From a virus, in the IMG/VR virus record IMGVR_UViG_3300030060_001675, positions 1,176 to 36,804 of that record: DNA of 35,629 nucleotides, one strand, 5' to 3'. Below the pieces are notes generated by a model. That model saw nothing but the letters and a program-made list of their open reading frames with translations. It made no database searches and had not been told where the DNA came from. Below are positions 1-35,629 of this stretch, in pieces. Both the position numbers and the translations under genes were made by a program. Position 1 is the first letter of the stretch. Every line of letters starts with the position of its first letter.

Positions 1-615
1 CATTTTTATGAATCACAACCTCACAATGTAGAGCTTACTTTAATTGAACAGTATGCATTGGCTAGGTCAATGATTATGAAAACTATAGATACCTTTTTAC
101 CACATGCACCTAAACTTGTATTGGCAGGTGTGCCTGGTAATCATGGTGAAATGTCTAGGACCAGCAAAGGTCAAGTATCTACAAATAGATTAGACAACAG
201 TGACACAATGCACTTGCAAATATGTCAAGAGATTATGTCTGCTAACCCAGATAGGTATGGGAAAGTTGAAGTTAACATTCCTTCTGGCTTCCATCAAACT
301 ATGATGATAAAAGGTAAGACCATTAGTTTTACTCATGGTCATATGAGCGGTGGCAGTGGGAATCCAGAAAACAAAATAGAAAAATGGTGGAAGGGTCAGA
401 TGTATGGATGGTTGCCGCCAGGTGATAGTGAGATACTTGTGACTGCACATTACCACCATCTTCGTATGAAACAACAAGGTGATAGGACCTGGTTTCAAGC
501 ACCATCTATTGATAAGAGTATAGATTTTACAGAACGCACTGGTTTGTGGAGTCATCCAGGAGTATTGACTTTTACAATTAGCAACAAGGGATGGGATAAC
601 TACTACCCTTTATAA
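1..615 (+). CDS. Metallophosphoesterase (calcineurin-like), 5' truncated
   Basis: The reading frame is open from the first base, so the true start lies outside the window and about 204 C-terminal residues are visible. It carries the later metal-binding motifs of calcineurin-like phosphoesterases in the right order: PGNHGE, then FTHGH, then TAHYHH (the GHxH-type motif). The earlier DxH and GDxxD motifs should lie upstream. Members of this superfamily cleave phosphoester bonds with two metal ions; phage versions are often annotated as nuclease- or phosphatase-like, and which substrate applies cannot be told here. Its last 13 bases overlap the end of the convergent nuclease gene, so no terminator fits between them. 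The fold call is good; a role in DNA repair or degradation is inference. Confidence 0.8.
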   Translation, partial: HFYESQPHNVELTLIEQYALARSMIMKTIDTFLPHAPKLVLAGVPGNHGEMSRTSKGQVSTNRLDNSDTMHLQICQEIMSANPDRYGKVEVNIPSGFHQTMMIKGKTISFTHGHMSGGSGNPENKIEKWWKGQMYGWLPPGDSEILVTAHYHHLRMKQQGDRTWFQAPSIDKSIDFTERTGLWSHPGVLTFTISNKGWDNYYPL

Positions 616-1091
616 GATTCTGGTAAAATTTTATACGCTTTTTTATTACCTTTAAAATCTAACTCTGGATAGTAGTGTGTTTCAAACCTTGGATCTTTCC
701 ATATTTCAGCTAATTGTTCTGCTGAATAATACTTGGGTGCTGCATCTTTGTCCTTAAAATAAAATAAACCAACTTTAACTTCTTTGTATTTGCAACCCTT
801 CCAGTGCATCTCCATAATTTTATGGAAGTCACTTGCTTTAAGTCTCAAAGTACCTTTGACTTCTACAAACCATATGTACCCATGTTCAACAACAATGTAA
901 TCTGGTATCAGTAATATGTCAGTAGCATACCAAAACAAATCTAACTTGTTAACTTTGGGATCAGTTCCAATACGAAGGTAGTTTTTGTATTCCTCATAAC
1001 CTTTTGATTGTAAGTAGTTTTGCATTAACAAGTCTGCTTTGTCTGGTCCATTGTTCCTGGATTCATATGAATCTTTATATGTATTACTCAT
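603..1091 (-). CDS. Putative PD-(D/E)XK-type endonuclease
   Basis: 162 aa. The core reads IPDYIVVEHGYIWFVEVKG: Asp64 follows a Pro, a beta-strand stretch comes next, then Glu77-Val-Lys79. That is the PD-(D/E)XK nuclease signature (PD-x12-EVK) of Holliday-junction-resolvase-like and VRR-NUC-type enzymes. Later residues are Lys/Tyr/Glu rich with no second motif I can name. It is the last gene of the leftward operon. Its ATG overlaps the TAA of the zinc-ribbon microprotein upstream (TAATG), which implies coupled translation. A DNA-processing role fits the neighbouring annealing-protein candidate. The family call rests on one motif. Confidence 0.6.
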   Translation of the reverse strand: MSNTYKDSYESRNNGPDKADLLMQNYLQSKGYEEYKNYLRIGTDPKVNKLDLFWYATDILLIPDYIVVEHGYIWFVEVKGTLRLKASDFHKIMEMHWKGCKYKEVKVGLFYFKDKDAAPKYYSAEQLAEIWKDPRFETHYYPELDFKGNKKAYKILPESYKG

Positions 1092-1219
1092 TAATGTTCT
1101 CCAAAATAATCAACAACTTCCCATTGTTTTTCGCAATTATGACAAGCAACTAAATCTTCATCTTTATCACCATGACTCCATCCAACAGATAATTTATGAC
1201 CACAAATTTTACAATTCAT
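1091..1219 (-). CDS. 42-aa zinc-ribbon microprotein
   Basis: A 42-codon gene read by hand. It begins MNCKICGHKLSVGW and carries two cysteine pairs, C3-x2-C6 and C26-x2-C29, the layout of a minimal zinc ribbon. Stop-start overlaps sit at both ends: its ATG lies inside the ATGA stop-start of the gene before it, and its TAA shares a base with the ATG of the nuclease gene after it. This coupling and the regular cysteine spacing argue that it is real. Function unknown; nucleic-acid or protein binding is the usual role of such ribbons. Confidence 0.65.
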   Translation of the reverse strand: MNCKICGHKLSVGWSHGDKDEDLVACHNCEKQWEVVDYFGEH

Positions 1220-1473
1220 TTTTCTTCTTCCCCAAACATTTCTATCCAACACTTTGGGTGTGTGCCTGTAATCATTTGTTCTCTGTAATCTTTGTCTAAT
1301 GATTTAACTGCATCTTGTACATGCATACCTTGGTGAAGAAAAAACATTTCTTGTGTAAATATTTCTACTGTGCCTGTCTGCTTACAATGAAAGCATTTTT
1401 TTGTTTCAATAACATACTTGTCACCATTTATAGCATCATATTTTTTTTCTATTACATTAAAAGGGTATGACAT
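1216..1473 (-). CDS. Conserved hypothetical protein with CxxC (85 aa)
   Basis: 85 aa with a CFHCKQTG cysteine pair (C27, C30) followed by alternating hydrophobic residues, then a helical middle and a TGTHPKCWIEMFGEE end whose lone Cys could complete a zinc site. I recall similar short proteins from other phages but cannot give a function. It overlaps its downstream neighbour by an ATGA and its upstream neighbour by 17 bases, so it is a coupled operon member. Confidence 0.65.
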   Translation of the reverse strand: MSYPFNVIEKKYDAINGDKYVIETKKCFHCKQTGTVEIFTQEMFFLHQGMHVQDAVKSLDKDYREQMITGTHPKCWIEMFGEEEK

Positions 1474-1762
1474 CCTGATCTCCTCCTTGCTCTGCCTTTT
1501 CTACAAGTGCGTGACACACTTTGTATTCCCATTTGTGTATATTATTTGTATCTACCTCTTTGTATCTACAACCACAGTATTTATTTCCTTCCATATCGTA
1601 GTAAAATACTTTATTGTATTTACAATTATGCGGTGACTTGTGTTTAGTATCTGGCGGTGGTGGTATATCAAAGTTGTAGTTAGGGTATCTCTGCTGCAAC
1701 TTAACCTTAAGTTTGTCCACATTAATTGATATACCATCTTCTATAGCCACTCTTTTGGACAA
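1457..1762 (-). CDS. Hypothetical protein (101 aa, TTG start)
   Basis: 101 aa, starting at a TTG that lies 8 bases behind a GGGGAG ribosome-binding site, inside the last codons of the annealing-protein gene (22-base overlap). An in-frame GTG four codons later is the alternative start. The N-terminal third looks helical (VDKLKVKLQQRYPNYNF), followed by a PPPP stretch and a Cys/His-containing centre (HNCKYN, YCGCRY, KVCHALV) that could bind metal. No family recognised. Its end overlaps the next gene by 17 bases. Confidence 0.6.
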   Translation of the reverse strand: MSKRVAIEDGISINVDKLKVKLQQRYPNYNFDIPPPPDTKHKSPHNCKYNKVFYYDMEGNKYCGCRYKEVDTNNIHKWEYKVCHALVEKAEQGGDQDVIPF

Positions 1763-2493
1763 TCAGTATCTCCCCATGCAACCCAACCACAACCATTGTT
1801 GCCTTGGTATGTGCTGCAACTCCAACTTGGTATTCCACCAAATTTATCTGGGTTACTTTGTTTTTTCTCCCTGTTGTCCTCTATCCAGTCTGAATTATTG
1901 CACTCTGGACATGTTCTTACTTTTGATACAGTAACTTCACCAAATACTTCTTCTACTATATCTTTGTCTGTTGTTTGTTCAATTTTATTGTCAATTCCCA
2001 TAGCATTGAACATATCTTCTAATGCTTCATCAGGAATCATAGCTTCAAGTAATTGATTAAGTTGTTTACCTACATCACCAGTTGTGTTTGTCGGATTATT
2101 AGAAGGGGGTTTCGTAGTCTCTTGTACTACTTCTTTTTTTGTTGTCGGTTGTTTTGCAACCTTTGACATTTCCTCCTTGCTAGGTCTAGGTTTTGTACTA
2201 CCCTGATATTTCCAGTTAGCTAATGCACGACCAATAGCAGATGTTTCACAGTTCTCCATCCAAGCATCAGCATTAGCAAATCCACCTTGCCCTTTAGTTT
2301 CTTGTGCTATACCTGTAGCTACTGGTCTTGCATCTTCTTCTTGTTTAAATACTTCTGCTCTAATAGTGACACATGTACCATCTTCAGTTATGTGTGCTAT
2401 CTCTGTATTAATTCTTGCGTTTGGATTATCCTTCCAAAATACTTTAAGTCGATCCTCTACTGTTTCGTAATTATCTAAATTAAATTTAGCCAT
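1741..2493 (-). CDS. Putative single-strand annealing protein (ERF/Rad52-like) with C-terminal zinc ribbon
   Basis: 250 aa. The first ~100 residues have the pattern YETVEDRL.VFW ... ARINTEIAHI ... ENCETSAIGRALANW. The 'ENCETSAIGRALA' element is common in phage proteins annotated as ERF-, Rad52- or ssDNA-binding recombination proteins, which coat single strands and anneal complements. A low-complexity Thr/Lys/Pro/Asn linker follows (about 105-140), then an acidic helical part. The C-terminus holds a zinc-ribbon-like CPECNN ... CSTYQGNNGCGW ... DCPKEW. The ATG is preceded by GAGGAGGAG inside the end of the upstream gene. Known: such proteins sit in phage early regions beside nucleases, as here. 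The exact family is inference. Confidence 0.5.
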   Translation of the reverse strand: MAKFNLDNYETVEDRLKVFWKDNPNARINTEIAHITEDGTCVTIRAEVFKQEEDARPVATGIAQETKGQGGFANADAWMENCETSAIGRALANWKYQGSTKPRPSKEEMSKVAKQPTTKKEVVQETTKPPSNNPTNTTGDVGKQLNQLLEAMIPDEALEDMFNAMGIDNKIEQTTDKDIVEEVFGEVTVSKVRTCPECNNSDWIEDNREKKQSNPDKFGGIPSWSCSTYQGNNGCGWVAWGDTDCPKEWL

Positions 2494-2780
2494 TACTCCT
2501 CCTCTTGTTCTTTTGTCTGTGCTAACTTAACCACTTCGTATATACGCTGCCTAGTTAACTTCAGTAATTTACCTAATTTTATTGCACTAAAACCATTTTT
2601 AAATGCATGTACAATAACTTCATCTCTTTGTACAAGTAATCTATCTAATGCAATTTTTTTTATTTCTATTTGTGTTGTAAGTGTGTCTAAAGATTTTTCA
2701 ATTTCCCAAATTTCTATGTCCTCGACATTTAATTTGACACCATTAGCATAACTTACACCATCAATTTTTTGGTATGCCAT
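2493..2780 (-). CDS. Small helix-turn-helix protein (95 aa)
   Basis: 95 aa. Residues ~23-58 form a heptad-like helix (IWEIEKSLDTLTTQIEIKKI). The C-terminal part, FSAIKLGKLLKLTRQRIYEV, has the alternation of a helix-turn-helix with a sigma-factor-like or Trp-repressor-like recognition helix. The protein ends EQEEE, and those GAG codons are also the ribosome-binding site of the annealing-protein gene (TAATG overlap). A DNA-binding regulator or accessory factor is likely; the target is unknown. Confidence 0.6.
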   Translation of the reverse strand: MAYQKIDGVSYANGVKLNVEDIEIWEIEKSLDTLTTQIEIKKIALDRLLVQRDEVIVHAFKNGFSAIKLGKLLKLTRQRIYEVVKLAQTKEQEEE

Positions 2781-2916
2781 ATTGTTTTCTCCATTTTCTC
2801 TCTTGGTATAATCTGTATATAAAATTTACTTTGTCTGCTAACCAGTTAGCCATTGTCCATGCACCTATTATATAAATAGGCAGCGACAATAAAAGCAGCA
2901 TCAATAACTTATCCAT
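2761..2916 (-). CDS. One-TM microprotein (51 aa)
   Basis: A 51-codon gene read by hand, beginning MDKLLMLLLLSLPIYIIG. Residues ~4-26 form one hydrophobic membrane helix, followed by a positively charged cytosolic-looking tail (RLYQERKWRKQYG). Its ATG shares a base with the TAA of the gene before it, and its end overlaps the next gene by 20 bases, providing that gene's GGAG site. Small TM proteins in early phage operons often alter host membrane functions, but nothing here identifies which. Confidence 0.6.
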   Translation of the reverse strand: MDKLLMLLLLSLPIYIIGAWTMANWLADKVNFIYRLYQERKWRKQYGIPKN

Positions 2917-3068
2917 TACTCCTCCTCACAATCGCAATCTATTGCTTTGTAATATGGTGGTGTAGTTTTACTTTCTGTACAACATATAATATCTACAAAT
3001 TCTTCTTGTTCTTCTTCAGATAATTTCTGTGGTGTAGTTTTACTTTCTGTACAACATATAATATCCAT
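2916..3068 (-). CDS. 50-aa microprotein built from an internal duplication
   Basis: A 50-codon gene read by hand. Residues 2-13 (DIICCTESKTTP) recur exactly at residues 26-37, 24 codons apart, encoded by 37-bp direct repeats. Each copy has a Cys-Cys pair, and a CDC occurs near the end. The last codons are three GAG, doubling as the ribosome-binding site of the following gene. Start and stop both overlap neighbours by one base (TAATG). No function known; a small metal-binding or redox role is possible. Confidence 0.55.
   Translation of the reverse strand: MDIICCTESKTTPQKLSEEEQEEFVDIICCTESKTTPPYYKAIDCDCEEE
2957..3065. repeat. 37-bp direct repeat pair, 72-bp period
   Basis: Bases 2957-2993 and 3029-3065 are identical. 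The period of 72 is a multiple of three, so the duplication keeps the reading frame of the 50-aa microprotein. The sequence between copies is not repeated, so either only part was duplicated or the spacer has diverged. Confidence 0.9.
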
Positions 3069-3442
3069 TATTCCTCCTTCTCTTCGATCTCCATAATAAA
3101 ATCTATTGTGCCTTGTAAATCTTCTAATAAGTTAGTAAATTCAAATGGCTCAAAGTCATCATAAAAACTTGGCTCAAACTTTGCATCCTTTCCTGGTCCA
3201 ACTTCATACCAATTATTATTGTGAATTTCTAATACATCACTATCAATTAATTTAGATAGTTCCTCATCAGTATTTGCAACTTCGTTAGGCAATACTCTAC
3301 CTAATTCTTTATGGTCTATTTTTATTTCGCCACAAGCTACTAAACACCACTCACGATTCTTGTACTTTACTCTCATAACTACACCATCATAAAATAAACT
3401 ATCCTGTTTATCTTTTGTAGTTTTGTTTTCTAATATCTCCAT
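3068..3442 (-). CDS. Hypothetical acidic protein (124 aa)
   Basis: 124 aa, acidic, with no family I recognise. It has a beta-like N-terminal half (GVVMRVKYKNREWCLVACGE), a 'KLIDSDVLEIHNNNWYEV' stretch that could be a small wHTH-like or SH3-like segment, and a Glu/Phe-rich end. Its final codons spell AAGGAGGAATAATG, so the C-terminal KEE is the ribosome-binding site of the following gene. Confidence 0.65.
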   Translation of the reverse strand: MEILENKTTKDKQDSLFYDGVVMRVKYKNREWCLVACGEIKIDHKELGRVLPNEVANTDEELSKLIDSDVLEIHNNNWYEVGPGKDAKFEPSFYDDFEPFEFTNLLEDLQGTIDFIMEIEEKEE

Positions 3443-3678
3443 TATTCCTCCTCTTTGTCTGCAAGTTGTTGTTCATCATTAGATAAATCAATCTCTTGTG
3501 CTATCTTCATAGTGTTTTCGTTATGGTCCTGGACAAACTCATCCAGGAGTTCTGCTAACCGCTTTGTGTTTAGGGATGTCAGTACAATAGACTTCTCTAC
3601 CTTTTGACCTCCACATGCGTTAGCTAATTTAATTGCCCATGTCTTGATAGACTTAGGGTCATCAAATATATTAGGCAT
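3442..3678 (-). CDS. Hypothetical protein (78 aa)
   Basis: The ATG at 3678 was chosen because GGAGG stands 7 bases ahead of it and it avoids overlap with the previous gene; a start at 3711 would add 11 residues. The protein begins MPNIFDDPKSIKTWAIKL, is mostly helical and ends DKEEE, encoded by the GAGGAGGAATAATG that starts the next gene. A perfect TCCTGGA/TCCAGGA hairpin (3527-3548) lies inside it. No function recognised. Confidence 0.65.
   Translation of the reverse strand: MPNIFDDPKSIKTWAIKLANACGGQKVEKSIVLTSLNTKRLAELLDEFVQDHNENTMKIAQEIDLSNDEQQLADKEEE
3527..3548. repeat. TCCTGGA/TCCAGGA hairpin inside a gene
   Basis: A 7-bp perfect inverted repeat with an 8-base loop inside the 78-aa gene. 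It uses the TCCWGGA heptamer that recurs through the first 6.4 kb. Confidence 0.6.
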
Positions 3679-3680
3679 TA

Positions 3681-3866
3681 CTAATCCTCCAACCTTGTAA
3701 AAGACATCCACGCAATCCCATCTTTATCGTATTTAAGGTATTCTTTTGTTATCCCCATACTTCTTATTAAAGGTATTGACATTAGCTTATTGTAAGCAGA
3801 TCGTGGAGTTGCTGCATCTACATCTACTCTAAAATCTTCCCTCGTTTTAAATGAAAATGTTTCCAT
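3681..3866 (-). CDS. Hypothetical protein (61 aa)
   Basis: 61 aa (METFSFKTREDFRVDVDAAT...). The pattern 'DVDAATPRSAYNKLMSIPLI' resembles short phage proteins in which a beta-strand is followed by a helix of the 'VxAxTPRxAYxK' type. A strong GGAGG precedes the ATG. The 15-bp element CTTTGATTCTTATGT (plus strand) sits immediately upstream. Function unknown. Confidence 0.6.
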   Translation of the reverse strand: METFSFKTREDFRVDVDAATPRSAYNKLMSIPLIRSMGITKEYLKYDKDGIAWMSFTRLED

Positions 3867-3879
3867 TTACTTCCTCCTT

Positions 3880-4107
3880 CTTTGATTCTTATGTTTGTTT
3901 ATTTAGTAGCAGTATCTAATTCAATCAGCTTGACTATAAATATACTACCAAAATCTCTTAGCTCTCTAACCTTGCACTTTGCGGCATGCTTGTTGTCGAA
4001 CTCCCATGTGTTAATACCTCCATAGAGATTTACACACTGTACTTGATATATCATAGTATCTCCTATGTAATCCTTACTTTAATCCTAGTCCTCTTTGATT
4101 CTTATGT
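3880..4107. repeat. 15-bp direct repeat ahead of two leftward genes
   Basis: CTTTGATTCTTATGT occurs at 3880-3894 and 4093-4107. One copy directly precedes the ribosome-binding site of the 61-aa gene. The other lies just downstream of a candidate -10, in the leader of the 51-aa gene. It may be a duplicated leader or regulatory element. Confidence 0.5.
3899..4054 (-). CDS. Hypothetical protein (51 aa)
   Basis: A 51-codon gene read by hand: MIYQVQCVNLYGGINTWEF at the start, then basic residues (KHAAKCKVREL) and a hydrophobic end (FGSIFIVKLIEL). It has GGAG 6 bases before ATG. It looks like a small alpha/beta protein; no family recognised. It is the first gene after the leftward terminator at 4148-4208, so it probably heads its own transcript. 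Confidence 0.55.
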   Translation of the reverse strand: MIYQVQCVNLYGGINTWEFDNKHAAKCKVRELRDFGSIFIVKLIELDTATK

Positions 4108-4113
4108 AAACTA

Positions 4114-4122
4114 TATATAACA
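4114..4122 (-). promoter_or_regulatory. Candidate leftward extended -10 promoter
   Basis: On the minus strand this reads TGTTATATA, an extended -10 (TGn plus TATATA) like the other candidates here (TGTTATAAT, TGTTATAGT). It lies just past a strong leftward terminator and about 60 bases upstream of the 51-aa gene, where a restart promoter would be expected. No clear -35 is visible. Confidence 0.35.
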
Positions 4123-4147
4123 TTTAGTTTGTATAAAATTTTGATCG

Positions 4148-4208
4148 AAAAAAATAGTGCTTGGTCCTGGATACCAGGTTAAGCATCAGGAGTCCAGGAC
4201 CTTGCACT
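4148..4208 (-). terminator. Strong leftward intrinsic terminator
   Basis: On the minus strand: AGTGC, AA, GGTCCTGGA, a 21-base loop, TCCAGGACC, AA, GCACT, A, then seven T. The two paired blocks (5 and 9 bp) are separated by a symmetrical AA/AA internal loop, and the U-run follows one base after the stem. It ends transcripts coming from genes between 4228 and 5556. Confidence 0.8.
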
Positions 4209-4227
4209 TCATCAAGGGGATAGCGGA

Positions 4228-4383
4228 TTAAATCTTCTCTTCACCAAATTCTTCTACCATTTTAGATTCTACTCGGTCCAATGCTCCTGGACTCTTAACA
4301 CACTCTTGCTCTAAATGATAGATTTTTTGCTCTAGCTTGTAGTTTTCTTCTTCAAGCTGCTTATATCTTTTATATATGTCCAT
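4228..4383 (-). CDS. Coiled-coil microprotein (51 aa)
   Basis: A 51-codon gene read by hand. Residues 3-28 (IYKRYKQLEEENYKLEQKI and on) are a heptad-patterned coiled coil; the remainder is acidic. GGAG lies 8 bases ahead of the ATG and the previous stop is immediately adjacent (TAAATG). It is the last gene before the terminator at 4148-4208. Function unknown. Confidence 0.6.
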   Translation of the reverse strand: MDIYKRYKQLEEENYKLEQKIYHLEQECVKSPGALDRVESKMVEEFGEEKI

Positions 4384-4485
4384 TTATACGCACTCCTTCT
4401 TTGTGTACAATTTTATATAACATGGATGGCATAAATTTATTTCATCTATATAACCATATATATTATTACATTTTGCACATTTCAT
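4384..4485 (-). CDS. 33-aa zinc-ribbon microprotein
   Basis: A 33-codon gene read by hand: MKCAKCNNIYGYIDEINLCH, continuing to a second pair. Cysteines pair as C3-x2-C6 and C19-x2-C22, a minimal zinc knuckle. The start overlaps the previous TAA by one base and the stop touches the next ATG. This tight packing plus the regular cysteine spacing supports a real gene. Confidence 0.55.
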   Translation of the reverse strand: MKCAKCNNIYGYIDEINLCHPCYIKLYTKKECV

Positions 4486-4607
4486 TAGCAGCACTCCTTA
4501 CATGTGTCCATATCACCATCACCTTTAAAATGATTCTGACAATTTCCACATAGAGTTGAACCATCCAGGTCATCTCCAGGCATGATTAAGTCTCCTAGTT
4601 TTAACAT
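4485..4607 (-). CDS. 40-aa Cys-rich microprotein
   Basis: A 40-codon gene read by hand. The C-terminal half has C20-x2-C23 and then C36-x2-CC (C36, C39, C40), a zinc-finger-like set of ligands; the N-terminus is acidic (PGDDLDGST). It overlaps the next gene by a TAATG and the previous gene by 7 bases. Function unknown. Confidence 0.5.
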   Translation of the reverse strand: MLKLGDLIMPGDDLDGSTLCGNCQNHFKGDGDMDTCKECC

Positions 4608-4726
4608 GTTTGCTCCTTATCATATTTTAATATTTGTTCTAATCTTCCTTTAGCAAATTCAATAATTTCTTTTAATTCATTTATATTGTTACACTCAGCT
4701 ATATATGAATTTAGTTCTTCACTCAT
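4601..4726 (-). CDS. Helical microprotein (41 aa)
   Basis: A 41-codon gene read by hand, MSEELNSYIAECNNINELKE at the start, predicted all-helical with heptad spacing of Leu/Ile. A GGAG lies 6 bases before ATG. It is the first gene after a gap holding two hairpins (4745-4784). No function recognised. Confidence 0.5.
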   Translation of the reverse strand: MSEELNSYIAECNNINELKEIIEFAKGRLEQILKYDKEQTC

Positions 4727-4744
4727 TTTTCTCCTTGTTTGTTT

Positions 4745-4784
4745 GAGTCTAAGACTCCTAAAGGACTCCAGGATAGAAGTCCTT
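4745..4784. repeat. Two adjacent hairpins in an intergenic gap
   Basis: A 13-bp palindrome (GAGTCT-A-AGACTC, 4745-4757) is followed by AAGGACT, a 10-base loop and AGTCCTT (4761-4784). There is no T-run on either strand, so this looks more like an RNA processing or stability element, or an operator, than a complete terminator. Confidence 0.5.
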
Positions 4785-4792
4785 CGAGAGTG

Positions 4793-5188
4793 TTAGTCAA
4801 ATAGCCTATTAATATTAGTGCCACCATTAGCACCACCACGAATATCTACTGCATCAATTTTTGATCTAGTTTTGAATCCACCTAAATCAAATTCTCCTAA
4901 TTCACAAGAAAATGCTTTGCCGATTCCATAGTGGTCTCTAACCCATGCTTGGTGTTTTCTTGTAGTCATAGAATAAAACTCATTACATAAAATTACTTTA
5001 GTTTGGTTTATAATGCTACTACTGTCCACATCTACCACATAAGCGATTGGAGTATTGTAAGACACTATTAAATCGTATTTCGTGCCTTCTACCCTTCTTA
5101 ATGTGCCTGTTGTGTTTAGGTTGCGTACCTGCTGGACCACATTATTTTCTGTTAGTGGTGCTTTTGGGTATTTGTATATTGTTTTCAT
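4793..5188 (-). CDS. Conserved hypothetical phage protein (131 aa)
   Basis: 131 aa. The centre has the pattern 'YDLIVSYNTPIAYVVDVD ... CNEFYSMTTRKHQAWVRDHYG': a beta-strand with SYNTPIA, then an 'FYSxTTxKHxxWVR' element. I recall this combination in uncharacterised phage proteins, often with Cys- or Gly-rich tails; this one ends in GGANGGTNINRLFD. No catalytic residues can be named. The ATG follows GGAGGATAA from the gene upstream. Confidence 0.65.
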   Translation of the reverse strand: MKTIYKYPKAPLTENNVVQQVRNLNTTGTLRRVEGTKYDLIVSYNTPIAYVVDVDSSSIINQTKVILCNEFYSMTTRKHQAWVRDHYGIGKAFSCELGEFDLGGFKTRSKIDAVDIRGGANGGTNINRLFD

Positions 5189-5374
5189 TTATCCTCCTCT
5201 AATAATTTCTTCTAATTCTTTATTAATAGAATTTCTTACAAAATTAAATTCCTGCTCCATTTTTGTATATTGTTTTTTCCAATATGCGTTTATTAATTTT
5301 TCTTTTAATTCCTCTAATTCCTTGTTGCTTAACAAGTCCTTAGATTCTTTTAGTATGTTTATAATGTTATCCAT
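5189..5374 (-). CDS. Coiled-coil protein (61 aa)
   Basis: 61 aa, almost entirely helical with Leu/Ile heptads (ILKESKDLLSNKELEELKEK). It ends IIRGG, whose AGAGGAGGA codons form the ribosome-binding site of the next gene. No function recognised; a small multimerising regulator is possible. Confidence 0.6.
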   Translation of the reverse strand: MDNIINILKESKDLLSNKELEELKEKLINAYWKKQYTKMEQEFNFVRNSINKELEEIIRGG

Positions 5375-5376
5375 TA

Positions 5377-5556
5377 TTATTTCCCCTCCTTTGTTAGTGA
5401 TTGCAAAGCATGAATCATATTTACAAGAGCATAATTATCGTTAGCTGTAAAATATTCTTCATAATTAGGTACTTCGTTATCATCAAATACATTTATATCG
5501 TTGTCTATTTCAACAGCTTTTTCTAATGCTTTGATTAATTTTTGTACTTTATCCAT
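5377..5556 (-). CDS. Acidic hypothetical protein (59 aa), first gene of the leftward operon
   Basis: 59 aa from an ATG with GGGAG ahead of it. It has an amphipathic helix (MDKVQKLIKALEKAVEI), then an acidic segment and another helix. The same frame stays open to a GTG at 5706, which would add 50 residues. That GTG stands 8 bases downstream of a TATAAC box, so a leaderless 109-aa form is possible. Function unknown. Confidence 0.55.
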   Translation of the reverse strand: MDKVQKLIKALEKAVEIDNDINVFDDNEVPNYEEYFTANDNYALVNMIHALQSLTKEGK

Positions 5557-5714
5557 TATTCTCCCTTGTATGTTTGTAATCTTTACTTTACTATATCCAG
5601 GATTTATGCAACATGTTTTTAATATTTTTTCCAGGAGTTTAAACAACGCATCCCCCTCTTGCAGAAGTTTAAATTTAGTACGCATACTGTAATAAATACT
5701 TAACACAATATCTA

Positions 5715-5742
5715 GTTATACAACATATAGAAGTTATAACAA
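5715..5742 (-). promoter_or_regulatory. Candidate promoter of the leftward operon
   Basis: On the minus strand: TTGTTA, 16 bases, TATAAC. It is the best -35/-10 pair just upstream of the first leftward gene. Transcription would begin near 5707, at or next to the GTG at 5706. Confidence 0.4.
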
Positions 5743-5852
5743 TACAATATATAATCTAAACCTAAACTATACATTGAGATTTAAAGAGGTAGGGTTTAAT
5801 GTGACCCCCTGTGTTGTGTTGTGTGTAACCTGGAAAAGATTGCTGTTAAAGG

Positions 5853-5890
5853 GGTACTATATATTGTGGTACTAGATCTAGTGTAGTACC
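5853..5890. repeat. Palindrome cluster, operator-like
   Basis: GGTACTA at 5853-5859 is repeated at 5869-5875. The second copy runs into the perfect 12-bp palindrome ACTAGATCTAGT (5871-5882) and is answered by the inverted copy TAGTACC (5884-5890). Nested direct and inverted repeats in a divergent intergenic region are typical of repressor binding sites. Confidence 0.55.
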
Positions 5891-6174
5891 TAATTAAAGT
5901 GTATATTACAATAAATAAATGTAACTTATAAAGTGATTATGTTTAATTACTTTATATTAAAAAAATTAAGTAGTTCTAACCCTGTGTCACTCCCTCCCAA
6001 AAACCAGAATGAACTCTTTAGTGAACATTTAAATATGTGAAGTAATAGCCTATTACGCTAGTTACCATGGTCCTGCTAATCCACTTATTTAATATTTATA
6101 GTCAAGATTCCTTTTCTAAAAGCAGGAAGAAATCTTTGCTTGTGGTTTTACTATAACAGGTTTTACTTTTAGTG

Positions 6175-6252
6175 GTAGTATTTTACTACAGGGTTTTTGT
6201 AGTAGTAGGAGTTTCCTCCTTTCGCCTACGATCAATCACACAGAAACCCTGT
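6175..6252. repeat. Nested inverted repeats
   Basis: GTAGTA-TTT-TACTAC forms a small stem (6175-6189). ACAGGGTTT (6188-6196) has its inverse AAACCCTGT at 6244-6252. Between them AGGAG and CTCCT, and GTAGG and CCTAC, can also pair. The whole can fold into a branched structure directly upstream of the -35 at 6261. Confidence 0.45.
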
Positions 6253-6260
6253 ATATTTCT

Positions 6261-6287
6261 TTGCATAGTTCTGATATATGTTATAAT
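6261..6287 (+). promoter_or_regulatory. Rightward promoter with extended -10
   Basis: TTGCAT, 15 bases, TATAAT, with TG one base ahead of the -10 (TGTTATAAT). The promoter before the scaffold gene (26172-26198) has the same TTGCAT-N15-TATAAT arrangement. Transcription would start near 6294 and run through the hairpin region. Confidence 0.6.
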
Positions 6288-6364
6288 TAATTACTAAGAA
6301 AGGCATGATTAGTGATCGTTCCTCCTGGAACAAATTTATTCATAGCCCTCCTTTCTTTGTTTGT

Positions 6365-6407
6365 GTATAGTACAAACCCCTACTGGCAACAGCAGGGGTT
6401 GCTATAC
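6365..6407 (+). other. Long RNA hairpin
   Basis: GTATAG and CTATAC form the outer stem; AACCCCT and AGGGGTT form the inner stem around a 12-base loop. It lies about 70 bases into the transcript expected from the promoter at 6261-6287. No T-run follows, so it is not an ordinary terminator; an attenuator or RNA-stability element is possible. Confidence 0.5.
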
Positions 6408-6483
6408 AAACTGGTAACTAGGAAACTAAACTTGTACAGGTTACAAGGCAGACACGCAACAGCTACCAGATAAAAAAATTTTT

Positions 6484-6719
6484 TTCGCACTTAATGCGAA
6501 GGCGGCATTATAATATATTTATCTAAGAAAGTCTTAGATTCGCTATATGAGGATATAGCGAGTATGTAAAATAAATATCTACATACGAAATAAGATAGAA
6601 AGATGTAGCTTAATCATTAAGACAATGTAAATTGGCGTTGATTTAAGTTTATTTTTTTTTCTTTCATAACAGTACTGGACATACTGTACGAACAAGACTC
6701 CACTTCGGTGGAGTTTTGT
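6484..6719 (+). ncRNA. Candidate structured non-coding RNA (hairpin array ending in a terminator)
   Basis: Successive perfect stems: TTCGCA/TGCGAA (6484-6500), ATCTAAG/CTTAGAT (6521-6539), CGCTATA/TATAGCG (6541-6560), GTATGTA/TACATAC (6562-6586), CTTAAT/ATTAAG (6609-6621) and CAGTA/TACTG with a 7-base loop (6671-6687), closed by the 12-bp terminator stem at 6692-6719. There is no open reading frame with a ribosome-binding site. Alternatives are a packaging site or replication origin, since the terminase gene lies 1.3 kb downstream. It is not a canonical tRNA: no T-arm or matching acceptor stem. Confidence 0.4.
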
Positions 6720-6724
6720 GTTAT
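6692..6724 (+). terminator. Rightward intrinsic terminator with TTCG loop
   Basis: A 12-bp stem (ACAAGACTCCAC with GTGGAGTTTTGT, one G-U pair) is capped by the stable tetraloop TTCG, with T-rich sequence in and after the 3' arm. It closes the transcript from the hairpin region just ahead of the basic-gene operon. Confidence 0.8.
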
Positions 6725-6727
6725 AGT
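6719..6727 (+). promoter_or_regulatory. Extended -10 promoter placed for a leaderless start
   Basis: TGTTATAGT lies directly behind the terminator. Seven bases separate it from the ATG at 6735, so the transcript would begin at or beside the start codon. There is no ribosome-binding site ahead of that ATG. The same 7-base spacing is seen at 33430-33446. Confidence 0.45.
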
Positions 6728-6734
6728 TGTATTT

Positions 6735-6794
6735 ATGAAATATAAAAAAAAGAAAAAATCAGCAAAAGGTAAAAGAAAAAAGATGGGTTACTAA
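6735..6794 (+). CDS. Poly-basic microprotein (19 aa)
   Basis: 19 residues, MKYKKKKKSAKGKRKKMGY, about half Lys/Arg. It ends in a TAATG stop-start overlap with the next gene and stands 7 bases after an extended -10, which supports expression. The A-rich sequence could make such a reading by chance, so confidence is moderate. A DNA- or RNA-coating role is only a guess. Confidence 0.4.
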   Translation: MKYKKKKKSAKGKRKKMGY

Positions 6795-6916
6795 TGCCTA
6801 AAGGAAGTTATTCCCCAAAGCAAAAAAAACTTGCAAGAGTTGCACCCCCTTTTGATAAGATTACTGCTGCTGATTTAAAAAAACTAAGAGATAGTAGTAG
6901 AAGAAAGAAGCTGTAA
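6794..6916 (+). CDS. Basic microprotein, marine-phage 'SPKQKKLAxVAxPxDKIT' type (40 aa)
   Basis: 40 codons read by hand: MPKGSYSPKQKKLARVAPPF, then DKITAADLKKLRDSSRRKKL. The pattern 'SPKQKxLAxxAxPxDKITxADxKxL' is one I recall from many marine podoviruses and other phages, encoded close to the packaging genes. Function unknown. It is coupled by TAATG overlaps on both sides. Confidence 0.65.
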   Translation: MPKGSYSPKQKKLARVAPPFDKITAADLKKLRDSSRRKKL

Positions 6917-7173
6917 TGGCTACATACCAAGGCAAGTCTGTGACCTTAAATTCACCTAGACCAATAAAAAAAGGTGAACCAGGTTATGGTCGTAAGAAGT
7001 CTGTTGTTTATGTTAAGGATGGCGACAAAGTCAAAAAGGTTATGTTCGGTGACCCTAACATGAAAATTAGAAAAGGTAATGCTGCTGCAAGAAAATCATT
7101 TCGTGCTAGACACAAATGTGATTCTGCAACAGATAAAACTACACCTAGGTATTGGTCATGCAAAGCGTGGTAA
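6916..7173 (+). CDS. Conserved basic phage protein, KSFRARHxC ... RYWSC type (85 aa)
   Basis: 85 aa. It opens with 'KSVTLNSPRPIKKG', continues with a beta-rich 'KSVVYVKDGDKVKKVMFGDPNM', and ends with the hallmark 'AARKSFRARHKCDSATDKTT' followed by 'RYWSCKAW'. The same signature occurs in small proteins of many marine phages. Cys69 and Cys82 with His67 are conserved candidates for metal binding. Function unknown; the position beside the terminase genes suggests a late or virion-linked role. Confidence 0.75.
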   Translation: MATYQGKSVTLNSPRPIKKGEPGYGRKKSVVYVKDGDKVKKVMFGDPNMKIRKGNAAARKSFRARHKCDSATDKTTPRYWSCKAW

Positions 7174-7182
7174 GGAGGAATT

Positions 7183-7434
7183 ATGGCACCACCAAAGAAA
7201 AAACCTAAAAGAAAACCTATAAACGCAAAGACTAAAGCTACTTTGCAAAAGAAAGCAGCTAACTCTAAGTATACCTATGGACAATTAGCACAAGTGTACA
7301 GAAGAGGTCAAGGTGCATATTTATCTAGTGGTAGTAAGTCTGCATCTATGCAAGCCTGGGCTATGGGTAGAGTAAACAGTTTTATTAAAGGTGGTCATTC
7401 ACAAGATAATGACATTAAAAAAAAGAATAAATAA
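7183..7434 (+). CDS. Conserved small phage protein, YRRGQGAY ... WAMGRVNSF type (DUF5824-like) (83 aa)
   Basis: 83 aa. A Lys/Pro-rich N-terminus (PPKKKPKRKPINAKTK) leads into 'YTYGQLAQVYRRGQGAYLSS' and 'ASMQAWAMGRVNSFIKGG'. That combination is the signature of a widespread phage family I know as DUF5824; the number is from memory. A good AAGGAGG precedes the ATG. Known members are uncharacterised. Confidence 0.75.
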   Translation: MAPPKKKPKRKPINAKTKATLQKKAANSKYTYGQLAQVYRRGQGAYLSSGSKSASMQAWAMGRVNSFIKGGHSQDNDIKKKNK

Positions 7435-7619
7435 TGTCAAAAAGAAAAGTAAAATATGAAAAAGGAGTACCATCTAAATACCTACAGAATAAAAAAAATT
7501 CAAAGGCTTCTGTTGCTCGTGAAATTAAGGCGACTGCAAAAGCTTATAAAGAAGGTAGGTACATAGATTTGAAAGCTGTACAAAAATCAAGAGCTACTAA
7601 GAAAAGGAAACGCACATGA
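7434..7619 (+). CDS. Conserved basic phage protein (61 aa)
   Basis: 61 aa: 'GVPSKYLQNKKNSKASVAREIKATAKAYKEGRYIDLKAVQKSR'. The 'VPxxYLxxxKN...AREIKxTxKxYKxG' pattern is shared with small proteins of many phages and a few bacteria, all uncharacterised. Start overlaps the previous stop (TAATG) and the stop overlaps the next start (ATGA), so it belongs to one coupled block with its neighbours. Confidence 0.7.
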   Translation: MSKRKVKYEKGVPSKYLQNKKNSKASVAREIKATAKAYKEGRYIDLKAVQKSRATKKRKRT

Positions 7620-7789
7620 AAGTTAAAGGTGTAGATGTTTCTAAGTTAAGCAAAAGTCAACAGAATGCTATGAAAAAACATTCTAAACATCATACAAAAA
7701 AACACATGCAATACATGTACAACTCTATGAGAAGAGGTACTAGCTTTAATAAAGCACATGTAAATGCACAAAAAAAAGTAGGTAAATAA
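7616..7789 (+). CDS. His/Lys-rich conserved microprotein (57 aa)
   Basis: 57 codons read by hand: MKVKGVDVSKLSKSQQNAMK, followed by a His-rich 'KHSKHHTKKHMQYM' and a 'GTSFNKAHVNAQKKVGK' end. I recall the same 'HHTxKHMxxM...G.SF..AH..A.K.VG' layout in marine phages near the terminase gene. It is linked by ATGA and TAATG overlaps. No function is known; the His cluster could bind metal. Confidence 0.65.
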   Translation: MKVKGVDVSKLSKSQQNAMKKHSKHHTKKHMQYMYNSMRRGTSFNKAHVNAQKKVGK

Positions 7790-7908
7790 TGGCACAAGTT
7801 AGTTGGATGTGGGGTGGTAAAAGACATTATGGAACTCTTATTAGAGAAACTAAAACACATAAGTTTGCTAGAACAAAAAATGGTAAAATAAAAAAAATAA
7901 AAAAATAA
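7789..7908 (+). CDS. Basic microprotein, WMWGGKRHYGxLIRETKTHKFA type (39 aa)
   Basis: 39 codons read by hand: MAQVSWMWGGKRHYGTLIRE, then TKTHKFARTKNGKIKKIKK. The 'WGGKRxYGxLIRETKTHKFART.NGKIKxI' sentence recurs in marine phage genomes as I remember them. It is probably a small beta-hairpin-rich protein. Stop-start coupling upstream; the next start (TTG) follows its stop directly. Confidence 0.6.
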   Translation: MAQVSWMWGGKRHYGTLIRETKTHKFARTKNGKIKKIKK

Positions 7909-8004
7909 TTGAAAGTTACATGTCCTGGTTGTCAGGAACATCTGAAGGTGGATGGCATGAAATTAAAATGTATGAATAAGAAATGTAAACATTATGGCAA
8001 ATAA
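7909..8004 (+). CDS. 31-aa zinc-ribbon microprotein (TTG start)
   Basis: 31 codons read by hand from a TTG directly after the previous stop: 'KVTCPGCQEHLKVDGMKLKC' and then 'MNKKC'. The cysteine pattern C5-x2-C8 ... C21-x4-C26 is that of a zinc ribbon. It overlaps the start of the terminase gene by 11 bases. No clear ribosome-binding site is present, so expression would depend on coupling. Confidence 0.45.
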   Translation: MKVTCPGCQEHLKVDGMKLKCMNKKCKHYGK

Positions 8005-9913
8005 AAAATTATGTTACGCAGCAGGTTGTTTAAGACCTTTGCCACCTAAAGCAAGTAAGTATTGTAGCACTAGATGTAGAAACAGAATATCACAACAAAA
8101 AAAACGAGCTAAAGCAAAAGGTATAGAGTGGACACAAGAAGAAGATAAATTAAATATACCTAGTCAAAAAACTGTGCAACAACGAAGAGGTAAAGTCTAT
8201 ACAGATTTAATTGAGTCAGAATTAGGTATGCAAATACTACAAAAAAAATTGACCATGTCTGAAGTTGCAAAAATATTAGACACATCAGTTGCATCAGTGT
8301 CTATGGCATACAATGCTTTTGTAGAAGATACAGAAACAAAAGAATTACAAAAAACTTGGGAAGTACCACAAGTTGCAAAAAAAACACTAGAAGATTTTAA
8401 AGATTTTAGAAATAGATATTTTGAAACAGAACAAGGTGTGCCATTTGAAACACCAGAGTTTCACATTAAGTGGATAGAGTCTATATTGACTGCTATAGAA
8501 AATGGTGAACAGCACATGATATTGTCACCACCTAGACATGGCAAGACAGAACTACTAATACATTTTACTGTATGGCTTATCTGTAATAATCCAAACACAA
8601 GAATATTGTGGGTAGGTGGTAACGAAGATATTGCAAAGAACTCTGTGTCTTCTGTAATGGACCAGTTAGAAAATAATGAATTGTTGATAGAAGAAATATG
8701 TGGACCAGGAGCAAAATTTAAACCACAGAACAGAAGTGGTAAGGCTTGGTCATCTACTGAGTTTACTGTAGGTACTAGAACAGTTACAGGTATTAAGTCA
8801 CCTACTATGGTAGGCATTGGTCGTGGTGGTAAAATACTATCAAGAGATTGTGACATAATTATTGCTGATGACATAGAAGACCACAGTTCTACTATGCAAC
8901 CTGCGTCAAGAGAAAACACAAGAAACTGGTGGACTACTACATTATCAAGTCGTAAAGAGGAACATACTGCAATGGTAGTTATTGGTTCAAGACAACACTA
9001 TGACGATTTATATTCTCATCTTTTAGAAAACGAGTCTTGGGTAACTACAGTAGAAGAAGCACACGATACAAGTTGTAATTTGCCTGATTGGAATGAAGAA
9101 GAACATCAAAATTGTATGTTATGGAAAGGCAAGAGAACTTACAAGTGGTTAATGGATAGAAAAAGAGCAGCAGAAACTACAGGTGGTAGAGCAATATACG
9201 AAATGGTTTATCTTAATGTAGCTATGCCAGATGGTCTTGCTTTGTTTGACAGAGCAGAAATAGAAGCATGTAGAGACCAAAAGAGAGACATAGGACAAAT
9301 ACCACCAGGCACTAGACTTATTGCAGGATTAGACCCTGCGTCTACAGGTTATCAAGCTGCATTTTTGTGGGCATACAATATGGATGCAAACAAATTGTAT
9401 ATGGTAGATATGAACAATAGTTTAGGTGGAGGTATACCACAAGCATTAACTGTAATTAAAGAATGGTGGAGTAAATATAATTTATCACATTGGGTTATTG
9501 AAGAAAATGGTTTTCAAAAAGCTATACGACAAGACAGAAGCATAAGAGAGTTTGCATCAACACATGGTATATTTTTGGAAGGTCACGAAACATATAAAAA
9601 TAAATTTGACCCAGTTTATGGTGTAACAGCTATGAGACCTATGTATCAAGAAGAAATAATTTCTTTGCCATATCTTAGCTTTGAAGCCCAAGAGAAGGTA
9701 AACTTATATACAAGTCAGTTAGTATATTTTAGTTCTGCTAAAAACAAGAGCAAAAGTATTGGAACAAAAACTGACATAGTTATGGCAAGTTGGTTTCCAA
9801 TGAGAGCTATAAGAAGAATGCAAAAAGAAAAGTTTGCAGAATTAGGATATGAGTATAGTCCTAGCTTTACTGGCTATGAATCTAGTAACATGGACTTAGA
9901 TAACTGGAGTTAA
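7994..9913 (+). CDS. terL: Terminase large subunit with N-terminal zinc-finger and HTH extension
   Basis: 639 aa. This is the packaging motor: an ATPase that pumps DNA through the portal and a nuclease that cuts it. The ATPase has Walker A SPPRHGKT (178-185) and Walker B DIIIADD (287-293). The RNase H-like nuclease has Asp447 (GLDPAS), Glu503/504 (VIEEN) and Asp594 (TDIVMAS). The first ~110 residues are unusual: a Cys4 cluster (C7, C12, C24, C28; CYAAGC and YCSTRCRNR) and an HTH-like segment (LTMSEVAKILDTSVASVSMA, 86-105). Site-specific DNA recognition is normally the job of the small subunit, and I see no separate small-subunit gene nearby. A fused recognition domain is therefore plausible. 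The portal gene starts directly after its stop. Confidence 0.95.
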   Translation: MANKKLCYAAGCLRPLPPKASKYCSTRCRNRISQQKKRAKAKGIEWTQEEDKLNIPSQKTVQQRRGKVYTDLIESELGMQILQKKLTMSEVAKILDTSVASVSMAYNAFVEDTETKELQKTWEVPQVAKKTLEDFKDFRNRYFETEQGVPFETPEFHIKWIESILTAIENGEQHMILSPPRHGKTELLIHFTVWLICNNPNTRILWVGGNEDIAKNSVSSVMDQLENNELLIEEICGPGAKFKPQNRSGKAWSSTEFTVGTRTVTGIKSPTMVGIGRGGKILSRDCDIIIADDIEDHSSTMQPASRENTRNWWTTTLSSRKEEHTAMVVIGSRQHYDDLYSHLLENESWVTTVEEAHDTSCNLPDWNEEEHQNCMLWKGKRTYKWLMDRKRAAETTGGRAIYEMVYLNVAMPDGLALFDRAEIEACRDQKRDIGQIPPGTRLIAGLDPASTGYQAAFLWAYNMDANKLYMVDMNNSLGGGIPQALTVIKEWWSKYNLSHWVIEENGFQKAIRQDRSIREFASTHGIFLEGHETYKNKFDPVYGVTAMRPMYQEEIISLPYLSFEAQEKVNLYTSQLVYFSSAKNKSKSIGTKTDIVMASWFPMRAIRRMQKEKFAELGYEYSPSFTGYESSNMDLDNWS

Positions 9914-11707
9914 ATGGTTTTAGATAACGATAAGATTTACGATAGGATTGATTACTTAAGGTCAATTAACAATGACCAACTTGTAGACAGGTCAAGAATT
10001 AGAGACATTATGAATGGTGGCGAAGCTGCTGTTCGTGCATTGTTAGGTGATGCTATGAATGTAGAATATCACGAATTACCTGCACCTAATATGTTTTTGA
10101 CTGCACTAGAAAGGTTTGCACAAAAATTAGGTAGAAGTCCTGATTTAAAAATAGATATTATAAACGACAAAGATTCTGAAAGAGCAAAAAAGAAATCTGA
10201 AAAATTAGAACGAATAGTTATGGCGTATGATAAATACCAAAAACTACACATGCAATTACCACAAGTTGGTAGATGGTTGCCAGGTTATGGTTTTGTTGTA
10301 TGGGTTATAAAACATAGAAGAGATAAAGATGGTAACCCATATCCTTATGCAGAATTAAGAGACCCATTTACATGTTATCCAGGATATTTTGGCAATGACC
10401 AACAACCTACAGAAATGGCTATAATAACTAGAGTTCCACATAAAATATTAGCAGACCAATATCCTGAAGCTAAAAACATAATTATGACGACAGGAGAAGA
10501 AGAAACATCACCATACTCTGTTTTATATAACTCTTCTGACAGAATGAGTAGTTGGGCTAACTCATCAGGTCATGGAAAAGTTGTTGTAGAGTATATGACT
10601 TCAGAAGGAACTTATGTATATTTACCTGAAAATAAAAAAACTATTGACTACATGGAAAGTCCTTTAAAATCAGGACCATGTTTTGTTATAGCTAAAAGAT
10701 ATTCATTTGACCAAATGCAATCACAATTTCAACACATTACTGGTCTTATGGCTAATATGGCAAAAATTAACATACTTGGAACTATTGCTATGGAAGATGC
10801 AGTATTTACAGAAACAAATATTGTTGGTGAAATAGAATCAGGAAAATATCGTAAAGGTAGATTTGCTGTAAACTATTTAGCTCCTGGTTCACAAGTTTCA
10901 AAGCCAGTAAATAATTTACCATACCAACTATTTCAACAAGTAGATAGACTTGAAAGACATTTAAGACTTGGTGCTGCTTATCCAGTATCTGATGATGGAC
11001 AATCGCCTAACAGTTTTGTTACAGGTAGAGGATTAGAAGAACTAGGTCAGTCTGCTTCATTGCATGTTAGAGAATATCAACAAGTACTAGCTGAGGCTAT
11101 AGAGGAATTAGATGCAAAAAGATTAGAATATGATGAATCAATGTTTGGAAATACAAGAAAACCTATTGCAGGTTATCATAAAGGAACTGCTTACAAAGAA
11201 TCATACACACCAAATTCAGACATAAAAGAATTTTATACAACTAGAAGAGTTTATGGTGTTATGGCAGGATTTGATGAACCACAAAAAATTATTACAGGTT
11301 TGCAATTAAAACAACAAGGTATTATTGATACACAGACATTACAAGAAAACATGGATGGTTTAGATAATATAACAAAAATACAACAACGAATAAGTTCTGA
11401 AAAAGCAGAGACAGTATTGTTTGAATCTTTAATGGCACAAGCTGCACAAGGAGACCCTAAAGCAACTATGGCAGCTATAGAAATTAGAAAAACTCCACAA
11501 AATATGTCAAAGATATTAGATAAATATTTTACACCAGAAGAACCAGAGATGTCAGAAAATGAATTAGCGTTAGCAGGTCAAGGAGTTTTACCACAACAAA
11601 TACCTGCACAAGAACCAGATATTGCTACAGTATTAGCAGGACTTGCAGGAGCACCAGGTGGACCAGGACCAGGTGGACCAGTACTACCAGGAGGACCAGT
11701 TGCCTAA
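9914..11707 (+). CDS. Portal protein
   Basis: 597 aa. The portal forms the dodecameric ring through which DNA is packaged and ejected. The identification rests on size, position immediately after the terminase gene, and portal-like composition: an N-terminal helical region with 'RIRDIMNGGEAAVRALLGD', a beta-rich wing ('GYGFVVWVIKHRRDKDGNPY', 'ELRDPFTCYPGYFG'), and a long helical stem and crown (about 330-560) ending in Gln-rich helices. The last ~25 residues are Gly/Pro-rich (GGPGPGGPVLPGG). The codons for that tail also supply an AGGAGG ribosome-binding site for the next gene. No catalytic motif is expected. Confidence 0.8.
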   Translation: MVLDNDKIYDRIDYLRSINNDQLVDRSRIRDIMNGGEAAVRALLGDAMNVEYHELPAPNMFLTALERFAQKLGRSPDLKIDIINDKDSERAKKKSEKLERIVMAYDKYQKLHMQLPQVGRWLPGYGFVVWVIKHRRDKDGNPYPYAELRDPFTCYPGYFGNDQQPTEMAIITRVPHKILADQYPEAKNIIMTTGEEETSPYSVLYNSSDRMSSWANSSGHGKVVVEYMTSEGTYVYLPENKKTIDYMESPLKSGPCFVIAKRYSFDQMQSQFQHITGLMANMAKINILGTIAMEDAVFTETNIVGEIESGKYRKGRFAVNYLAPGSQVSKPVNNLPYQLFQQVDRLERHLRLGAAYPVSDDGQSPNSFVTGRGLEELGQSASLHVREYQQVLAEAIEELDAKRLEYDESMFGNTRKPIAGYHKGTAYKESYTPNSDIKEFYTTRRVYGVMAGFDEPQKIITGLQLKQQGIIDTQTLQENMDGLDNITKIQQRISSEKAETVLFESLMAQAAQGDPKATMAAIEIRKTPQNMSKILDKYFTPEEPEMSENELALAGQGVLPQQIPAQEPDIATVLAGLAGAPGGPGPGGPVLPGGPVA

Positions 11708-11909
11708 TATTAATAAAGAATTTTTTGATATTATTAACCAAGAAGATTGGTCAGAAGATGTATTTACAGGTTTAGAAGAAGATGTAACTTTTTTACAAAA
11801 TACTAATCTTCCAATAGGAGATATTATTTTTCCAACACCTATTCCTGGTATATGGATTAATTTAAATTTAGGATTTGAAATAGAAAGACCAGAAGATTTA
11901 GATGGTTAG
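11700..11909 (+). CDS. Hypothetical protein (69 aa, TTG start)
   Basis: Chosen start is the TTG at 11700, which overlaps the portal stop and stands 5-6 bases behind AGGAGG. A TTG at 11643 would give 88 residues but lacks such a site and lies deep in the portal gene. The protein is acidic with many aromatic and Ile residues (INKEFFDIINQEDWSEDVF; IIFPTPIPGIWINLNLGFEI). Function unknown; probably a small virion or assembly protein because of its position. Confidence 0.6.
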   Translation: MPNINKEFFDIINQEDWSEDVFTGLEEDVTFLQNTNLPIGDIIFPTPIPGIWINLNLGFEIERPEDLDG

Positions 11910-12252
11910 AAAAAGTAAAGCTATGAGAGAAGCAACTGATTTAACACAAGCAGGTGTATTCGCTGACATTGTTGCTCCTCCAAGAAAAAAAGGCGACCCA
12001 ACAGGGCAAAGCACAGCATTAACAAATCAAGCAGATGCAATAAGTCCACTTGCACAACAAGCTGTTAATACAGGTGGTATGTTAAATTATCAACCACAAG
12101 ATATATTAGGTATGCCAACAGACAGACCTGATGAATCAGGATTAGCAGATACTTCTGGACAACAAGTTGTAAATTTACCACAAGGAACAGATACACAAAT
12201 ACTTATTGAACTAATTAAGGAAAAAGCTCCAGTAACTAGACAGAGGTTTTAA
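11902..12252 (+). CDS. Hypothetical protein (116 aa)
   Basis: 116 aa overlapping the preceding gene by 8 bases and abutting the giant gene. A basic N-terminus is followed by a Gln/Ala/Gly/Pro-rich, probably disordered middle and a C-terminal helix (DTQILIELIKEKAPVTRQRF). Low-complexity proteins between portal and internal proteins are common, but I recognise no family. The C-terminal helix may be an interaction tail. Confidence 0.6.
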   Translation: MVRKSKAMREATDLTQAGVFADIVAPPRKKGDPTGQSTALTNQADAISPLAQQAVNTGGMLNYQPQDILGMPTDRPDESGLADTSGQQVVNLPQGTDTQILIELIKEKAPVTRQRF

Positions 12253-15200
12253 ATGTACATTTATAATAAATGGAATAAAGACTTCTACCAAAAGCATGAC
12301 GAATGGAATGCTTATAAAAAAAGAAAAGATACTACAAAAGCAAATACAGATGTAGAAGCTGTTACACAAAATTTTGTGGATTTAAAAAACCTAACACCAT
12401 TAGAAATGGATGAGTTAGTTGCGTCAGCAGCAGATTTAAATGTTACACCACAACAATATTACGAATTGTATAAAACTACTAAACCAATACAAGTAAATAT
12501 ACAAAATGGTAAACCTGGCGAAGTAATGAATTTTTTAAAAAAAATACAGTTAGCACACAGAAACAATAAACAAATATATAACGATACAAAAAAAAGATTA
12601 GGTGCCTATGAAAAAGAAAGGTTTTTTGTACAGACTGCTTTTATGACATTAAATTCAGTATTTGATTTAATACAAAGAGGTGTTGTAAATAATTTAGCTA
12701 CACCTTATAACAGAATAGAAGAAGAGGTACTTGCTGAAGAAGGATTAACAAAACAAGATTTAATAGAGTTTGAACAAAAAGGTCGTAATGACAATCAACA
12801 AGAATGGAAAGCTGCAAGAATTCGTGCAAAAACTTATCAGCGTTTATTAGGTTCTTTTCTTGGGCAGGTACCAGAAACAATATTTAACGCTATTGGTTTA
12901 GATACTTCTCTTGATTCTATTTCTGATATAAGGGAAAAATCAAAATCATTTCTTTTATCACAAGGTGTAGTAGATGCTGATGGAGAACCATATTTACAAA
13001 AAACAGATATAGGTGCTGCTATAGATGCAACAAAAGACAAGTTAATAGAAGAAATACAAATACAAGAAAAAGATTTAAAAAGAGACCTAACAGAATTAGA
13101 AAAAATAAATTTAGCTATAAGTAAATGGTATGAAGTTATTACTGAGGAAGTAGACCAAGATAATCAGTTTTTAAATTTAATAGGTGAAGCTACACCTATA
13201 GCAGAGAATAGAAAGTTAAGAGAAGGGTATGAAAGAGCACAAATATCTAGTAATGCAGGAGATTTTGCTAGTTATTTAGTAACAGGTAATATGCCTGGCA
13301 GATACTCACCACAAAATATAATCTATGAAGATACACAATTAGAATACGATTTAAAAGTATTACAAGCAGAACAAGCATTTGATTTAGGTCAAATAACTAT
13401 AGACCAAAAAAACACATTAGTAGATGAAATAGAAGATGAAAGAGATGAAAAACTTAATGAAATATCATTTGAACCTAACAAAGGTTTAGCAGGAATTATG
13501 GGTGGAGCTATGAACCTAGCTGCTATGTATTACACTGACCCAATTATTATGATTGCTAAAGGCGTAGGTATTGCAGGTAAAGTACCTGACAATTTTGACG
13601 AAGTGCTTTCTGCAGCACAAATGGAAATGAAAAGATTTGTTGATGATGGTGGAACTGTAGCTGAGTTCTGGCAAAACAATGATGAAATATTAGATGGACT
13701 ATCAAGAGTTATAGTAGAAGGTAATAAAGCAGGACAACCAACATTTCTTAATTTAATTAACTCTGGTTTTAATCATAAGTTTGCTAAAACATTAGCTGAT
13801 GCAGATAATCCTGCTGTAATTAAAGATGGTTTGATAGATGGTTTTAATAGACAATATGTATCAGATATGGTGTTTGGTGGGGAATCATTAGGTAGAACAG
13901 GTCAATTTAGAATACAAGCAAAAGTATTATCAGATAATTTATTAAGAGCATTTAGCGATAGAGAATTAGACGATAGCATTCAAGCAGTAAGTAGAAGGGG
14001 TGGAACATTAAAAGAATTAAGAGATGGCACTGATGTTAGGTTAGCAAACGCAGGAGAAGTAGATATAAGAAATGCACAACCTGCAGTTGTTATGTTTGCA
14101 AGAGTAGGTAATCTTTTTAAAGTTCCAGAAAGTCGATTAAACAAATTACTAACAGATTTTTATGATGCTATTGACGAAGGATTGTATACACAGGCACAAG
14201 AAATTTATTTTGATGGATTAATTAGAACAGAAGGTGGTTTGCAACTTAGATACCTGTATGGTTTATCAGATAATGAAATAGATTTAGTTTTAGGGGAAGC
14301 CTTAAAAAAAGAAAAAAGAATGTTTTCAGATGATATTGCTGATTTCTTTACACCATCAAGAACTGATGAATTTTATCCTGTAGATGAAATAGATATATTA
14401 ACACAAAAACAATTTGGTGGACAAGTAGAAGGTATAGAAATACCACATGAATTTGTAAGAAACTCTATAGAATTAATTAATCAATTTAAAGGTTACACCA
14501 TTGAAGTGCCAGATGTAATAAAAATAATTAAGGTAACATCACAAAGAAGAAGACTTAGAGCACAGGCATTAATAGAAAAAAAAGGTATTGATAAAGTATT
14601 TGCTAAAGCAAGACAAGCATTTGATGAAGGAAAACCAGGAACATTTTGGGATGAAGATACGCCTATGGGTGCAATAGTAGGACCAATAGCTAAAGGTTTA
14701 GATGACCCAGGTGATTTATTTAAAACTCAAGAAGTGGTTTTATCTGCTATAGAAAGAGGAGCATTCGGTGTAGTTAGAGGATTGTTTTACCCATTGCAAT
14801 TATTAGGAAGGTTTGCATATCCTGCAAAACTAACAATAGATGGACACTTAAGAGCAGCAGTATTAGGTGCAAGGTCTGCTTTTAGAAGTCCTTTAAAGTT
14901 TCTAAGGTTTATGTTAAATGACGCAAATGGTGTTTTAGCTAGAGCACTTGGATATACACCAGATACATCATTAGTAGGACCATATAAAATTACAAGAAAA
15001 TTAGAATTTAAAAATCCAAGACTACAAGGTATTAATGAAAAAATACCTGCATCAATAAGAAAAGCACTAGGTGTATTTCAAGATAATGCAAATTATGGAA
15101 TACCAGAATTAACTTCATTGTCATCTGCCTCACCAACATTTGCATTCGGTAGAAGAACTCCTGATACAGGTGTTGATTTAATAAATAAACTAGGACAAAA

Positions 15201-18200
15201 AAATGTACCAACACCACAAGGAGAAGTAATAGATTTTCAACTTTCAGATGATTATATAGAGGCAATGCAAGAATACTTATTTGAATATATAGATGATGAG
15301 TTGTCAGTTATAACAGCAGCTTTAATGAAACAAGGTTTAGATTATACAGATATAGCTAAGTTTTATCAGGAGACACCTGCAGTTCAAGCTATTATAGAAC
15401 AAGCAAACAAAATGATGCAATCAAGAAATGTATTTTCAAAAGGAACAATTCCTATAATTACTAAAGAAGAAGATTATTTAAAATTATCTAAACATTATTA
15501 TCAATCAATCAACAATATAACTGGTGGAGACCAAGGTCTTAAAGATATTATTATTACTGGTAGAGTTGGGAATGTAGACTTGCGTAGTCCAGAAGCTATG
15601 ACACCAGAAAATTTAGCTATATACAATGCAAAAGTTAAAAAGTTAGTTATTAAAAATAGACAAAATTTACCTGACCAAGTACCTAAATTAAAACCAGAAG
15701 TAGATGAAAGAAAAGGTTACCAAAGAGCATTGGACTCATTGTTTTTTGCTACTGCACAATTTGAATCTGATTTAATTAGAGTTCCATTGTTTAAACAAGC
15801 ATACGAACATTTTGTATCTGCAGGAATACCATTTACATCTAAGTCAGGTTTAAACAGAATATTAAAAGCTCACTTAGACCCAGAGTCAAATGTTAAATTA
15901 AGTGATGACTTGTTTAAACAAGTACAAGATGAATACAACGCTATAAAAGATTTAGCACCAGACACAAGAGTAATAGACAGAACAGTGCCTGTAAAAGTAT
16001 TTGATAATGAAGATTCTTTATCTATTATTGCATACTCTCCAGAAGGACAAAAAAGTATTGCTTATTTAAAAAGAATAGATAAATTAAATGACCAAATAAC
16101 ATTTGATTTAAATATATACAATACAGAATTAAAAGTATTTGGTAAACAATCAAAAGTTGCAGACTATAGACTAGGTGATGATGGAGATAAAATAGGTGTT
16201 TATAATTTTAATGTTAAAAAATCAGAAGCAATTATAGATGGTGTTATACCTAGTAGAGACGCTTTAATAAATTCATTAAGTAAAACTTTAGATGAGAGTG
16301 TAAATGTAGAAGCATTGGTTGATGATGCTATAGAGTATCTTGCTAGTAGTAAAGGTAAGTTTGATTTACCAGTATCACGAAGAGAACTATATGAAATATT
16401 AGGTATTACAGGTACAGATTATAACTTAGTAGGACTACAAAAAGTATTACAAAGAGGAAAGTTATCAAAAAGTGGAGATGTAGGTCCAAGTACATTAAAC
16501 AGAGTTATAGGACCTAAAAAATCCAGACCTATACTTAGAGGTCAAAAAGAACTAGAAGATGCTATTGATAATGCTTTTGAATATGCAAACGCAAATCCAG
16601 GAGGTTTTAGCATAGATTTAGGTACAAAAACTAATTATCACCAACCAGGTTATTATGTATCACCATATCCAAATAAGTCACTTGTAAAAACTACAGCTTT
16701 GACTAAAGAAGAAATATCTGAATTTGTAATTAAACATAAAACTTTTCTAAAAAAAGAAGACCACTTTTTAGGTGGTTGGGTAGATGAAGATGTAATACAT
16801 TTAGATGTATCTGTAAAAATTAAAAAAGGTGTTGCAGCACAAGTAGTAGATGGAACTGACGAAGCCTTAGCAAAAGCTCAATACTTAGCAATAATTGGAA
16901 ATCAAAAATCTATTGGCAATGTTACTAATAAAGGTTATGTAGGTGAAATATCTAGTCGTAGTGCATCAGGTGCTTATGACATCATAAGAAGAGCAGGTCA
17001 AGATTTATTAATAGGCACACAGAAAAAGTTTTTTCCTGCTAGAAAAGCAATTACTAAATCTGCTTCTGATGCAAAAATAATTGGTAATGATGTATTAGAT
17101 GCTGCAGGTATAAAAGCAATAGTAGACCAAAAAGCAGGGGTTGTACAAATGTTAAAACCACAAACTAATCCAATACTTGGTCAAAGAACATTTAGTGGTG
17201 ATTATCAATCAATGTTAGATTTGTCTGATATTAAATCTTCTACAACACCAAGAGTAATGTCATTTGAAGACTTACATGAAAGAGGGGTAGAGTATGCTTT
17301 TGAATTGCACTCTAGGTTGTTATACAACTTAACAGAAAGAGGGTTCTTTTCACAAGCATATAGAGTTGGTTTTGCTTTCTTTGAGGCATGGCGAGAAGTA
17401 TTAGGTAGATATTATAATTTAAGTTTAGCTAATCCAAAAGCTATAGCACAAATAGGATTTGGTTATAGAAAAGGTATTGAACATAATTTTATATATGAAG
17501 ACCCTACAGGAGAAAAATATCTTATTGTACCTGTAGGTGGAACTCCATTTGAAGATTATGTTAAAACAGAAGGTAGAGGTGTATTTACAGATGATATGGC
17601 AGTTGCTGATTCTAAGATAATTGCTAAAAGAGGTGTACCACTTAGTGCATTAAATGTTGGTGGTGGTGGATTATTTCCACCTGTAGGACCTGCTATTGCT
17701 TTACCTGTGGGTATTTTGCTTAAAGATAAACCAAAAGCAAAAAGAAATTTAGAAAAATATATATTTGGTGGATTTGAATTAACTGGTGCTAGATATGATT
17801 CTATTGGAGATTTACCAGGTATAGTAGCTGAAACACTTATACCTTCTGTAGGAAAACAAATGTTTAATGCTATAGGTACTAAGTTAGGAGTAGCAGGTTT
17901 AGACGAAGACCAATGGCTTTCTGCTGTAGACTCAGCTTATCAACACGCTGCAATATTAAGACCAGACTTAGCAGATGATGTAGTAGCACTAGAAGAAGTA
18001 GCTATGGTATTAGCAGAAAATTATTTTCAATTAAAAGCATGGGATAGATTTGTTAATCCACTTATACCTAGACTGTCAGTACTGTATGCAATAGAAGGTA
18101 ATGAAGTAGCTTTTAAAGAATGGTATGGAGAAAAAGGTGAAGACACTGGTTTAGTTTACAACAACTTTGTTGAGCTATCTGTTATACATGGTTTTTATCA

Positions 18201-19083
18201 AGACATTAAAGATGAGTATGTTATGGCATTAGGGCAACAAGGTGAGTTCTATGCACTGCTTGAAGTAGCTAAATTATTAGGTTTAGACCAAAGAAATCTA
18301 TCAGAAGGTTTTACTTCTGTAGCTTTACAAGTTAAAGGTAAGAATGTATCAGAGGGTGGAAGATTACCTAGAACAACACCAGAATACAATTTCGTATTAG
18401 ATAATTCAGAACTTGCTGCTGAATATGGTCCTGTGTTAGTTTACTTTGCACCTGGTTTAGATGAAGGTGCAACAGAATATGGTGGGGTAAGTTACATATC
18501 TAACTTAGGATTGTTTAGACCAAAAACACCTAATGAATTTTATTTATCAACACAAACATTTCTTGCAAGTGCAATAGAAAGTGCAACTAAAGATTATTGG
18601 TCTACTGTAATTGATAACAGTACAGTAAACCCAGGAGAAAGGGTTGCTAGAAAGAAAGCTAAGTTTGCATTAATAGAAGCAGATTTAGCTAAGATGTTTC
18701 CTATGGCTTATGGTAATTCAACAGAATTAAATAAGGTATTAGGTTCTGATTATGAAACAGGAGTGCCAAATGATGTGCTTATAGATTATTTACAAAGAGC
18801 TGTAAATGACCCAAGGTTTGCTAATTTAGATAACAGAAAAGAAATAGCATTATATTTAAACTTTAGAGCACAAGCTATAGACGCAGTGGCAGATAAAAGA
18901 GGTTATCCTATAGAAGAAGATGCTATAAGATGGATTAGCAGCAATGATTCTGTAGCTGCACAAGAAGTTAGAAATCAGTTGTTTACAAAAGCACAAGAAA
19001 TAGGAAGAAATAATCCTAAATTTTTGGTAATATTTGAAGAGATATTCAGTTACGAATTAACTAAGTTTGGATTAGAGGAATAA
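12253..19083 (+). CDS. Giant virion/ejection protein with polyvalent-type domain (2276 aa)
   Basis: 2276 aa in one uninterrupted frame, starting with GAGG 7 bases ahead of ATG. Mostly helical and charged, with three hydrophobic or amphipathic parts: around 411-445 (GLAGIMGGAMNLAAMYYTDP), 835-880 (GVVRGLFYPLQLLGRFAYPA) and 1800-1825 (LFPPVGPAIALPVGILL). Around 1449-1565 it has a recognisable pattern: 'GGFSIDLGTKTNYHQPGYYV', 'EISEFVIKHKTFL', 'FLGGWVDEDVIHLDVSV', 'GNQKSIGNVTNKG'. Similar 'GGFT...GYxV...LGGWxD...LDVS...QxAI' stretches occur in phage and conjugative-element polyvalent proteins. Placed between portal and scaffold in a genome without a tape measure, it is best read as an internal protein ejected with the DNA. 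No transglycosylase or polymerase motif was seen. Family call uncertain. Confidence 0.7.
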   Translation: MYIYNKWNKDFYQKHDEWNAYKKRKDTTKANTDVEAVTQNFVDLKNLTPLEMDELVASAADLNVTPQQYYELYKTTKPIQVNIQNGKPGEVMNFLKKIQLAHRNNKQIYNDTKKRLGAYEKERFFVQTAFMTLNSVFDLIQRGVVNNLATPYNRIEEEVLAEEGLTKQDLIEFEQKGRNDNQQEWKAARIRAKTYQRLLGSFLGQVPETIFNAIGLDTSLDSISDIREKSKSFLLSQGVVDADGEPYLQKTDIGAAIDATKDKLIEEIQIQEKDLKRDLTELEKINLAISKWYEVITEEVDQDNQFLNLIGEATPIAENRKLREGYERAQISSNAGDFASYLVTGNMPGRYSPQNIIYEDTQLEYDLKVLQAEQAFDLGQITIDQKNTLVDEIEDERDEKLNEISFEPNKGLAGIMGGAMNLAAMYYTDPIIMIAKGVGIAGKVPDNFDEVLSAAQMEMKRFVDDGGTVAEFWQNNDEILDGLSRVIVEGNKAGQPTFLNLINSGFNHKFAKTLADADNPAVIKDGLIDGFNRQYVSDMVFGGESLGRTGQFRIQAKVLSDNLLRAFSDRELDDSIQAVSRRGGTLKELRDGTDVRLANAGEVDIRNAQPAVVMFARVGNLFKVPESRLNKLLTDFYDAIDEGLYTQAQEIYFDGLIRTEGGLQLRYLYGLSDNEIDLVLGEALKKEKRMFSDDIADFFTPSRTDEFYPVDEIDILTQKQFGGQVEGIEIPHEFVRNSIELINQFKGYTIEVPDVIKIIKVTSQRRRLRAQALIEKKGIDKVFAKARQAFDEGKPGTFWDEDTPMGAIVGPIAKGLDDPGDLFKTQEVVLSAIERGAFGVVRGLFYPLQLLGRFAYPAKLTIDGHLRAAVLGARSAFRSPLKFLRFMLNDANGVLARALGYTPDTSLVGPYKITRKLEFKNPRLQGINEKIPASIRKALGVFQDNANYGIPELTSLSSASPTFAFGRRTPDTGVDLINKLGQKNVPTPQGEVIDFQLSDDYIEAMQEYLFEYIDDELSVITAALMKQGLDYTDIAKFYQETPAVQAIIEQANKMMQSRNVFSKGTIPIITKEEDYLKLSKHYYQSINNITGGDQGLKDIIITGRVGNVDLRSPEAMTPENLAIYNAKVKKLVIKNRQNLPDQVPKLKPEVDERKGYQRALDSLFFATAQFESDLIRVPLFKQAYEHFVSAGIPFTSKSGLNRILKAHLDPESNVKLSDDLFKQVQDEYNAIKDLAPDTRVIDRTVPVKVFDNEDSLSIIAYSPEGQKSIAYLKRIDKLNDQITFDLNIYNTELKVFGKQSKVADYRLGDDGDKIGVYNFNVKKSEAIIDGVIPSRDALINSLSKTLDESVNVEALVDDAIEYLASSKGKFDLPVSRRELYEILGITGTDYNLVGLQKVLQRGKLSKSGDVGPSTLNRVIGPKKSRPILRGQKELEDAIDNAFEYANANPGGFSIDLGTKTNYHQPGYYVSPYPNKSLVKTTALTKEEISEFVIKHKTFLKKEDHFLGGWVDEDVIHLDVSVKIKKGVAAQVVDGTDEALAKAQYLAIIGNQKSIGNVTNKGYVGEISSRSASGAYDIIRRAGQDLLIGTQKKFFPARKAITKSASDAKIIGNDVLDAAGIKAIVDQKAGVVQMLKPQTNPILGQRTFSGDYQSMLDLSDIKSSTTPRVMSFEDLHERGVEYAFELHSRLLYNLTERGFFSQAYRVGFAFFEAWREVLGRYYNLSLANPKAIAQIGFGYRKGIEHNFIYEDPTGEKYLIVPVGGTPFEDYVKTEGRGVFTDDMAVADSKIIAKRGVPLSALNVGGGGLFPPVGPAIALPVGILLKDKPKAKRNLEKYIFGGFELTGARYDSIGDLPGIVAETLIPSVGKQMFNAIGTKLGVAGLDEDQWLSAVDSAYQHAAILRPDLADDVVALEEVAMVLAENYFQLKAWDRFVNPLIPRLSVLYAIEGNEVAFKEWYGEKGEDTGLVYNNFVELSVIHGFYQDIKDEYVMALGQQGEFYALLEVAKLLGLDQRNLSEGFTSVALQVKGKNVSEGGRLPRTTPEYNFVLDNSELAAEYGPVLVYFAPGLDEGATEYGGVSYISNLGLFRPKTPNEFYLSTQTFLASAIESATKDYWSTVIDNSTVNPGERVARKKAKFALIEADLAKMFPMAYGNSTELNKVLGSDYETGVPNDVLIDYLQRAVNDPRFANLDNRKEIALYLNFRAQAIDAVADKRGYPIEEDAIRWISSNDSVAAQEVRNQLFTKAQEIGRNNPKFLVIFEEIFSYELTKFGLEE

Positions 19084-19084
19084 T

Positions 19085-20077
19085 ATGTCAATTGTTACAA
19101 CTACAACTACTACTCAACCCTTTGGTGGTGTAGGTAGTGGTGATGCAGCAGGTGGTGGTGATGGTCCTGATGAAGATTTTTACACAAGAATTGAATCTAT
19201 ATTAGATGGAACAACTGCAGGTAATAAAACACCATTAGGTAATGGTTATTTAAAAGAGTATGAAATTCAATTAGAAAATCAAGACCCAACAAAAGAACCT
19301 ACTGTAAAATTAGTGCCTGTTGAAGAGTTCTTAACATCTGACGAATACCAATCACAAAGAAGAGAATTATTAGGTCAAGGTGCTGCATACAACTATGTAT
19401 ATTTTCCACCAGACATTGGAGCACAAGCAAGGTTGCAAACACCATACATTAGAGTACAAACTAAAAATTTATTAGCTGCTGCAGGACTTATAGATTTAAA
19501 TAAAACTGTAGGTGCAGAAATAGATAATGAGTATCTTAAAGGAATAAAAGCTGCTATGGAGTTTTCTATGAACAATGGTGGACAAATGTCATGGGTAGCA
19601 GGACTAAAAATATTAGCAAGTGCAACACAAGGTTCACAGCTATCAGCACTAGGTGGTGGATATAGTTTTGGTGATGAAGCGTTAAATGAGTTTGTTGACG
19701 AAATGGTAAGTAAAGCAGAAACAAGAAAAGGTGCACCATTGTCAAACTATGAGAAACAATACATTACAGCTAAATTAACTGATGGACCTGCAGAAGAATT
19801 TAAACAATCACTTTCAGGATTAGCAGCAGGAACAGCACCTACTTTAGGTTACGACACGCAAACTGGTCAAGCAATCCAAACACCAGGTACAGGAGCTGAT
19901 GAACCAGATATAGATATTCTTACAGAAGGTGGACAAGATGTATTAGATGAAATATTTGAACCTAGAGAAGAACTACAAAGACAAGCAGATGTAGAAGACC
20001 AAACATTCTATAGGATGCAAAGAAATTTAGCAGGATTAAAAGCTGCTGAATCACGACCAGTACAAAGGGTAACATAA
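19085..20077 (+). CDS. Hypothetical virion protein (330 aa)
   Basis: 330 aa. It opens with a Thr/Gly-rich, likely disordered tail (SIVTTTTTTQPFGG; GDAAGGGDGPDED). A mixed alpha/beta centre follows (KLVPVEEFLTSDEYQSQRRE; AAMEFSMNNGGQMSWVAGLK), then a helical C-terminal third with an acidic patch. No family recognised. A GAGGA site precedes the ATG and the end overlaps the lysozyme ATG by one base. By position it is a structural or internal virion protein. Confidence 0.6.
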   Translation: MSIVTTTTTTQPFGGVGSGDAAGGGDGPDEDFYTRIESILDGTTAGNKTPLGNGYLKEYEIQLENQDPTKEPTVKLVPVEEFLTSDEYQSQRRELLGQGAAYNYVYFPPDIGAQARLQTPYIRVQTKNLLAAAGLIDLNKTVGAEIDNEYLKGIKAAMEFSMNNGGQMSWVAGLKILASATQGSQLSALGGGYSFGDEALNEFVDEMVSKAETRKGAPLSNYEKQYITAKLTDGPAEEFKQSLSGLAAGTAPTLGYDTQTGQAIQTPGTGADEPDIDILTEGGQDVLDEIFEPREELQRQADVEDQTFYRMQRNLAGLKAAESRPVQRVT

Positions 20078-20871
20078 TGGAAATGGAAATATCACCTCCT
20101 GCAATAGAAATTATAAAAGAATATGAGACTTTGCAACTAACAGCATATCGAGATGGAGAATCTGTATCTATTGGTTATGGACACAGTAATTTAAGTGGTG
20201 GTGAACAATTTGAATTAGGTGACACAATTACAGAAGAAAAAGCTAATGAATTGTTGTTAGCTGATTTAGAAGAAATTGAAAGAATTGTAAATCAAAGAAT
20301 GAAAAATTATGATGTAACATTTACCCAGGGTCAATATGATGGCATGGTAGTAGGAACATTTAATAGACCAGAACAATTAAAATCAAAAAGTTTATATGAG
20401 ACAGTATCTAGTGGAGACACAGATGCAATTACTAAATCTTGGAATAATACTATATCAGATAAAGATAAAGAAAATTATCCTGGTTTAGTTGATAGACAAA
20501 CAGCAGAACTAGGTTTAATAATACCTAAAGAAGAAGTAACAACAGATACTACAGCTACTATGGAAGGAGAACCAAATCCAGATTACGAATCACCACAAGG
20601 TAATGTGCCAGGTTTTGACCCAAGTCAACCAACCAAAGCACAGAGAGTTTCTACACCACCTATGACAGATTCACAAATGTATGAGTATACATCACAAGTA
20701 CCATTAGCTGCACAAAATACAGCTTATGGTAGAGTTAGACAAATGTTAGAAGCACAAGTAAACAAACAAAAAAAACAAGCAGGTCATTCAGTTGTTCCTG
20801 GCGTAGGACCACAAGTTAAAATTGCACTGGACGAAGCAATAAAAGTTGCATTTAAGTTGTTAGGAAGATAA
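20077..20871 (+). CDS. Virion-associated lysozyme (GH24/T4-like) with C-terminal extension
   Basis: 264 aa. Residues ~8-150 align by eye with T4-type lysozymes (muramidases), which cut the MurNAc-GlcNAc bond of peptidoglycan: 'IIKEYETLQLTAYRDGESVS' then 'IGYGHSN'. By comparison with T4 (Glu11, Asp20, Thr26), the catalytic residues would be Glu17, Asp26 and Ser31, so the Thr is replaced by Ser and the loop is one residue shorter. Residues ~160-264 form a Pro/Gln/Thr-rich linker and a basic C-terminal helix, longer than a typical endolysin tail. The gene sits among virion genes, so a wall-piercing role during entry is more likely than, or additional to, release lysis. Confidence 0.8.
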   Translation: MEMEISPPAIEIIKEYETLQLTAYRDGESVSIGYGHSNLSGGEQFELGDTITEEKANELLLADLEEIERIVNQRMKNYDVTFTQGQYDGMVVGTFNRPEQLKSKSLYETVSSGDTDAITKSWNNTISDKDKENYPGLVDRQTAELGLIIPKEEVTTDTTATMEGEPNPDYESPQGNVPGFDPSQPTKAQRVSTPPMTDSQMYEYTSQVPLAAQNTAYGRVRQMLEAQVNKQKKQAGHSVVPGVGPQVKIALDEAIKVAFKLLGR

Positions 20872-20960
20872 TGGCAGAAAGAATACCATCAGAATTGCTT
20901 AAAGAAAATTTAAAGAGACATAAAGAGATAAAGAAAAAATATGGCTCTCACATTAAATGA
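20871..20960 (+). CDS. Basic microprotein (29 aa)
   Basis: 29 codons read by hand: MAERIPSELLKENLKRHKEI, then KKKYGSHIK. It begins in the TAATG overlap with the lysozyme gene and ends 20 bases inside the next gene, whose ATG it may help translate. It is predicted helical and strongly basic. It fills what would otherwise be the only gap in the block, but nothing else confirms it. Confidence 0.45.
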   Translation: MAERIPSELLKENLKRHKEIKKKYGSHIK

Positions 20961-23451
20961 TTTAACAACTGTTAGATACAGCATACTTTCAGACTTTTTA
21001 AAATCAATAGGTATTAGTCTTAGACAATTAAGAGCAGAAACATTACAAGAATTTTTAACAACTCCTGATGGTTGGGCACATATAAATGCAGAAGAATTTA
21101 TGACTCAAAAAATGTTTGATGCTATAAAGGAAACAAAAAATTTAAACATGGATGCTTATGCTAAGTACATAGACGAAGTGCAAGAGTATGTAGAAGCTAT
21201 AAAAAAACTAGGTGTAGATTTTGGAGAAGCAAAGTATGGATTTAGTGCTGACCCAAAAGCAGAGTATGAAACTCGTATTATAGAAACACAAGAAAGTGCT
21301 TTTCCATGGGAAGCAAATAATACAGAGATAGATAAGTTAGTAGATTATTACGACAATTATCCAGAAGGAAGATTAACATCAAAAGACCAGTGGTTACGAA
21401 CAGTATTAGAAGAAGCTGTAGAACACATAGCTACTAATGAAGTAATATCTTTGAGACATGTAATGCCTGAAAGTTGGGAGTTTAGACACTTAATAAAAAA
21501 TGCTCCTAAGATAATTGAATTTTTAGAAAAAGGTATTGCTGAAGGAAAATTTAGTCAAGAAGTAGTAGATAGTATTTTTGAAAATATGAATCCTTTTATA
21601 GGTAGTCATATAGTAAGAGACCCAAATGGTGGTGGTGCAGGTAAATATGCAGAGATATTTACATTACAAGAATTTAAAGATGTTTATTACAACCGATTTA
21701 TACCAGATTTTTACAAAAAAGGACAAGAGTATGTAAATGGAACTGGTGATGGTTTAAGATTTTATACCAATGAAGCTATGGCTTTGACTGACCCATATCA
21801 TGTATTTATAGGCTACGCCAGAGTAGATACACCATACTTACAAATGTTAGATGGTATTGGTACTCAAATACTGACACCAGAATTTCAAAAAAGAGCTGCA
21901 GAAAAAGGCATTGTGGATGTTGCGTTAGTAGAATCTGAGAATGACCTTATAAAACTTCAAGATGTAATAAAAGAAATAAATGAGGATTTTCCAGAATTAA
22001 ATGATGCTATGGCAACTATGAAAAGAAATAAATTTGCTGTAGAAGGGAAAAGAAATAAATTTGCTGTAGATTTAGATATAGCAAGTACAGATATAAGAAG
22101 AGCTGTTGTAGATGTTCCAGAAATACTAGAACAAGTAGACAACATTGTAAAAGGTAATCCAGTAAATGCAGCACCTACAAAATTAATAAAGACCACACCT
22201 CCTAATCAAACACTAAAAGTTAGTAGTGAAACAGGTTTGTCATCTCATAGCGATAGGATTAGACAAGTAGCACAAGACTATCACAAGATAATGGGATATT
22301 CTGACCCAGAGTTTAAACCTGCCATGGTGTTTAATGATGAGATAGGTGCAGCAGCAGCAGATATATTTGAACAACTACCTATGTTTGATGACAATGCAAT
22401 ACCTTATTACAATAAGTTTATACAAGAAACTAATATGCAGTATCAAGTATTACTAGATGCAGGTATGGAGTTTGAAGTAGTAGATGGAGACCCATATACA
22501 CCTAATAGAGCAGGTCACCAACAAATGATAGCTGATATGGAAAATAGTAAATTAAAAGTATTAGCTACAGAAGCAGGATTTGGTGATGAAGCTACAAGTA
22601 AATTAAATCCTATGTTAGCTGAATCTAAATACACAGATGTTAATGGAAGAGTAATGCTAGAGAATGATGTCTTTAAAGCTGTACATGACACCTTTGGACA
22701 TGGTATGAGAGGTAATACTTTTGGTCCAGTAGGTGAATACAACGCATGGTTAGCTCATAAAGAGATGTATTCTGCAGATGCTAGAAGAGTTATGACTACA
22801 GAAACATTAGGTCAAAATACATTTACAAATTATGGACCACACATGAGAGATGCAAATGGTAATCTACTAGGTAAGTCAGACGCAGGATATATTAAACCTG
22901 CTGATAGACCATTCGCATCACAAAAAGTAGCATTAATGCCAGAAGAAATAATAAATGTTGCAGGAACTGTAGTAGAAGATGCTACTGATATTGTTACACA
23001 AGAAGGTGTAAATAAAACTACACAATTAGCAAATACAAATCCAGAAATGTCAAAAAGTTTATGGAATACTTCTAAAAATGTTGTAGGTAAAGTATTTAAT
23101 ACAGCAGCAGGTGTGTTAGACCCAGGTGATGTAGCCATAACACAAGGTATAGCAAGAGTGTTGCCTAGAATAGGATTAACAGCAATAGCAGCACCTGCAT
23201 TAGCAGCTTATGTGTTTTATGAATTGTCAGTATTAGCTGTTGATGCAGCATCAGCATTACAAAAAGCTGCAGAAAAACAAGGCGTAGCAGGTATTGGTGA
23301 AGAACAAGATGTTGATTGGAAACAATTAGGTAAAGATACATTTAGAGAATTTGGAGATATATCTGACACATGGTCGTTGTCATGGAAGATAAGTGAACCT
23401 ATAATTGATTATGCTTTCAATGAAGCTGCTACACTAATGGAAAACAGGTAA
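20941..23451 (+). CDS. Large virion protein with HDxFGH ... TETxGQN domain (836 aa)
   Basis: 836 aa. The N-terminal half is helical and acidic with no recognised domain. Residues ~485-635 form a distinct domain: 'YNKFIQETNMQYQVLLDAGM', 'NDVFKAVHDTFGHGMRG' (His582, Asp583, His587), 'EYNAWLAHKEMYSADARRVM' and 'TTETLGQNTFTNYG'. I recall the same HDxFGH/HxxMYS/TETRGQN set in phage polyvalent proteins; its activity is not established, though the invariant His/Asp/Glu/Gln set suggests an enzyme. A hydrophobic segment at ~744-772 (IGLTAIAAPALAAYVFYELS) could enter a membrane. A 9-residue tandem duplication (KRNKFAVEG/KRNKFAVDL) lies at 361-378. Position suggests a second ejected or internal protein. 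Confidence 0.65.
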   Translation: MALTLNDLTTVRYSILSDFLKSIGISLRQLRAETLQEFLTTPDGWAHINAEEFMTQKMFDAIKETKNLNMDAYAKYIDEVQEYVEAIKKLGVDFGEAKYGFSADPKAEYETRIIETQESAFPWEANNTEIDKLVDYYDNYPEGRLTSKDQWLRTVLEEAVEHIATNEVISLRHVMPESWEFRHLIKNAPKIIEFLEKGIAEGKFSQEVVDSIFENMNPFIGSHIVRDPNGGGAGKYAEIFTLQEFKDVYYNRFIPDFYKKGQEYVNGTGDGLRFYTNEAMALTDPYHVFIGYARVDTPYLQMLDGIGTQILTPEFQKRAAEKGIVDVALVESENDLIKLQDVIKEINEDFPELNDAMATMKRNKFAVEGKRNKFAVDLDIASTDIRRAVVDVPEILEQVDNIVKGNPVNAAPTKLIKTTPPNQTLKVSSETGLSSHSDRIRQVAQDYHKIMGYSDPEFKPAMVFNDEIGAAAADIFEQLPMFDDNAIPYYNKFIQETNMQYQVLLDAGMEFEVVDGDPYTPNRAGHQQMIADMENSKLKVLATEAGFGDEATSKLNPMLAESKYTDVNGRVMLENDVFKAVHDTFGHGMRGNTFGPVGEYNAWLAHKEMYSADARRVMTTETLGQNTFTNYGPHMRDANGNLLGKSDAGYIKPADRPFASQKVALMPEEIINVAGTVVEDATDIVTQEGVNKTTQLANTNPEMSKSLWNTSKNVVGKVFNTAAGVLDPGDVAITQGIARVLPRIGLTAIAAPALAAYVFYELSVLAVDAASALQKAAEKQGVAGIGEEQDVDWKQLGKDTFREFGDISDTWSLSWKISEPIIDYAFNEAATLMENR
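22021..22070 (+). repeat. Tandem 23-bp repeat, 27-bp period, in the 836-aa gene
   Basis: Bases 22021-22043 and 22048-22070 are identical, giving the KRNKFAV duplication. The period is a multiple of three, so the reading frame is kept. Confidence 0.9.
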
Positions 23452-23453
23452 AC

Positions 23454-25292
23454 ATGGCATTAACAGCGATAGAACGAAGACAATTACTAATAGATTTAGT
23501 TAGTGGTCGTATATCTCAAGAAGAATATAACTCAATAATGCAATATCAATTAAGAAGAGACGCACAAACAAGTCAAGGTATGACACCTCTTCCATTAACA
23601 GAAGCAGAAAAAAGATTAATTCAAAGAGCTAACTCTGGTAGAAATACAACAGTAACTCCTACTACATCAGCAGACCAAGTTATACCACCACAAAGTGAAT
23701 TTGGACCTTCTACACCTATAAACCCAGAAACAGGATTTCCTAGAAGACCAGAGGATGAAGTAGACCCACCGAATACTAGATTTCCTAGAAGACCAGAGGA
23801 TGAACCAGTGCCAGATTACCAAGACCCAATGGGTATGTATAGTTCAGAATTTAGACAAGGCAGTGCACCATCTCAAGTTGCAGGAGCTACTGGTGGTAGT
23901 AGTGTTGTTAGTGGTTCTGGTAATGAATTATATATTGTTGTAGGACAACCAGGTTCTTACACAATAAGAAAAGTAGATTCAGGTAATGAAAATGAAGTAG
24001 AATCAGGAATGTCTGAACAAGCAGCACAAGAAACTGCAGATTCTTTAAACGCACAATTTGTTGCTAGTGGTGGTGGTGGTTCAGAAACTGGTGATGGTGG
24101 AGCAACAGGTGACCCAGAGGGTTTTGTTAACAGTCAGATATGGGAATACAATGGAGAAAAACATGTAGTTTGGCAAGTACCAAATACAATGATATTTATG
24201 CGTTACCTTGCATCTGATAGCGAATTAGATATGTTATACAGTGGTAGGCAAAGACCTGATGTTGTACAAGCAACAGATGAAATGTGGACTAGCTCTGTAT
24301 TTTTTGGAAATGTTAATGAATTAGATGAAAAAGTAATTACACAAGGAATGAGTCCATTTTTTGGATTTGCAGATAATTTTGAAAAAGCAACATTAGGCAG
24401 ACCATGGTTAAAAACAAATGACGAAATGTTTGCGTTATGGGTTGAAGGATATGTAGAAGATAGAGATATTAGTACAGAGGAATGGGCTAACACTGATTGG
24501 TGGAACAACAGCACTAAAGAAGAAAGAGATTGGTTAGTTCTATCTAAAGGCAGAGGTATCGGAGATGCAGATTTTCCTGCTGATGCAAAGGTAACACTTG
24601 AACAAAATAGAATTTTATATTTAGAGGCAATGAAACAAGCAGGTATTGCTAATGCAGATAAAATTAGAGATGCTAATGGTAACTCATTAGCTGAGTGGTT
24701 TGCAGATAAAGTTACCTTTGGAACTTTTGATGCAGTAAAAGCAACAGAACAAATAGAAGCTCTATCAGATAGAACATCTGGTATACAAGTAGATGAAAGA
24801 ATAAGCACATGGCTTGAAGGTAAAGGTGAAGTAGACCAAACTAGAGCAGGTTATGCTACAGCAAGAAGTTTAGCATTAGAATGGCTAGGTCCAGTGTATG
24901 GTTCTATAGATGAAACCAAATTAGAAGAGTATGCAAGTATTGTTAGAAATGCTCAAAACCCAGACATTGGAGCTGATTTATTAAGAGAAGAATTAAAAGC
25001 ACAAAGAAAAGTATTATTTAATTCAGATATTTATGATGAGAACTTAACTTATAAACAAATTGCAGCACCATGGCAAAACTATTCTTTTCAGTTCTTAGGC
25101 GAAAGAATAGATGAAACATCACAGAACTGGTTAAATGTTTTGTTATCTAATGACCAGAACATGGCAGACAAAGAACTTACAGCTTATGGTTTAAACAACA
25201 ATATAGAAAAAGTAGTAGAGTCGTTAGCAGATAGTGTAGCACAATCAGTAGGTGTATCTGAGTCTGGAGTGCAGAGAGGGTTTAGTACATAA
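23454..25292 (+). CDS. Hypothetical virion protein (612 aa)
   Basis: 612 aa. An N-terminal helix pair (ERRQLLIDLVSGRISQEEYN) is followed by a Pro/Thr/Glu-rich disordered region with the duplicated motif FPRRPEDE (about 95-120). Next come a Gly/Ser-rich stretch, a small beta-like module (ELYIVVGQPGSYTIRKVDSG) and a long helical C-terminal region (about 250-600) with repeated 'EWLG..YG' and 'TARSLALEWLGPVYG' elements. No enzyme motif was found. Position in the block suggests an internal or structural protein. Confidence 0.6.
   Translation: MALTAIERRQLLIDLVSGRISQEEYNSIMQYQLRRDAQTSQGMTPLPLTEAEKRLIQRANSGRNTTVTPTTSADQVIPPQSEFGPSTPINPETGFPRRPEDEVDPPNTRFPRRPEDEPVPDYQDPMGMYSSEFRQGSAPSQVAGATGGSSVVSGSGNELYIVVGQPGSYTIRKVDSGNENEVESGMSEQAAQETADSLNAQFVASGGGGSETGDGGATGDPEGFVNSQIWEYNGEKHVVWQVPNTMIFMRYLASDSELDMLYSGRQRPDVVQATDEMWTSSVFFGNVNELDEKVITQGMSPFFGFADNFEKATLGRPWLKTNDEMFALWVEGYVEDRDISTEEWANTDWWNNSTKEERDWLVLSKGRGIGDADFPADAKVTLEQNRILYLEAMKQAGIANADKIRDANGNSLAEWFADKVTFGTFDAVKATEQIEALSDRTSGIQVDERISTWLEGKGEVDQTRAGYATARSLALEWLGPVYGSIDETKLEEYASIVRNAQNPDIGADLLREELKAQRKVLFNSDIYDENLTYKQIAAPWQNYSFQFLGERIDETSQNWLNVLLSNDQNMADKELTAYGLNNNIEKVVESLADSVAQSVGVSESGVQRGFST
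23734..23804 (+). repeat. 26-bp direct repeat in the 612-aa gene, 45-bp period
   Basis: Bases 23734-23759 and 23779-23804 are identical and encode the two FPRRPEDE copies, 15 codons apart and in frame. Confidence 0.9.
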
Positions 25293-26158
25293 TGGCAAAC
25301 ATAACAGTAGCAGGATTACAAAATCTAAAAAACAGAACTAAACAAAAATTTGGTAATTTATTGCCAGACGAATTACTAAACATATATGTAGCTGCTTTTG
25401 TTGATTCAGGTAATGACCCTGAACAAGCTATAAATGCAGTAAGGACTTCTAATGCTTATCAAAATATTTATCCAGGTAATTTAAACCCAGATGGTGTTAC
25501 CACAAAATATACAGAAGCAGAATACTCACAATTAATAGATGGTTACAAAAGAAAGTTTGAAGCATTAGGTATTAATGCAGATGTAGTATTAACTGACGAA
25601 AGAAAAAAACAATTAGTAGATAATGTTGTATCACCTAATGAATTAGGAACTAGGATTGATGCTGTATATTCAGGCATAGTAACTGCAATACCAGAAGTAA
25701 AAGAATTTTACTCAAGAAATTTTGGCAGAACACTGACTGATGCAGAAATAATTGCTAGTGCTATTGACCCTAAAGTAGGTGAAGGTATTATTTCAGGCAC
25801 TATCTCAGCAAAAGATGTAGTTTCACAAAATGTTATTAGAGCACAAATAGGTGGTCAAGCATTATTAGCAGGTACAGATATTTCTATGGAAGCAGTTGAA
25901 TCATTGAGGCAACAAGGAATAGACCCTAGAGCTGCTAGAGAAGCATTTAATCAAGTTCAAAATATACAACAAGCAGCGTTAGCACAAGGCAGAGATATAC
26001 CAGAGGTACAAGATATTGTTGAAGGATTACAACTAGGAGATATGGAAGACCTTACAAATATATCTAATATACTTAGACAACAAGCATCACAAAGTTCTGC
26101 AGTAGCAGGAGCAAGACAAACACAACAAGGACAAGTTACTGGTCTTACAGAACAATAG
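25292..26158 (+). CDS. Hypothetical virion protein (288 aa)
   Basis: 288 aa, helical. Residues ~25-95 have the pattern 'ELLNIYVAAFVDSGNDPEQA ... VRTSNAYQNIYPGNL ... YTEAEYSQLIDGYKRKFEALGIN'. The 'YQxxYPGN......T(E)AEYxxLxxxYxxxLxxxGI' sentence occurs in structural proteins of actinobacterial phages, as I remember them. The C-terminal third is Gln/Ala-rich helix. Function unknown. It is the last gene of this block before the scaffold promoter. Confidence 0.6.
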   Translation: MANITVAGLQNLKNRTKQKFGNLLPDELLNIYVAAFVDSGNDPEQAINAVRTSNAYQNIYPGNLNPDGVTTKYTEAEYSQLIDGYKRKFEALGINADVVLTDERKKQLVDNVVSPNELGTRIDAVYSGIVTAIPEVKEFYSRNFGRTLTDAEIIASAIDPKVGEGIISGTISAKDVVSQNVIRAQIGGQALLAGTDISMEAVESLRQQGIDPRAAREAFNQVQNIQQAALAQGRDIPEVQDIVEGLQLGDMEDLTNISNILRQQASQSSAVAGARQTQQGQVTGLTEQ

Positions 26159-26170
26159 TTGTTTAAACAA
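26159..26170. promoter_or_regulatory. 12-bp palindrome overlapping the start of the scaffold promoter region
   Basis: TTGTTTAAACAA lies immediately before the -35 hexamer at 26172. Its core, GTTTAAAC, also occurs at 31555-31562 just ahead of the fibre-gene -10. The same 8-mer occurs in coding sequence too, so an operator role is only a suggestion. Confidence 0.3.
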
Positions 26171-26171
26171 C

Positions 26172-26198
26172 TTGCATCCCTTTTAAATATGATATAAT
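26172..26198 (+). promoter_or_regulatory. Promoter of the scaffold/capsid genes (extended -10)
   Basis: TTGCAT, 15 bases, TATAAT with TGA just before the -10 (TGATATAAT). Both hexamers and the 15-base spacing match the promoter at 6261-6287. It would provide extra transcription for the highly expressed scaffold and capsid genes. Confidence 0.6.
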
Positions 26199-26370
26199 AA
26201 ACCCAAGCCCTGTAGATAGGTCTGGGGGTTAAACTTGACCTTCATTTTGTATTCGGTCTTGATGCCTACTTACAAGACCTGTCAAATAAAAATAAGTAGT
26301 GTAAAAAAATAGGCAGAGATAACTCGTACATCTCTTGTAAAAAAAAGTATGAAGTAAGGACAATAGAATA
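26199..26370 (+). other. Structured 5' leader of the scaffold/capsid transcript
   Basis: About 165 bases without a gene. GGTCTTG and CAAGACC pair around an 11-base loop (26255-26279). AGAGAT and ATCTCT pair around a 9-base loop (26315-26335). AACCC and GGGTT in 26200-26230 could make a third stem. GACC at 26237-26240 can compete for GGTC, so two folds are possible. Confidence 0.4.
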
Positions 26371-26817
26371 ATGGCAGAAGAGCAAATAAACTCAGACACT
26401 AGCGATAAGAACTGGAAAGAGATGAGAGAAAAACTCGAAACTTATGAAGGTATAATCGCAAACTTTGAAGCAAAAGAAAGACAGGATGTGTTTAAACAAG
26501 CAGGTCTTGACCCTTCAAAAGGTGTAGGAAAAGCAGTTGATATGATGTTTGAAGGTGACTTAACAGTCGATAACCTTAAGCAATATGCAACAGAAGAATT
26601 TGGAGTTGAATTTGGGCAACAAGATGGAATACAAGATAATGTTAAACAGAGTCAGGTAGAAGAAAGTCAAAATCGCCTAGAGAATATACAACAAAGTTCT
26701 GTAGCAGACCTTTATGATGAAGATGTCGTAGGGCAGATTCGTCAGGTTGAGCAAAAAGGAACAGTCAGACAATCTATAACTGCAAAACTCAATGCTATGG
26801 AAGTAGATAGCGACTAA
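26371..26817 (+). CDS. Capsid scaffolding protein
   Basis: 148 aa, acidic and almost entirely helical, directly upstream of the capsid gene. It has a coiled-coil start (WKEMREKLETYEGIIANFEA), a central 'AGLDPSKGVGKAVDMMFEGD' element, an acidic/Gln-rich stretch and a C-terminal helix. Scaffolding proteins of HK97-fold phages have this composition, size range and position, and bind capsid subunits to shape the procapsid. There is no protease motif. The assignment is by context and composition. Confidence 0.65.
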   Translation: MAEEQINSDTSDKNWKEMREKLETYEGIIANFEAKERQDVFKQAGLDPSKGVGKAVDMMFEGDLTVDNLKQYATEEFGVEFGQQDGIQDNVKQSQVEESQNRLENIQQSSVADLYDEDVVGQIRQVEQKGTVRQSITAKLNAMEVDSD

Positions 26818-26877
26818 ATAGTTTAAATCTTCTTCCAAAAAAAAGTATTAAAAAATAATTTATAGGAGAAGATAAAA

Positions 26878-27996
26878 ATGGCAGACATATCGTTAACTAA
26901 TAACACGATTTATGCACAAAACATTAATAACTTTACTGGTGAATTGTTTAAAGTTGGTGGTCAAAGAACTCCATTGCTCTCAGCAGTTGGTGGTTTGAAT
27001 GGTGGCAAAGTATTAAACTCTACATATTGGCAAGTCCAAGTAGAAGATAATGCAACAATTTCTTCTGAACCTACAAAAGGTCAAGAAGGTGCATCACCTA
27101 CAGAATATCTCGGAAGAGACAGAGCTGCGTACACTTATGTAACTCAGATTTTCCATAAGGGTGTTCAAATGACATACACAGCTTTAGCATCAACAGGTAA
27201 CCAAAATCCATTTACTTTATCTGCAGCTATTACAAATCAATCTGATGGTGATGGAACAACAACAGCAGGTACAGCACAAGGACTATTTGGTGGTAACCCA
27301 GTAAATGATGAATTTGCATTACAGCTTGAAAAAGCAATGGAAAAAGTAGCAAGAGAAGTTGAGTGGTTTGCATTCAATGGTTCTTTCTCTGATGGTGCTA
27401 ATACCACTCCAGGGTCAGGAACTAGAGAAATGTATGGTCTTGATGTATGGATTACATTAAACAAAAACGCTAACAACTCTGCAGCAGTAAACCCACTAGG
27501 TGGTAACTGCTTCTACAACGACACAGATGGTGATGGAACAGGTACTGCACAAGTAATTAGTTTCAAAACTATTTCAGGTGCGTTAAAGAGGATGTATGAC
27601 AATCATGCACCAATGAAACAACCTGTACTTTGTGTTAGCCCACAGCAATTACTAGACCTTAACAACGAGCTTGTTAAAGGAACAGTTGATATAGCAGGAG
27701 CAATCATTCCTAGAGATAGAAATGTTGCAGGTATTGATATTGATACAATCGTTACACCATTCGGTTCAATCGGACTAATGGTTCTCGACCCAAATATCAT
27801 TCCAACAGGAACTGCTTTCATCTTAGACCTAGCTTACATACAACCAGTATTCACCAATATCCCAGGATTTGGTACTGTGTTTGTTCGTGACTTAGACCAA
27901 GATGCAAACGCTAGAATTGGTAAAGCAATTTATATGGAGATGGGATTCGAATTTGGTCCTCCTTCATATCACTGCAAGATTCAAGCAGTAGCTTAA
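26878..27996 (+). CDS. Major capsid protein (HK97 fold, SU10/DUF5309-like)
   Basis: 372 aa with AGGAGA 8 bases before the ATG. The 'KVLNSTYWQVQVEDN' start, the 'RDRAAYTYVTQIFHKGVQMT' strand, a long helix 'FALQLEKAMEKVAREVEWFA', 'SFKTISGALKRMYDNHAPMK', 'VLCVSPQQLLDLNNEL', and the 'TPFGSIGLMVLDPNIIP ... FVRDL' end resemble capsid proteins of the SU10/DUF5309 type, as far as I can judge without alignment. It forms the icosahedral shell. Codons here use more C-ending forms (ttc, aac, gac, atc) than neighbouring genes, as expected for the most abundant protein. A hairpin follows the gene. Confidence 0.85.
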   Translation: MADISLTNNTIYAQNINNFTGELFKVGGQRTPLLSAVGGLNGGKVLNSTYWQVQVEDNATISSEPTKGQEGASPTEYLGRDRAAYTYVTQIFHKGVQMTYTALASTGNQNPFTLSAAITNQSDGDGTTTAGTAQGLFGGNPVNDEFALQLEKAMEKVAREVEWFAFNGSFSDGANTTPGSGTREMYGLDVWITLNKNANNSAAVNPLGGNCFYNDTDGDGTGTAQVISFKTISGALKRMYDNHAPMKQPVLCVSPQQLLDLNNELVKGTVDIAGAIIPRDRNVAGIDIDTIVTPFGSIGLMVLDPNIIPTGTAFILDLAYIQPVFTNIPGFGTVFVRDLDQDANARIGKAIYMEMGFEFGPPSYHCKIQAVA

Positions 27997-28007
27997 ATAA
28001 AAATTGT

Positions 28008-28045
28008 AGAACTTTGGGAGTAGCTCCACCTGCTCCCATTGTTCT
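28008..28045 (+). terminator. Hairpin after the capsid gene
   Basis: AGAAC, TT, TGGGAG, a 12-base loop, CTCCCA, TT, GTTCT: two paired blocks (5 and 6 bp) around a symmetrical TT/TT internal loop. No T-run follows, so it is more likely a weak terminator or a 3'-end stabiliser that lowers expression of downstream genes relative to the capsid gene. Confidence 0.5.
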
Positions 28046-28063
28046 GCTATAGTTAGGAATAAT

Positions 28064-28396
28064 ATGATACAATCAAAATTAGCTTTAATAGATGTCTCAG
28101 CAGATAACAATGATTCTTTAGGTGTTGAAGCCGAAGGTATGTTACTTTGTGGTATACAATTCCCTGCAGCTATGACAGGTACAGCAATTACATTTGATTT
28201 TTCTTTAGACAACAGCTCATGGGTAGATGTTAAAGAAACAGATGGAACTGAAGTAAGTTACACTGTGTCAGCAGGAGATATTGTAAGAGTTGACCCTAGT
28301 GGTTGGGCTTTTGCAGGTAATGGTTATTTAAGAGTTTCATCTAATGGTACAGAAGCAGCAGATAGAAAAATAATTTTACACTTTAGACATAGTTAG
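28064..28396 (+). CDS. Small beta-rich virion protein (110 aa)
   Basis: 110 aa, nearly all beta-strand: 'ALIDVSADNNDSLGVEAEGM', 'TFDFSLDNSSWVDVKETDG', 'NGYLRVSSNGTEAADRKIIL'. It looks like a single beta-sandwich, the shape of head-decoration and small fibre proteins. It follows the capsid gene and its hairpin. Family not recognised; a capsid or neck decoration role is inferred. Confidence 0.55.
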   Translation: MIQSKLALIDVSADNNDSLGVEAEGMLLCGIQFPAAMTGTAITFDFSLDNSSWVDVKETDGTEVSYTVSAGDIVRVDPSGWAFAGNGYLRVSSNGTEAADRKIILHFRHS

Positions 28397-28405
28397 GAGA
28401 TACAA

Positions 28406-28597
28406 ATGAGTATACTCTTAATACTTAAAGAAGGTAGAACTCTTGCTATAGAGAGTATTGCTACTCCTCAAAAACCTATAGAACCATCAGCACCTATCGT
28501 TGACCCAAATGATAATGCTAATGATGGTTGGTTTGGTACAGGTGCATTTGCACAAGCTGTTTTTGCTGCAGAATTAGTAGAGGAAGGTGCTGCATAA
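28406..28597 (+). CDS. Hypothetical protein (63 aa)
   Basis: 63 aa with AGGAGA ahead of the ATG. A short hydrophobic start (MSILLILKEGRTLAIES), a Pro-rich middle and an Ala/Gly-rich end (FGTGAFAQAVFAAELVEEGAA). No family recognised. The stop overlaps the next ATG (TAATG). Position suggests a minor virion protein. Confidence 0.5.
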   Translation: MSILLILKEGRTLAIESIATPQKPIEPSAPIVDPNDNANDGWFGTGAFAQAVFAAELVEEGAA

Positions 28598-29607
28598 TGA
28601 GTACAAACATATCAGGATTAATAGACAGAGTTTATAGAGAATATCTTGAACCTATGGATGATGTAGTTTCTTATACAACACTGTCTTCAGGAATCAATGA
28701 TTCTGTAACCACGATTACATTTGCAGGTGAGTTATTAACTCAGGAAGAAAAGGATGCAATGGATGCAGGAACTATTATTGAGTGTGATACAGAACTTATG
28801 CGTTGTGTGTCTCTTGATACTGTAAGTAATGAAGTAGTTGTAGTAAGAGGTGTTAGAGGCACATCTGCAGCAGCACATTTAGCAGGAGCATTAATAAAAA
28901 TTGCACCTCCATTTCCTAGACAAGTTGTCTTTGACGCTGTAAAGGACCAAATAAATAATTTATTTCCTACTTTGTTTGCAGTAGAAACACAATCAATTAC
29001 AACAGGAACAGGATATACACTGCTAGGTAGTTTTGATAGTCCTGGCACACATAATTATATAGTTTCAATACTTAGTGCTATATCACAGTACACAGATTTT
29101 AGTGTAGGCTCAGATACTACTGGTGTTAATTTTGCTCCTGTAACTTCGTCACTTGTTGAATTACCTAATCCATTTACATATACAGATGCAGATGGAGTAT
29201 CAAGAACAATAACATATTCAACAGGACCATCTGTTGTACATGCAATACAGTTTGCAGGTATATCATCAGGACATACAGCACATGTTACTTTTAAAAAGAA
29301 ATTTGTAGAACCAACAGCAGAAGATAATACATTAGTTGAAGTTGGTTTAGAAACAGAATATGAACCTATTATTATGGCAGGTGTTGCTGCACAGTTGATG
29401 GCAGGTAGAGACATTCCTGCTGCTACAGCAGACTACATTACAGACCAAATGGCAGTTTCTAGTTTTCCAGTTAACAGTGCTACCAGTATTAGAAATTCTT
29501 TATTGCAATATCAACAAGTACTTATTAATCAAGCTAGAAAATATTTAAGAGCTAAATACCCAGAAGCAGTTTCTGTTGATGGAATGGTATATGGAATACA
29601 AGCATAA
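28597..29607 (+). CDS. Putative head-tail connector/adaptor protein (336 aa)
   Basis: 336 aa from the ATG in the TAATG overlap; an upstream in-frame extension into the previous gene was rejected. It starts with a helix typical of connector proteins (ISGLIDRVYREYLEPMDD). A beta-domain follows (ITFAGELL, ECDTELMRCVSLDT, VVVVRGVRGTSAAAH), then an insertion of beta-strands. It closes with helices 'EYEPIIMAGVAAQLMAGRD' and 'NSLLQYQQVLINQARKYLRA'. Connector proteins use such N- and C-terminal helices to bind the portal. The name is inferred from layout and position. Confidence 0.5.
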   Translation: MSTNISGLIDRVYREYLEPMDDVVSYTTLSSGINDSVTTITFAGELLTQEEKDAMDAGTIIECDTELMRCVSLDTVSNEVVVVRGVRGTSAAAHLAGALIKIAPPFPRQVVFDAVKDQINNLFPTLFAVETQSITTGTGYTLLGSFDSPGTHNYIVSILSAISQYTDFSVGSDTTGVNFAPVTSSLVELPNPFTYTDADGVSRTITYSTGPSVVHAIQFAGISSGHTAHVTFKKKFVEPTAEDNTLVEVGLETEYEPIIMAGVAAQLMAGRDIPAATADYITDQMAVSSFPVNSATSIRNSLLQYQQVLINQARKYLRAKYPEAVSVDGMVYGIQA

Positions 29608-31544
29608 TGCCAAGGTTAACTACCCAAGCAGAAATATCTAATCCTCAAAGAAAAGGATATGACTTTCGTATAGACAATCAGTTGTATAGAGCTGCAATAT
29701 CTGGTGAAAGACAGATGACTATACAATCATCTGATGTAAATGAACAAGGAGTTAATGTAAAACAAAACCCTGAAGACTTTACATCTAACTTAGGTAGAAT
29801 ATTTTCCAGAAATAATTTTAGTGGTGGCTCTAACTTAGATACTGCACATAGGGCAAATGGAACAGCAAAAGATGTAACAAGATTTTGGGATAGTCAAGGT
29901 GTAGATGTCTTTACTACAGATTTAGGTAAAGGTTATAATGTACAACTATTACAGACAACAGAAAATAAACAAGCACTATCTTCTGCTGTAAGTCACATGG
30001 CAGTAGTTGGTACAAATATTTTTGTATCTGATGATGAAACTTTATACATATCTACTGATGGAGGAGAAAATTGGTCAGTACAATCTGAAAATTTAACAGC
30101 AGGCTATCAAATAAAAGGTTTAGCATCACATGGAGATACACTTTATATAACTGCTAACAATGGTTCTGCAGGAGAAATAGAGTCGCTCCCTACAGCTAAT
30201 GCAACACCTGGTTCATCTGTTCAAAAAATGTCAGCAGCAATATATGATAAAATATTTTCTGTAAAAGGAAAATTTTTAGTTACAATAGGTAACGCTATAC
30301 ATTCTTATGATGGTAATACTACAGTAGGTTCTGCTATAATAACACTTCCATCAGGTCAAACTTTTACAGATGTAGCTGATGTTGGTGCTGTTGTACTAGC
30401 TACTGCTACTGATGGCAGAATATACTCAATTAAAGATGCAGCAGGAACATTTACTGCTAAAGGTCAAACAGAAATATCAGGAGAACAACCAACTTGCATT
30501 GTTGAATCGCAGGGAATAATTTTTTATGGTACAAAAGATGTACAGATAACTGGTAACAAAGTTATAGGAAGATTATATCGTGCTGCTTTGACAGTTGCAG
30601 ATGACTTATATGTATTATCTCAAAATCAATTAATAAAAGAATGGGATGTAGATGATATAGACAACTCACCTAATGTTTTGTTTACAACTAGAGACAGTGT
30701 ATATACAGGTATAAAAGAATCAGGTAGTACAAGTTTTTTATGGAGATACTACTTACCAACAGGTGGTATTGCTAGATACTACAAAGCAGGTGTAGGTGCA
30801 ACTATACAAAATATAAAATTAGTAGATGAAAAATTTATATTTACTGTTACATCAAGTGGCGTGTTTAAACAATCATCTAACTTTGAAGAAGAAGGTTTTC
30901 TTATAGCACCACCTGCAGATTTTTTTACAGCAGAAAATAAACAATATGTAGAAGCAACAGCAGAGGTAGAAGAATTGAATAGTGGTGAAAGTGTAGAGCT
31001 ACATTTGTCTAATAAATATGAAGCTATTAATAATAGTAATGATGAATCATGGGATTTAGAAGCAGATATTAGAAGTGGTACTGGAGAAGAAAATGTACAG
31101 CTATCAAAAGTCGGTAGATATATAGCTGTAAAAGTAGTATTAAAAAGCACTACATCAAACACAAGTCCAAAATTTAAAGCATTTCAAGTTAGAGCTTTGG
31201 CAAGACCAGAACTTGTAGTTGTACAAATACCAGTCAATATATCTGATAGAGTAGAAAGACCATATAGAAAACCAATTAAAGTAAAAAACTTAGGTGAAGT
31301 AATATATCAGTCATTAAAAGAAAAAGAAGGCTCACCTGTTACATTAGAAATTTATGACCCTGCTGAAGTTATAAGAGGTGTTGTAGAAAATATTACTTAT
31401 CCAATAATAAATAATCCAAACATTGGCAGCGTAACTCAATATGCTATACTAACTGTCAGAGGCACAAGACAACAAACCTTCAGTCAAGTTACTACAGGTG
31501 ATGTCTTTGCTGTAAATAAATATGGAGTAATGAGATTTGGATAA
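29607..31544 (+). CDS. Beta-propeller-like tail/nozzle protein (645 aa)
   Basis: 645 aa. The region ~100-440 is built of short beta blades with hydrophobic-D-G signatures, including a BNR/Asp-box-like 'LYISTDGGENWSVQ', 'DTLYITANNGS', 'ATDGRIYSIKDAAG' and 'DDLYVLSQNQLI', which suggests a propeller. The C-terminal ~100 residues read 'VVQIPVNISDRVERPYRKPI', 'LEIYDPAEVIRGVVENI' and 'YAILTVRGTR', a beta module I recall in other tail proteins. In short-tailed phages a propeller-like protein forms the tail nozzle (T7 gp12, P22 gp10). Here the position after the connector fits that role. It is not confirmed. Confidence 0.5.
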   Translation: MPRLTTQAEISNPQRKGYDFRIDNQLYRAAISGERQMTIQSSDVNEQGVNVKQNPEDFTSNLGRIFSRNNFSGGSNLDTAHRANGTAKDVTRFWDSQGVDVFTTDLGKGYNVQLLQTTENKQALSSAVSHMAVVGTNIFVSDDETLYISTDGGENWSVQSENLTAGYQIKGLASHGDTLYITANNGSAGEIESLPTANATPGSSVQKMSAAIYDKIFSVKGKFLVTIGNAIHSYDGNTTVGSAIITLPSGQTFTDVADVGAVVLATATDGRIYSIKDAAGTFTAKGQTEISGEQPTCIVESQGIIFYGTKDVQITGNKVIGRLYRAALTVADDLYVLSQNQLIKEWDVDDIDNSPNVLFTTRDSVYTGIKESGSTSFLWRYYLPTGGIARYYKAGVGATIQNIKLVDEKFIFTVTSSGVFKQSSNFEEEGFLIAPPADFFTAENKQYVEATAEVEELNSGESVELHLSNKYEAINNSNDESWDLEADIRSGTGEENVQLSKVGRYIAVKVVLKSTTSNTSPKFKAFQVRALARPELVVVQIPVNISDRVERPYRKPIKVKNLGEVIYQSLKEKEGSPVTLEIYDPAEVIRGVVENITYPIINNPNIGSVTQYAILTVRGTRQQTFSQVTTGDVFAVNKYGVMRFG

Positions 31545-31570
31545 TAAACACACTGTTTAAACAAATAGTG

Positions 31571-31576
31571 TATAAT
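31571..31576 (+). promoter_or_regulatory. TATAAT box ahead of the tail-fibre gene
   Basis: TATAAT, preceded directly by TG, ends 8 bases before the ATG at 31585. A transcript would start at or just before the start codon. GGAG at 31577-31580 could instead act as a close ribosome-binding site. An ACACT/AGTGT inverted repeat flanks GTTTAAAC just upstream. Confidence 0.35.
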
Positions 31577-31584
31577 GGAGAAAT

Positions 31585-33135
31585 ATGGTAGCCAGAGAAA
31601 CAAATATAGTAAACGCTTTTGAGACAACATTAGCTGCACAATTAGCCAGTGGTGGCACATCAATAAACTTAGCTGATGACCCAGGAATAGATGCTCCTGT
31701 ATATTTAGTTATTGACCCAGACAGCGACAGCAATAGAGAAGTTGTTTTATGGTCAACAGGAACAAATCATGCAGCAGCAACTGTAACAAGAGATATAGAT
31801 AGTAAACATGGCACAGACCCTACACACGCATCAGGAACAAAAGTAAGATTAGCTGTAGTTAAACAACACATAGAAGAAGCACATGATGCTATTCAACAAG
31901 GTTTTATATTAGAAGATGGTGGTACAACAGAGGTTACAATAGCTCCTGCTGTCTCATCAGGAGTTTACACACAGAGAGAAGTTAAGTTTGTAGAAGGTGG
32001 CGGTATTGACATTGCTTGGACAGATACAGACAATGGTACAGATGCCGACCCTTATGACTTAACATTTACAGTTAATGTAGATACAGCAGAGATTGCAGCA
32101 GATGCAATTACTGGAGCTAAGATAGCAGATGATGCTGTTGATTCAGAACACTTTGTAGATGGAAGTATTGATACAGCACACCTAGGTGATTTACAAGTTA
32201 CTACTGCAAAAATTGCAGCAGACGCTGTTACAGCAGCTAAAATAGCTGATGATGTTGTTGGAAGTGAACACATAGCAGCAGGTGCAGTAGATACAACTGC
32301 TCTTGGTGCAGATGCAGTAACAGAAGCAAAGATTGCAGATGATGCTGTAGAGAGTGAACATCTTAATGACAATGTTATATCAGGTCAAACAGATTTAGCA
32401 TCAGGACTTGCATTAACAGATGAACTTTTAATATCAGATGCAGGAACTATTAAAAAAGGTGATGTTTCTTTACTAGCAGAAGCAATAGATGGTGCAGGTT
32501 TAACCGATAATTCAGGTGTATTAGATGTTGACTTAAATGATGTAGGAGATGCTACTGTAAATGTAGCTAATGATAGTATTGCTATCATAGATGCAGATGC
32601 AAGTAATGCCACTAAAAAAGAAACTATTGCTGACTTTGTAAGTGGTATTGCAGGAACAAACCTAACTGCGTCAAGTGGTGTTCTTAATGCAACAGGTGGT
32701 AAAATATTACAAGTTGTTACAGCAACAACAGTTACAGATACAGGGGCTTTAGCAACAACTTCTTTTCAGGATACAGGTTTAAGTGGAAGTATTACACCAA
32801 GTGCAACAGGTAGCAAAGTATTAGTTATAATAAATCAAACTCTACAATGTCAGAGAAGTGGCGACAGTGACCAACAAGGACATGTAAATATTATGCGTGG
32901 TTCATCACAAATATATGAAAACTTTTATGCAGTTGATGAAGTTTCTGGAGAATTTGGACCTGCTATGAAAACAATTATATTTTTAGATAGCCCAAGCACA
33001 ACTTCAGCTACAACTTACAAAACACAAATTAAAGCAAACACAACAAGTAGTAGTGGTAGTGTAAGGGCAAACCAACAACTTACAGGAAGTAACGAAAGTT
33101 TTTCAAGTATTCATTTAGTAGAGATTGGGGCATAA
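31585..33135 (+). CDS. Tail fibre / receptor-binding protein
   Basis: 516 aa. The N-terminal ~110 residues look like a particle-attachment domain (INLADDPGIDAPVYLVIDPD; EVVLWSTGTNHAAATVTRDI). Residues ~168-262 contain repeats of 'AKIADDAVDSEHF' type: three AKIADDxVxSEH units (178-189, 218-229, 248-259) linked by 'AADAVT/GAVDTT' segments, the layout of a trimeric fibre shaft. The C-terminal ~146 residues (from 371, KILQVVTATTVTDTGALATT) form a beta-rich knob seen at the end of many marine phage fibres. Such knobs bind the host surface. A promoter-like box precedes the gene. Confidence 0.8.
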   Translation: MVARETNIVNAFETTLAAQLASGGTSINLADDPGIDAPVYLVIDPDSDSNREVVLWSTGTNHAAATVTRDIDSKHGTDPTHASGTKVRLAVVKQHIEEAHDAIQQGFILEDGGTTEVTIAPAVSSGVYTQREVKFVEGGGIDIAWTDTDNGTDADPYDLTFTVNVDTAEIAADAITGAKIADDAVDSEHFVDGSIDTAHLGDLQVTTAKIAADAVTAAKIADDVVGSEHIAAGAVDTTALGADAVTEAKIADDAVESEHLNDNVISGQTDLASGLALTDELLISDAGTIKKGDVSLLAEAIDGAGLTDNSGVLDVDLNDVGDATVNVANDSIAIIDADASNATKKETIADFVSGIAGTNLTASSGVLNATGGKILQVVTATTVTDTGALATTSFQDTGLSGSITPSATGSKVLVIINQTLQCQRSGDSDQQGHVNIMRGSSQIYENFYAVDEVSGEFGPAMKTIIFLDSPSTTSATTYKTQIKANTTSSSGSVRANQQLTGSNESFSSIHLVEIGA

Positions 33136-33420
33136 ATGGACGCAGTAGGTAAAAAAGCATTTGCAATTTCACAACTTGGTGCAACACAGTTTCAAGTAAA
33201 ACCTGATTTATCTGTAGTCTATTTTGAGGGAAATGAAACAGAGCCAAGTAATAGTGATATTGAAAATAAGATTGCAGAAATAGAAGTATTAGAAACAAGA
33301 AAAAATGCGTATGCTTCTATTGCAGACCAATTAGATATGCAGTATTGGGATAGTGTAAATGGTACTACCACTTGGAAAGACCATATCGCAAAAGTTAAAT
33401 CAGATAATCCTAAACCCTAG
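33136..33420 (+). CDS. Tail-fibre-associated protein (94 aa)
   Basis: 94 aa, abutting the fibre gene (TAAATG). The second half has the pattern 'RKNAYASIADQLDMQYWDSV' followed by 'NGTTTWKDHIAKVKSDNPK'. Similar 'YxSIxDQLDxxYWD...W...I..VK...PK' ends are common in small proteins encoded next to fibre genes of marine and other phages. It could be a fibre chaperone or tip protein; no function is established. Confidence 0.65.
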   Translation: MDAVGKKAFAISQLGATQFQVKPDLSVVYFEGNETEPSNSDIENKIAEIEVLETRKNAYASIADQLDMQYWDSVNGTTTWKDHIAKVKSDNPKP

Positions 33421-33429
33421 AGATTAATA

Positions 33430-33438
33430 TGATATAAT
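33430..33438 (+). promoter_or_regulatory. Extended -10 promoter placed for a leaderless start
   Basis: TGATATAAT, within a 12-base match (ATATGATATAAT) to the scaffold promoter. It ends 7 bases before the ATG at 33446, and there is no ribosome-binding site between them. Transcription should begin at the start codon. No -35 is obvious. Confidence 0.5.
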
Positions 33439-33445
33439 CCGATTT

Positions 33446-33607
33446 ATGGATTTACTCATATACTTACTTTTAATTGCTTTAGTTATAGAAAACTATGGTA
33501 ATCTATATAAATTTCTGACAGGTAAATCACAGAAAGCACCTTACTATCATAAGAAAAAAGACCCTTGGAATTGGCAAGATGATTGGAATACAGATGACAT
33601 CTTATAA
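33446..33607 (+). CDS. One-TM microprotein (53 aa)
   Basis: 53 codons read by hand. Residues 2-14 (DLLIYLLLIALVI) are a membrane helix or signal anchor. The rest is polar, with a KKKDPWNWQDDWN stretch rich in Trp and Asp. It is placed 7 bases after an extended -10, so it is probably translated from a leaderless mRNA. It overlaps the XhlA-like gene. It may be part of a lysis or membrane cassette; unproven. Confidence 0.6.
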   Translation: MDLLIYLLLIALVIENYGNLYKFLTGKSQKAPYYHKKKDPWNWQDDWNTDDIL

Positions 33608-33788
33608 TAATGGTAATGGCTTTACACAAAAAGAAATGTTAAATCTTATATTAGAAGGGCAACAAGATATAAACAAACGCATAGATGAATTACATGAAAA
33701 GGTTAATCAAAAAATTTCAAGACAAGAGTTATCAGGTTGGTTAGTTGCAATCTCGGCACTGGTGGTGTTAATCAATAATTTAATGTAA
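33594..33788 (+). CDS. XhlA/holin-like protein (64 aa)
   Basis: 64 aa from the ATG at 33594, which has GGA 7 bases ahead; an ATG at 33579 would add five residues. An N-terminal coiled coil (LEGQQDINKRIDELHEKVNQ) is followed by a C-terminal membrane helix (GWLVAISALVVLINNLM). The same 'coiled coil plus one TM helix' plan is known from XhlA-type haemolysin/holin accessory proteins. It may help breach the membrane at lysis. No separate endolysin gene is in view, apart from the virion lysozyme. Confidence 0.55.
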   Translation: MTSYNNGNGFTQKEMLNLILEGQQDINKRIDELHEKVNQKISRQELSGWLVAISALVVLINNLM

Positions 33789-33895
33789 TGGAAGAAGATT
33801 TTGTACTTCCAGACAATATGTTTGCAGACAACCCTGAGTTTGTAGATACTTCACACGAATTTGATGATGATTGTGGGGATGCGTGTAAGATATGA
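33788..33895 (+). CDS. Acidic microprotein with C-x4-C (35 aa)
   Basis: 35 codons read by hand: MEEDFVLPDNMFADNPEFVD, then TSHEFDDDCGDACKI. Strongly acidic, with one His and two Cys near the end that might bind metal or form a disulphide. It is coupled by TAATG to the gene before it and by ATGA to the ferredoxin gene after it. Coupling to a ferredoxin makes a role with it imaginable, nothing more. Confidence 0.5.
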   Translation: MEEDFVLPDNMFADNPEFVDTSHEFDDDCGDACKI

Positions 33896-34137
33896 AAGTT
33901 TGGATTGACCAGGACCTTTGTACAGGTGATGGTTTGTGTGAAGAAATAGCACCTGATGTTTTTATTGGTTTAGATGATGGTTTGTTTTATGTAAAAGAAG
34001 GTGACAAAATATTTTCAGAAGAACATGGTAATGTTGGTGGTGCAGCAGGTTTAGCTTTAATACCTAGTGGACAAGAAGAAGCAGTAATAGAATCTGCAGA
34101 GGAATGCCCTGGTGAGTGCATAATGATAGAGCCATGA
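33892..34137 (+). CDS. Ferredoxin, single [3Fe-4S]/[4Fe-4S] cluster, actinobacterial type
   Basis: 81 aa. Ferredoxins carry single electrons between enzymes in the cytoplasm. The cluster ligands read C10-T-G-D13-G-L-C16 and C72-P (with C76 nearby in CPGEC). The central Cys of the usual CxxCxxC is Asp13, so the cluster is either [3Fe-4S] or a [4Fe-4S] with an Asp ligand as in Pyrococcus furiosus ferredoxin. The flanking 'DLCTGDGLCEEIAPDVF', 'LDDGLFYVKEGD' and 'AEECPGECIMIE' match small actinobacterial ferredoxins that often serve P450 or other oxygenase systems. No partner reductase or oxygenase is in the window. It is ATGA-coupled on both sides. Likely an auxiliary metabolic gene from the host. 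Confidence 0.9.
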   Translation: MKVWIDQDLCTGDGLCEEIAPDVFIGLDDGLFYVKEGDKIFSEEHGNVGGAAGLALIPSGQEEAVIESAEECPGECIMIEP

Positions 34138-35629
34138 AAAAACTTGCAATATTAACTGCAGTTCTTTTATTAGCTGTACCTTTACATGCTATAGCAGAAG
34201 AAACTACAGTAACAGAAACATTTGATAATCAAGAAATAAACACAGATATTACATTTGTATATGGAGCTAGTGACACAGTTGTAAGTGCTGCTACTACACA
34301 GAGTCCTGAATGTGCCAATTTAAATGAGCAAGGTCTTATAGGCATAGAAGATATGGATTGTTTTGGTAGTGAATACTTTGGTAATGATAGATACCAACTT
34401 GGTATTAGAGGTAGTTCAGACAGTCTTACTATTGCATTTCCAAACGAACCTTACGAAGTAGGTTTTAATTATGGTGCTATAGACCAAGAAGGTGGTGTAT
34501 CAGGTGTTGTATATTATGACAATGGTGCATCAGAAAATTTTACATTAGATGTAAATACAGATATGACAGTAGCAGGTAGTAAAGTATTTGCAGTTGCAGA
34601 AACAGTAGATACATTTATTACAGAGATAGTGATAGAGGGAATAACTGATTGGTGGCTTATAGATAATGTATACTATAAATATGATTTACCTAATAACACG
34701 CCTCCTAGTACGACAACAACTACTAGCACCACAACTACGACTACTACCACGACTACGACACTTCCTCCATCAGAGACTGTGGTTGAAGATAACATCACTA
34801 CCTACCTTGCATGGGATGAATATGGTTGCGAACATCCGAACAACCCTTTATCGTATAAGCAATATTTGGAGGCGATAGAAAGTGGAGATTGGTTCGGTTA
34901 TCAAAATGGTGATTGCTCTGACATACCTGATGTCATTACTATTATTGTCGAAGAAGAAGAGGAGATAGAAGAAGATGAGTTGGACAAAGAGATACTTCGA
35001 GATGACGACCTCGGAGAAGAAACAATTCAAGAAGAACTTGAAGACGAGGGTAGTACAGAACTCACCGAAGAAGAAATAGCTGTTATTGAAGCAGAGATAC
35101 AAGCTGAAGAAGAGCGTTTAATTCAGGAACAGATAGATGCTGAAGAAGAATTACTTATATTAGAAGAGCTTGAGGACAGTGTTATTATTCTTGAAGATTT
35201 ATCTGAAGAGGAACTAGAAGAATTTGTAGATATTATACAGGAACTTGAAGATACTATTGAGATTATAGAAATAGTAGAAGAAATAATAGAGTTAGATATA
35301 CCAGAAGATATTATAATTATTATTGAGGAAGAGGTTTTAGAAGATGATGTTGTTGTTGTGGTGGAAGATGAAGAAGTTATCGAGGAAGTTTTGGATGAGC
35401 CAATACAGGAAGATGTTGAGGAGAAACCTAAAGAAGAACTTTCTGAAGAAGAGGTCACTGAAGAACTTGTTGAAGTTGAAGAGGTCATTGAAGAACTCAT
35501 TACAGTAGAGTTAGTAGAAATATCTGAGGAAGAGTTAGAAGAACTAAGTGAGGAGGAGTTAGTTGAATATGAAGAAGCTAAAGAAGAAGCAATACAAGAG
35601 TTTGTACAAGAGCTTACCAACGAAGAAGT
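34134..35629 (+). CDS. Secreted protein: signal peptide, beta domain, Thr-rich linker, Glu-rich tail (3' truncated)
   Basis: At least 498 aa; the frame is open to the end of the window. It begins with a clear signal peptide, MKKLAILTAVLLLAVPLHAI, cleaved probably after AIA. Residues ~23-190 form a beta-rich domain ('LTIAFPNEPYEVGFNYGAID', 'VVYYDNGASENFTLDV', 'EGITDWWLIDNVYYKY') resembling secreted lectin- or PEP-CTERM-type domains. Next come 16 Thr with one Ser, ending TLPP (about 34709-34759), a linker type I associate with marine Actinobacteria. A short Cys-containing segment follows (YLAWDEYGCEHPNNPLSYKQ ... GDCSD). From ~268 on it is extremely Glu/Ile/Leu-rich with recurring 'SEEELEEL' and 'VIEEL' units. 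It starts in an ATGA overlap with the ferredoxin gene. Function unknown. Confidence 0.75.
   Translation, partial: MKKLAILTAVLLLAVPLHAIAEETTVTETFDNQEINTDITFVYGASDTVVSAATTQSPECANLNEQGLIGIEDMDCFGSEYFGNDRYQLGIRGSSDSLTIAFPNEPYEVGFNYGAIDQEGGVSGVVYYDNGASENFTLDVNTDMTVAGSKVFAVAETVDTFITEIVIEGITDWWLIDNVYYKYDLPNNTPPSTTTTTSTTTTTTTTTTTLPPSETVVEDNITTYLAWDEYGCEHPNNPLSYKQYLEAIESGDWFGYQNGDCSDIPDVITIIVEEEEEIEEDELDKEILRDDDLGEETIQEELEDEGSTELTEEEIAVIEAEIQAEEERLIQEQIDAEEELLILEELEDSVIILEDLSEEELEEFVDIIQELEDTIEIIEIVEEIIELDIPEDIIIIIEEEVLEDDVVVVVEDEEVIEEVLDEPIQEDVEEKPKEELSEEEVTEELVEVEEVIEELITVELVEISEEELEELSEEELVEYEEAKEEAIQEFVQELTNEE
34709..34759 (+). repeat. Thr-codon tract
   Basis: Seventeen codons, 16 Thr and one Ser, using ACA, ACT, ACC and ACG mixed. 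The use of ACG and ACC is noticeably more GC-rich than neighbouring coding sequence, and the changing codons argue for selection on the protein rather than simple repeat slippage. Confidence 0.8.

Follow-up and report, generated by a model that had tools for sequence, protein, structure and literature searches.

A conserved giant protein of an uncultured podovirus-type phage is probably an internal virion protein and carries a domain shared with cyanophage internal virion proteins

About a fifth of the viral DNA analysed here, a stretch of 35,629 nucleotides (the window) taken from the 36.8-kb IMG/VR record IMGVR_UViG_3300030060_001675, is occupied by a single open reading frame, which raises the question of what kind of protein it encodes and whether this protein belongs to the virion. 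A first-pass annotation of the sequence had described a 2276-aa giant that is probably ejected. The reading frame itself was confirmed. It starts with ATG, runs through 2276 uninterrupted codons (12253..19083; this and the window features named below lie on the + strand) and makes up 19.2% of the window. Homologues of its product, P0001 (the giant protein), were found in approximately 25 IMG/VR contigs, with identities of 52–92% for full-length and down to 43% for partial homologues; the full-length ones, present in many contigs, measure 2276–2305 aa. Comparison with relatives showed that identity is highest at the second, lower at the first and lowest at the third codon position, for example 0.79/0.88/0.66 at positions 1/2/3 against the homologue of locus L003. 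Because of the full-length homologues and this order of codon-position identities, the frame is a genuine conserved gene under purifying selection and not a chance ORF. According to the conservation profile and alignment, the best-conserved stretch covers residues 1650–1850 (17200..17802).

None of the family libraries searched (Pfam, PHROG etc.) gives the giant protein a name, and no match was obtained in Pfam, NCBIfam or PADLOC, in GenBank phages by tblastn with the whole protein, or in genome contigs searched for a host or prophage. Sequence searches of the PDB returned nothing significant, as did Foldseek of the giant models against the PDB (best E 1.6). In agreement with the first-pass annotation, no transglycosylase, polymerase or tape-measure family was matched in the Pfam, PHROG, NCBIfam and PDB sequence searches. 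Amphipathic or hydrophobic patches had been noticed; hydrophobicity proved weak, with one 19-residue peak just above 1.6 (residues 1805–1823), and clear transmembrane helices are absent. AF2 models of the two halves were poor, with a mean pLDDT of 47 and 44.5, and are interpretable only at residues ~1392–1570. At this low confidence, the protein appears mostly helical, with short broken helices and one alpha/beta domain.

The giant gene lies beside late virion genes, in a series of tightly spaced same-strand genes running from the large terminase (TerL; 7994..9913; phrog_38, E 3e-66) to the major capsid protein (MCP; 26878..27996; phrog_1328, E 1e-28). It follows the gene of a 597-aa portal protein (9914..11707) and a 116-aa ORF that is kept in relatives (11902..12252). 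Downstream, genes of 330 aa (19085..20077), 264 aa (20077..20871), 836 aa (20941..23451), 612 aa (23454..25292) and 288 aa (25292..26158; phrog_8424, with a weak hhalign match to Immanuel3 gp13, prob 54) precede a 148-aa ORF (26371..26817), a probable scaffold by its position before the MCP only (hhalign prob 2 to Immanuel3 gp62). The location between portal and scaffold given in the first-pass annotation was thus loose: five genes separate the giant from the scaffold position. The 264-aa protein is a lysozyme (PF00959, E 1.7e-18; phrog_7), either an endolysin or a virion muramidase. A 359-aa tail protein (28528..29607; phrog_1101) is encoded behind the MCP, and no Rfam elements or tRNAs were found in the window. 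The MCP is of the type of mycobacteriophage Bernal13 and stands beside Beephvirinae-like TerL and portal genes, which suggests an older mosaic of the head genes.

TerL (hhalign prob 99.6), portal (prob 99.0 to gp03, residues 2–544 vs 2–535) and the tail protein (prob 98.2 to gp54) are remote homologues of proteins of Streptomyces phage Immanuel3. This phage belongs to the Beephvirinae, whose gene order is similar: TerL, portal, a 1648-aa protein of unknown function (gp09) after the portal and, further downstream, MCP and tail. Abafar, another member, is podoviral by TEM and has a 16-nm tail (PMC11536984). No tape-measure, tail-tube or sheath gene was recognised in the window. The same was true for tail tube and tape measure among the larger ORFs of a 43.3-kb relative (G003), in which the genes of both window ends are joined around the circle and which appears to span the whole gene circle; beyond the structural block these ORFs encode a glycine-rich fibre domain, a tryptophan halogenase, a 2OG-Fe(II) oxygenase, an exonuclease and unknowns, with a 659-aa and a 649-aa ORF left without assignment. 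Based on the Immanuel3-like TerL, portal and gp54, the short tail of Abafar and the lack of a recognised tape measure or tube, the phage is probably of the short-tailed podovirus type, its morphology being deduced from kinship with the Beephvirinae. Two side observations concern these relatives. G002 and G003 (loci L076–L081; 41.7 and 43.3 kb) have different start genes, and their gene order connects the two ends of the window, which is what circular or circularly permuted genomes would show. In G003, the tryptophan halogenase gene is located near that of the 2OG-Fe(II) oxygenase, downstream of the tail fibre (L080, 11931-14349).

Comparison of the window with its relatives revealed conflicting histories for the giant and the capsid genes. 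Against G002, identity is 98% for TerL, 97% for portal and 95% for MCP, whereas it falls to 52% for the giant, 61% for the 330-aa gene and 67% for the 288-aa gene. Against G001, values of 73% for the giant and 75% for the 288-aa gene were obtained, compared with 70% for the portal and 44% for the MCP. In trees, the window portal clusters with L021-like phages and the window giant with L003-like phages; forcing the alternative grouping was rejected (AU p 0.015 for portal and 6e-7 for the giant), in quick trees that contain a long L051 branch. As judged from these identities and trees, the giant and its downstream neighbours, including the co-varying 330-aa gene and the 612- and 288-aa genes, are inherited as a cassette and exchanged separately from the capsid genes. 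This fits internal proteins that function jointly. Seen along the window, the mosaicism is reciprocal, with positions 11708-26158 differing in their nearest relatives from positions 7994-11707 and 26371-27996.

The one long stretch of the giant protein that AF2 models with confidence (pLDDT 70–87 over most of it) is an alpha/beta domain at residues 1436–1558 (16558..16926), which we call the GGW domain after its pattern G..G..F..L..G(G)W..LDVS..A..Q. The first-pass annotation had placed a polyvalent-type domain at residues 1449–1565; a real domain that moves among phages is present at about this position, but it belongs to none of the Pfam polyvalent domains, and no Pfam model covered it in the proteins scanned. 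An HMM built from five outside members (SS120-1, S-CBP42, P60, E3 gp68 and Keelan gp73), with the giants excluded, matched 14/14 giants in the set, with E-values between 8e-12 and 4e-9, but 0/300 shuffles. Conversely, an HMM built from the giants alone, with E-values set for 1000 sequences, matched S-CBP42 gp11 (E 9e-6), E3 gp68, SS120-1 and Syn5 gp45, and P60 marginally. Slice-wise comparison, as had been proposed for checking the protein, recovered the domain in cyanophage internal virion proteins by hhalign (prob 95.7, E 1e-8). The Foldseek matches among viral models (BFVD) comprised phage proteins of 120–206 aa (prob 1.00) and an XkdF-annotated protein, and were assigned to the GGW domain by their length because the output carried no aligned query coordinates.

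The domain is thus common to Rhodococcus phage E3 gp68, mycobacteriophage Alice gp99 and large cyanopodovirus proteins of 1415–1807 aa (Syn5 gp45, P60 gp34, S-CBP42 gp11 and SS120-1 CYYG_00031), which PHROGs labels 'internal virion protein' (phrog_6651) and which occupy the position of T7 gp16. Furthermore, it stands alone in small actinophage proteins such as Keelan gp73; within IMG/VR, a domain scan detected the giant family only. By these profile matches, GGW is a module found in several phage proteins that belong to the virion or are associated with it. The residues that are invariant across diverse members (Gly, Leu, Trp and Ala) are nonpolar, a pattern that points to a role in binding or in structure/scaffolding rather than to an enzyme. 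As the domain covers ~5% of the giant's length and also occurs in small stand-alone proteins, its presence alone is no proof of a virion location.

A second domain links the giant to its neighbour. Residues ~442–680 of the 836-aa protein (22264..22980) form the HDxFGH domain, which was found in 200 phage records, among them E3 gp205, annotated 'structural protein' (E 2e-19), and a 4012-aa protein of Microcystis phage Mel-JY33 (E 4e-38). The 836-aa protein shares 31% identity with Alice gp99, a 433-aa protein holding both the HDxFGH and the GGW domain. Independent evidence comes from the family of Alice gp99, phrog_3170, whose first part matches the 836-aa protein and whose second part matches E3 gp68. 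The HDxFGH domain appears enzyme-like and has no Pfam match. Among relatives, the length of the 836-aa gene product varies from 719 to 1361 aa, with a conserved block of ~420 aa retained. The Mel-JY33 protein, from a podovirus-like phage (L087, 11692-23730), is annotated 'lysin' and also contains LPD22 (E 5.7e-6, just under the curated cut-off); with its HDxFGH domain it looks more like a polyvalent ejection protein than a lysin.

Taken together, the Immanuel3-like TerL, portal and tail genes, the Beephvirinae gene order, the lack of a tape measure, the shared GGW domain and the cassette exchange make it likely that the giant is an internal virion (ejection) protein of a podovirus-type phage. 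This is the same conclusion that the first-pass annotation had reached. Its context has the features of podoviral internal proteins: the gene lies in a structural operon with portal and MCP, and no tape measure was recognised. Homology to annotated internal virion proteins extends over the GGW domain (1436–1558) and not over the full length. From gene context and analogy, we infer a role in genome delivery. The giant and the 330-, 836-, 612- and 288-aa proteins, perhaps joined by the neighbouring lysozyme, would be synthesized late, packaged in the head close to the portal and ejected before the DNA or along with it. The ejected set might then help to build or line a path through the cell envelope, like T7 gp14/15/16, which serve as the model of such a delivery apparatus (PMC8954989).

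Among the alternatives, a virion-delivered polyvalent effector with several activities, acting on the host after ejection (anti-restriction or takeover) and partnered by the 836-aa HDxFGH protein, is possible and overlaps with the preferred reading, since the giant is in the virion under both. The co-occurrence of GGW and HDxFGH in Alice gp99 and phrog_3170, the HDxFGH domain beside LPD22 in the 4012-aa podoviral protein, and the description by Iyer et al. (PMC5512222) of polyvalent proteins encoded close to the late virion genes of phages are in line with such an effector. Polyvalent proteins are, however, defined as single polypeptides that combine at least two domains with disparate biochemical activities, and they commonly, though not universally, carry a zincin metallopeptidase (HExxH or HExxxH) that serves in processing (Iyer et al., PMC5512222). 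The giant has one recognisable and non-catalytic-looking domain with nonpolar invariant residues; no enzymatic domain or Pfam polyvalent/LPD model was found in it, and the HExxH/HExxxH motif is absent in all 17 giant homologues. Therefore, the term 'polyvalent protein' in its strict sense is not supported for the giant. PADLOC gave no defence-related match. Polyvalent proteins usually shuffle their domains, whereas the giant has the same architecture in all homologues. The giant may still function like a polyvalent protein. None of our observations shows it countering host defences, and the counter-defence or takeover role raised by the first-pass annotation is speculative and unproven. Somewhat more doubtful still is the idea that GGW and HDxFGH together make up a single effector system delivered by phages, each being one half of it. 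The halves would be fused in Alice gp99 and here carried on two co-ejected virion proteins, with a conserved host target in bacteria as far apart as Actinobacteria and Cyanobacteria.

It is improbable that the giant acts outside the virion, as an early or replication protein located in the structural cluster by chance. Such a role would agree with the stand-alone GGW domains of small actinophage proteins like Keelan gp73, but the genes from TerL to MCP are closely packed on the same strand and the homologous domain resides within annotated internal virion proteins. Finally, the giant could be a tape measure from a phage with a long tail whose tube genes lie elsewhere, the condition that the first-pass annotation had named as refuting its reading. 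Size, the mostly helical low-confidence model and an MCP similar to that of the long-tailed phage Bernal13 could suggest this. It was rejected as very improbable and largely refuted, as the portal, TerL and tail kin are podoviruses, a search of the window and of the near-complete relative G003 recognised neither tape-measure families nor tail-tube or chaperone genes, the helices modelled at low confidence are broken and accompanied by an alpha/beta domain, and the gene adjoins the portal and precedes the MCP instead of standing behind tail-tube genes.

With these data, an uncultured podovirus group gains a family of probable giant internal proteins that had no annotation, and the GGW domain is defined as common to internal virion proteins of cyanophages and proteins of actinophages. 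Its link with HDxFGH provides a lead on cargo that phages deliver besides DNA. A cassette of internal proteins that moves independently of the capsid genes offers a way to ask whether the delivery machinery matches the host.

How does the giant compare with known systems? No homology to T7 gp16 was detected, and no N-terminal transglycosylase was found in Pfam and PHROG searches. The N4 virion RNA polymerase (3500 aa), which is ejected (PMC12633501), is likewise a giant podoviral protein carried in the virion. A virion RNA polymerase identity was nevertheless rejected, because Pfam and PHROG searches matched no single-subunit RNA polymerase domain in the giant. Beephvirinae gp09 resembles the giant in following the portal, and the TerL, portal and tail genes around it are homologous to those of the window, but it has no GGW domain (no match to the giants-only HMM), and whole-length hhalign was not significant. 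Sliced hhalign gave one weak motif, which we do not claim as homology because its E of 8e-4 was reached in one of 140 slice comparisons; a similarity seen by eye near residues 1690–1840 was unsupported and dropped. With polyvalent proteins (Iyer et al. 2017, PMC5512222), the giant shares its size, its late virion region and the kind of domain that is met in giant or virion-associated proteins of phages, but not the MPTase, ART, LPD or other catalytic domains. Alice gp99 (phrog_3170) combines GGW and HDxFGH domains as the window phage does, except that they are fused in a small protein of long genomes there and lie on separate proteins here. Virion proteins of the cyanopodovirus Syn5 were reportedly examined by mass spectrometry by Pope and co-workers in 2007. 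The cyanopodovirus internal virion proteins (phrog_6651) differ from the giant in gene position, after the tail tubular genes instead of between portal and MCP, and homology was detected nowhere outside GGW; in their large size (1415–1807 aa), their podoviral structural operon and their GGW domain they are like the giant.

Follow-up and report, generated by a model that had tools for sequence, protein, structure and literature searches.

The window analyzed here, a stretch of 35,629 nucleotides comprising bases 1176-36804 of the 36,804-base virus record IMGVR_UViG_3300030060_001675, ends within a gene encoding an acidic protein of modular architecture (Table 1). The translation from position 34134 on the plus strand stays open to the window end at 35629 and comprises 498 residues; because the reading frame is cut by the contig end, with no stop codon involved, the gene is incomplete. 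A first-pass annotation of this sequence had described a secreted phage protein with a signal peptide, a lectin-like head, a poly-Thr linker, a small Cys segment, and a giant acidic tail, encoded in an ATGA overlap with a ferredoxin gene. All of these features were recovered, the signal peptide by a heuristic whose pattern is kept in relatives, the head at the level of the predicted fold, and the tail as a region that goes on in complete relatives. In the linker, 16 Thr surround a single Ser and one further Thr flanks them; the linker is not a simple DNA repeat, since its Thr codons are mixed. The acidic part (34947-35627) holds 107 Asp or Glu and 6 Lys or Arg in 227 residues, and among the 19 other listed ORFs of the window the most acidic stretch of 233 residues reaches 21% Asp and Glu. 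Cysteines are found solely at residues 60, 76, 232, and 261, none of them near the putative cleavage site. On the minus strand, the 39 bases at 2985-3023 share 95% identity with positions 35199-35237 of the acidic gene; they belong to a small ORF of that strand, which contains an internal direct repeat. At about 1164-1175 of the record, just ahead of the first base of the window, a short run of N was also seen.

Table 1. Features of the window that bear on the acidic gene and its phage
Feature	Position	Strand	Basis
Phage lysozyme, candidate endolysin of the window phage	20077..20871	+	PF00959, 1.7e-18
SU10-type major capsid protein, phage-group marker	26878..27996	+	PF17236, 2.6e-43
Small protein, coiled-coil-like by eye, with a single hydrophobic segment at the C-terminus	33579..33788	+	tblastn, hydropathy
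Ferredoxin (Fer4_15), in ATGA overlap with the acidic gene	33892..34137	+	Fer4_15, 2.9e-14
Signal-peptide-like N-terminus, residues 1-22	34134..34199	+	Own heuristic (n-region, h-region, cleavage-like motif)
Head, predicted beta-sandwich of class A, carbohydrate-binding-module-like, about residues 23-187	34200..34694	+	AlphaFold2 model, Foldseek, VIA-align
Thr/Pro linker, 16 Thr around one Ser	34692..34772	+	Sequence; mixed Thr codons
Small two-Cys module, type 1 (TTYLAWDxxGCxHP ... GDC), C232 and C261	34794..34922	+	Sequence pattern
Acidic stalk, open at the contig end	34947..35629	+	Composition; relatives L008 and L023

The missing part of the protein was approached through its relatives. 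A first IMG/VR scan with the window protein gave 74 loci. A second one, run with aligned C-terminal regions, a part that is absent from the window, found at least 401 IMG/VR stretches encoding a relative of this region (80 loci kept), so that the homologues are not all bacterial and do occur on viral contigs. The C-terminal profile matched 171 ORFs among the loci gathered, including 115 complete ones, 90 of which were non-redundant. Counted from stop to stop, which makes the true proteins somewhat shorter, 88 of these 90 have 545-743 codons, one has 258, and one has 917; the shortest (L132) was dropped, leaving 89 relatives for the following counts. The longest (L160) has a longer head region with extra repeats, as judged by eye. 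These lengths indicate that the acidic tail continues past the window end, and the relative L008, 86% identical to the window protein in the best segment, runs on for about 165 residues beyond the corresponding point. As judged from its relatives, the window protein is expected to extend by about 165 residues, which would comprise the conserved C-terminal region (ending ...DQKEKAQEVVVPVILTRIASMAAFIFRRS or similar in relatives) and a hydrophobic tail.

At the N-terminus, the h-region is strongly hydrophobic in 88 of the 89 relatives, the n-region is basic in 80, and a cleavage-like motif is found in 88, with all three features present in 78. At the opposite end, which the first-pass annotation had singled out as worth checking for a membrane segment, a hydrophobic, TM-like segment followed by basic residues was found: the best 18-mer has a median hydropathy of 2.18 (minimum 1.41, above 1.6 in 85 of 89), and exactly two of the last six residues are basic in 88 relatives and four in the remaining one. 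A further internal segment with hydropathy above 1.6 occurs in a single relative, and the complete relative L023 has a strong hydrophobic segment at each end. The C-terminal tail is short and carries a central Arg, and the AlphaFold2 model of the C-terminal region was poor (pLDDT 51.7), too poor for a fold search, which was set aside. By hydropathy alone, a putative cleaved signal peptide together with a C-terminal anchor is the pattern of these relatives, and a membrane-tethered surface protein is predicted, most probably one exposed on the infected cell. No fitting model was found in Pfam, PHROG, or NCBIfam for the proteins scanned.

The relatives share the modular build of the window protein in their middle part, with Thr runs of varied length (in L072, L077, and L124 additional runs stand ahead of the head) and a Cys module that belongs to type 1 in 51 of the 89, to type 2 in 34, and to neither in 4. 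The net charge, calculated for the stop-to-stop ORFs, ranges from -111 to -209 with a median of -161. Such a very high negative charge, combined with an adhesin-like succession of head, Thr/Pro linker, stalk, and tail, would fit a protein displayed for aggregation, for particle adhesion, or to shield infected cells against grazers. This explanation is improbable, as no benefit so late in infection is evident and the coupling to a small membrane protein gene and the lysis neighbours described below would be left unexplained. Seawater contains about 10 mM Ca and 50 mM Mg, in which a role as a sink for divalent cations is implausible; cation sequestration was set aside for this reason.

An alignment of 30 heads was used for structure prediction, and AlphaFold2 returned a head model with a pLDDT of 81.0 and a pTM of 0.81. 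With this model, Foldseek gave 53 PDB matches at E <= 1e-3, the best of them to TmCBM61 (3e-5) and lower ones to CBM6, CBM16, and CBM22. The VIA-align comparison with TmCBM61 gave a Z of 10.4 and an rmsd of 3.2 over 133 aligned residues, and the next matches (Z 8.6-9.9) included many carbohydrate-binding modules and also MAM, reelin, and other beta-sandwich domains. The predicted model supports a CBM-like beta-sandwich, from which sugar binding by the head may be inferred. The model shares its fold with modules of families CBM61, CBM22, CBM29, CBM35, and CBM6, but the head is only 6-18% identical to them in the matches listed and the window protein hits no Pfam family at E <= 0.05, no PHROGs at 0.1, and no NCBIfam at 0.1. 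A PDB sequence search with the head and the C-terminal region also gave no convincing match, and tblastn of the head, the C-terminal regions, and the small downstream protein against 50,697 phage records gave none.

Foldseek matches of the head in the viral library include a tail fibre and several minor tail proteins, showing that CBM-like folds occur on tail proteins, and the acidic gene comes after the tail and fibre genes. Both points would suit a virion appendage, that is, a minor structural or receptor-binding part whose hydrophobic N-terminus is not a cleaved signal. We regard this as quite improbable, since signal-like features are kept despite sequence divergence, and since the hydrophobic tail with its basic end and the coupled membrane protein gene do not fit a particle component.

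By sequence patterns defined for this analysis, the heads of the 89 relatives were sorted into five classes, with 35 in A, 28 in B, 17 in D, 7 in C, and 2 in E. An FN3 reading of the class B head, originally a visual impression, was rejected, as four class B stretches had no Pfam family at 0.01. Among proteins with at least 97% identity over the last 110 residues, 26 pairs differ in head class and 48 pairs share it; these pairs are non-independent, as some proteins recur. In Mantel tests with 30 usable loci, head similarity followed neither that of the C-terminal region (r -0.09) nor that of the longest downstream ORF (r -0.12), whereas the C-terminal region and the longest downstream ORF were correlated (r 0.56, p 0.001). 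The uncoupling of head and C-terminal region is incomplete, because their identities are modestly correlated within class A (r 0.30, 250 random pairs). The median dN/dS was 0.315 for the head (211 usable of 250 class A pairs) and 0.116 for the C-terminal region (207 pairs); positive selection on the head was rejected, as none of the 211 usable pairs exceeded 1, and none did so for the C-terminal region either. By these sequence comparisons, the head is a mobile module under weaker constraint, joined to an anchor that stays stable. Five of 105 head-bearing ORFs lack the C-terminal region, but use of the head elsewhere in phages was rejected: four of the five (two contigs, each present twice) are cut by contig ends, and the fifth (L132) is split by a stop.

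The head is weakly associated with the upstream fibre region across the same 30 loci (Mantel r 0.10, p 0.07; partial r 0.14, p 0.026), and matching of head to fibre type was set aside as weakly backed. These data bear on superinfection exclusion or receptor masking, in which the head would cover a host glycan used by the phage's own fibres, on the infected cell or on lysis debris, so that progeny or competitors could not bind, and the small membrane protein encoded downstream would block injection. T5 Llp and T4 Imm are precedents for such functions. A surface-exposed, glycan-binding-like head, class swapping on nearly identical tails, the partial head-fibre association, and the small size of the membrane partner would all be accommodated, and head diversity is explained equally well by this role and by a role in lysis. 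Nevertheless, exclusion genes are usually early, whereas this gene lies after structural genes and near holin-like and DUF5675 genes, and the simple head-fibre test was not significant; we consider exclusion or masking unlikely, though the main rival of the lysis reading.

In 89 of the 90 relative loci, a gene for a small protein with two hydrophobic segments (2-TM, by hydropathy) and basic ends, like some holins, was found downstream of the acidic gene, within 20 nt in 85 and at most 269 nt away; one locus (L043) gave no hit. In the reciprocal search from the 2-TM gene, the best 80 of at least 351 relatives were kept, and in 72 of the 73 kept loci with at least 150 nt upstream the C-terminal region lay directly upstream, the exception (L339) having another ORF there. 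The two genes overlap by 4 or 1 nt in 70 of the 76 2-TM loci where the C-terminal region was found. A DUF5675 gene, identified by Pfam match, lies downstream in 82 of the 90 loci and upstream in 5, and a holin-like gene lies downstream in 82, within 2 kb in 63 and beyond 2 kb in 19. The holin-like gene of L023 matches the phrog_443 holin (3.1e-06), with a Pfam holin solely below the cut-off (0.049). A structure search found no solved relative of DUF5675; the DUF5675 protein of L023:8238-8849 has a motif ending EHTSGC, which we take to recall L,D-transpeptidases.

The window contig opens (G000:C1:1-291, locus L003) within a DUF5675-like gene, of which it carries the 3' part, and the encoded product matches the DUF5675 proteins of relatives at their end. 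Because the contig starts in this gene and ends in the acidic gene, the same gene order seems to wrap around its ends, and the contig looks circularly permuted and nearly complete. The ferredoxin overlap, although real in the window, is not a general linkage: of 90 relative loci, tblastn found a match in 4, three of them with the match upstream, and ferredoxin is an accessory gene there. For the small coiled-coil-like protein, tblastn gave a hit in 76 of the 90 loci, on the upstream side in 69 and downstream in 5. The slot ahead of the gene carries cargo that varies by phage, including ferredoxin, a nuclease-like gene (by eye), and DUF5675, and a tryptophan halogenase (PF04820, 3.6e-33) is encoded upstream of the gene locus at L021:4501-5643.

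The presence of the pair was surveyed in every record of 39 kb or more (27 in all) among the best 80 of 217 loci with a related major capsid protein. The C-terminal region and the 2-TM gene were present in the same 24 of these 27. One of the remaining records (G054) is broken by contig ends at the site; another (G064) has neither gene of the pair and keeps DUF5675 and the holin, so that the pair is not needed in every relative. In the third (G066), which has no DUF5675, an Amidase_2 gene and a short gene judged holin-like by eye occupy the place of the pair. Endolysin candidates in the 27 records comprise Phage_lysozyme in four and Amidase_2 in G066. In addition, the 44-kb record G051 has two copies of the C-terminal region (C1:304-813 and 41710-42216), each with a 2-TM gene downstream, reflecting either tandem genes or an assembly effect.

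Major capsid protein searches against cultured phages gave 24 matching records, each below 60% identity, and 22 of the 24 are named for an actinobacterial host genus (13 Mycobacterium, 8 Propionibacterium, and 1 Bifidobacterium), while two have no bacterial genus in their names. Matches in species genomes comprised seven loci, and all six of those examined carry phage genes; they stem from metagenome-assembled genomes labelled gammaproteobacterial, actinobacterial, and flavobacterial, and from the Ca. Actinomarina single cell AG-919-G14. The phage sequence of this cell is named among the first bona fide Actinomarinales phages in PMC7771536. In its locus (L103), the gene is cut at its 5' end by the contig, leaving the head unseen, and is then followed by a 2-TM relative (37% identical), so that the two-gene pairing recurs in a distant phage. 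The divergent C-terminal region of L103, used alone as a query, found no relative among viral contigs.

The first-pass annotation had also considered an acquired host adhesin and proposed a search of Actinomarinales genomes. A search of 42 genomes from the order to which the Actinomarina single cell belongs yielded the C-terminal region in two, the single cell itself and G005 (taken, from its ORF lengths and spacing, to be the RS345 MAG), and the head in one, solely on contigs with phage genes; a host adhesin origin was rejected on this basis. In G005:C30, taken as L100/L101 (PBPX01000045.1, 58,316 bases), two equal-scoring copies lie 43,860 bases apart, which suggests that the phage genome is circular, measures about 43.9 kb, and was assembled with overlap. 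The host is likely actinobacterial and probably Actinomarina-like, and the phages appear to infect Actinomarina-type cells, marine actinobacteria of which, to our knowledge, no member has been cultured. We take the host to be a monoderm actinobacterium.

Taken together, a role in lysis or egress, with the protein linking the membrane to surface glycans, is the reading that we favour, if tentatively and with slightly less than an even chance, because of three features that relatives carry in the region beyond the window: a hydrophobic tail at the C-terminus, a 2-TM partner coupled to the gene, and lysis genes nearby. In this proposal, the protein would be a late product, as the gene order suggests, of a phage of marine Actinomarina-type actinobacteria and would be exported by its signal peptide. 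The C-terminal hydrophobic tail would hold it at the cytoplasmic membrane (N-out, C-in), and the acidic stalk and Thr linker would reach through the wall and present the exchangeable CBM-like head to surface glycans. With its coupled, holin-like 2-TM partner, it might engage or destabilise the glycan layer in the last step of infection, and disruption of this layer would let the holin and wall-degrading enzymes open the envelope so that progeny could leave. The replacement of the pair in G066 by Amidase_2, found in no other of the 27 long records, and a holin-like gene supports this role. A described pair of a 2-TMD holin and the single-TMD protein LysZ in cultured actinobacteriophages (PMC13148394, PMC13056207) points the same way.

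Several observations argue against a lysis role. DUF5675 and the holin are kept without the pair in G064, the tail is short with a central Arg and the C-terminal region is poorly modelled, candidate endolysins are few in related records (Phage_lysozyme in 4 of 27, Amidase_2 in 1), and in 19 of 82 loci a distance of more than 2 kb separates the holin-like gene from this one. Among the VIA-align matches of the head there are also beta-sandwiches other than CBMs at similar Z. In addition, exchangeable heads fit receptor-linked roles equally, and the partial head-fibre association slightly favours such a role. A stronger form of the lysis proposal would be a new class of lysis or egress factor for glycan-coated monoderm cells, that is, a giant tail-anchored tether forming a two-gene unit with the 2-TM partner, its head matched to the variable sugars of the host, with strain-specific lysis under an arms race; this we hold to be doubtful.

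The gene is near-universal in the sampled phage group, but Pfam, PHROGs, and NCBIfam contain no model for it. If the lysis role is correct, the recent idea that actinobacteriophages face surface glycopolymers would extend to a large, modular, and diversifying protein, and phage release might be strain-specific like entry. If exclusion is correct, the protein would represent a new late surface system. In either role, the head domains are candidate probes of the variable surface sugars of the host.

A literature search by title and start of abstract, covering published and mostly open-access papers, found no paper describing this protein. The first-pass annotation knew of no described system that matches it, a view that needs qualifying, as LysZ of corynephages and the u-spanins are functional analogues. 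A third likeness is to sortase-anchored adhesins of Gram-positive bacteria, which likewise begin with a signal peptide, go on with a binding head and a Thr/Pro linker, and finish in a hydrophobic segment with basic residues at the very end; here, by contrast, no LPXTG-like motif was seen by eye ahead of the C-terminal tail in an alignment of 25 relatives, and the relatives lie on phage contigs.

According to PMC6139136, the u-spanin T1 gp11 has an N-terminal export signal, an extracytoplasmic domain, a C-terminal TMD, and a gene in the lysis cassette; the export signal, the extracytoplasmic domain, and the gene position have predicted counterparts here. The same source describes a lipobox Cys in u-spanins and no periplasmic Cys in the 58 listed, whereas the window protein has no Cys at a lipobox position and carries all four of its cysteines past the signal peptide. 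As to a C-terminal TMD, the tail has a hydropathy above 1.6 in 85 of 89 relatives, but it carries a central Arg and its model is poor, and the window protein itself is incomplete.

LysZ of the Corynebacterium phages CL31 and Cog (work of McKitterick, Lyerly and Bernhardt, as described in PMC13056207 and PMC13148394) is reported to be a protein of 177 aa with one TMD and a proposed N-in, C-out topology, encoded with a 2-TMD holin and proposed to act on lipid-anchored surface glycans. Its setting in an actinobacteriophage lysis region, its membrane anchoring, and its 2-TMD neighbour recur here, the anchoring as a prediction and the neighbour as the putatively holin-like 2-TM protein, and a glycan role may be inferred for the window protein. 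The family differs from LysZ in its length (mostly 545-743 codons), in a signal-like start and C-terminal tail in place of a single TMD (a strong segment at both ends in L023, with the same pattern in most of the 89 relatives; predicted N-out, C-in), in its swappable CBM-like head and acidic stalk, and in a reversed gene order. By analogy, the protein may work in outline like LysZ and the u-spanins while standing outside the definition of either, as a membrane-tethered phage protein that would reach from the cell membrane to the surface glycans of its host.
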